Origin: Actinophytocola xinjiangensis
GTDB taxonomy: Bacteria; Actinomycetota; Actinomycetes; Mycobacteriales; Pseudonocardiaceae
Direction of reading: 5' to 3'
Assembly (NCBI RefSeq): GCF_001921215.1
Contig: NZ_MSIF01000010.1
Coordinates: 186,001-250,000, forward strand
DNA length: 64,000 nucleotides
Shown here: piece by piece, positions 1-64,000 of the stretch
Position numbering within the stretch: the first letter of the stretch is position 1
Layout: each line of letters opens with the position of its first letter
Notes under the pieces: model-generated
Databases searched by the model: none
Seen by the model: the letters and a program-made list of their open reading frames with translations, nothing else
Told to the model about the DNA's origin: nothing
Position numbers and translations under genes: made by a program

Positions 1-1
1 C

Positions 2-26825
<26,824 letters not shown>

Positions 26826-26829
<4 letters not shown>

Positions 26830-27041
26830 CCAACCCGTTCGAGGACGACAACGCCTCCTTCCACGTGCTGGTGAACGACGAGGGCCAGCACTCGCTGTGG
26901 CCGGCCTTCGCCGAGGTCCCGGCGGGGTGGACGGTCGCGTTCGGACTGGCGCCGCGCCAGGAGTGCCTGGACTACGTCGAGCGCACCTGGACCGACATGC
27001 GCCCCAAATCGCTGATCGCGGCGATGAACCAGAGCGCCTGA
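26826..27041 (+). CDS. MbtH-like protein
   Basis: This 71-residue protein shows the family pattern [19 protein letters not shown] and SLWPAF followed by PAGW, with a conserved C-terminal WTDMRPKSL. MbtH-like proteins bind adenylation domains and are often needed for their folding or activity. The ATG overlaps the synthetase stop (ATGA), so it is co-translated with the enzyme it should serve. Length is normal for the family. It is the last plus-strand gene before a strong hairpin and a convergent gene. Confidence 0.97.
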
Positions 27042-27060
27042 GCCAGACGCCCGATCGACC

Positions 27061-27094
27061 ACCCTCGGGTGCCGCCCGCGCGGCACCCGAGGGT
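27061..27094. terminator. Bidirectional terminator between MbtH and P450 genes
   Basis: A perfect 14-bp stem (ACCCTCGGGTGCCG pairing with CGGCACCCGAGGGT) has a six-base loop, CCCGCG. It sits 20 bases after the MbtH stop and 7 bases before the stop of the convergent P450 gene, so it can end both transcripts. There is no long T-run, which is common in actinobacteria. Confidence 0.85.
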
Positions 27095-27101
27095 TCGGCG
27101 C

Positions 27102-28292
27102 TCAGGCCAGGCGCACCGGCGCGGACTCGTAGCCCCAGATCAGGTTGGAGGCCATCCGCCGGGCGGGCTCGACCGACACGGGCTCGGTGACCCTGGCGGC
27201 CAGCTGCTCGAACATGATCTCCAGCTCCTTGGTGGCCAGGGCCGAGCCGAGGCAGAAGTGGGTGCCGGTGGCGAAGGTCAGGTGCCGTCCGCCGGAGCGT
27301 GTGATGTCGAAGGTGTCCGGGTCGGGGAAGACCGTCTCGTCGCGGTTGCCGGCGGCCAGGAACAGCGCGAGTTCGTCACCGGCCTCGATGCGCACGCCGC
27401 CCAGGTCGGCCGGGGCGCTCGCGGTGCGCAGGACGTGCAGCGCGGGGCTGGTGTAGCGCAGGATCTCCTGCACGGCGGGGGCGAGCAGGCTGGGCTCGGC
27501 GCGCAGCCGCCGCCACTGGTCGGGGTGGTCGACGAAGGCCAGCAGGCCGCCGACGGTGGCGTGCCGGGTGGTCTCGTTGCCGCCGGAGATCAGGCCGTCG
27601 CAGTTGAGGAAGATCTCCTCCTCGGTCAGCGGGCGGTCGTCGACCCGGCCGTTGACCAGTGCGGTGACGATGTCGTCGGCGGGCTCGCGGCGGCGGCGGG
27701 CGGCCAGGTCCTCGTAGTAGGTCAGAATGTCGACGTGCGCCTCGGCCACGGCCATCGGATCCGACTGTTCACCATTCGCGCCGAACGCGGTTCTGGTGCG
27801 GTCGAGCATGAACGGCCAGTCCTGCTTCGGAACGCCGAGCATGTCGCATATCACCGACACCGGCAGCCAGGCGGCGATTTCGGTGAATTCACACGTGGGC
27901 TCCCCGACAGCGCGATCGAGTAACTCGTTCACCGTTGTCCGCATGTTGTCCTCGAGGCGACGTACCATTCGCGGTGTGAAGGCCGAGTTAATGATACGGC
28001 GGAGCTGTCCGTGTTTCGGTGGATCGGTCACGATCAGCATGTTCCCGGCGGACATCGCGGTGGCCTGCGGGGAATGATCCAAACGCATTCCCTGTTCCGA
28101 TCCGAAGGTTGTCGCGTCCTTCAGGACGGTGGTGATCTCCTGGTGGGCGAGGACTGCCCAGAAGTCTCCCCTCGGACGCCGGTTCCGGTGGACCGGCCCG
28201 GTCGCACGAAGCTCTGACCAGCACTTCTCTGCCTGTCCGGCCCGGTAGAGTTCCGGGTCGGACAGGTCGATCGCCTGTACGGGGGTTCCCAC
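27102..28292 (-). CDS. Cytochrome P450, likely NRPS tailoring hydroxylase
   Basis: The 396-residue protein has the P450 landmarks: I-helix motif GGNETTRH, the E-x-x-R of EILRY, and the haem loop FATGTHFCLG with Cys347 as ligand. GGNETTR, in place of the common AGxDTT, is also known in P450s that hydroxylate carrier-bound amino acids (the NovI/NikQ and skyllamycin type), which fits a role beside an NRPS; the substrate is not readable from sequence. The start is GTG at 28292, with a strong AAGGAGG seven bases upstream. It faces the synthetase genes and shares a promoter region with the glycosyltransferase. A TTA leucine codon lies at 27921-27923, which would need the rare bldA-type tRNA. The N-terminal third is less GC-rich than the NRPS genes. 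Confidence 0.95.
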   Translation of the reverse strand: MGTPVQAIDLSDPELYRAGQAEKCWSELRATGPVHRNRRPRGDFWAVLAHQEITTVLKDATTFGSEQGMRLDHSPQATAMSAGNMLIVTDPPKHGQLRRIINSAFTPRMVRRLEDNMRTTVNELLDRAVGEPTCEFTEIAAWLPVSVICDMLGVPKQDWPFMLDRTRTAFGANGEQSDPMAVAEAHVDILTYYEDLAARRRREPADDIVTALVNGRVDDRPLTEEEIFLNCDGLISGGNETTRHATVGGLLAFVDHPDQWRRLRAEPSLLAPAVQEILRYTSPALHVLRTASAPADLGGVRIEAGDELALFLAAGNRDETVFPDPDTFDITRSGGRHLTFATGTHFCLGSALATKELEIMFEQLAARVTEPVSVEPARRMASNLIWGYESAPVRLA

Positions 28293-28644
28293 GGGCGGTC
28301 CTCCTTCTGCTTGTACTTGGCGATCTCATTAAACCGGTCGCACGGTTGCTTTCGCGCCCGCGATTCAAGGGCTTGAAAACAGGTGACGGTTCAATTAGTT
28401 CGCCCAAGGTGCACGGTTGACTACAGCTGGGCCCGGTAGCATGCTGTAATCGTGCCGCCGCGTGTGACCGCGAGTATGCCCTGAATGGAGTAACCCGGAA
28501 GTATCTACTTCTGGCAGAGAGTGTTGGACTCGCCTTGCTGGTCCCCCAATGGACTGGTACGGTCCCCGTTGATGAGTGACTAGTCGCTCTCGTTGGGGCG
28601 AAATGAATGATTCTCACTCATCGGTCGCATTGGGGGAGTGAGAT
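28293..28644. promoter_or_regulatory. Divergent intergenic region between P450 and glycosyltransferase
   Basis: These 352 bases contain no convincing gene and are visibly richer in A and T than the synthetase genes. For the plus strand there is a TTGACT at 28417-28422 followed after 17 bases by CATGCT, a weak -35/-10 pair. A long inverted repeat lies close to the glycosyltransferase start and is listed separately. As the only promoter region between two likely tailoring genes, and near a LysR-type DNA-binding protein gene, it is a natural target for cluster control; that is inference. Confidence 0.5.
28571..28622. repeat. 9-bp perfect inverted repeat upstream of glycosyltransferase
   Basis: GATGAGTGA at 28571-28579 is the exact reverse complement of TCACTCATC at 28614-28622, with 34 bases between. 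The right arm ends 22 bases before the GTG start, so this could be an operator or a hairpin in the 5' leader. No known family motif is recognised. Confidence 0.6.
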
Positions 28645-29967
28645 GTGAAGGTAATTGTCTATGCCTACGGCAGTCGTGGCGACGTGCAGCCGTACCTGGC
28701 CCTGGCGACGGCACTGAATGCCGCCGGCCACCACGCGGTGCTGAGCGCACCCCGGATGTACGAGTCGTTCGTCACCGGCCACGGCGTCGAATTCGCGCCA
28801 CGGAACGACGAGTACCTTCGGCTGCTCGACGACCCCGAGGTGCGCGACGTCCAGCAACGGGCGAACGGGCGCAAGGGAAACCCGAAGGATCTCCAGGACA
28901 AAATCGACGCGGTGCGTGCCAGGAAGAACGAACTGGTGACCCGGGTCTACCCGATCATGCTGGACGACCTGGCCACCGCGGCTGGTTCGGACGCCGATCT
29001 CATCGTGCACCAGTACAGCGGTATCGACCAGGCGCACCACGTCGCGGAAAAACTCGGCATACCGTCGGTACTGGCCGTGCAGCACCCGAATTTCGTGCCC
29101 TCCCGGCATTACCCGAGCGTTGCCGTGAAGCCGGGCGCGAAACTGCCTGGATTCCTGAACCGGCTCAGCCACGTCCCGACCCGCGACGCCGTCGACAAGA
29201 AGGGCAAGCTGTTCGTCGACGACTGGCGCACCAACCGTCTCGGCCTGCCGGCGAGAAAGGGGCAGCACAACCGCCTGCGCCGCGCCGACGGCGCCGTCGT
29301 CCCCTTCCTGCACGCGTTCAGCCGCCATTTCGTGGCCCCCGCGCCGGACTGGCCCTCGACCGTGCACACCACCGGCTTCTGGTTCCTGCGCGACGAGTCC
29401 GCCTGGACCCCGCCCGCCGCCCTGGAGGCCTTCCTGTCGGCCGGTGACCGGCCCGTGGCGATCGGCTTCGGCAGCCTCGTCGGCCCCGACCCCGCCGCCA
29501 CCGGCGCGCTGGTCACGCAGGCCGTGCGCTCGGCCGGCGTCCGCGCCGTCGTCGTCACCGGCTGGGGCGGCATCGAGATCACCGATCCCGGCGACGACCT
29601 GCTGGTCATCGAGCAGGCCCCGTACGACTGGCTGTTTCCCAGGGTGGCGGCCTCGGTCCACGCCGGCGGCATCGGCACCATCAGCGCCGCGCTGTCGGCC
29701 GGACTGCCCCAGGTGGCCTGCCCGTTCCACGACGAGCAGCTGATGTGGAGCCAGTTGGCGCATCGCCACGGCGCCGCCCCGGCGCCGCTGCGCCAACGCG
29801 ACCTCACTGTCGAGAACCTGACCGCCGCGATTCGCCAGGTGCGGGACACGCCCGGCTACCGCGACGCGGCCAGTGCGCTCGGTGCCAGGATCCGTTCGGA
29901 GTCCGGGGCGCGGGAGGCGGTCCGTGTTCTTGACGGAATCGTCGCGAAAACCGGTACGAGGAGTTGA
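28645..29967 (+). CDS. GT1-family glycosyltransferase (glycopeptide/sterol type)
   Basis: The 440-residue protein has the two-domain GT-B layout. The N-terminus VIVYAYGSRGDVQPYLALA is the acceptor-domain start typical of GT1 enzymes such as vancomycin-group and sterol glycosyltransferases. The C-terminal donor site includes HAGGIGTISAALSAGLP and PFHDEQ, the loop that holds the nucleotide-sugar. It probably transfers a sugar to the peptide product; no deoxysugar genes are in the window, so the sugar is unknown. The start is GTG at 28645 behind a GGGGGAG. It is divergent from the P450 and followed, after a probable terminator, by the mini-LysR gene. Confidence 0.93.
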   Translation: MKVIVYAYGSRGDVQPYLALATALNAAGHHAVLSAPRMYESFVTGHGVEFAPRNDEYLRLLDDPEVRDVQQRANGRKGNPKDLQDKIDAVRARKNELVTRVYPIMLDDLATAAGSDADLIVHQYSGIDQAHHVAEKLGIPSVLAVQHPNFVPSRHYPSVAVKPGAKLPGFLNRLSHVPTRDAVDKKGKLFVDDWRTNRLGLPARKGQHNRLRRADGAVVPFLHAFSRHFVAPAPDWPSTVHTTGFWFLRDESAWTPPAALEAFLSAGDRPVAIGFGSLVGPDPAATGALVTQAVRSAGVRAVVVTGWGGIEITDPGDDLLVIEQAPYDWLFPRVAASVHAGGIGTISAALSAGLPQVACPFHDEQLMWSQLAHRHGAAPAPLRQRDLTVENLTAAIRQVRDTPGYRDAASALGARIRSESGAREAVRVLDGIVAKTGTRS

Positions 29968-29992
29968 TGGATTCGATACTCTTCTGGTGGGG

Positions 29993-30017
29993 CCGGCCCT
30001 GAGGGTCGGTAAGTTTT
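29993..30017 (+). terminator. Probable intrinsic terminator after glycosyltransferase
   Basis: CCGGCCC pairs with GGGTCGG (one G-T pair) around a TGA loop and is followed by TAAGTTTT. It lies 25 bases after the glycosyltransferase stop, in the 86-base gap before the LysR-type gene. Confidence 0.55.
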
Positions 30018-30053
30018 GGGGATCTCGACAAAAAAGTGGGGAAAGGCTGCGGA

Positions 30054-30410
30054 ATGCAGATTCGGGAACTGCGCGCGTTCGTCGCGATAGCGGACGCTGG
30101 CAGGATGGATGTTGCCGCAAGGCATCTGGGGTACTCTCAGCCAGCGATCAGCTATCAAATCAAATGCCTTGAACGGGAATTCCAGGTCAGATTATTCAGG
30201 CGTGCGCCAACTGGTGCCCGCCTGACCAGAGAAGGCGAAATGATCCTGCCTTCGGCGCGCGCGATTCTGGCGATCGTGGACAGTATCAAACCCGGTGTCG
30301 GTAGCGATCCTTCCGTCGATGGGTTCGAGTGGGCCAACAGTAAGATCAACATGGCCAACAAGAGATTCGAGATGTCCGAGGTCGAGGAACGGGCCGCCGC
30401 TACTCAGTAG
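30054..30410 (+). CDS. Stand-alone LysR-type DNA-binding domain (mini-LTTR)
   Basis: Residues 1-60 form a LysR winged helix: MQIRELRAFVAIADAGRMD, then AARHLGYSQPAISYQIKCLE, then FRRAPTGARLTREGE. Full regulators are about 300 residues with a co-inducer domain; this one stops at 118 residues after the linker helix and a short tail rich in Asn, Glu and Ala. I found no continuation of the effector domain in another frame downstream. The ATG at 30054 is preferred over an in-frame GTG at 30036 because family homology begins there. A TTA codon sits at 30192-30194. It could be a real small regulator (dimerising through its linker helix and acting without a ligand) or the remnant of a truncated gene. 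The codon pattern looks intact. Confidence 0.85.
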   Translation: MQIRELRAFVAIADAGRMDVAARHLGYSQPAISYQIKCLEREFQVRLFRRAPTGARLTREGEMILPSARAILAIVDSIKPGVGSDPSVDGFEWANSKINMANKRFEMSEVEERAAATQ

Positions 30411-30585
30411 CTCTGTTCCCTGGTAGTGGTCGTGCTGGGTCCGGGGCGTTGGGGTGCTGCCGTGGACCCACACCACCAGGGCGGGGGCAACACCGCCCTG
30501 CACGATCAACCACGAGCCATCGCATCGCCCGCCGGGCCCCTGTGCTTCCATCAGTCGACCATGCCCCCCAGTGTTCGGATCGCGA

Positions 30586-32562
30586 ATGTCAGCTGTCCTG
30601 TTCGGTCTGCTCACGCTCCCGCTCTACCTGGCGATGCTCTGGCCCCTGGTCGTCGCGTCCCGCCGGGTACTGGGGATGCGGATCGGCACGGTGCGCGCAC
30701 TGGTCGGTGCCCTGATCGGCTGGGTCGTGGCCGTCCGGCTCGCCTATCTGCTCTCCGAACCGCTCGAACGGTCCCCCAACCTGGTCTTCGGCCTGCTGAT
30801 GCCGATCGCCGGGTGCGCGTTCCTCGGTACGCTGATCTTCCTGTTCCTGGCCGAGATGGCGATCCCGAGCGGCGGACGCCTCGGGATCGTGGGTCGGATC
30901 CGGTCCCTGCGCCGCCGTGTCTCCCGGGCCCGGCGCTACTCGCAGGTGAGCCGGATCGCGATGAAGCACGGCATCGGGCCCTACCTCGTGGGCCGGAAGG
31001 GACCTGACGGCACGCGACACGCCGTCCTCGCCCGATCGTTCCGGCGCGCGTTGGAGGACTCCGGTGTCACGTTCGTGAAGCTCGGGCAGGTCCTGTCCAC
31101 CCGCCAGGATCTGCTCCCGCCGGTGTTCATCGACGAACTCTCCCGCCTCCAGGACCAGGTGCCGCCGGCCCCGTTCGCCGAGGTCGAGAAGGAGCTGACC
31201 GAGGAACTGGGCAGGCCGGTGGACGAGGTGTTCGCCGAGTTCGACCGTGAACCGCTCGCCGCCGCGTCGATCGCGCAGGTGCACCGGGCCCGGTTGCACA
31301 GCGGTGAGGACGTCGTCGTCAAGGTTCGGCGGCCGGGGTTGGACCGGATCGTCGATCGGGACCTGGACATCATTCGGCGGGTCGCGCGGTCGTTGCAGCT
31401 GCGCGCCCGGTGGGCCAGTTCCCTCGGCGTGGTCGACCTCGCCGAGGGGTTCGCGGACGCGTTGACCGAGGAACTCGACTTCCGGCGGGAGGCGCGCAAC
31501 ATCGCGGCCGTCGCCGCCGCCGACACCGGGGCCGACGTCGCCGTTCCGGTGGTGCACGCCGAACTCTCGGGCGAGCGGGTGCTGGTGATGGACCGGCTGG
31601 TCGGCGAGCCGCTGCGCGCGGCGGCCGGCGGCGTCGACCGGGAGCGGCGGGCCTCGCTGGCCGCGTCGCTGCTCGACTGTCTGCTCCGGCAGGTGCTGCT
31701 GCACGGCATCTTCCACGCCGACCCGCACCCCGGCAACGTCCTGCTGCTGCCCGACGGCCGCCTCGGGCTGCTCGACTTCGGCTCGGTCGGCCGGCTGGAC
31801 ACCGGGCTGCGCGACGGGCTGCGCGACGTGTTCGCCGCCATGGACCGGGGGGACGCCGCCGGACTGCGCGACGGGCTGCTGGCCGTCGTGGACCGTCCGG
31901 ACGAGATCGACGAGCACCGGCTCGAACGGGCGCTGGGCACGATGTTGGCCAAGCACCTCGCCGACGGCAACCCGCCGGACATCGCGATGTTCACCGACAT
32001 GTTCACGCTGATCACCGAGTTCCGGCTGGCCGTCCCGCCGCCGATCGCCGCCGTGTTCCGCGCGCTGGCGACCGCCGAGGGGACGCTCACCCTGCTCTCC
32101 CCGGGCTTCGACATCCTCGCCGAGTCGCGCGCGTTCGCCGCCGGTCTCGTGGCCGAGAAGCTCCACCCCGACACCATGCGCCGCACCATGACCAACGAGC
32201 TGGTCGCGATGCTCCCCGTCCTGCGCCGGCTTCCGCGCCGCATCGACCGGGTCACCTCCGCGCTCGAACACGGCCGGCTGTCGGTCAACATCCGCCTGTT
32301 CGCCGACGAACGCGACCGCAACGTCGTCACCGGCCTGCTCCACGAACTGCTGCTGGCCTTCACCGGCACCGCCACCGGCCTGATGGCGGTGCTCCTGCTC
32401 GCCAGCGAGAGCGGCCCCAAGGTCACCGACGACGTGACCCTCCACCAGGTCCTTGGCTACAACCTGCTGGTCGTCAGCGCCATGCTCGGCCTGCGCCTGC
32501 TGTTCGTCGTCTTCCGCGCCCAGCGCGGCCGGGTCGTGCGACAACAGGGCAGTGGCCAGTGA
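30586..32562 (+). CDS. UbiB/ABC1-family atypical kinase, membrane protein
   Basis: The protein is about 658 residues long. It has N-terminal membrane segments ([33 protein letters not shown] and a third near [15 protein letters not shown]) and two more at the C-terminus. The UbiB kinase core shows KLGQVLSTR, the alanine-rich loop AAASIAQVH in place of a glycine loop, VVVKVRRPG, the catalytic loop HADPHPGN and the metal-binding LLDFG. The family supports quinone and isoprenoid lipid metabolism through an ATPase activity; the partner here is unknown. I chose the ATG at 30586 because the membrane segments start there and the longer frame upstream is low-complexity. The gene is separated by 175 bases from the mini-LysR and probably lies outside the peptide cluster. 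Confidence 0.92.
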
Positions 32563-32590
32563 GCCGCCGGCCCCGGGCTACCGTGCGGGG

Positions 32591-32806
32591 ATGGCGGTGA
32601 AGAGTTGCTCCTCGTGCGGACACGACAGCCTCGAACCGGGCTTCCTGGCCGACCGGGGCTCGCCCAACGGGGCGTTCGCACAGTGGTTCCGGGGCGCGTT
32701 GGAGACCGGCGCGTTCGGCGGGGCCAAACGGCTGGGCCGGGAGTACGTCGCCGTGCATGCCTATCGGTGTACGCGGTGCCACCACCTGGACCTGTTCACC
32801 GAGTGA
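32591..32806 (+). CDS. Small zinc-ribbon protein
   Basis: The 71-residue protein has a CSSCG knuckle near the N-terminus and CTRC near the C-terminus, the four cysteines of a zinc ribbon, with a basic middle (AKRLGREYV). No signal peptide is visible. It starts 28 bases after the kinase stop and is probably co-transcribed with it. Similar small proteins are common in actinobacteria and their role is unknown. The short length and clear CxxC pairs make it real despite a weak ribosome site. Confidence 0.75.
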   Translation: MAVKSCSSCGHDSLEPGFLADRGSPNGAFAQWFRGALETGAFGGAKRLGREYVAVHAYRCTRCHHLDLFTE

Positions 32807-32857
32807 CCGTAGCGAGAATGTAGGTCCGGAGGTAGGCGCCCGGCCGACGATGGCGCC

Positions 32858-33694
32858 ATGGCCCCTCGACTCAGCCGCCGTGGAGTGCTTCTCGCGGTGC
32901 CGGCGACCCTGCTGCTGCCGTGGCCGGCGGCGGCCCGCGCGGCCCGCGCGGCCGGCGCCGACATGGAACTCGTCGTCCTGGCCGCGCAGTGCGACCCGGT
33001 CAAGACCGGCACCGGGCTGACTCCCGGCGCGGGGCCGAGCGTCACGCTCGTCGAACAGGCCCTGGCCGACCTGGGCTTTCTCTCGTCCGCCTATGTTGAC
33101 GGGCATTTCGGGACCGCCACCCGGGCCGCCTACGGACGCTTCCAGCAGTCCCTTGGCTACACCGGGCCGGACGCCAACGGGTTCCCCGGCCGGGCCTCGT
33201 TCGTCGCCCTCGCCGAAGGACGTTATCCGGTGACCCGGCTGATCACGCCGGGGGCGCGCACCACCCACCAGGGCTTCCCGTTCAACGCGCGCACCGTCGC
33301 CATGCTCACCGAGGCGCGGCGCCTGGCGGGGGTGCCGTTCGTCGTCGAGCAGGGCTCGTACTCGCCGGGGGAGGACCCGACCTCGGCCGGCACGCACGAC
33401 GGCGGCGGCGCGGTCGACCTGGACGCCGAGGCGCTGACCGCCGCGCAGCGCACGGCCGCGGTCACGGCGCTGCGCCGGGTGGGGTTCGCGGCGTGGCTGC
33501 GCCGCCCGGCCCAGGGGGACTGGCCGCTGCACATCCACGCGGTGGCCGTCAACGACACCGACCTGTCCACCCCGGCGCAGGACCAGGTCGGCGACTACTA
33601 CCTCGGCCGCAACGGGCTCGCCAACAACGGGCCCGACGACGGACCGACGGTGCCGAAGGTGACCTGGGAGGAGTACCGCCGGGCCACCAGCTAA
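32858..33694 (+). CDS. Secreted peptidoglycan-binding / M15-like carboxypeptidase
   Basis: The 278-residue protein begins with a Tat-type signal (SRRGVLL followed by a hydrophobic stretch and AAA-rich cleavage region). Residues 60-110 resemble a peptidoglycan-binding domain (VEQALADLGFL, YVDGHFGTATRAAYGRFQ). The C-terminal part has GTHDGGGAVDLD and HIHAV, which match the HxxGxAxD and HxH zinc-ligand pattern of M15-type D-Ala-D-Ala carboxypeptidases. It should act on the cell wall outside the membrane. The neighbouring gene also codes for a secreted wall-hydrolase-like protein, so the two may work together. Confidence 0.85.
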   Translation: MAPRLSRRGVLLAVPATLLLPWPAAARAARAAGADMELVVLAAQCDPVKTGTGLTPGAGPSVTLVEQALADLGFLSSAYVDGHFGTATRAAYGRFQQSLGYTGPDANGFPGRASFVALAEGRYPVTRLITPGARTTHQGFPFNARTVAMLTEARRLAGVPFVVEQGSYSPGEDPTSAGTHDGGGAVDLDAEALTAAQRTAAVTALRRVGFAAWLRRPAQGDWPLHIHAVAVNDTDLSTPAQDQVGDYYLGRNGLANNGPDDGPTVPKVTWEEYRRATS

Positions 33695-33722
33695 CCAACC
33701 CTGCACCAGATTGGAAGTCAGC

Positions 33723-34583
33723 ATGAGACTGCGTTGGAAGGCCGGGGCGGTGGCGGCCGCGGTGGCCGCGCTCGTCGCGGCCGGGGTCACGCTGGTGACG
33801 ACACCCGCCGCCGCCGCGGCGCGCGACGGTGTCTGCGACTCAGGAGAGTTCTGCTTCTACTACAACAGCGACAACGCCGGCTCGATCTCCGACCACGCCG
33901 GCTCGCTGTCCGACTACGGCACCACCCAGCCCAGCTGCTACGAGTTCAAGGGCCCGGGCAACGGGCAGGGCCAGTGCATCAAGAACAACGCGGCCTCGGT
34001 GTGGAACCGCAGCGGCGGGACCGTGCGGGTGTACTACAACACCGGCTACGGCGGCACGTCGCAGGACTTCGGGTCCGGTGCCAAGGGCAACCTGAACTCC
34101 ACGATGAAGAACAACAACGCCTCCCACCAGTTCAACCCGGGCAGCAGCGGCCAGTTCTGGCTGCCGTTCCCGTGCGGTGAGACCTGGGAGGCCGGCACCC
34201 GCACCGGGCACAGCCCGGCCAACGCGGTCGACTTCAACCACTACCCGGACGACCTCAACTGGATGGTCTACGCCTCCGCGCCCGGCACCGTGTCGGTCGT
34301 CGGCAACACCGGCGGCACCTCCTACGGCCGCTACATCGTGATCAACCACTCCGGCGGCTACCAGACCCTCTACGCGCACCTGAACTCGCAGAACGTGTCG
34401 GTCGGCCAGAACGTCACGGAGAAGACGATGATCGGCCGGGTCGGCTCCACCGGCGGCTCCACCGGACCGCACCTGCACTACGAGCAGAAGCGCAACGGTT
34501 CGGTGCTCCAGGTCAAGTTCCGTGACGGCAACCCCGTCTACTGGGGCAAGACCAACCTGCGCCGCACCACCAACTGTCCCTGA
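33723..34583 (+). CDS. Secreted M23 metallopeptidase with I36-type N-terminal domain
   Basis: The protein is about 286 residues long with a signal peptide (RLRWKAGAVAAAVAALV then TPAAAAA). The first mature domain, GVCDSGEFCFYYN to SVWNRSGGTVRVYYN, has the cysteine and aromatic pattern of the peptidase-inhibitor I36 / beta-gamma-crystallin-like family. The second domain is an M23 endopeptidase: a His-Asp pair in GHSPANAVDFN, then YGRYIVINH, YAHL and HLHYEQ. M23 enzymes cut peptide cross-links in peptidoglycan. The ATG at 33723 is preferred, with GGAAG five bases upstream. It follows the M15-like gene by 28 bases and ends before a strong hairpin. Confidence 0.9.
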   Translation: MRLRWKAGAVAAAVAALVAAGVTLVTTPAAAAARDGVCDSGEFCFYYNSDNAGSISDHAGSLSDYGTTQPSCYEFKGPGNGQGQCIKNNAASVWNRSGGTVRVYYNTGYGGTSQDFGSGAKGNLNSTMKNNNASHQFNPGSSGQFWLPFPCGETWEAGTRTGHSPANAVDFNHYPDDLNWMVYASAPGTVSVVGNTGGTSYGRYIVINHSGGYQTLYAHLNSQNVSVGQNVTEKTMIGRVGSTGGSTGPHLHYEQKRNGSVLQVKFRDGNPVYWGKTNLRRTTNCP

Positions 34584-34594
34584 TCCTCTCCACC

Positions 34595-34633
34595 GGCCGA
34601 TGGTCGCCCGTCCCCCACCGGCGGCCATCGGCC
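34595..34633. terminator. Bidirectional terminator between M23 peptidase and SARP genes
   Basis: GGCCGATGGTCGCC (34595-34608) pairs with GGCGGCCATCGGCC (34620-34633) with a single T-G pair and an 11-base loop. It lies between two convergent genes. Confidence 0.8.
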
Positions 34634-34636
34634 CTC

Positions 34637-37348
34637 CTACCCGTCGAGCACGCCCAGCAGTTGGCGGCAGTCCTGCTCGCTGGAGACGTTGCCGTTGCGC
34701 CGGAACATTTCCGCCGCGCGCAGCAACGCCGGCACGGCGCGGTCCCGGTCGCGCAGGTCGGCGTGCACCTGGCCCCTGGTCAGCAGCGTGTAGGCCACGC
34801 AGCGGTCGTCCTGCAACTCGGTGAACACGCCCAGCGCGCGGTCCAGGTCCCGCAGCGCCTGGTGCGACTCGCCGGCCCGGTGGCGCAGTTCGCCCAGCTC
34901 ACGCAGGACGACGGCCTCGCGGTGCACGTCGCCGTCGGCGGTCGCGATCTCCAGGGCTTGGGCGAACCACAGGCGGGCGTCGTCGAGCCGGCCCCTGGCC
35001 ACCAGCAGCCGTCCGGCCGCGCACCGCAGCTGTGCCTCCATCGCCCGGTTCCCGGTGCGGACGAAGATGTCCAGCGACTGGTTGACGTACCGCAGCGAGC
35101 TGTCGTAACGGCCCCGGTGCCGGTCGATGGTCGCCATGCCGGAGGCCGCGAGTCCTTCGCCGAGCACGTGCCCAGCCGCCCGAAACAGCACTAGCGAGCG
35201 CGTCATGTTGCCAGCAGCTTCCGTCAACTCGCCCCGGTAGATCTGCACGTGCGCGAGCCCACGCAACAGCTCGGCCCGGCCGAGGTCGCCGTGGTTGAGC
35301 CGCAGCGCCAGGTCGTGGTTGGCCAGCCAGTCGTCGTAGAAGGCGCGGTCGTCGTGGTAGGGGACCAGCGCGGCGGTCAGCGCCCGGCACAGGTCGGGCC
35401 GCCGGCCGGCGGCCAGCCGCACCAGCCCGGAGAGCAGTTTGCGTTCGGCGTCGAGCCAGGCGAGCGGGTCGCGCACCAGCCGCTGCGCGACCGCGTCCGG
35501 CAGCCGCCAGCCCGGCGGCTCGCCGATCACCGGTTCGAACATGCTCGGCGGCCGGCGGCGCTGGGCGCGGGCCAGCAGGTCCAGCCACGCGCCGAGCAGC
35601 CGTTCGAGGGCCGCCGCGCTCTCCCCGGCCCGCTCGGCGGCGTAGACACGCAGCAGGTCGTGCAGTCGGTAGCGGGGCTGGCCGGCGCGGTCGGTGGACA
35701 CCAGCTGCACGAGGTTGGCGTCGACCAGCACGTCGAGCACGTCGTCGGCGCGCGGGCGGTCCAGCAGCGCGGCGAGCACCCAGCCGGGGAACTCGTGTGG
35801 TCCGAGCAGGCCCAGCAGCCCGAACCCGCGCACCACGTCCTCGGGCAGCGACCGCAGCGACAGGTCGACACTGGCCCGCACGTCCAGGTCACCGAGTTTG
35901 AGCTCGGCCAGCCGCTGCGACTCGTCGGCGAGGCGTTCGGCCAGCACCTCCAGCGTCCAGGACCGCCGGCCCAGCAGCCGCCCGCCGGCGATCCGGATGG
36001 ACAGCGGCAGGTTGCCGCAGTACCGCAGGATCGCCCGCGCCGCCTCGGGTTCGGCGCCGACCCGGTCCTCGCCGACGATCCGCGCGAGCAGCTCGTACCC
36101 TTCGGCGGCGGTGAGCGTGCCGAGTTCGACGTGCCGGGCGCCGGGCAGGTCGGTGAGCAGGTGGCGGCTGGTGACCACGACCGCGCTGCGCCCGTTGGAC
36201 GGCAGCAGCGGCAGGACCTGCGCGGAGCCGCTGGCGTCGTCGAGCACCAGCAGCGTGCGCAGGTCGGCCAGGTGCGAACGCAGCAACGCCGAACGCGCGG
36301 CGACCCCGTCGGGCAGGTTCTGCCCGGCGACGCCAAGACAGCGCAGGATCTCGGCGAGCAGCTCGGCCGGCGGGCGGGGCTGGCCGGAGGTGCCGGCCAG
36401 GTCGAGGTGCAGGTGCGCGTCGGGGAAGGCATGCGCGACCTGGTGGGCGGCGCGCAACGCCAGCGTCGACTTCCCGGTGCCCGGCCCACCGTGCACGACC
36501 ACCACGGCCGGTGCGTCCCCGTCGGCGGAGATCAGCCGGTCCACCACCGCCCCGGCGACCGCGCGCCGCCCGGTGAAGTCCGGAATGACGGCCGGGAGTT
36601 GGCGTACGCCGCCGGGCCGCAGCGTGCCGTCGAGGATCTGCTGGTGCACCCCCCGCACCCCGGAGCCGGGCTCGGTGCCCAACTCCTCGACCAGCACCGA
36701 CCGCAGCCGCCGGTACTCGTCGAGCGCTTCGGCCTGCCGCCCGCCGTGGTAGAGGGCGACCATCAGCTGGCGCCAGAACTGTTCACGCAGCGGGTGTTCG
36801 GCGACCAGCGCCCGCAGCTCACCGATCACCGCCGCGTGCCGCCCCAGCCCGATCTCCGCGTCGAACCGGGATTCGAGGGCGGAGAGCCGTAACTCGGTGA
36901 GCCGCTCCACCCGCACCCGCACCCGGTCGGTGACGGCGGCGTCGGCGAACGGGGCGCCGCGCCACAGTGCCAGCGCGTCGCCGAGCAGCCGGGTGCCCAG
37001 GTCGGTGTCCCCACGTCGCAGCGCGGCGTTGGCCGAGCCGATCCACGACTCGAACGCGAGCGCGTCGACGTCGCCGGGCTCGGCGACCAGGCGGTAGCCG
37101 AGGGCCGAGCGGGTCAGGATCGCGTCACCGAGCAGCCGACGCAGCCGCGACACGTAGCCGTGGATCTGGGTGGGCGCGGTCTTGGGCGGGGCGCCGGCCC
37201 ACACCTCGTCGATGAGCTGGTCGGTGTGCACGGGGTCGGGGGCCTGCGCGACCAGGCTGGCCAGCACCGCACGACACTTCGCGGCACCGATCGCACGCCA
37301 GATCGCGCCGTCGAACACTTCCATCGACCCGAGGACCCGAATGCGCAT
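34637..37348 (-). CDS. SARP/AfsR-type transcriptional regulator with NB-ARC and TPR
   Basis: The 903-residue protein has, in order, an OmpR-like winged helix (1-90, MRIRVLGSMEVF to YRLV), a bacterial transcriptional activation domain (95-240), an NB-ARC ATPase (Walker A GGPGTGKST near 288-296, Walker B TLLVLDD) and C-terminal TPR helices (about 620-903). This is the layout of AfsR and other large SARPs, which activate secondary-metabolite genes. The ATG start is set by homology. A TTA codon lies at 36890-36892. It is about 8 kb from the synthetases, so control of that cluster is possible but not shown. No kinase or target gene is adjacent. Confidence 0.93.
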   Translation of the reverse strand: MRIRVLGSMEVFDGAIWRAIGAAKCRAVLASLVAQAPDPVHTDQLIDEVWAGAPPKTAPTQIHGYVSRLRRLLGDAILTRSALGYRLVAEPGDVDALAFESWIGSANAALRRGDTDLGTRLLGDALALWRGAPFADAAVTDRVRVRVERLTELRLSALESRFDAEIGLGRHAAVIGELRALVAEHPLREQFWRQLMVALYHGGRQAEALDEYRRLRSVLVEELGTEPGSGVRGVHQQILDGTLRPGGVRQLPAVIPDFTGRRAVAGAVVDRLISADGDAPAVVVVHGGPGTGKSTLALRAAHQVAHAFPDAHLHLDLAGTSGQPRPPAELLAEILRCLGVAGQNLPDGVAARSALLRSHLADLRTLLVLDDASGSAQVLPLLPSNGRSAVVVTSRHLLTDLPGARHVELGTLTAAEGYELLARIVGEDRVGAEPEAARAILRYCGNLPLSIRIAGGRLLGRRSWTLEVLAERLADESQRLAELKLGDLDVRASVDLSLRSLPEDVVRGFGLLGLLGPHEFPGWVLAALLDRPRADDVLDVLVDANLVQLVSTDRAGQPRYRLHDLLRVYAAERAGESAAALERLLGAWLDLLARAQRRRPPSMFEPVIGEPPGWRLPDAVAQRLVRDPLAWLDAERKLLSGLVRLAAGRRPDLCRALTAALVPYHDDRAFYDDWLANHDLALRLNHGDLGRAELLRGLAHVQIYRGELTEAAGNMTRSLVLFRAAGHVLGEGLAASGMATIDRHRGRYDSSLRYVNQSLDIFVRTGNRAMEAQLRCAAGRLLVARGRLDDARLWFAQALEIATADGDVHREAVVLRELGELRHRAGESHQALRDLDRALGVFTELQDDRCVAYTLLTRGQVHADLRDRDRAVPALLRAAEMFRRNGNVSSEQDCRQLLGVLDG

Positions 37349-37480
37349 CGGCGCGGCCTCTCTCGACCGGACTTGGCCAGATGCAGTGTTACATATTCAC
37401 GAACTGCCCATCGGCCTGTTCAACAGCCCGACTCCTGGCCGGGACCGAGATGTCGCCGCCCGACCCCGGCCGGAGCCGCG

Positions 37481-37723
37481 TCAGCCCGCGAGCGCGGCGC
37501 GAGCTGGGACCGGCGTGGCCAGGTGCCCGTCGAGGCGGTCGGCTTCTCGGCTCAGCGCGTGCGCGATGCGCCGCATGGTGCCCGGGTCGTGGAAACCCAG
37601 CCGAATCGTCTGACCGTTGGCGCCGATGACGATCTCGGCGAGATCGTCATCGGGATCCAGTCCGCCGGACACCGGACATCCGTGCTCGACGTAGGTGTGT
37701 TGGTTGATCTCCAGGTATCGCAT
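37481..37723 (-). CDS. Small protein of unknown function, divergent from XRE regulator
   Basis: The 80-residue protein (start MRYLEINQHTYVEHGCPVSG) has an acidic stretch DPDDDLAEIVIG and an amphipathic helix RRIAHALSREADRL. No family is recognised. The ATG has a GAGAGGGA upstream. It is divergent from the XRE/DUF5753 gene and shares its 107-base control region with the operator-like repeats, so it may belong to the same regulatory unit. Confidence 0.65.
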   Translation of the reverse strand: MRYLEINQHTYVEHGCPVSGGLDPDDDLAEIVIGANGQTIRLGFHDPGTMRRIAHALSREADRLDGHLATPVPARAALAG

Positions 37724-37748
37724 GGGTGGGTCCCTCTCGGTGCTTCGT

Positions 37749-37803
37749 TAGAATGTTGGACATAACCGGATCTGTTGGTCCAACAATGTCACCCTTGGTC
37801 CAA
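37749..37803. promoter_or_regulatory. Operator-like TTGGTCCAA array and -10-like box upstream of XRE gene
   Basis: Two copies of the near-palindrome TTGGTCCAA (37775-37783 and 37795-37803) lie 20 bases apart. A half-copy, TTGGAC, is at 37756-37761. TAGAAT at 37749-37754 would be a good -10 for the plus strand. The outer ends GCTTCGTT (37742-37749) and AACGAAGC (37802-37809) are also inverted. Spacing of two helical turns suggests cooperative binding, probably by the XRE protein encoded just downstream. Confidence 0.6.
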
Positions 37804-37830
37804 CGAAGCAAGTCAGGGTGGGAGTCATCA

Positions 37831-38658
37831 ATGCCAAGACGGTCGCCAGGCGCGCGAGCTGTCGGTATCGGCGCGGAGCTACGTCGCCTTCGGGAGGCGA
37901 AGTCGCTCTCGCTGCGACGTGTCGCGGAGGCCGTCGGCATCGGACCCGACAAGCTCAGTCGGGTCGAGAACGGCAAGCAGAACCCCGATGTGGACGACGT
38001 GTCCGCTGTCCTGGCGATCCTGGGTGTCACGGGCGAGACACGTGAACGGATTCTCGACGAGGTCCGCAACGTGGACGAGCCGGGCTGGTGGGAGCGTCAC
38101 CTCGGGATCACGAAGGAGAGCGCGGCGCTCGCCGACTACGAGTCGCGCGCCGAACATGTCATCGACTGGGCACCTCTGGTGATACCCGGGCTGTTGCAGA
38201 CCATGGACTACGCCGGGGCAGTCATGGAGATGTACGGCATCGGAGCCGAGGACATCGGCGTTCGCCTGGGTGCCCGCCGCGAACGACAGCGGGCGGCAGC
38301 AGACACCTCCTACGACGCGTACATTGGCGAATCCGCGCTGCGGACCGTTGTTGGCAGTCCTGGTGTCATGCATGCCCAACTGGGGACGTTGCTGGACATC
38401 GGAGGCCGCCGGTCGGTACGCGTGGTCCCGTCGGCTGGGCCTGCTCACCTGGGGCAACTGGGTGGATTCATCCTGCTTCGCTTTCGGTCGGCGCCGAGCG
38501 TCGTGCACGTCGAACTGTTGCGCTCGGGAGTGTTCCTGGATCGACGCGAACTCACGGATCCCTATCTGAACGCGGTAACCCAGGTCAGCGCTGTCGCACT
38601 GACTGAGACAGAATCGGCCCACCTCATCAGGCAAGTCCGACAAGAGATGGAGGGCTGA
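37831..38658 (+). CDS. XRE-family regulator with DUF5753
   Basis: The 275-residue protein has a Cro/C1-type helix-turn-helix (residues 10-65, LRRLREAKSLSLRRVAEAVG then LSRVENGKQNP) followed by the DUF5753 domain with its PGLLQTMDYA and LGGFILLRF motifs. In actinobacteria this type is nearly always next to a DUF397 gene, as here, two bases downstream. The Streptomyces Scr1/Scr2 pair of this kind has been described as toxin-antitoxin-like. The ATG at 37831 is chosen because it has GGTGGGAG upstream and the HTH begins right after. Repeats in the promoter suggest self-regulation. Confidence 0.93.
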   Translation: MPRRSPGARAVGIGAELRRLREAKSLSLRRVAEAVGIGPDKLSRVENGKQNPDVDDVSAVLAILGVTGETRERILDEVRNVDEPGWWERHLGITKESAALADYESRAEHVIDWAPLVIPGLLQTMDYAGAVMEMYGIGAEDIGVRLGARRERQRAAADTSYDAYIGESALRTVVGSPGVMHAQLGTLLDIGGRRSVRVVPSAGPAHLGQLGGFILLRFRSAPSVVHVELLRSGVFLDRRELTDPYLNAVTQVSAVALTETESAHLIRQVRQEMEG

Positions 38659-38660
38659 CG

Positions 38661-38834
38661 ATGATTGAACAGGTTCGCTGGCGCAAGAGTGACCGGAGCG
38701 GGGCACAGTCGAACTGCGTCGAGGTCTCCCACAACCTCGATGCGGTTCGTGACAGCAAGTGCCCGGACGGCTTACTGAACGTCGACGTCGGCACGCTGTT
38801 GGAGTCGGTCAGGAACGGGCGTTTCGACCACTGA
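38661..38834 (+). CDS. DUF397 protein, partner of XRE regulator
   Basis: This 57-residue gene starts two bases after the XRE stop. It shows the DUF397 pattern: WRKSDRSGAQSNCVEVS near the N-terminus, then VRDSKCPDG and a C-terminal LLESVRNGRFD. Family members work with the DUF5753 regulator next door and can relieve or trigger its action. A TTA codon at 38772-38774 makes its translation depend on the rare leucine tRNA. Confidence 0.9.
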   Translation: MIEQVRWRKSDRSGAQSNCVEVSHNLDAVRDSKCPDGLLNVDVGTLLESVRNGRFDH

Positions 38835-38908
38835 GCAGGTCGGCGCGGTCTGTTCGGGCCGGCCGTGTCCGGGTCAGCACGGCTCGCCAGGACATGAGGA
38901 GCACCGTG

Positions 38909-39727
38909 ATGGATCTGACCGATGACGTGGTCGCCGAGGTCGAGCGTCGCCTGGGAGTGCGGCTGGACCGCGCCGCGACGGCGACCGGGGCGTGGGCCGA
39001 GTCCGCCGGGCACCGCACCGACCGCGATACCTGGGTCCGGGTGGACTCCCGCCCGGTTGCCCGCATCCAGCCACAGTCCTGGATCGGCGCCGAGGCCGCC
39101 TCGGTGATCCGGGACGTCCCCAAGCCGGACTGGTTGCAGTCGGCCACCTGGCGCGACCCGGCCGGGACGACCGTGTGGCGGGCCGACGAGATGGAACTGG
39201 TTGCCGACGCGGTGATCACGAGGTCGGGCGCGATGCTCACCAGTGACCCCGGTCTGCCCGACGCCTGGTGGGCGGACCTGCGTGCCGCACTCGCCGCGCT
39301 GGCCCGGTTCACCACGTTCCGGGTATCGGGCCGGCAGGAACTGATCACCCGGCGGATCAGCCAAGTGCTTGGCGACCAGGTCCATCACGTCGACACGACC
39401 GTCACCGAATGGGCCACGTCGCACGGTGACCTGCACTGGGGAAACATCACCGGGCCCCGACTGGTGATCCTGGACTGGGCCGACTGGGGTCTGGCGCCGC
39501 GCGGCAACGACGCCGCCTGTCTGTGGGCCACGGCCTTGGGAGTCCCCGAGATCGCCGACCGGGTCCTGGCCGAGTTCGGCGACGACCTGCACACCCGCTC
39601 CGGACGAATCGCTCGGCTGTGGACGACGTGCAACATCCTGCGCATCGCGCCCCGCCGCGCGGACGCGCGGTCTCTGACCAAACCTGCCCGCAGGGCCGCG
39701 GACCAGTTGCTCACCGACCTTTCCTGA
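38909..39727 (+). CDS. Aminoglycoside phosphotransferase-like (APH) kinase
   Basis: The 272-residue protein has a kinase-like fold with the catalytic loop SHGDLHWGN and the metal-binding LVILDWADWG near residues 170-195, the Brenner motif and DxD equivalent of APH enzymes. The N-terminal ATP-binding half is poorly conserved to the eye. Members phosphorylate aminoglycosides, choline, homoserine or unknown small molecules; nothing here shows the substrate. The ATG at 38909 is preferred over 38894 because GAGGAG lies seven bases ahead of it. It follows the DUF397 gene by 74 bases. Confidence 0.8.
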   Translation: MDLTDDVVAEVERRLGVRLDRAATATGAWAESAGHRTDRDTWVRVDSRPVARIQPQSWIGAEAASVIRDVPKPDWLQSATWRDPAGTTVWRADEMELVADAVITRSGAMLTSDPGLPDAWWADLRAALAALARFTTFRVSGRQELITRRISQVLGDQVHHVDTTVTEWATSHGDLHWGNITGPRLVILDWADWGLAPRGNDAACLWATALGVPEIADRVLAEFGDDLHTRSGRIARLWTTCNILRIAPRRADARSLTKPARRAADQLLTDLS

Positions 39728-39750
39728 CATCGGTGTTGTGCTCGCGCGCG

Positions 39751-39768
39751 ACCCGGACGCGGCCGGGT
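39751..39768 (+). terminator. Weak hairpin after APH gene
   Basis: ACCCGG and CCGGGT form a six-base stem with a six-base loop, 23 bases after the stop. No T-run follows. Confidence 0.3.
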
Positions 39769-39804
39769 TCGGCACGCGCTGCCCACCGTGCGGGAGCACC
39801 TAGG

Positions 39805-40992
39805 GTGTGGCGGGTGCAGAGTGCAGACCGGTCGTCCCTTCCGCGTTCCTTCCGCCTGATCGTCTCGGGAGGAGGGACCGGCGGCCACACCTATCCCGCG
39901 CTGACCGCCGTCCGCACGCTGCGGGACCGTTTCGCGGCGGACGGTGGGACGTTCGACGTGCTCTGGATCGGCACGGTCGAGGGACTGGAGGCCCGTGTCG
40001 CCCCCATCGAGGGCATCCCGTTCGCGACGGTGGTGACGGGCAAGATCCGCCGGGCCGCGAACCCGTTGAAGATGCTGTCCCTGGCGAACCTGCGGGACAT
40101 GGCTCGGGTGCCGCTCGGTATCGCCCAGGCCAGGAAGATCATTCGTGGGTTCGCGCCCGACGTCGTCCTGGCGACCGGTGGGTACGTGGCGGTCCCGGCG
40201 GGGTTGGCCGCCCGGCTGTGCCGGGTTCCGCTGGTGCTGCACGAGCAGACCGTCCGGCTGGGACTGGCGAACCGCCGGCTCGCCGGGTCCGCCGCGCGGG
40301 TGGCGGTGTCGTCGGAGTCGACGCTGCCGCTCCTGCCGGAATCGGTGCGTTCGTCGGCGGTCGTCACCGGTAATCCGGTGCGACCGGAAGTGCTGACCGG
40401 TCATCCGGGCAAGGCGGTGGCCGCGCTGGGGCTGACCGGCTTCGACCGTCGACTGCCGACCCTGTACGTCACCGGAGGAGCCCAGGGCGCCCAGCAGATC
40501 AACGCGGGCGTGGGCGACGCGTTGCCCTGGCTGCTGGAACGCGTGAACGTGATCCACCAGTGCGGGGCGGACAACGTGGAGAGCATGCGCCGGTACGCGG
40601 CCGCACTGCCGGACGCCCTGCGGGGCCGTTACCACCTGACCGGCTTCGTCGGGTCGGAACTGCCCGACGTCCTGGCACTCGCCGACGTCGTGGTCTCCCG
40701 CAGTGGCGCCGGCACGCTCGCCGAACTCACCGCCCTGGGGAAACCGGCCGTGTTCGTGCCGCTGGCCTCGTCGGCGGGCGGCGAACAGGCCCACAACGCC
40801 CGCCACCTCCAGGAGGCTGGCGCCGCCGTCGCGCTCCTCGGTGACTTCACCGCGGCCCGGCTGTGCGGCGCCCTCGAACCGCTCCTGGCCGACCCCGCGC
40901 GCCGCGCCAGGATGGCGCAGCGAGCCCGGGCACTGGGGCGACCTGACGCCGCGGACCGGCTCGTCGAGGTGGTCCTGTCCGCCGCCACCTGA
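39805..40992 (+). CDS. MurG-like UDP-GlcNAc transferase paralogue
   Basis: The 395-residue protein carries the MurG signature set: GGGTGGHTYPAL at the N-terminus, GGYVAVPAGL, LHEQ, GNPVR, GGAQGAQQIN, SRSGAGTLAEL and EQAHNARHL with GAA. MurG turns lipid I into lipid II on the inner face of the membrane. The gene stands alone, with no mur, fts or mra neighbours, so it is probably a second copy and not the division-cluster gene. The start GTG at 39805 has GGGAG eight bases upstream; GTG 39814 is an alternative. In cyto it would be a peripheral membrane enzyme. A role in resistance to a lipid II-binding peptide is a possibility given the NRPS nearby, but is inference. Confidence 0.85.
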   Translation: MWRVQSADRSSLPRSFRLIVSGGGTGGHTYPALTAVRTLRDRFAADGGTFDVLWIGTVEGLEARVAPIEGIPFATVVTGKIRRAANPLKMLSLANLRDMARVPLGIAQARKIIRGFAPDVVLATGGYVAVPAGLAARLCRVPLVLHEQTVRLGLANRRLAGSAARVAVSSESTLPLLPESVRSSAVVTGNPVRPEVLTGHPGKAVAALGLTGFDRRLPTLYVTGGAQGAQQINAGVGDALPWLLERVNVIHQCGADNVESMRRYAAALPDALRGRYHLTGFVGSELPDVLALADVVVSRSGAGTLAELTALGKPAVFVPLASSAGGEQAHNARHLQEAGAAVALLGDFTAARLCGALEPLLADPARRARMAQRARALGRPDAADRLVEVVLSAAT

Positions 40993-41044
40993 ACCGACGC
41001 GACGACAAGCCGGCAGCCGGCCCCACCGGCGTGAACCGGTCTGG

Positions 41045-42223
41045 TCAGCCGGCGAGTTCCTGGCCGGGGCCGAAGATCTCGTAGTGGATGCGGTGCGCCG
41101 GTACGTCCCGGTCCGCCAGGGCGGCGCGCACGGCCGTCATGAACGGCACCGGTCCGCACAGGTAGAACTCGGCGTCGGGCGGTAGGTCGACGGGGCCGAG
41201 GTCGATGCGGCCGGAGCGCAGGTGGGTGTGGGTCTCGCGGGTGCCGAGGTTCTCGTACCAGCGGTAGAGCGCCGCGTCGGGTAGGTCGTCGACCAGGGCG
41301 GTCAGTTCGGCGCGGTGGGCGTGGCGGGCGGGGGAGCGGTCGGCGTGCAGGACGAGGACGCGGCGGCGTGGGGCGGTGGTTCGCAGGTGGTCGAGGAAGC
41401 AGAGCATGGGCGTGATGCCGATGCCGGCGGAGACCAGGACCAGTGGGGTGTCGTCGTCGGTGAGGGTGAGGTCGCCGAAGGGGGCGGACACCGCCAGCGG
41501 GTCGCCCTCGAAGACGTTCTCGTGGAGGTGGCGCGACACCTCGCCGTCGGCCTTGACCGAGATCGCGACCGTTCGGTCGTCGCTGACGCGGGTCAGGCTG
41601 TACTGGCGGATCTGGCGGGCGCCGTCGGGCAGGGTCACCGCGACCGAGACGTACTGGCCGGGCCGGGGGCGCGGTAACGCGGCGCCGTCGGGGCTGGCCA
41701 GGACGAACCCGACGGTGTCGGGCGCCTCGTGGGCGCGGCGACGCACCACCAGCGTGCGCCACACCGCGCCCGGGGCGACGCCGGCCGCCGCGTAGAGCCG
41801 GCGTTCGGCGGCGATCAGGGCGTGCGCCAGGTGCCAGTAGACCTCGTCCCAGGCCTGTTCGACGGCCGGGGTCACCGCGTCCCCGAGGACCTCGGCGATG
41901 GCGGCGAACAGGTGCTCGCGCACGATCGGGTACTGGTCCTCGGTGATGCCCAGCGACGCGTGCTTGTGCGCGATGCGGTCGAGCACGGCCGCCGGGTCCG
42001 GCCCGTTCTCGGCGACCAGCAGGGCGGCGTAGCCGGCGATAGCCGAGGCCAGCGCGCGCTGCTGGTCACCGCGGGCCTGGTTGCCGCGGTTGAACAGGTC
42101 GCGTTCCAGGTCGGGGTGCGCGGCGAACAGCCGCCGGTAGAACACCGGGGTGATCTCGTCGATCGCGCCGCCGACGACGGGCAGCGTCGCGCGGACGATC
42201 TGGGCCGAGGCGGGGGAAAGCAT
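41045..42223 (-). CDS. hmp: Flavohaemoglobin (nitric oxide dioxygenase)
   Basis: The 392-residue protein has an N-terminal globin domain (MLSPASAQIVRATLP, FYRRLFAAHPDL, proximal-His region HKHASLGI), a FAD domain with RQYSLT and an NAD domain with GIGITPML and YLCGPVPFM. Tyr of FYRR and Gln of GDQQRA match the distal-pocket residues of Hmp. It turns NO and oxygen into nitrate using NADH in the cytoplasm. The ATG at 42223 has GAGG six bases upstream. It lies eight bases after the nsrR stop and is co-transcribed with it, so the NO-sensing repressor controls its own detoxification gene. Confidence 0.96.
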   Translation of the reverse strand: MLSPASAQIVRATLPVVGGAIDEITPVFYRRLFAAHPDLERDLFNRGNQARGDQQRALASAIAGYAALLVAENGPDPAAVLDRIAHKHASLGITEDQYPIVREHLFAAIAEVLGDAVTPAVEQAWDEVYWHLAHALIAAERRLYAAAGVAPGAVWRTLVVRRRAHEAPDTVGFVLASPDGAALPRPRPGQYVSVAVTLPDGARQIRQYSLTRVSDDRTVAISVKADGEVSRHLHENVFEGDPLAVSAPFGDLTLTDDDTPLVLVSAGIGITPMLCFLDHLRTTAPRRRVLVLHADRSPARHAHRAELTALVDDLPDAALYRWYENLGTRETHTHLRSGRIDLGPVDLPPDAEFYLCGPVPFMTAVRAALADRDVPAHRIHYEIFGPGQELAG

Positions 42224-42231
42224 GGCACACC

Positions 42232-42657
42232 TCATCTTCCGAGGGAGAGCAGCAGGGATCTGGTCGGCGCGGCGGTGACGTCGGCGATGGTCAGCGGGTC
42301 CAGGGTCGCCAGGAACGCCTCCTGGGCGCGGCGCAGCGCCGACCGCAGCCGGCAGCCTCCGCGCAGTGGGCAGGGAACGGTGCCGTCGCAGTCGACGACC
42401 TCGCCGGTGCCCTCCAGCGCGCGGACGAGCCGGCCGACGGAGAACTCGCGTGCGCCGTCGGCCAGGCGCAGGCCGCCCGCGCGGCCCCGGCGGGTTTCGA
42501 CCACGCCGAGCTTGCGCAGCGCGGTGACGGCCTTCGCCGCGTGGGTGGCCCGGACGGCGAGTTGGTCGGCGAGGGCGGCGGTGGTCGTGTCCTGGTCGTC
42601 GACGCCCAGCCGCATCACGATGCGCAGCGCCAGGTCGGTGAACATCGTGAGTTGCAC
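42232..42657 (-). CDS. nsrR: Rrf2-family NO-sensing repressor NsrR
   Basis: The 141-residue protein has an Rrf2 winged helix (MQLTMFTDLALRIVMRLG, RATHAAKAVTALRKLG, RGRAGGLRLA). Three cysteines are spaced C-x5-C-x5-C in DCDGTVPCPLRGGC, and an Asp sits at position 8, the four iron-sulfur ligands known for Streptomyces coelicolor NsrR. The holo-protein binds DNA until NO damages the cluster. It is first in the operon with hmp. A perfect palindrome 15 bases upstream of its start is the likely binding site. Confidence 0.95.
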   Translation of the reverse strand: MQLTMFTDLALRIVMRLGVDDQDTTTAALADQLAVRATHAAKAVTALRKLGVVETRRGRAGGLRLADGAREFSVGRLVRALEGTGEVVDCDGTVPCPLRGGCRLRSALRRAQEAFLATLDPLTIADVTAAPTRSLLLSLGR

Positions 42658-42672
42658 GGGTCAACGATAGTC

Positions 42673-42697
42673 AAATACGCATCCAGGATGCGTATTT
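42673..42697. promoter_or_regulatory. NsrR operator, perfect 25-bp palindrome
   Basis: AAATACGCATCC and GGATGCGTATTT flank a single central A with no mismatch. The site lies between the nsrR start (42657) and the photolyase start region, so it could control both directions. Its place directly ahead of nsrR-hmp and its perfect symmetry support the call; the match to a published consensus was not checked. Confidence 0.8.
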
Positions 42698-42749
42698 TAT
42701 GGCCTCTCCCACACTGCCGGGTGCCCGCCGCGCCGGCATCATGGTCCGG

Positions 42750-44036
42750 ATGGGAGCGACGATCGCCGTGTTCACCCGGGACCTGCGGGTGCGGGACAAC
42801 CCGGTGCTCGCCGCCGCGTGCCGGGGTGCCGACCGGGTGGTGCCGCTGTTCGTGCGTGATCCCCGGGTGTTGTCCAGTGAGTTCTCCCTGGGGCGCAAGG
42901 ACTTCCTCGAAGAATGTCTGTCCAATGTGGACTCGTCGCTGCGGGCGCGGGGTGGTCGACTGGTCCTGCGTGACGGCGACCCGGTCGAGCAGATCGCCCG
43001 GGTGGCCGACGAGGTCGACGCGCGCCGCGTCCACCTGGCCGGCGACGTGTCCGCCTACGCGCGGCGCCGGGCCGACGCGCTGACCGACGCCCTGGGCCGC
43101 CGCGAACTGGTGATCCACGACGACGTGCACGCCGTCGTGCCGCCGGGGAGAGTACTGCCGGCCGGACGCGACCACTTCGCGGTCTTCGGGCCCTACTTCC
43201 GCCGCTGGCAGGAAGCCCCCACGCGCCGGGAAGTGCCGGCCCCACGCCGGATCGCCGTGCCCGAATCGGTGCGCTCGGCCCGGTGCGCCGCGCGCACCGG
43301 CGGCGAGACCGCCGCCCGCCGCCGACTGAGCGCCTGGGTCAACGGCGGCCTCGGCGACTACGCCGAGCACCACGACCTGCTGGCCGTCGACGGCACGTCC
43401 CGGCTCTCCCCGTACCTGCACCTGGGCTGCGTGTCCCCGCTCGAACTGGCGCGCCGCGCCGGCCCCGGCGCCTTCACGCGCCAACTCGCCTGGCGCGACT
43501 TCCACCTCCAGGTCCTCGCCGCCCGCCCGGACACCACCCACCGCGACTACCGGCCCCGGGGCGACCGCTGGCGCGAGGACCCCCAGGCGCTGCGGGCGTG
43601 GCAGGACGGCCTGACCGGCATCCCGATCGTCGACGCCGGCCTGCGTCAGCTGCGCACCGAGGGCTGGATGCACAACCGCGCGCGGCTGATCACCGCCAGC
43701 TTCCTCACCAAGACCCTCTACCTGGACTGGCGGGCCGGCGCGGCGCACTTCTTCCGCTGGCTGCTCGACGGCGACCTCGCCAACAACTGCCTGAACTGGC
43801 AGTGGGTCGCCGGAACCGGCACCGACACCCGCCCCAACCGCGTCCTCAACCCCCTGCGCCAGGCCGCCCGCTACGACCCGGACGGCGAGTACGTCCGCCG
43901 CCACGTCCCCGAGCTGTCCCACCTGCCGGCGTCGACGATCCACACCCCGTGGCGCCACCGCGGGCGGGTCGACTACCCGCCGCCGGTCGTCGACCTCGCC
44001 GAGGGCCGGGCCCGCTTCCTCGCCGCCCGGCGCTAG
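42750..44036 (+). CDS. phr: Deoxyribodipyrimidine photolyase
   Basis: The protein is about 428 residues long. The N-terminal antenna domain starts IAVFTRDLRVRDNPVL. The C-terminal FAD domain has SRLSPYLHLGCVSP, LAWRDFHLQ, GIPIVDAGLRQL, GWMHNRARL and the tryptophan-rich NNCLNWQWVAGTGTD. It repairs UV-made pyrimidine dimers using light. ATG 42750 fits the family start; in-frame ATGs at 42741 and 42699 are possible, and the last lies almost on the NsrR palindrome. Its stop codon shares the bases CTAG with the stop of the convergent CadD remnant. Confidence 0.93.
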   Translation: MGATIAVFTRDLRVRDNPVLAAACRGADRVVPLFVRDPRVLSSEFSLGRKDFLEECLSNVDSSLRARGGRLVLRDGDPVEQIARVADEVDARRVHLAGDVSAYARRRADALTDALGRRELVIHDDVHAVVPPGRVLPAGRDHFAVFGPYFRRWQEAPTRREVPAPRRIAVPESVRSARCAARTGGETAARRRLSAWVNGGLGDYAEHHDLLAVDGTSRLSPYLHLGCVSPLELARRAGPGAFTRQLAWRDFHLQVLAARPDTTHRDYRPRGDRWREDPQALRAWQDGLTGIPIVDAGLRQLRTEGWMHNRARLITASFLTKTLYLDWRAGAAHFFRWLLDGDLANNCLNWQWVAGTGTDTRPNRVLNPLRQAARYDPDGEYVRRHVPELSHLPASTIHTPWRHRGRVDYPPPVVDLAEGRARFLAARR

Positions 44037-44403
44037 CCGCCGACCAGGATCAGCACGCCGATCCCGATCAGCACCACGGGCAGCGCGACATGCCCCCACC
44101 GGCCAGCGCCGTGGCGACGACCGGCCGGGTGGCCAGGTACTTCCCCAGCGCGCACCACACGGCCACCAGCGCCAGGAACACCAGGACGTACCCGACCGTC
44201 CCCCCGGTCGTGAACACCGGTACGTACACGCCGACGTTGTCCCCGCCGTTGGCGAAGGTCACCGCCGCCACCGCCAGTACCGCCGGTCCGGCCGGGGCCG
44301 CCGGCTCGGGCCGCCCGTCCCGGCGTTCGCGCCAGGTCTGCCAGGCGGCGCGAACGCCCAGGGCCAGGGGAAGCAGGCCGAGGTAGGGGAGGGTTGGGTG
44401 CGG
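44033..44403 (-). pseudogene. Truncated, frameshifted CadD-type cadmium transporter remnant
   Basis: Reading down the minus strand from 44403 gives YLGLLPLALGVRAAW, then VAAVTFANGGDNVGVYVP and ALGKYLATRP, clear CadD-family segments. Near 44090-44100 the frame must shift by one base to reach GHVALPVVLIGIGVLIL and its stop at 44033. The first half of a normal 200-residue CadD is missing: an in-frame stop lies just upstream, and the next gene ends at 44416. It is therefore a decayed gene unless the frameshift is a sequencing error, and even then it would be 5'-truncated. Confidence 0.8.
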
Positions 44404-44415
44404 TGGAGTCTGCCC

Positions 44416-44832
44416 TCAGGCGGTGAGCAGGCCCAGGCCCAGGGTGACCACGCCGGCGGCCAGGGCCAGGGCGCCGAGCCACACCAGCGTGATCAGCCGG
44501 TTGGGTCGGGTGATCTCGCCCCGGCCCATGGACGAGAAGAAGAACCCGGCCGACATCAGAGCGGCCGCCGCCGGCGGGCCGGTCCTGGCGATCCAGCCGA
44601 GGGCGCCGTCGAGAGCGGCGGCGTCGGCCAGGACGAGGGTGATCAGGCTGAGGGTGACCAGCACGCCGGCGTGCGCGTGCCCGGCCCGGGCGAACGACTT
44701 CTGGAACGGCGTCATCGCCACCTTCCCCCGGACGATCCTGGTCATGAACCAGCCGCCGACCTCGATACCGACGATCGTCAGCAGGATCGCGCCGGCCAGG
44801 TAGCGCGACGGGTCACTGAGTGCGAGTTCCAT
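44416..44832 (-). CDS. Four-helix membrane protein of unknown function
   Basis: The 138-residue protein has four likely membrane segments: AGAILLTIVGIEVGGWFM, the region HAHAGVLVTLSLITLVLA, PPAAAALMSAGFFF and LVWLGALALAAGVVTLGL. A conserved-looking ARAGHAHAGV sits at the start of helix two. The ATG has GAGGAG five bases upstream. It is divergent from a TetR gene 62 bases away, which probably represses it. I do not recognise a function. Confidence 0.8.
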   Translation of the reverse strand: MELALSDPSRYLAGAILLTIVGIEVGGWFMTRIVRGKVAMTPFQKSFARAGHAHAGVLVTLSLITLVLADAAALDGALGWIARTGPPAAAALMSAGFFFSSMGRGEITRPNRLITLVWLGALALAAGVVTLGLGLLTA

Positions 44833-44861
44833 GTCCACTCCTCGGACATCAATAGAAACGA

Positions 44862-44882
44862 TGTTACGAAACACTGTTACGA
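44862..44882. promoter_or_regulatory. Direct repeat, putative TetR operator
   Basis: TGTTACGA occurs at 44862-44869 and again at 44875-44882, a 13-base period, inside the 62-base gap between the divergent membrane-protein and TetR genes. TACACT at 44883-44888 could be a -10 for a leaderless tetR transcript starting at its GTG. Confidence 0.5.
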
Positions 44883-44894
44883 TACACTTGTTCC

Positions 44895-45479
44895 GTGGCT
44901 CGACCCAAACTCCACGATGACGCCGTCCGCCTGAGGCTGCTGGACGCCGCCGCCGCGATCGTGTTCGACCAGGGCGTCGACGCCCTGAGCCTGCGCCGCG
45001 TGGCGGCCGACGCACACACCTCGACCACGGCCGTGTACTCCCTGTTCGGCAACAAGGCCGCCCTGCTCGCCGCCCTCTACCGCGAGGCGACGCGCCGCTT
45101 CGCCGCCCGCCTGGCCACCGTCGAACCCACCACCGACCCGGCCGACGACGTCCTGCGCCTTGGCCTGGCCTACCGCGACTACGCCCTCACCGACCCCCAC
45201 CTCTACGCGATCATGTTCTCGTTACGCACCGACGACCCCGACGACCCCGACGAGGAGGCGGCGAGCACCCTCCAGCCCCTGGTCGAGGCGATCCGCCGGG
45301 GCCAGACCGCCGGCCGGTTCGTCGACGTCGCGCCGGAACGGATCGCCCTCGCCTGCTGGGGTGTGGCCCACGGCCTGGTCTCCATCGAACTCACCGGCGC
45401 CGTCCCCCCGGGCCTCGACGTCGCCACCGACTACGAGCCCGCCCTGCGCGCCATGGTCACCGGCTGGCTGGCCCCATGA
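44895..45479 (+). CDS. TetR-family transcriptional regulator
   Basis: The 194-residue protein has the TetR helix-turn-helix near the N-terminus (LLDAAAAIVFDQGVDALSLR, then TTAVYSLFGNKAALLAALY) and a C-terminal helical domain of the WHG type (AYRDYALTDPHLYAIMF). It starts with GTG at 44895. A TTA codon is at 45222-45224. It is divergent from the four-helix membrane protein and overlaps the lipoprotein gene (ATGA), so it may be made together with it. The ligand is unknown. Confidence 0.92.
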   Translation: MARPKLHDDAVRLRLLDAAAAIVFDQGVDALSLRRVAADAHTSTTAVYSLFGNKAALLAALYREATRRFAARLATVEPTTDPADDVLRLGLAYRDYALTDPHLYAIMFSLRTDDPDDPDEEAASTLQPLVEAIRRGQTAGRFVDVAPERIALACWGVAHGLVSIELTGAVPPGLDVATDYEPALRAMVTGWLAP

Positions 45480-45823
45480 ACGTCAAGCGCGGTGGGCCGC
45501 TGGTCGTGGCGCTCCTGTTCGCCGCCGGCTGCACCAACTCGGTGACCCCCGACGTCGTCGAGGGTCGGGCGATGCCCAACGGCAACGGCACGGCGATCTC
45601 CTTCCACGACAGCGGAACCGAGTACGACGACAACAGCTTCGTGACCGCCGGCATCCCGTGGGCCGGCCCGGACGGCACCTGGCACGACGGCACCAACGGC
45701 ACCAACTGCGTCGGCACCGACACGACCGCCGCCACCCGCGTGCGACTGGGAATCATCTGGGTGGAACCCGTCGACGACGGTATCGGCGGGCAACGCCTGG
45801 CCTGGCTGGTGTGCCTGGAATAG
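45476..45823 (+). CDS. Small lipoprotein of unknown function
   Basis: The 115-residue protein starts MNVKRGGPLVVALLFAAGC, a lipoprotein signal with lipobox FAAGC. The mature part has two later cysteines (NCVG and WLVCLE) that may pair and is rich in Gly and Asp. It is exported and lipid-anchored; no family is recognised. The start overlaps the tetR stop. Confidence 0.75.
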   Translation: MNVKRGGPLVVALLFAAGCTNSVTPDVVEGRAMPNGNGTAISFHDSGTEYDDNSFVTAGIPWAGPDGTWHDGTNGTNCVGTDTTAATRVRLGIIWVEPVDDGIGGQRLAWLVCLE

Positions 45824-45912
45824 TCGACCCCACTTTTTTCGGCGAGCATGTCGAACCGTGTCCCCCCGCTCCGTCCCGGACACGACAACCGCGAAGCAAG
45901 GGAGACACGCAG

Positions 45913-46512
45913 ATGGGTACGAAGGTCACCGCCGGCGCCACCATGTCGCTCGACGGGTACATCGCCGGGCCGGGGGAGAGCGGGTTCGACGAGCTGTTCC
46001 AGTGGTACGGCAACGGTGAAGTCGAGGTGCCGTCCGCCAGCCCCCGGGTGCCGGGGCTGCGGCTCTGCGCCGCCAGCGCCGAGCTGGTCGGCCCGGAGTG
46101 GCGGGCCACCGGCGCCCTGCTCGTCGGCCGCTACCTCTACGACATGACCAACGCCTGGGACGGCCGTCACCCGATGGACGTCCCGGTCGTGGTGCTCACC
46201 CACCAGCGGCCGGCCGACCGGCCCACCGACGACGAGAACTTCGCGTTCGTCACCGACGGGATCGGCGCGGCCGTCGCGAAGGCCAAGGAGCTCGCCGGGG
46301 ACCGCAACGTCGGCGTGAACGGCGGCCAGATGGCCCGGCAGTGCCTGGAAGCCGGCCTGCTCGACGAGATCGGCGTCGACCTGGTCCCGGTGGTGCTCGG
46401 CGGCGGCAAGACCCTGTTCGGTGATCTCGCCGCGCCCGTCCGGTTCGACGGGCCGACCGTCACGGTGCAGGGCAACGGTGTCACCCACCTGAGGTACCGG
46501 GTTCGCTCTTGA
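45913..46512 (+). CDS. RibD C-terminal / dihydrofolate reductase-like protein
   Basis: The 199-residue protein starts GTKVTAGATMSLDGYIAG, the first strand and loop of the RibD/DHFR fold, followed by GALLVGRYLYDM, VVVLTHQRP and GGGKTLFGDL near the C-terminus. These proteins bind NADPH; many single-copy members have no proven substrate. The ATG at 45913 has GGAGA eight bases upstream; a much longer frame upstream is only an open reading of GC-rich DNA. It lies 89 bases after the lipoprotein gene. Confidence 0.88.
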   Translation: MGTKVTAGATMSLDGYIAGPGESGFDELFQWYGNGEVEVPSASPRVPGLRLCAASAELVGPEWRATGALLVGRYLYDMTNAWDGRHPMDVPVVVLTHQRPADRPTDDENFAFVTDGIGAAVAKAKELAGDRNVGVNGGQMARQCLEAGLLDEIGVDLVPVVLGGGKTLFGDLAAPVRFDGPTVTVQGNGVTHLRYRVRS

Positions 46513-46547
46513 CGGGTCTACGACAGTCATGACGGGTCTACGACAGT
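46510..46547. repeat. 20-bp-period tandem repeat ahead of protease locus
   Basis: TGACGGGTCTACGACAGT occurs at 46510-46527 and 46530-46547, exactly, with two bases between copies. A third partial GACGGGG follows at 46548. The first copy overlaps the stop codon of the reductase-like gene. The array lies about 60 bases upstream of the next possible gene start and may be an activator site. Confidence 0.7.
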
Positions 46548-46609
46548 GACGGGGAGTGGACACCGTCAGGTCTTGAGTGGAATGTCGCGCGCTTCCTAGC
46601 GTTCTGCCC

Positions 46610-46768
46610 GTGACCGAGCAGACGCCCGCCCCGGAGCCGGAACCCGGGCCAGGGGAGCAGCCACCCGTCGAGCCGGCCGTCGAGCCGGACCAGGAGGACG
46701 TCCCCGGCCCGTGGACCTGGCGGCTGGCCGGGGCGGCGCGACCCACTCCGACCAGGAGGTCCAGTTGA
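46610..46768 (+). CDS. Possible small Pro/Glu-rich protein coupled to subtilase gene
   Basis: A GTG at 46610 opens a 52-residue frame: a run rich in Pro and Glu, then VPGPWTWRLAGAARPTP. Its TGA overlaps the TTG start of the protease (TTGA). No ribosome site is seen before the GTG and no family is recognised. It could be a leader peptide for translational coupling or just an open frame. Confidence 0.35.
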   Translation: MTEQTPAPEPEPGPGEQPPVEPAVEPDQEDVPGPWTWRLAGAARPTPTRRSS

Positions 46769-49700
46769 GACGCCCGAGACCACCGATCCGCTGGTTCATC
46801 GTCCTCGTCGCGCTCGTGGCGCTGGTCGTGCCGACCCTGTCCGCCGCCCGGCCGGCGCCCGCCGCCGACGACAAGATCTCCCCCCAGCTGGTGGCGGCGC
46901 TCGACGCCGGCCCGGCCGACTTCTGGATCCGGTTCGACCGGGCCGACACCGACACCGCCGCCGCCCGCGCGATCACCGACTGGGTCGGCCGGGGCCAGCG
47001 CGTCGTCGACGGGCTGACCGACGCGGCCAAGACCTCCCAGGCCGCGGTGCGGCGGCTGCTGGACGCGCGGGGCGTGTCCTACCAGTCGTTCTGGGTGAGC
47101 AACGCGATCCTCGTGCGCGGCGGGACGATGGCCGCCGCCACCGACGTCGCCCGACTGGCCGGCGTGCTGGACCTGCGCGCGCCGCAGGTCTACGAGCGCC
47201 CGGCCCCGGTCACCTCGACGCCGGCGGCGGCCGTCGCCGACGGTGTCGAGTGGGGCGTGGCGAACATCAACGCCGATGACGTGTGGGCCGAGTTCGGCAC
47301 CCGGGGCGAGGGCGTGGTCGTCGGCAACATCGACACCGGCGTCCAGTACGACCACCCCGCGCTGGTCGCCTCCTACCGGGGCAACAACGGCGACGGCACC
47401 TTCACCCACGACTACAACTGGCTCGACACCTCCGGCCAGTGCGCCGGCACCCCGTGCGACGCCGACGCCAACGGCTCGCACGGCACCCACACCATGGGCA
47501 CCATGGTCGGCTCCGACGGCCCCGGCAACCAGATCGGGGTGGCGCCGGGCGCGCGGTGGATCGCCGCCAACGGCTGCGCGGTGTGCTCGGACGTCGACCT
47601 GGTCGAGTCGGCCCAGTGGATGCTCGCGCCGACCGACGCCGACGGCGGCAACCCCGACGTCGCCAAGCGCCCGCACGTCATCAACAACTCGCTGGGCAGC
47701 CGTTCCCCCTCCGACGACCCGTTCCTGGAGGACGTCCTGACCGCCTGGGCCGACGCCGGGATCTTCGGCGTGTGGGCCAACGGCAACCTCGGCCCCAGCT
47801 GCCGGACCAGCAGCTCACCGGGCAGCCGCACCATCAACTACTCGGTCGGCGCCTACGACGAGGACAACGTCGTCGCCTCGTTCTCCAGCCGGGGCCCCGG
47901 CCAGGACGGCGAGACCAAGCCGAACATCGCCGCGCCGGGCGTGGCGGTGCGCTCGGCCTCGCAGGGCAACCTGTACCGGCTGATGTCGGGCACCTCGATG
48001 GCCACCCCGCACGTCACCGGCGCCGTCGCGCTGCTGTGGTCGGCCGACCCGACCCTGGTCGGGGACGTCGCCGGCACCCGCGCGCTGCTCGACCTGTCCG
48101 CCGTGGACACCGCCGACCCGTCGTGCGGCGGCCCGGCCGGTGACAACAACAGCTACGGCGAGGGCCGTCTGGACGCGCTGGCCCTGCTGCGCGCCAGCGA
48201 CGCCGGCGGCACCGGCACCCTGACCGGCACGGTCACCGACGCCGCCACCGGCGACCCGGTGTCCAACGCGACGGTCGCGGTGACCGGCCCGGTGGACCGG
48301 GAGACCACCACCGCGCCCGACGGCACCTACTCGCTGGTCCTGCTGCCCGGCGACTACCAGCTGACCGTCGACGCGTTCGGCCACGACCCGGTGACCAGGG
48401 CGGCGTCGATCACCGTCGGCGGCGTCACCACCGTCGACGTGCCGCTGACCGCCACCGACACGGTCACCGTCACCGGCTCGGTGCTCGACGGCTCCGGCCA
48501 CGGCTGGCCGCTGCACGCGCGGGTCGCGGTCGACGGCGCCCCCGACCGCACGGTGTTCTCCGACCCGTACACCGGCCGCTACCGGCTCGACCTGCCGGCC
48601 AACGCCGCCCACACGCTGCGGGTCACCGCCCAGTACCCCGGCTATCTGGTGTCCCAGCAGGTCGTGCGGACCGGCGTCACCGACGTCGAGCGGGACGTCG
48701 AGGTCGCGGTGGACGCGCAGGCCTGCGCGGCGCCCGGCTACGACTGGGCGGTGCGCGGCACCCGCACGCATTTCGACGAGCCGACCGCCCCCGAGGGCTG
48801 GACGGTGACCGACAACAACGGCAACGGCGGCGTGTGGGCGTTCGACGACCCGGGCGCCCAGACCAACCGCACCGGCGGGTCCGGCGGCTTCGCCATCCTC
48901 GACGGCACCTACTACCTGCCCAAGCAGACCCGCTGGGACTCGACGCTGACGTCCCCGGTGGCCGACCTGTCCGACGAGCCGGCGCCGGCGCTTGACCTCA
49001 ACGTCGACTACACCTCGCACAGCCCGGGGCACGCCACCGGCGAGATCGACCTGTCCCTGGACGGCGGCGCGACCTGGGAGAACGTGTGGCGCCGGCTGAC
49101 CGGCGGGCAGCGGCACATGCCGCTGCACGTGGACCTGCCGCAGGCGGCGAACCAGCCGCAGGTCCAGGTCCGCTTCCGCTACACGACGATGAACACCGGC
49201 TGGTGGCAGATCGACGACGTGGTGCTGGGCCGGGAGTACTGCGCGCCGGTGCGCGGCGGGCTGGTCGCCGGCCAGGTGACCGACGACAACACCGAGGCGT
49301 ACCTGGCGGGCGCGCGCGTCACCGCCGCCGGTCTGCCGGCCCCGGTGACGTCGCGGGCCACGCCGGAGGACCCGACGCTGCCCGACGGCTACTACTGGCT
49401 GTTCGCGCCGAAGGGCGGTTCGGTCGAGGTGTCGGCCGCGCGGTCGAACTACGTGACCGACACCCGACAGGTCAACGTCGCCCCGAACTGGGTGACCCGG
49501 CAGGACTTCGTGCTGCGGGCCGGATACCTGGTGGCCAGCACGACCGACGTGACCAGCACCCAACGCCTGGGCGCGACGACGACGAAGAACGTGCGGTTCA
49601 CCAACGAGGGCGCCGCCCCGGTCGAGGTGACCCTGCACGAGGACGGCGGCAACGCCACCATCCTGCGCGCCGGCGGCCCGGCGGTGAACCGGGTCCCGGC

Positions 49701-51111
49701 GGCCACCACCCCGCGCCGCGACACCGCCGCGCGCCGGGCGGCGCCGGCCGAGTCGACCGCCCCGGCGGCGGCGCCGTGGACGCCGATCGCGAACTATCCG
49801 CGTCCGGTCATGGACAACACCGCGGTCACCGGTGACGACGGCACGGTGTACTCGTTCGGTGGTGAGTTCACCAACGAGGTGTTCGCGTTCGACCCGGTGA
49901 CCGCCGCGTGGCGGCCCCGCGCGGCGATGGGCAGCGAGCGGCAGAAGCCGGCGGCGGCGTTCGTCGACGGGAAGGCGTACGTCACCGGCGGTTGGTGGGT
50001 CAACGGTGTTCCGGTGCCGGAAACGGAGATCTACCACCCCGGCACCGACACCTGGACCACCGGCGCGCCCGTGCCGCGTGCCATGGCCGGGTCCGGCGTC
50101 GGCGTGGTCGGCGGGTCGATGTACGTGATCGGCGGGTGCGACACCAGCGGCTGCGGCCACGACGACGCGTTCGCCTACGACACGGGAAATGACACGTGGC
50201 ACCAGATCGCCGACTACCCGGAGCCGGTGTCCTGGTCGTCCTGCGGCGGCATCGGCGGGAAGCTCTACTGTGCCGGCGGTGTCACGGAAGCCAACGGCGC
50301 CACCACGAACGCGTACGTGTACGACCCTCGTGGTGGCGCGTGGGCGCCGGTGGCGGACATGCCGCTGGACCTGTGGGGCTCGGCGTACGCGTCGGTCAAC
50401 GGTCGCCTGGTGGTGTCCGGCGGTTCGGTGAACGCCGGCCGCGCGATCACCAACGAGGGCGTGGCCTACGACCCGGCGTCCGACGCGTGGACCCCGATCC
50501 CGAACTCCAACGAGTCGGTCTACCGGGGTGGAAGTGCGTGCGGCCTGTACAAGATCGGCGGCGCGGTCGCCGGCTACTCGTCCATCCCACGCGGCGAAGT
50601 CCTTCCCGGGTACGGGAACTGCGGGGCGTCGGCCGAACTGCCGTGGCTGTCGGCGGACGTCGAGACGTTCACCCTGGCCCCCGGCGCCAGCGTCCGGGTG
50701 GCCCTCACCTTCGACACGACGGCCCCGTCCGTCGACCAACCCGGCACCTACACGGGAAGGGTCACGGTCGCCAACGACTCCCCGTACGCCGCCGGCCTGG
50801 ACGTGACCATGAACGTCCAACCCCCGAAGACGTGGGGCAAACTCACCGGCACCATCCACGGCCAACGCTGCGACGGCACCCTGATCCCCCTGGGCGGCGC
50901 CACAGTGGCCCTGGACTCCTGGGCCACCACCCACACCTTGCGCACCGACCGCGACGGCCGGTACGCGCTGTGGCTCGACAAACGCAACAACCCGGTGTCC
51001 ATGATCGTCGCCCTGGACGGCTGGCGCCCCAAGGCGGTCCCGACCATCCGTATCAGGGCAGGTGAGACCACGACCGTGAACCTGACCCTCACCACCCTGT
51101 CCACCTGCTGA
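46765..51111 (+). CDS. Secreted multidomain subtilisin-like serine protease with Kelch repeats
   Basis: The 1,448-residue protein has a signal peptide (IRWFIVLVALVALVVP, cut near PAPAAD), a propeptide and an S8 catalytic domain with Asp190 (NIDTGVQ), His239 (SHGTHTMG) and Ser411 (GTSMATPH). Then follow carboxypeptidase-regulatory-like beta domains (GTLTGTVTDAATGDPVSNA and similar), a jelly-roll region near ITDNNGNGG, a second regulatory repeat, about five Kelch repeats (VYSFGGEF, AYVTGGWW, MYVIGGCD, LYCAGGVT, LVVSGGSV) and a final beta domain. The layout resembles the bacillopeptidase F group but is longer. TTG at 46765 is the best start: AGGAGG lies five bases upstream. It probably degrades proteins outside the cell. 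Confidence 0.93.
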   Translation: MRRPRPPIRWFIVLVALVALVVPTLSAARPAPAADDKISPQLVAALDAGPADFWIRFDRADTDTAAARAITDWVGRGQRVVDGLTDAAKTSQAAVRRLLDARGVSYQSFWVSNAILVRGGTMAAATDVARLAGVLDLRAPQVYERPAPVTSTPAAAVADGVEWGVANINADDVWAEFGTRGEGVVVGNIDTGVQYDHPALVASYRGNNGDGTFTHDYNWLDTSGQCAGTPCDADANGSHGTHTMGTMVGSDGPGNQIGVAPGARWIAANGCAVCSDVDLVESAQWMLAPTDADGGNPDVAKRPHVINNSLGSRSPSDDPFLEDVLTAWADAGIFGVWANGNLGPSCRTSSSPGSRTINYSVGAYDEDNVVASFSSRGPGQDGETKPNIAAPGVAVRSASQGNLYRLMSGTSMATPHVTGAVALLWSADPTLVGDVAGTRALLDLSAVDTADPSCGGPAGDNNSYGEGRLDALALLRASDAGGTGTLTGTVTDAATGDPVSNATVAVTGPVDRETTTAPDGTYSLVLLPGDYQLTVDAFGHDPVTRAASITVGGVTTVDVPLTATDTVTVTGSVLDGSGHGWPLHARVAVDGAPDRTVFSDPYTGRYRLDLPANAAHTLRVTAQYPGYLVSQQVVRTGVTDVERDVEVAVDAQACAAPGYDWAVRGTRTHFDEPTAPEGWTVTDNNGNGGVWAFDDPGAQTNRTGGSGGFAILDGTYYLPKQTRWDSTLTSPVADLSDEPAPALDLNVDYTSHSPGHATGEIDLSLDGGATWENVWRRLTGGQRHMPLHVDLPQAANQPQVQVRFRYTTMNTGWWQIDDVVLGREYCAPVRGGLVAGQVTDDNTEAYLAGARVTAAGLPAPVTSRATPEDPTLPDGYYWLFAPKGGSVEVSAARSNYVTDTRQVNVAPNWVTRQDFVLRAGYLVASTTDVTSTQRLGATTTKNVRFTNEGAAPVEVTLHEDGGNATILRAGGPAVNRVPAATTPRRDTAARRAAPAESTAPAAAPWTPIANYPRPVMDNTAVTGDDGTVYSFGGEFTNEVFAFDPVTAAWRPRAAMGSERQKPAAAFVDGKAYVTGGWWVNGVPVPETEIYHPGTDTWTTGAPVPRAMAGSGVGVVGGSMYVIGGCDTSGCGHDDAFAYDTGNDTWHQIADYPEPVSWSSCGGIGGKLYCAGGVTEANGATTNAYVYDPRGGAWAPVADMPLDLWGSAYASVNGRLVVSGGSVNAGRAITNEGVAYDPASDAWTPIPNSNESVYRGGSACGLYKIGGAVAGYSSIPRGEVLPGYGNCGASAELPWLSADVETFTLAPGASVRVALTFDTTAPSVDQPGTYTGRVTVANDSPYAAGLDVTMNVQPPKTWGKLTGTIHGQRCDGTLIPLGGATVALDSWATTHTLRTDRDGRYALWLDKRNNPVSMIVALDGWRPKAVPTIRIRAGETTTVNLTLTTLSTC

Positions 51112-51121
51112 CCTACCGTCC

Positions 51122-51160
51122 CCGCCACCCGGCCGGTGCACGACACTGGCCGGGTGGCGG
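51122..51160. terminator. Strong hairpin after subtilase gene, overlapping S51 peptidase start
   Basis: CCGCCACCCGGCC (51122-51134) and GGCCGGGTGGCGG (51148-51160) form a perfect 13-bp stem with a 13-base loop, 10 bases after the protease stop. Both candidate GTG starts of the next gene (51136, 51154) lie inside it. Confidence 0.75.
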
Positions 51161-51858
51161 CTCGCGTTCCAACGATCCTGGCGACCTCGATGGGGTTCAA
51201 CCGCGCCCGCGTCCCGTGGCGACCGGGTCCGGCGTTCACCTACGCCTTCGACCTGGCCGACGCCGCGTCGCGGCCGCGACTGTGCGTCGTGTCCAATGGT
51301 GACCAGCGGGACGGGTTCGACGCCGCGTTCGCCGGAAGCGGAGTGCGGGTCTCGCACCTGACCTACGACACGCCGGACGTGGCCGTGCGCCTGCGTGAGC
51401 AGGACGTGATCTGGGTCGACCGGGGCAGCGTGGTCGCCCTGCTGGCAGCGTGGCGCGCCAACGGACTCCCGGCCGTTCTCCGGGACTGTTGGCGGGCCGG
51501 GGTGGTCCTGGCCGGCGAGTCCGCCGGTTCACTGTGCTGGCACACCACCATGATCACCGACTCGCACGGCACGGTCCGGGGCATCGGTGGTGGCCTGGCC
51601 CTGCTGCCCTACGCCAACGCGGTCCACTACGACGAGGGCGACCGCCGGGCGGTGCTGCACCGCACGCTCGCCACCGAGGCCATGACCGGGTACGCCACCG
51701 ACACCGGCGCGGGACTGCACTACGAGAACGACACCCTCGTCGCCGCGATCGCCGACCGGCGCAACGCCGGCGCCTACCGCGTCACCCGCTCCGCGGACGG
51801 CCATCTCCAGGAGGAACGCCTCGACGTTCGCCGGCTGAAACGGGACAAGGGCGCGTAG
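51154..51858 (+). CDS. S51-family (peptidase E-like) serine peptidase
   Basis: The protein is about 234 residues long. It starts with a strand ending TILATSMGF and has the nucleophile elbow AGESAGSLCW, where the Ser is the S51 catalytic residue, followed by a GGGLALLPY segment. Peptidase E cuts Asp-X dipeptides; other members act on cyanophycin, so the exact substrate is open. The start is uncertain because GTG 51136 and GTG 51154 both fall within a strong hairpin; the conserved first strand rules out starting at ATG 51190. It converges on the TPR regulator with a 14-base gap. Confidence 0.85.
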   Translation: MAARVPTILATSMGFNRARVPWRPGPAFTYAFDLADAASRPRLCVVSNGDQRDGFDAAFAGSGVRVSHLTYDTPDVAVRLREQDVIWVDRGSVVALLAAWRANGLPAVLRDCWRAGVVLAGESAGSLCWHTTMITDSHGTVRGIGGGLALLPYANAVHYDEGDRRAVLHRTLATEAMTGYATDTGAGLHYENDTLVAAIADRRNAGAYRVTRSADGHLQEERLDVRRLKRDKGA

Positions 51859-51872
51859 CCGCCGCGTCGGGG

Positions 51873-53171
51873 TCAACCGGACAGCCGGTGGGCGAGATCG
51901 GCTATCTCACCACGAACGTCGGCGCGACCTTCCCACCGACCCAGCACACGCAACGTTCGTCGGACCTCACTCAATGCCGAATGTGAACCGATCTGATCAT
52001 GGGCGTCCAGCGCCTCCCAAGCGAGGCGGACGGCGTCGGCCGGTTGGCCCGCGTTGGCGTGTGCACGGGCCAGCTTCGCACGGCTGATCGTCGCCGTGCG
52101 CGGTGACGAACGGGCCAGTCCGTCAAGTCTGGATCGCAGCGCGCTGATGGCGCTGACACCACGGCCGAGGTATATGTCGCAGGTCGACTGGTAGACGGCG
52201 TGCAGGTCGTTGCCCACAACACTGCGCTGCCCCAGATGGGTCTCGTCGTCCCGCGCGGGTCGGGCGAGCAGGCGCATCGCCTCGTCCAGTGCTCGCGCGC
52301 TGGCCTCGGGCTGCCCCGCGAGGGCGTAGCCCATGGCTGTCTGCTTGGCAGCCAGTCCACGCACCCACGACAGCTCGGACATGTCCAGCACTGGCGAGAC
52401 GACGTCGACCGCGCGCAGCCCGTCGCCGGTGAAGGTGGTGACCACCATGGCGCGTCGCACGAACGTGTAACCCACCATCGGGTCCCACCGAGCCGACGAC
52501 GCCCACTGGGCGGCTCGGTCGATCCAGTACAGCGCACCGTTCGGGTCGCCGCTCTCCTCGCATGCCCAGGACAGCGACTCGGCGAAGCGAGCCTGCATGA
52601 CCGTGTACCCGCGTCGGCTGCCCGCAGGGGCGCGGTGACGCAGCCTGTCCAGCATCGCCACCTGACCGGTCATACCGTCGATCAGTCGCGCTGGCGGCAG
52701 CGCTCGTGCCGCAGTGGAGAAACCTTCGAATGCCCGTTCGATCGATGCCAGCGTGCTGCCGTCGTCCCCGACATCGGTCGAAGTCAGGAGGTGGTCAATC
52801 TTGTCGGCCAGTGCGCCGCCGAGCGCCCCGATACTCAACCCGGCCAGCAGGTCACGGCGGGAGATCGGCATCGTCGCCCCTCCTGTCGGCAGTCGCAGCA
52901 CCAGCATGTCGTCACTCGTGTCCGTGTCGGGTGCGCGTACAAGGTCGCTGTGCGGAGGTGTGGTTCCCACCAGCGCGGTGATGGCCCCGCCCGTGTCGTA
53001 GACGACGTCCAGGGCGTCGGCCAGCCACGGCTGGATCCGTCGACGCCCACTTTCCACATAGGACAACAGCGATTCGGCACAGCCAGCCTGCCTGGCCACA
53101 GCGGCCAACGTCAGTTTCCTGGAGGTGCGCAGTTCCCGCAGCATCACACCGAATCTCTGGTCACCAAGCAC
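51873..53171 (-). CDS. XRE-family regulator with TPR-like C-terminal region
   Basis: The 432-residue protein has an N-terminal helix-turn-helix (FGVMLRELRTSRKLTLAAVA then AESLLSYVESGRR), a linker with ISRRDLLAGLSIGALGGALA that looks like a Tat or hydrophobic segment, and a helical repeat region to the end (for example MQARFAESLSWACEESGDP, ALAGQPEASARALDEAM). Such proteins are common in Streptomyces and relatives and often sit beside small unknown genes. GTG 53171 with GGGGAG five bases upstream is chosen over the longer frame. The signal-like segment in the middle is odd for a DNA-binding protein. Confidence 0.87.
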   Translation of the reverse strand: MLGDQRFGVMLRELRTSRKLTLAAVARQAGCAESLLSYVESGRRRIQPWLADALDVVYDTGGAITALVGTTPPHSDLVRAPDTDTSDDMLVLRLPTGGATMPISRRDLLAGLSIGALGGALADKIDHLLTSTDVGDDGSTLASIERAFEGFSTAARALPPARLIDGMTGQVAMLDRLRHRAPAGSRRGYTVMQARFAESLSWACEESGDPNGALYWIDRAAQWASSARWDPMVGYTFVRRAMVVTTFTGDGLRAVDVVSPVLDMSELSWVRGLAAKQTAMGYALAGQPEASARALDEAMRLLARPARDDETHLGQRSVVGNDLHAVYQSTCDIYLGRGVSAISALRSRLDGLARSSPRTATISRAKLARAHANAGQPADAVRLAWEALDAHDQIGSHSALSEVRRTLRVLGRWEGRADVRGEIADLAHRLSG

Positions 53172-53258
53172 GTGCGCTCCCCGGCAGGGCCTTGACAGTT
53201 CCTCACAGCCGAGCGCGATCACTCGACCACACTCAGTCAAGCACAGGAGTATGGATTC
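53172..53258. promoter_or_regulatory. Divergent promoter region with two -35-like boxes
   Basis: TTGACA at 53192-53197 faces right and TTGACT (minus strand, 53235-53240) faces left. The -10 boxes are poor (around 53215-53220). The region separates the TPR regulator and the 89-residue gene. Confidence 0.4.
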
Positions 53259-53528
53259 ATGACCAACGACCTACCGGCGATGGCACTGATCGCGGACCTT
53301 GCCACCGCGAGTCAGCAACTCGCCGTCTACGTACTTCGTGTCCTGGACGCCCAGGCCGGGCGGGCGGAACCGCCATCGCCGGTCACGGAACAGGTGCTGG
53401 CCGCTCGGCTGGTTGAGCTGGGGAACGCCCTGCGACCGCGTGTGGGATGCGCCTCGTCTCGTCGGAGCAGTGAGTCATGGACCCCGTGGGTGGAGAGTCG
53501 CGCCGCGATCTACTCCGTCGACGCCTGA
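53259..53528 (+). CDS. Small protein of unknown function
   Basis: The 89-residue protein has a helical N-terminal half (MTNDLPAMALIADLATASQQ, then VYVLRVLDAQAG) and a basic, Ser-rich end. The ATG has AGGAG nine bases upstream. It is divergent from the TPR regulator and followed 30 bases later by another small gene. Its role is not recognised. Confidence 0.6.
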   Translation: MTNDLPAMALIADLATASQQLAVYVLRVLDAQAGRAEPPSPVTEQVLAARLVELGNALRPRVGCASSRRSSESWTPWVESRAAIYSVDA

Positions 53529-53558
53529 CAAGACCTTCTGAAAGGGGAGTACCTCGAC

Positions 53559-53864
53559 ATGCACGCTTCGTTGTTCAGTCTCGTCACAGCCGACGACCCC
53601 ACTGTCGTTTTCGGGTGGGGAATGGAGATTGTCGACCACCAGGACGGTGACGAGAGCAGGAAGACCATCGTCCACATCGGCAGCCCGAAGGGCCAGGGAA
53701 CTGTCTCCATGCATGAGTCGGCAGAACACGCACGAAATCGTTGGAGCATGGTTGTGCCCGTGGACATCGTCTGGGATGCCGACGACTGGGCCGATGCGAT
53801 ACGTCTCACGTCGGCCAACGTGCTCGATCGGGACGGATCCCCTTACCGCCACCCCCAACTGTGA
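53559..53864 (+). CDS. Small acidic protein of unknown function
   Basis: The 101-residue protein starts MHASLFSLVTADDPTVVFGW and has a predicted beta-rich middle and an acidic WDADDWADA stretch. GGGGAG lies upstream of the ATG. It is likely in one transcript with the preceding small gene and ends at a strong hairpin. No family is recognised. Confidence 0.6.
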   Translation: MHASLFSLVTADDPTVVFGWGMEIVDHQDGDESRKTIVHIGSPKGQGTVSMHESAEHARNRWSMVVPVDIVWDADDWADAIRLTSANVLDRDGSPYRHPQL

Positions 53865-53866
53865 CA

Positions 53867-53888
53867 TCCCGCCCGGCACCGGGCGGGA
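53867..53888. terminator. Bidirectional terminator between convergent genes
   Basis: TCCCGCCCGG and CCGGGCGGGA form a perfect 10-bp stem separated by CA. It starts two bases after the stop of the plus-strand gene and ends 12 bases before the stop of the minus-strand gene. Confidence 0.8.
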
Positions 53889-53900
53889 ACGGGAGACGGG

Positions 53901-54536
53901 TCAGGCTCGCTGGAAGTCCTCCAGTTGTCTGATCCGCCGGCGGATCTCCTCGATCTCGTCCTCGTCGACGTAGTCGGCTTCCAGGCGGTAGGACTTCGCC
54001 AGTTCCTCCTCGAGTTCGTCCAGGTAGGCGGTGTGGTGCTGGTGCAGCATGGCGAGCAGGGAGTCGGCGCGCCGCACCACCTGGTCGGGGTCGGTGGGTT
54101 CCATGGGGGCGCCGTAGATCGTCGATCGGCCGGCGGCCAGTTCGGTCAGGCGGTAGCAGACCACCAGTTCGTCGTCGGTGACGTCGATGCCCGGGCGGAT
54201 GAGGAACAGCAGCGGGAGCAGGTCGGGGTCGAAGGCGCGGAAGTGTCGCTCCATCGGGTCGTTGGTGTCCGGTTCGGCGGCGGGGCCGCCCCGGCTCGGT
54301 GGTGTCGTCAGTCGCCAGGGTTGGTTGGTCCACATGGACAGCAGGCGCAGCGTGTAGGGGTCGGCGTCCGCGATGACGATCAGTTCGCGGGGGAAGGGGA
54401 CCCCGTAGCACTCGCGGAGGACCTGCCCGGTGGTCAGTCCGTTCTCGTGCAGTGCCCGTGCGAGGCGGGCCATCGCCGGATAGTCCCGTCCGGCAGCCTC
54501 GGTCCGCAACCGTTCGAGTTCGCCACCCTCGACCAC
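53901..54536 (-). CDS. Unknown protein coupled to the large eCIS-cargo-like gene
   Basis: The 211-residue protein is helical at the start (ELERLRTEAAGRDYPAMARL), has a middle with CYGVPFPRELIVIADADP that faintly recalls SUKH-type immunity folds, and ends in a charged coiled coil (YLDELEEELAKSYRLEADYV). The start GTG at 54536 has GGGAGT upstream and lies four bases after the stop of the 1,534-residue gene, so the two are surely co-expressed. An immunity protein or a loading chaperone are reasonable guesses; the sequence does not decide. Confidence 0.75.
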   Translation of the reverse strand: MVEGGELERLRTEAAGRDYPAMARLARALHENGLTTGQVLRECYGVPFPRELIVIADADPYTLRLLSMWTNQPWRLTTPPSRGGPAAEPDTNDPMERHFRAFDPDLLPLLFLIRPGIDVTDDELVVCYRLTELAAGRSTIYGAPMEPTDPDQVVRRADSLLAMLHQHHTAYLDELEEELAKSYRLEADYVDEDEIEEIRRRIRQLEDFQRA

Positions 54537-54540
54537 GTCG

Positions 54541-57500
54541 TCACTCCCGTCCGGGTGGGCGGTCCAGTTCGCGCAGCAGCGCACGCAGTTCCGCCCAGGT
54601 CTTTCTGAGTTTTTTCGATGTCAGCGCGCCGATGATGTCACGGGTGACGTCCTGAGCCGAGGACAGTGCCTTCTGGAAGTCCCGGTTGCCCTGGGCCATC
54701 GGCGATCCCGCCTCTTTCTCGACCGCTTTGGCCATGTCCTGGATGATCTTGCGGATCCGGGGGTCGCGGGCGGACAGGCCGGGGTTGTCGATCATCAGGA
54801 TGATGACCTGTTCGACGTGCCGGAAGATCTGCGTCTGGATCCTGCCCTTTCCTTCCGGCGCGATCCTCGGGTTGGCCATGAACAGCTGTTGCGCCAGCTT
54901 GCGTTCGCTCGCCATCGTCTGGGACTGGACGAACAACGCGTAGGCCGGTTTGCCCTGGTTCTCGATCGCCTTGCGCGCCTCCTCGATTCCCAGCTGGAAC
55001 CTTCCGGGATCGGTGGTGACCGAACCGCGTGGGTCGTAGAGGTCGGTGAAGTTGCCACCGAACACCTTCTTCAGCCATTTGCGGAAGTTGTGTCCCTCCG
55101 ACGGCCCGACCCCGAAGGGCATGGCGACCCGGGCCGTGTCGATGGCGTGCTGGTCCAGGCTGGCGAACAGGTCGAGGCCGAACTCCGGCGCCCACACCGT
55201 CACGAGGGTGCTCGGCTCGGAGGGATACACCATCCCGGTCTGCCGTTTGCTGACGGCGGCCCGGATCGCGCGGTCGATGCGGTTGGCGAGGGTGGTCAAC
55301 TGCACGGTGAACGGGTCGGTCGTCTTCCAGTCGAACCGTTCGAAGTCGTAACCACCGATGATCATCATCGGGTGGCCCTTGATCGTCCGGAGGATCTCGT
55401 CGTAGGCGGCGAGAATGCCCCGGCCCTTCGGCGCGGTGGCGGTGCTGTCCGGGTCCTGGAGCAGCACCCGGACCGCCGCGTTGGTCGTGCTGAGGATCCG
55501 CACCGCCTCCCGGGTGTGGGTGGACTTGAAGACCTCTCCCCGGATCAGGCCGTAGGGCACCGAGCCGCGCAGCCCGGCCTTCTCCTTGGCGCGCGCGGCG
55601 TTCCTGCCCGTCTCGTCCAGTTCCTGGTACGCGGCGCGCACCGTCGTGAACGGCACCGACTTCCTGCGCTTGCCGGAGATGTCCATCCACCGGGGCGTCC
55701 AGGTGAAGCCGAAGGCGATCATGAGCAGTTCGGCGGGATGGTTGACCGACCGGATGGCGGCGATGACCGGTTCCCTGCCCCGCTTCTTGTCCTTGGGGTC
55801 CAACGCCTCGGCGGAGTTGACGCCGATGATGACGGCGGTCCTGATCGCCGACGCCGGCTCCTCGGTCGATCCGGCCCACGCCTCGTCGAGGTACCGGGCG
55901 GCCAGCTGCGGGTTGCGGCCGATCTCCTCGGGGAGCGCGGCCATGGTGATGACGTAGGCCGTCCGGTGTTTCTCGCCGGCGGGGTTGGTGATCGCGTGCA
56001 GGGAGCCCTTGAGTTGGCCGACGTCGTCGAACGCCATGGACTTGGCCGGCGGGCCGGGTTCGTAGGGGAAGCTCAGGTCCACTTCCTTGGACCGGCGTTT
56101 GGGGTTGATGGTCACCTCGATGAGGTGCAGGTTCCCCGACTTCTCCAGAGCGATCCTGGTCAGCCGGTGTCGCCGTTTGATGGCCGGCAGTCCCTTGCGC
56201 ACGGACGCGACGGTGGCGCCCTCGGCGCCGATCAGCTTGTTGGCGTCGCGGAGCGCGGCGGCGAGCGAGCGCTTGTCGTCCTTGTCCCGGCGGCGCTTGT
56301 CCCGGGGACGATCCTTCCGTGGGCGTGTGCGCGCCGGCCGCCGTGGTCGCCTTGGCCTGTGGTCCCGGTCCTTGTCCCGACGGGGTTTCCTGGGCTTCTT
56401 TGGTTTCTTGGGCTTGAGTTTGGCGGCGAGTTTCTTCAGCAGGCCCTGGATCTTGGTGATGACCTTGTCGATGGCGCGGTTCACCGGGCGGGACAGGCGT
56501 TGGAAGATCTGACGTACCCGTCCGGCGATGCCGCCGACCCCCAGGATCGCGGCCAGGGCACCGATGAGTACCGGGATCGACCGGGCCAGGGCCTTGACGA
56601 TCGTGCCGGTGACGTTCGCTGTTCCTCGGGCGATGGCGATGACCGCGTCGAGGACGGCGTTGACGAACTCGATGATCTGCCGGCCCTGGGTGACGATGAA
56701 CCGGATGATGTCGATGATCATCTTGCAGGCGCGGATGAACGCCGACGCCGGGTTGAACAGGGACACGATCCAGGTGATGCCGGCGATGATGATCGTGGGC
56801 AGCAGGTAGGACACCAGGTTCTTGATGAGGTCCTTCTTGAGGTCGCCGACCCGCCCGCGCAGGTCGTTCCACATCCCGGCCACGCCGCGTTTGCGGACCT
56901 CGACGACCAGGGGGATGGCGTCCTTGCCTGTTTCGGCGGCCGTCATCGTCTTCGGGGACACGCGTTTCGCCAGGCGGGCGCGGATGTTGGCCCAGGACAG
57001 GCCCAACAGGCCCGCCAGCAGGACCACGATGCCCAGGACGTCGAACGTCGCCGGGAGTTGGAGGCCGCCGCCGACGCCTGAACCGAGGAGCCACGCGAGG
57101 ACACCTTGTTGCAGGTACCGGCCGGCGTCCTTCATGAAGGCCCGCAGGCCGCCGGCGACGCCGGTGATCAGCCGGCCCAGGAAGCCGACCGGGTCCTTGA
57201 GGATCAGGCCGACGGCCGACGCGGCCTTGCGCAGGACGCCCATCAGCATCCGGCCCAGTTCCTTGATCGTCTCGATGGCGCCCTTGACGGCGGCGACCGC
57301 CTTGGACGCGAGGCCCTTGTTCTTCTCCTTCTCCTCGGCGATCTCCTTGTCGACGGCCTTGACCGCGTCGGTGTACTTCGTGGCGAGGGTGTCGACGAGT
57401 TCGGTTCCCTTGTCGTCGACCGAATCCCTCAGTTCGTCGAACTTGCCGGCGAAGTCCGACGCCGCCTCCCGGCCGATGGCCTTCAGGTCCTTGGGCAGGT

Positions 57501-59145
57501 CGTCGACCGCCTGCTTCAGCTCCGCGCGGCCCTTGGCGATGCGGTCCTTGGCGCGTTTGAGTTCGCGGACGACCGTGTCGGCCACGTCGGAGATGACCTG
57601 GCGCATGGCGGTCAGGTAGTTGTCGCGGGCGCGTTCGTAGATGCGGTTGGCCTCGTCGGGCAGGTCGGCGAACAGGTCCTTCACCCAGCGGGCCTTGCCG
57701 CGCAGACCCGAGTAGCGGCGGTCCTTGTACTCCTCCATCCCGCGCGTGTGTTCGGCGGTGAACTGGGTCCGCGCCGTCTTCTCGCCCTTGGTGAACTGGT
57801 CGTCGACCGCCTCGTCCAGGTCCTTGAGGATCTTCTCGACATCGGTCTTCGTGCGGTCGAACACCTTCTGCAGCAGCGCGGTGACCTTCGTCCGCCGGTC
57901 CTCGTCGCGGTCCTTCGTGCCTTTCTTGCCGGTGGTGACCTGGCGGCCGGTGGTGGCCCGGCTGGCGTGGATCGCGCCCATCGCCGCCGTGCCGGACGCC
58001 GCCGCCGCGCCGCGCACCTCGCCCAGCTCGCGGGACTCGCCGGCCCGCATCCGGCGCGGCGCGGTCGCCGAGTGCTTCTCCAGCGCCTTCTTGTCCCGCA
58101 CCGCCTTGTCGAACGACGGCTCGCGGGAGTTCTTCAGCGACAGCTGCTTCTCGGTCACCCCGGCCGAGTCGAGCTGCCGGTCGACCTTCGCCGGGCCGGC
58201 CGACAGGTCGGTCGCCGACTTCGGCAGCGGGTCGGGGGTGGCCTGGCGGGGGTTGGGCGTGCCGGGGCGTCCGGGCAGCTGGTCGGCGGCCAGCGGCACC
58301 ACCGTCTTGGCGTCCGGGGCCGGCTCGGGGGTCGCGGCGGTGGTGTCGGCGATCTCGGCCGACGAGGCGTCCTTGCCCTCGCCGACCTTCCCCGCGACCT
58401 CGGTCTTGACCTCCTCGGCCTTGCCGGAGTCACCGAACTTGTCGGCCTCGTCGAGGTTCTTCGGGGCGCGGTCGCGGATCGCCTTCTCCACCGCCGCGAT
58501 GAACGACTGCTTGTCGAACTCCTTGGGCTGGGCGGCGTCCATGTCCTCGGCGTGCGCCGCCTTGCCCCTGGCCTCGCGATCGTCCGGCGGGGGCACCGCC
58601 GCGCCCTGCGCCGCACCGGCCTCCACCGCCGGCGGCGGATGGCTGGACGCCACGCGGCGCTTCTTGGCCGCCACGTCCTGCTTGAGCGCCTGGAACTTCG
58701 GGTCGGCGCCCGGCGAACGCGGGCCGGTCCGCTCCTTCTTCTCCGGGCGCTCGCCGCGCTCCCGCTCGCCGGTGTCCTTCACCTCCGGCGCCCGGGCCGG
58801 CGGCGCCTTCGCCTTGCGCACCGGCTTGGTCGCCGGCCGTTTCTCCGGCGGCCGGGGCCGCTCGGGGGCCGTCGCCGGGGCGGCGGTCGCCCCGGCGGCG
58901 GTGACCGCCTGGTTGCCGACCAGGTCCTGGCCGGCCAGCAGCATCCGGGTGCCCCAGGCCGACGGGCTGGGCGGCCGGCCACCCAGCGCGGTCGTGACCG
59001 CGGCGTTGCCCACCTGCGTCGCGGCCGCGACCACCGCCGCCGGGCCCGGTGACATCGCCGTCCCGCCGCTCGGTTCCCGCAGGTCCGGGACCGGCGCGGG
59101 CGTCGTGGAGCGGCGCGGCGCGGCGATCCTGACCGGTAGCGGCAT
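54541..59145 (-). CDS. Giant eCIS-cargo-like protein, putative polymorphic toxin
   Basis: The 1,534-residue protein has no signal peptide. The N-terminus carries two GNxAV motifs (residues 46-50 and 77-81), as seen in proteins of extracellular contractile injection loci, then a Pro/Lys/Ala-rich disordered part. Residues about 410-690 are long charged helices. A hydrophobic core (about 690-880) includes LPATFDVLGIVVLLAGLLGL, GITWIVSLFNPASAFIRACK and PVLIGALAAILGVGGIAG; I recognise this stretch from DUF4157-bearing eCIS-associated proteins, although DUF4157 itself is absent. A very basic Lys/Arg/Pro linker (about 905-960) leads to a C-terminal region that opens with a LHLIEVTINPKRR link and then about 450 residues I cannot assign. 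This order (trafficking head, helices, hydrophobic core, linker, variable end) is typical of large polymorphic toxins. ATG 59145 with GGGTGG upstream is preferred. No tail-sheath or spike gene is in the window. Confidence 0.85.
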   Translation of the reverse strand: MPLPVRIAAPRRSTTPAPVPDLREPSGGTAMSPGPAAVVAAATQVGNAAVTTALGGRPPSPSAWGTRMLLAGQDLVGNQAVTAAGATAAPATAPERPRPPEKRPATKPVRKAKAPPARAPEVKDTGERERGERPEKKERTGPRSPGADPKFQALKQDVAAKKRRVASSHPPPAVEAGAAQGAAVPPPDDREARGKAAHAEDMDAAQPKEFDKQSFIAAVEKAIRDRAPKNLDEADKFGDSGKAEEVKTEVAGKVGEGKDASSAEIADTTAATPEPAPDAKTVVPLAADQLPGRPGTPNPRQATPDPLPKSATDLSAGPAKVDRQLDSAGVTEKQLSLKNSREPSFDKAVRDKKALEKHSATAPRRMRAGESRELGEVRGAAAASGTAAMGAIHASRATTGRQVTTGKKGTKDRDEDRRTKVTALLQKVFDRTKTDVEKILKDLDEAVDDQFTKGEKTARTQFTAEHTRGMEEYKDRRYSGLRGKARWVKDLFADLPDEANRIYERARDNYLTAMRQVISDVADTVVRELKRAKDRIAKGRAELKQAVDDLPKDLKAIGREAASDFAGKFDELRDSVDDKGTELVDTLATKYTDAVKAVDKEIAEEKEKNKGLASKAVAAVKGAIETIKELGRMLMGVLRKAASAVGLILKDPVGFLGRLITGVAGGLRAFMKDAGRYLQQGVLAWLLGSGVGGGLQLPATFDVLGIVVLLAGLLGLSWANIRARLAKRVSPKTMTAAETGKDAIPLVVEVRKRGVAGMWNDLRGRVGDLKKDLIKNLVSYLLPTIIIAGITWIVSLFNPASAFIRACKMIIDIIRFIVTQGRQIIEFVNAVLDAVIAIARGTANVTGTIVKALARSIPVLIGALAAILGVGGIAGRVRQIFQRLSRPVNRAIDKVITKIQGLLKKLAAKLKPKKPKKPRKPRRDKDRDHRPRRPRRPARTRPRKDRPRDKRRRDKDDKRSLAAALRDANKLIGAEGATVASVRKGLPAIKRRHRLTRIALEKSGNLHLIEVTINPKRRSKEVDLSFPYEPGPPAKSMAFDDVGQLKGSLHAITNPAGEKHRTAYVITMAALPEEIGRNPQLAARYLDEAWAGSTEEPASAIRTAVIIGVNSAEALDPKDKKRGREPVIAAIRSVNHPAELLMIAFGFTWTPRWMDISGKRRKSVPFTTVRAAYQELDETGRNAARAKEKAGLRGSVPYGLIRGEVFKSTHTREAVRILSTTNAAVRVLLQDPDSTATAPKGRGILAAYDEILRTIKGHPMMIIGGYDFERFDWKTTDPFTVQLTTLANRIDRAIRAAVSKRQTGMVYPSEPSTLVTVWAPEFGLDLFASLDQHAIDTARVAMPFGVGPSEGHNFRKWLKKVFGGNFTDLYDPRGSVTTDPGRFQLGIEEARKAIENQGKPAYALFVQSQTMASERKLAQQLFMANPRIAPEGKGRIQTQIFRHVEQVIILMIDNPGLSARDPRIRKIIQDMAKAVEKEAGSPMAQGNRDFQKALSSAQDVTRDIIGALTSKKLRKTWAELRALLRELDRPPGRE

Positions 59146-59327
59146 CGGGCGTCCACCCCCGTACACCGACGTCGAGTGGCTCGCAGGATCGCAGCCGGGC
59201 CGCCACCGGGGCGTCACCGGCACGTCACCGGATCCGCGAGATTGTCAGACAGCTGTCAGGTGAGATCCGGGGCCGGGCACCTGAGGATGGCTCGGGAAGC
59301 AGACGAGACCCGGGAGTCACACGTCCG

Positions 59328-60002
59328 ATGTACCGCTACGAGCAGCACTGTCCGATCGCCAGGGCGGCGGAGGTGATCACCGAGCCGTGGACCCTGCTCA
59401 TCGTGCGTGAGCTGCTCAGCGGCGGCGAGTCACGCGCCGAGCTGGCCAGGGGGCTGCCGAAGATCTCCGCGTCGATGCTGCGCTCGCGGCTGCGCACCCT
59501 GGAACGGCACGGCGTGATCACCCACGAACCCGACCCGCGCGGCGAGCGGCGCTACCAGCTGACCACCGCCGGCCAGGAGCTGCGGCCCATGGTCGAGCAC
59601 CTCGGGCGGTGGGGGCAGCGCTGGCTCGACCAGCCGCGCGTCGGCGACCTCGACCCCGAACTGCTGGTCTACGACATCTGCCGGGGCATCGACAGCGCCC
59701 GGCTGCCGGCCGACCCGCTCACCGTGGAGGTCGACTTCGCCGACGTGCCGGCCCCCCGGCGCTGGTGGCTGACCCTCTCGGCCGCCGAGGTGGCCGCCGA
59801 CCAGACCGCCCGCCGCGACGCCTCGGTCCGCCTGACCTGCACCCTCGGCGGGCTCGCCGGGGTGTGGCTCGGGCACCAGAGCTGGTTGCAGGCCGTGCGC
59901 GACCGGATCATCATGCTCGCCGGTGACCGCGCCGCCGTCCGCTCACTGATCGACTGCCTCGGCGTCAGCCGCTACGCCACCGCCGGCCGGGGCGACGGCT
60001 AG
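59328..60002 (+). CDS. HxlR-family regulator with C-terminal SCP2-like domain
   Basis: The 224-residue protein has a winged helix in the first 100 residues (CPIARAAEVITEPWTLLIVR, LPKISASMLRSRLRTLERHG) typical of HxlR/MarR-like regulators. The second half (VEVDFADVPAPRRWWLTL, then GLAGVWLGHQSW) resembles a sterol-carrier-like fold often fused to such regulators. A Cys near the N-terminus (QHCPIA) is the usual redox-sensing position of this family. It is divergent from the giant gene and followed after 11 bases by the Imm51-type gene. Confidence 0.88.
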   Translation: MYRYEQHCPIARAAEVITEPWTLLIVRELLSGGESRAELARGLPKISASMLRSRLRTLERHGVITHEPDPRGERRYQLTTAGQELRPMVEHLGRWGQRWLDQPRVGDLDPELLVYDICRGIDSARLPADPLTVEVDFADVPAPRRWWLTLSAAEVAADQTARRDASVRLTCTLGGLAGVWLGHQSWLQAVRDRIIMLAGDRAAVRSLIDCLGVSRYATAGRGDG

Positions 60003-60013
60003 GATCCGCTCCC

Positions 60014-60331
60014 GTGTCCATCACCGTGCACGACCACGACGGCAGCCACTCGTTGACCTTCGACACCGGTGTCCTGGCCGCCGACCCGGCGGTCGCCGCC
60101 GCCGGGCACGAGCCCAACGGCTACTTCTGGGAAGGTCTCGTGCAGTTCGCCTGGCCGGAGATCGCCGAGCGGCTCGAGTTCGACAGTGAGGCCGGCATGT
60201 TCTGCGCGATCGGCGGCCAGGAGGACCTCGCGCGGCTGCGCGCCGCCGTCGAACCCGTGATCGCCAGCCCCGACGCGGTCCGCGACATCATCGCCCGCGC
60301 CCAGAGCGCCGGTGTCGAGTTCGACGACTAG
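60014..60331 (+). CDS. Imm51-type immunity protein
   Basis: The 105-residue protein has the Imm51 pattern: GYFWEGLVQFAWPEIAERLE, FDSEAGMFCAIGGQEDL, and a helical end with SPDAVRDII. Imm51 proteins neutralise toxins of polymorphic systems, but no cognate nuclease is adjacent; the giant eCIS-like gene 870 bases away is the nearest toxin candidate. It starts at GTG 60014. Its TAG stop shares the bases CTAG with the stop of the convergent Lrp gene. Confidence 0.75.
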   Translation: MSITVHDHDGSHSLTFDTGVLAADPAVAAAGHEPNGYFWEGLVQFAWPEIAERLEFDSEAGMFCAIGGQEDLARLRAAVEPVIASPDAVRDIIARAQSAGVEFDD

Positions 60332-61353
60332 CTGGTCGCCTCGCCCCTGGCCAGGGCGACCCGGGGTGGGCCGGTCTGCTCGGCCACCTGGTCGCGCCAC
60401 CACGGGGTCTCCACGAAACCGCGTTTGAGGACCAGTAGCTCCACCGAGGCGTTCCAGCCGGACACGCCGTCGAGGTTGGCCAGGGTGGCGGTGGTGAAGT
60501 CGAACAGGCCCTTGGTCGAGTCGGTGATCACCTCGCACAGCAGCGAGTTGCCGTCCAGGGTGGCGGCCAGGTAGCGGACCGAGCGGTGGTGGTGCAGCGC
60601 CGAGGCGACCGCGTTCAGCTTGGCCGGCTCGACCTGCACCCACAGCAGCGTCTCGGCCTCCAGCCCCAGCACGGGCGCCGGCACGATGGTGAACACCGAC
60701 GCGCACCCGTCGGCGATCATCCGCTCGAAGCGGCGGCGCACGGTGGACTCGTTGAGCTCCAGCACGCCGGCGATGTGTTTGAAGCTGGACCGGCCGTCCT
60801 CGCGCAGCAGGTCGATGATCGCCCAGTCGACCCGGTCGAGGTGGTGCGGCGCGCACAGCAGCGGCTCGGCGGTGTGCGGGGTGGACGACCGGTCGTCGAT
60901 CAGCTGCCAGTACCAGTCGGTCGACACCTTGTACACGTGCAGCAGCAGGTCGCTGTACCAGCGCTGCACGCCGTCGATCTGCTGGAGCTCCAGCATGGTG
61001 TGCGGGTAGCGGGTCGGCTCGGAGTTGACCACCAGCTCCAGCGCGATGTCGTAGGTGCCGGTGATCAGCGACGCCCAGCGCACGTCCTCCCGGGCGACCA
61101 GCTGCTCGGCCACGGCGATCTGGGTGCCGGGCCGGCAGCCGATCCTGGTGAAGAACGTCTCGACCGGGCCGTTGCTGCCCAGGCTCGGGGCCACCGACAC
61201 CCGCAGCAGCCGGTCGGAGATCAGCTGCTGCACGCGGCGGGCAACGGTGGGCACCGAGGTGTCCACGGCCGCCGCGATCGAGGTCCAGCTGGCCCGCCCG
61301 TCGGACTGGAGTGCGACGACGATCTGCCGGTCGAGTTCGTCCAGCGACCGCAT
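60328..61353 (-). CDS. Lrp/AsnC-family regulator with two HTH units
   Basis: The 341-residue protein has two Lrp-type helix-turn-helix units: LDRQIVVALQSDGRASWTSI with VPTVARRVQQLI, and VDWAIIDLLREDGRSSFKHI with ESTVRRRFERMI, each followed by an effector-type beta domain. Double-headed Lrp proteins are common in actinobacteria. It is the last gene of the peptide-use operon; its ATG overlaps the hydrolase stop (TGATG). It probably senses an amino acid set free by the enzymes of the operon and controls them. Confidence 0.93.
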   Translation of the reverse strand: MRSLDELDRQIVVALQSDGRASWTSIAAAVDTSVPTVARRVQQLISDRLLRVSVAPSLGSNGPVETFFTRIGCRPGTQIAVAEQLVAREDVRWASLITGTYDIALELVVNSEPTRYPHTMLELQQIDGVQRWYSDLLLHVYKVSTDWYWQLIDDRSSTPHTAEPLLCAPHHLDRVDWAIIDLLREDGRSSFKHIAGVLELNESTVRRRFERMIADGCASVFTIVPAPVLGLEAETLLWVQVEPAKLNAVASALHHHRSVRYLAATLDGNSLLCEVITDSTKGLFDFTTATLANLDGVSGWNASVELLVLKRGFVETPWWRDQVAEQTGPPRVALARGEATS

Positions 61354-62237
61354 CAGGCGGGGGACACCTCGCGCAGGAACTCCCGCACCGTTTCCGTCCA
61401 CAAGGCCGCCTCCTCGATCTGCGGCGAGTGCCCGGACTTCTCGAACACCACCAGCCGCGCCCGGGGGATGAGCCTAGCGATCTGCTCGCTGCACTCCACC
61501 GGCGTGATCCAGTCGGTGCGCCCGACGGTGACCAGCGTCGGCGCGGTGACCTTCGGCAGGTCGGGCTTGAGGTCGTAGTTCGGGATGTTCACCGAGAACG
61601 CGTAGTTGTGCGCCTCGTAGCGGTACGGGGTGGCCGCCACGCGCGCCTCGACGGCGTCCGGGTCGTAGTGGTAGTCGTAGAGCGGCAGGATCTCGCGCCA
61701 GCAGTCCCGCAGGTCCGCGTCGTCACGGACGGTGCCGTCGAAGATCCTCGTCAGCTTCTCCCGGTCGACGGTGATCCGCGACGAGGCGAGCGCGTTGGCC
61801 AGCGCCTTGTCCTCGTTGGAGTTGTCCGGCGAGGTGTCGCGCAGCACCAGGGCGCTGACCCGGTCGGGGTAGCGGATGGCGTACTCCATGGCCATGAACC
61901 CGCCGTAGGAGCCGCCGGCCATGATGACCTGCTCGGCGCCGATCCACTGCCGCAGCCCGTCGATGTCGGCGGCCCACTGCTCGTGGCTGAAGGTGCCGTT
62001 GCCCTCGCTCTGGCCGGACCCCCTGGCGTCGAACACGACGACCCGGTAGGTGTCGGCCAGCCGGCCGAAACTGGCCTTGGGTTCGGCGCGGGAACCGAGG
62101 CCGGGGGCGCCGTGGTGGGCGATCACCACGGGCGCGCCGGGCGGGCCGAGCACCTCGACCGCCAGCCGGTTCCCGTTGATCTCGACCATCTCGGCGCCGT
62201 CGCCGGCGGCGGCGAACTCCGGTGACACTGTGGACAC
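61353..62237 (-). CDS. Alpha/beta hydrolase, proline iminopeptidase-like (S33)
   Basis: The 294-residue protein has the oxyanion segment HHGAPGLGS, RVVVFDARGSGQSEG, the nucleophile elbow GGSYGGF, an acid in VGRTDWITP and the catalytic His in SGHSPQIEE. The HGxPG and DQRGxGxS-like motifs match S33 prolyl aminopeptidases. It is cytosolic by lack of a signal. The start is GTG at 62237 with AAAGGAG upstream. The gene lies 29 bases after the M24 gene in the same operon, which fits removal of N-terminal residues from imported peptides. Confidence 0.9.
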   Translation of the reverse strand: MSTVSPEFAAAGDGAEMVEINGNRLAVEVLGPPGAPVVIAHHGAPGLGSRAEPKASFGRLADTYRVVVFDARGSGQSEGNGTFSHEQWAADIDGLRQWIGAEQVIMAGGSYGGFMAMEYAIRYPDRVSALVLRDTSPDNSNEDKALANALASSRITVDREKLTRIFDGTVRDDADLRDCWREILPLYDYHYDPDAVEARVAATPYRYEAHNYAFSVNIPNYDLKPDLPKVTAPTLVTVGRTDWITPVECSEQIARLIPRARLVVFEKSGHSPQIEEAALWTETVREFLREVSPA

Positions 62238-62266
62238 TTCGTGGAACTCCTTTCCCTACAGGGCGA

Positions 62267-63445
62267 TCACAGGGGAATCACGCAGTCGTCGAGCGTGCGT
62301 GGGTAGGCGGTGAGCGGGCGGGAGCCGGTCTCGGTGACCAGCATGCTGTCGGAGATCCGGTAGCCGGCGTGGCCGGGGACGTAGATGCCCGGCTCGTTGG
62401 ACACGACCATGCCCGGTTCCAGCAGCGTGTCGTCGCCGTCCTCCAGCCACGGCGGCTCGTGCATGCCAAGGCCGATGCCGTGGCCCTGCCGGTGGCGCAG
62501 GTACTTCCCGAACCCGGCGTCGCGGATCACCGCCAGGCACGCGGCGTTCGCCGCCCGGCACTGCGCACCCGGCCGGATCGCCTCGCCGCCGATCTGCTGG
62601 GCCAGGCGCACGGTGTCGTGGTAGCGGCGCTGCTCGGCGGTGGGCTCGCCGAGGACGAACGTGCGCTCGCCCTCGACGTAGCGCCCGCCGACCGCGCAGC
62701 CGAGGGAGAGCATGAACGTGTCGCCGGGCGTGAGCCGGTAGGCCGAGGGCAGGCCGTGCGGGTAGGAGGAGTTGGCGCCGGCGTAGACCAGGCCGCCGGC
62801 CAGCAGCCCGACCACGACGACGTCGGTGTGCTCGGCGTACATCATGCCGGTGCCGACCTGGCCGACGTGCGCGGCCAGCTCGGCCTCGCTGGGCAGCTCA
62901 CCGCCGCCGGCGACCGCCTCGGTGATCAGCGCGACGCCCTCGGTGAGCATCACGTCGGTGATCCGCGCGGCCTCGGCGTGCAGCGCGATCTCGGCCGGAT
63001 CCTTGACGTAGCGGCACACCGTGACCAGCTCGGTCGGCACGAGGTCCACATCGGACAGCGCGGCCGACGCGGCGGTGAGCCGGTGGTGGGTGATCGAGGT
63101 GGTGTGCCCGGCCCGCCGCCGGCCGGGGCCGATGACACCGGCCAGGGCGGCGAAGGGCGGCAGCACGCCCGGGTACTCCGGGTAGGACACCAGCTCGGCG
63201 GCCGCGTGCTGGGACCGCGCGTACTCCCGCTCCAGCTCGGGCACCAGCAGCACGCACCGCCCGCCGGTCTCCAGCCACACCGCGACCGGCCGCTCACACG
63301 GGTGGTGGAAGAACCCGGTCAGGTAGGCCACGTCCTCCGGGTCGTCGGTGAGGATCGCGTCCAGGCCGGCCTCGGCCGCCCTGGCGCGCACCCTGGCCTG
63401 GACCGAGTCGAAGAAGGACGGTCCGAGTCGTTGGGAGAAGGCCAT
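62267..63445 (-). CDS. M24-fold hydrolase, creatinase-like (metal ligands replaced)
   Basis: The 392-residue protein has the creatinase N-terminal domain and a pita-bread C-terminal domain with GHGIGLGMHEPP, LEPGMVVSNEPGIYVPG and GYRISDSMLV. In metal-dependent Xaa-Pro peptidases two Asp, one His and two Glu bind metal. Here the first Asp is Ser (in MLSLGCAVGG), the second is Glu (in RYVEGERTF) and the last Glu is Ser (in RISDS). The SLxC...GERTF pattern resembles creatinase, which works without metal. It could therefore cut an amidino or amide compound and not peptides. The ATG at 63445 has AGGA upstream. It sits between an oligopeptide permease and an S33 hydrolase gene. Confidence 0.87.
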   Translation of the reverse strand: MAFSQRLGPSFFDSVQARVRARAAEAGLDAILTDDPEDVAYLTGFFHHPCERPVAVWLETGGRCVLLVPELEREYARSQHAAAELVSYPEYPGVLPPFAALAGVIGPGRRRAGHTTSITHHRLTAASAALSDVDLVPTELVTVCRYVKDPAEIALHAEAARITDVMLTEGVALITEAVAGGGELPSEAELAAHVGQVGTGMMYAEHTDVVVVGLLAGGLVYAGANSSYPHGLPSAYRLTPGDTFMLSLGCAVGGRYVEGERTFVLGEPTAEQRRYHDTVRLAQQIGGEAIRPGAQCRAANAACLAVIRDAGFGKYLRHRQGHGIGLGMHEPPWLEDGDDTLLEPGMVVSNEPGIYVPGHAGYRISDSMLVTETGSRPLTAYPRTLDDCVIPL

Positions 63446-63456
63446 GCGCGAAAGTC

Positions 63457-64000
63457 CTATCGGTTGCGGCGGGGATTGCGGGCGTCGTTGTAGGCGGTGG
63501 ACAGCATCGTCGCGGCCAGCACCAGCAGGAAGATCGCCAGCGACGGGAACAGCGGCAGCCACCACGCGGTGGACATCGCGCCGGCCTGCTGGGCCTCGTA
63601 GAGGATCCGGCCCCACGACCAGGTGTTCGGGTCGCCAAGGCCCAGGAACGCCAGGCCCGCGGCGGAGAGCACCGCGCGGGACGCGGTGAGCACGACCGAC
63701 ACCAGGATCAGCGGCATCACCGCCGGCACCACGTGCCGGCGGATGATCCACGCCGGGGAGCTGGTCATCAGCCGCGCGGCGTCCACATAGGGCATCCGCA
63801 CGACCGACAGCGCCTGCGAGCGCACCACGCGGGTGACCTCGGGCCAGGAGAACGCGGCGATGACGAAGATGATCGTCACCGTGCTCGGCCCCACCAGCGC
63901 GGCGACCAGGATCATCAGCGGCAGCACCGGCAGCGACAGCGTCAGGTCGACGATCACGCCGACCACGGCGTCCACCCGCTTGAAGTAGGCGCCGACGACC
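63457..64000 (-). CDS. Oligopeptide/dipeptide ABC transporter permease (DppC-type), 5' end outside window
   Basis: At least 181 residues are visible, and the frame stays open to the right edge. It has several membrane segments (LTLSLPVLPLMILVAALV, TIIFVIAAFSW, LVSVVLTASRAVLSAAGLA, FPSLAIFLLVLAATML) and the cytoplasmic EAA loop ARLMTSSPAWIIRRHVVPAV that docks on the ATPase. The signature FLGLGDPNTWSWGRIL is typical of DppC/OppC permeases. The partner permease, ATPases and binding protein should lie to the right. The M24 gene begins 11 bases after its stop. Confidence 0.93.
   Translation of the reverse strand, partial: VVGAYFKRVDAVVGVIVDLTLSLPVLPLMILVAALVGPSTVTIIFVIAAFSWPEVTRVVRSQALSVVRMPYVDAARLMTSSPAWIIRRHVVPAVMPLILVSVVLTASRAVLSAAGLAFLGLGDPNTWSWGRILYEAQQAGAMSTAWWLPLFPSLAIFLLVLAATMLSTAYNDARNPRRNR

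Follow-up and report, generated by a model that had tools for sequence, protein, structure and literature searches.

The window, a 64,000-nucleotide stretch of the Actinophytocola xinjiangensis genome, encodes a giant protein that we interpret as a cargo effector of a contractile injection system (CIS). The protein is related to tape measures, carries a swappable C-terminal payload with a payload-specific partner, and would be served by a machine encoded in trans, most likely on contig C67 of the same genome. From sequence comparisons, we place the probability of this reading at about 75%. It draws on a conserved N-terminal part joined to variable C-terminal parts, linkage of relatives to C67-type clusters, the particle genes on C67 itself, the pairing of payloads with partner genes, and the occurrence of the same payload on DUF4157 proteins. 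Counting against it are the 17 of 34 close-clade loci with no CIS gene in the fetched flank, one genome (G193) with a close N-terminal core and no C67 marker, the concentration of 66 of 79 payload-similar pairs in one class, tape-measure matches that are possibly compositional, and a payload that matches no enzyme family. A preliminary description of the gene as a DUF4157-lacking cargo of eCIS type that depends on a distant machine is thus supported, given the CIS clusters in the genome and the homologs located beside a CIS cluster. It can be refined, in that the giant belongs to a clade with swappable payloads and is followed by a payload-matched partner gene with a probable role in immunity.

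In the mechanism we propose, residues 1 to ~910 would function in loading and translocation. The N-terminal GNxAV motifs would be followed by a long charged helical stretch lying in the tube, the hydrophobic core would insert into a membrane on ejection, and the Lys/Arg linker would carry the exchangeable payload, which is probably an enzyme with a metal site of the DxD type. The gene that follows would encode a payload-specific partner, most likely an immunity protein, and the machine would be provided in trans, most likely by the two-sheath, DUF4157-free cluster on C67.

Recognition of CIS effectors relies mostly on DUF4157 or on cluster position. Searches based on either feature would miss this clade, because its members lack DUF4157 and can sit far from CIS genes; its conserved N-terminal part provides a handle for listing CIS arsenals in actinomycetes. 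The two-sheath CIS is linked here to effectors with matched partner genes, and two unannotated families, one of payloads and one of partners, are brought to light. The matched partner genes bear on the question, raised in PMC8213781, of why immunity genes appear to be missing for most eCIS toxins. We found no study of two-sheath CIS in the open-licence PMC literature, and no description of the clade or its two-sheath link in open-licence PMC main texts, although supplementary tables or eCIStem may list it.

Gene and domain organization

The reading frame of the giant is open from 59223 to 54541. Homologs start at positions coinciding with the ATG at 59145, which is preceded by a GGGGGTGGA stretch, and the coordinates in Table 1 are thus considered right. 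A chance origin is excluded by conservation in two homologs that align along almost the entire length (L007 at 66% and L009 at 52% identity) and by a second copy, L035, in the same genome.

Table 1. Features of the giant gene, its neighbor and the small GNxAV genes (window coordinates unless a locus is given)
Feature	Coordinates	Strand	Remarks
Giant effector-like ORF	54541..59145	-	1534 aa + stop, one intact frame
GNAAV motif	58996..59010	-	residues 46-50
GNQAV motif	58903..58917	-	residues 77-81
Charged, helix-rich conserved stretch	57166..58725	-	residues 141-660; helicity judged from composition
Hydrophobic core	56428..57228	-	residues 640-906; three strongly hydrophobic segments
Lys/Arg-rich linker	56272..56427	-	residues 907-958; 56% K+R
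Pre-payload module	56086..56271	-	residues 959-1020; also in members with other payloads
Payload	54544..56085	-	residues 1021-1534; without known family
DPD	55447..55455	-	residues 1231-1233; both aspartates invariant in 17 aligned payload cores
Payload-matched partner gene	53901..54536	-	211 aa, GTG at 54536
~100-aa GNxAV gene	L012:14585-14881
~100-aa GNxAV gene	L019:14131-14430
~100-aa GNxAV gene	L023:14856-15140
~100-aa GNxAV gene	L025:14829-15158
~100-aa GNxAV gene	L107:8845-9147
~100-aa GNxAV gene	L069:10343-10648

The elements first described, namely two GNxAV motifs, charged helices, a hydrophobic core with GITWIVSLFNPASAF, a Lys/Arg linker and an unassigned C-terminal end, are all present. 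The strongly hydrophobic segments comprise residues 693-723, 773-804 and 849-877, and GITWIVSLFNPASAF begins at residue 789. PHROG tape-measure families match residues 425-910, including the core, with a best E of 1.3e-6 that possibly reflects composition in part. Searches of the whole chain against Pfam and NCBIfam gave nothing above cut-off, no Pfam, NCBIfam or PHROG family accounts for the C-terminal end, and the N-terminal part has no solved relative at E 0.01. Matches to apolipoprotein, UvrA and ATP synthase were below cut-offs, look like helix composition, and were rejected.

Pfam confirmed that DUF4157 is missing from the chain. No CIS genes were found in the 20 kb of the window tested (44001-64000), so the reported absence of structural genes holds there; it does not hold for the genome, which contains CIS genes. 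Similarly, the gene is an orphan in place only, as clade members elsewhere directly adjoin a CIS cluster.

A family with exchangeable C-terminal ends

A homolog scan of genome contigs identified 21 loci, all from actinomycetes. Identity to the giant over the matched stretch is 52-71% in the 20 loci that have a long ORF, and the match fades at or soon after the linker in all except L007 and L009. The window payload is common to L007, L009 and L011; the remaining loci have other ends, some of them in pairs. Across the family, the N-terminal ~910 residues are kept and the C-termini form many unrelated classes, a constant N-terminal part with an exchangeable C-terminal part as in polymorphic toxins. 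Pfam found no match for eight of ten close-clade ends and placed the end of L015 in the APH kinase family above cut-off. Below the Pfam cut-off are matches to Endonuclea_NS_2 (L025) and HNH (L107) in the close clade, and APOBEC-like (L114), GH-E (L115) and HNH (L119) matches among diverged members; the ends of L105, L111 and L112 have no Pfam match. A cyclase-like reading of the L012/L020 payload derives from a motif, found nothing in Pfam, and is not claimed.

In a tree of the N-terminal core (37 rows, comprising 34 close-clade and 3 of 13 diverged members), the six payload classes represented by two or more rows (24 rows in all) require a minimum of nine changes, versus five if each were one clade, a count made without shuffle comparison. 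The window payload occurs at three places on this tree. Duplicates L106 (= L025) and L110 (= L018) were left out of the linkage and pairing counts described below, and L172 and L008 come from a single genome. L010, with its frame broken in the linker, is included in the linkage set and tree and absent from the 46-member pairing set; L027, an N-terminal piece only, is absent from all three. At L010 (9914-13018 and 12901-13845, Spongiactinospora rosea) the frame of the giant stops within the linker and a frame resembling the pre-payload module continues out of frame, due to a real or a sequencing frameshift. The short ORF at L027 (10001-11051, Streptomyces iranensis) matches residues 64-352 only, at 80% identity, and is probably a decayed copy.

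Relation to known effectors

Diverged relatives of the N-terminal core were found at 11 loci (33-48% identity). Six of these (L116-L120 and L122, 33-41%) are flanked on one side by a DUF4157 gene and on the other by a sheath gene of the type encoded on contig C71 of the A. xinjiangensis genome; the other five have no CIS gene in 20 kb. L123 (25%) has eCIS_core in the same chain, and for L124 (26%) tblastn gave a match to DUF4157. The same method found neither a DUF4157 nor a sheath gene in the flanks fetched for the 34 close-clade loci.

PMC13277306 reports this neighborhood for Sle1 and Sle2, with the two genes in tandem, whereas the diverged relatives here are antiparallel to the DUF4157 gene. 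The giant resembles the Sle1-type effectors described there in having no DUF4157 in the chain, a long N-terminal helical part, a remote tape-measure likeness (which may be partly compositional) and a variable C-terminus, to which one published case adds a toxicity-relieving downstream gene. In addition, its N-terminal core is homologous, at 33-41% identity, to proteins in the Sle1 neighborhood, a comparison with Sle1 by position, not by sequence. The close clade differs in being linked to another, two-sheath cluster and in having flanks without DUF4157 or sheath genes, so that its members are not found beside a DUF4157 (Sle2) gene and upstream of a sheath gene. Tme of S. davawensis, as far as the accessible portion of PMC11126660 describes it, shares a tape-measure-like region, hydrophobic helices, a basic linker and a C-terminal effector domain, but combines an in-chain DUF4157 with an EndA-like nuclease, neither of which is present in the giant; the relatives L123 and L124 have a Tme-like DUF4157 fusion.

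Because diverged relatives occur in these neighborhoods and the chain lacks DUF4157, we assign the giant to the wider Sle1/Tme kind as a separate clade, and so it would represent a clade of tape-measure-related CIS effectors that is new and free of DUF4157. The constant N-terminal part, pre-payload module, exchangeable C-terminal part and matched downstream gene recall polymorphic toxin systems, from which, going by the part of PMC3482391 consulted, the giant differs in its carrier, which is of the CIS/tape-measure type. The giant lacks the DUF4157 that defines the eCIS toxins treated in the available parts of PMC8213781 and PMC11297309, but its payload also occurs behind DUF4157 in two proteins (L082, by Pfam; L177, by eye), in agreement with the earlier eCIS cargo assignment.

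A payload-matched gene behind the giant

The partner gene starts 4 nt behind the giant's stop. Homologs of it lie directly behind all 12 close-clade giants with the window payload (window, L035, L007, L009, L011 and L168-L174), in L169, L171 and L172 as part of a longer called ORF, and no further homologs occur among ORFs of at least 80 aa in the fetched loci. The partner protein belongs to no known family (best PDB match E 1.5). Among the 46 members, 79 locus pairs have similar payloads and 76 of these also have the downstream gene in common, with 66 of the 79 falling inside the 12-member class of the window payload. The overlap reached at most 29 in 5000 label permutations, shuffles that ignore kinship. 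The three exceptions (L109-L121, L115-L122 and L119-L122) all involve diverged members, and ten further pairs have the downstream ORF alone in common, six of them among L116, L117, L120 and L122.

A payload-specific gene thus sits next to the effector gene, and we infer from this arrangement a polymorphic effector/immunity pattern, noting that a payload-specific chaperone would look the same. The gene at 53901-54536 is a probable immunity gene. There is precedent for immunity in this position, as the gene behind a Sle1-type effector of M. eburnea relieves its toxicity according to the available text of PMC13277306.

Exchanged payloads and matched partners typically mark conflict between strains, and this weighs against a reading in which the giant acts on its producer rather than on a foe, with the particle staying in the mycelium, the effector tuning development, and the partner limiting self-damage. 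We regard this as somewhat doubtful, despite the homology of the giant's N-terminal core to proteins in the Sle1 neighborhood and the published activity on the producer of Tme in S. davawensis (PMC11126660) and Sle1 in S. lividans (PMC13277306); the latter source describes Sle1 as without an immunity gene in its cluster. It is rather unlikely that the partner is instead a payload-specific chaperone or loading adaptor. Payload-specific pairing fits a chaperone as well as immunity, the partner has no known family, and distant payload carriers lack the gene, all of which would suit such a role, but the relief of toxicity by the M. eburnea gene (PMC13277306, available part) favors immunity.

Linkage to a two-sheath injection cluster

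The whole-genome search for CIS genes that had been proposed revealed two clusters, with sheath genes on C71 and C67. DUF4157 ORFs are encoded on C71, C6 and C10, and the C67 cluster is without DUF4157. The latter includes Pvc16_N, two sheaths (the second below cut-off), a T4 gp19-type tube, CIS_tube with LysM, a GPD-like hub (below cut-off), two Baseplate_J proteins, spike-like and gp25-like frames read by eye, an ATPase gene (its L012 homolog is an AAA protein with a winged-helix domain) and a ~100-aa protein with GNAAV. The DUF4157 ORFs on C6 (102893-103108) and C10 (146709-146921) lie on contigs without a sheath match and are further candidates for orphan cargo.

A C67-type ATPase (72-77% identity) is encoded in the fetched flank, the length of which differs, at 15 of the 34 close-clade loci (L012, L016, L019, L020, L023, L025, L105, L107 and L168-L174), including all seven Streptomyces loci with the window payload (L168-L174). 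L024 (58% identity in the N-terminal core) is near a C71-type ATPase, L009 keeps the small CIS gene only, and the fetched flanks of 17 loci, including the window and L035, contain no CIS genes. In A. vancoresmycina, the cluster could be followed from a Pvc16-like gene and the sheath up to a convergent gene of the giant family.

Among 200 genomes of the host's taxonomic family, the N-terminal core has a match in 19 (six at ≥61% identity) and the C67 marker gene in ten (five strong, E below 1e-140). All five genomes with strong marker matches are among the six with a close core; the sixth is G193, which has no C67 marker. Marker and core are 6-7 kb apart in G029, G107 and G162, and on different contigs in the A. 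xinjiangensis genome and G119; G107 and G119 are not independent of the 21-locus scan, as they contain L025 and L018. A sheath gene turned up in all 16 genomes searched (covering the 21 loci) and in 3 of 14 controls, a weak comparison because sheaths are common in such genomes and the controls are mostly not actinomycetes. Absence of eCIS from related genomes, which would have spoken against the cargo assignment, was thus not observed.

The machine could alternatively be the C71 cluster, which is SLP/CISSc-like and has DUF4157. This cluster is present in the genome, diverged homologs of the giant sit inside clusters of its type, and L024 is near a C71-type ATPase. We nevertheless judge it unlikely, given that 15 close-clade loci are linked to the C67 type and one to the C71 type, and that orthologs of the C67 marker track the close N-terminal core. 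A mainly structural role of the giant, as tape measure of the C67 particle with an accessory, non-toxic C-terminal part, would suit its length, its hydrophobic segments and the tape-measure matches to residues 425-910 but is highly improbable, since the C-termini vary with matched downstream genes, some ends match nucleases, deaminases or a kinase family, many copies are far from any CIS gene, and particles without Sle1 looked normal according to PMC13277306.

GN.A[VI] is present near the N-terminus of 45 of the 46 members, within the first 135 residues in 43; L111 has none, and the position of the motif further in for L016 and L118 is put down to called starts that are too early. Outside the giant family, the motif was found in the ~100-aa CIS gene and four other genes among 659 examined (the 26 genes listed are 16 family members, six small CIS genes, one of them at a duplicate locus, and the four others). 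DUF4157 proteins also carry GNxAV. We suggest that the motif may participate in loading, and the ~100-aa protein of the two-sheath cluster is a possible adaptor. GNxAV was not printed together with DUF4157 or contractile injection among the matches listed from open-licence PMC papers. Tentatively, and with more chance of being wrong than right, we propose DUF4157-independent loading, in which the two-sheath CIS would recognise the GNxAV segment with the ~100-aa protein as adaptor or competitor, the cargo would be both a tape-measure-derived translocator and a polymorphic effector, orphan loci would be served in trans, and the payload would be a new enzyme family with its own immunity family.

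Distribution and possible activity of the payload

Pfam searches with five and then 17 payload members yielded nothing credible, and PDB profile searches gave chance-level matches only (the best of 33 was uL3, E 0.12; another gave VPS29, E 0.13; one gave none). A match of the payload to a non-toxin enzyme or structural protein, named at the outset as evidence against a toxin, was not found in the profile searches. We presume that the order IGxN, R, DxD, GGY, Y..EP is GT-A-like. A DxD is conserved, with both aspartates invariant in the 17 cores; DxD is not specific to GT-A. Alignment by hhalign to 19 GT2 domains of the same genome gave a probability of 0.1%, compared with 99.9% for one half of the GT2 set against the other, a positive control that says nothing about reach across GT-A families. 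Neither GT2 profiles nor Pfam nor PDB thus support a GT-A glycosyltransferase, and a GT-A-like enzyme is a guess; that the payload is an enzyme whose DxD forms a metal site is probable. PMC3482391 gives [DNE]xxR and YxDxD for Tox-Glycosyltransferase, and the giant's payload has at most the R-then-DxD order in common with it and no detectable profile.

A profile of five payloads searched against 394 genomes of the host's class recovered the two copies in this genome and two distant carriers, L082 with eCIS_core and L081 with a Peptidase_M91 domain. Of 392 genomes of the genus of L082, 18 have a match: seven are full-length close-clade carriers, four are other clear carriers, four are weak matches in very long ORFs and three have the pre-payload module only. 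The window payload was not confirmed in viral contigs. Searched against the plasmid collection, the window payload gave no record and two distant carriers gave three each. The payload on the DUF4157 protein L177 comes from a Streptomyces record of the plasmid collection; other plasmid-borne carriers are a protein of Candidatus Megaera polyxenophila and a Streptomyces ORF of very great length. Those distant carriers that lack the partner gene (L081, L082, L147, L148 and L175-L179) may, speculatively, have other targets.

The Rickettsiales plasmid protein (L147:3284-5467; AP017965.1, MPCS_01591) has the payload core and no visible CIS-type N-terminal part. L148, L178 and L179 are Streptomyces ORFs of >2700 aa with stretches matching the payload. 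In the window itself, a 101-aa ORF near the partner gene (53559-53864, plus strand) has a weak PHROG match (phrog_31541, E 0.0012), and positions 2-26829 contain a pair of neighboring open frames (4701 and 4240 aa) that are as long as modular biosynthetic enzymes commonly are.
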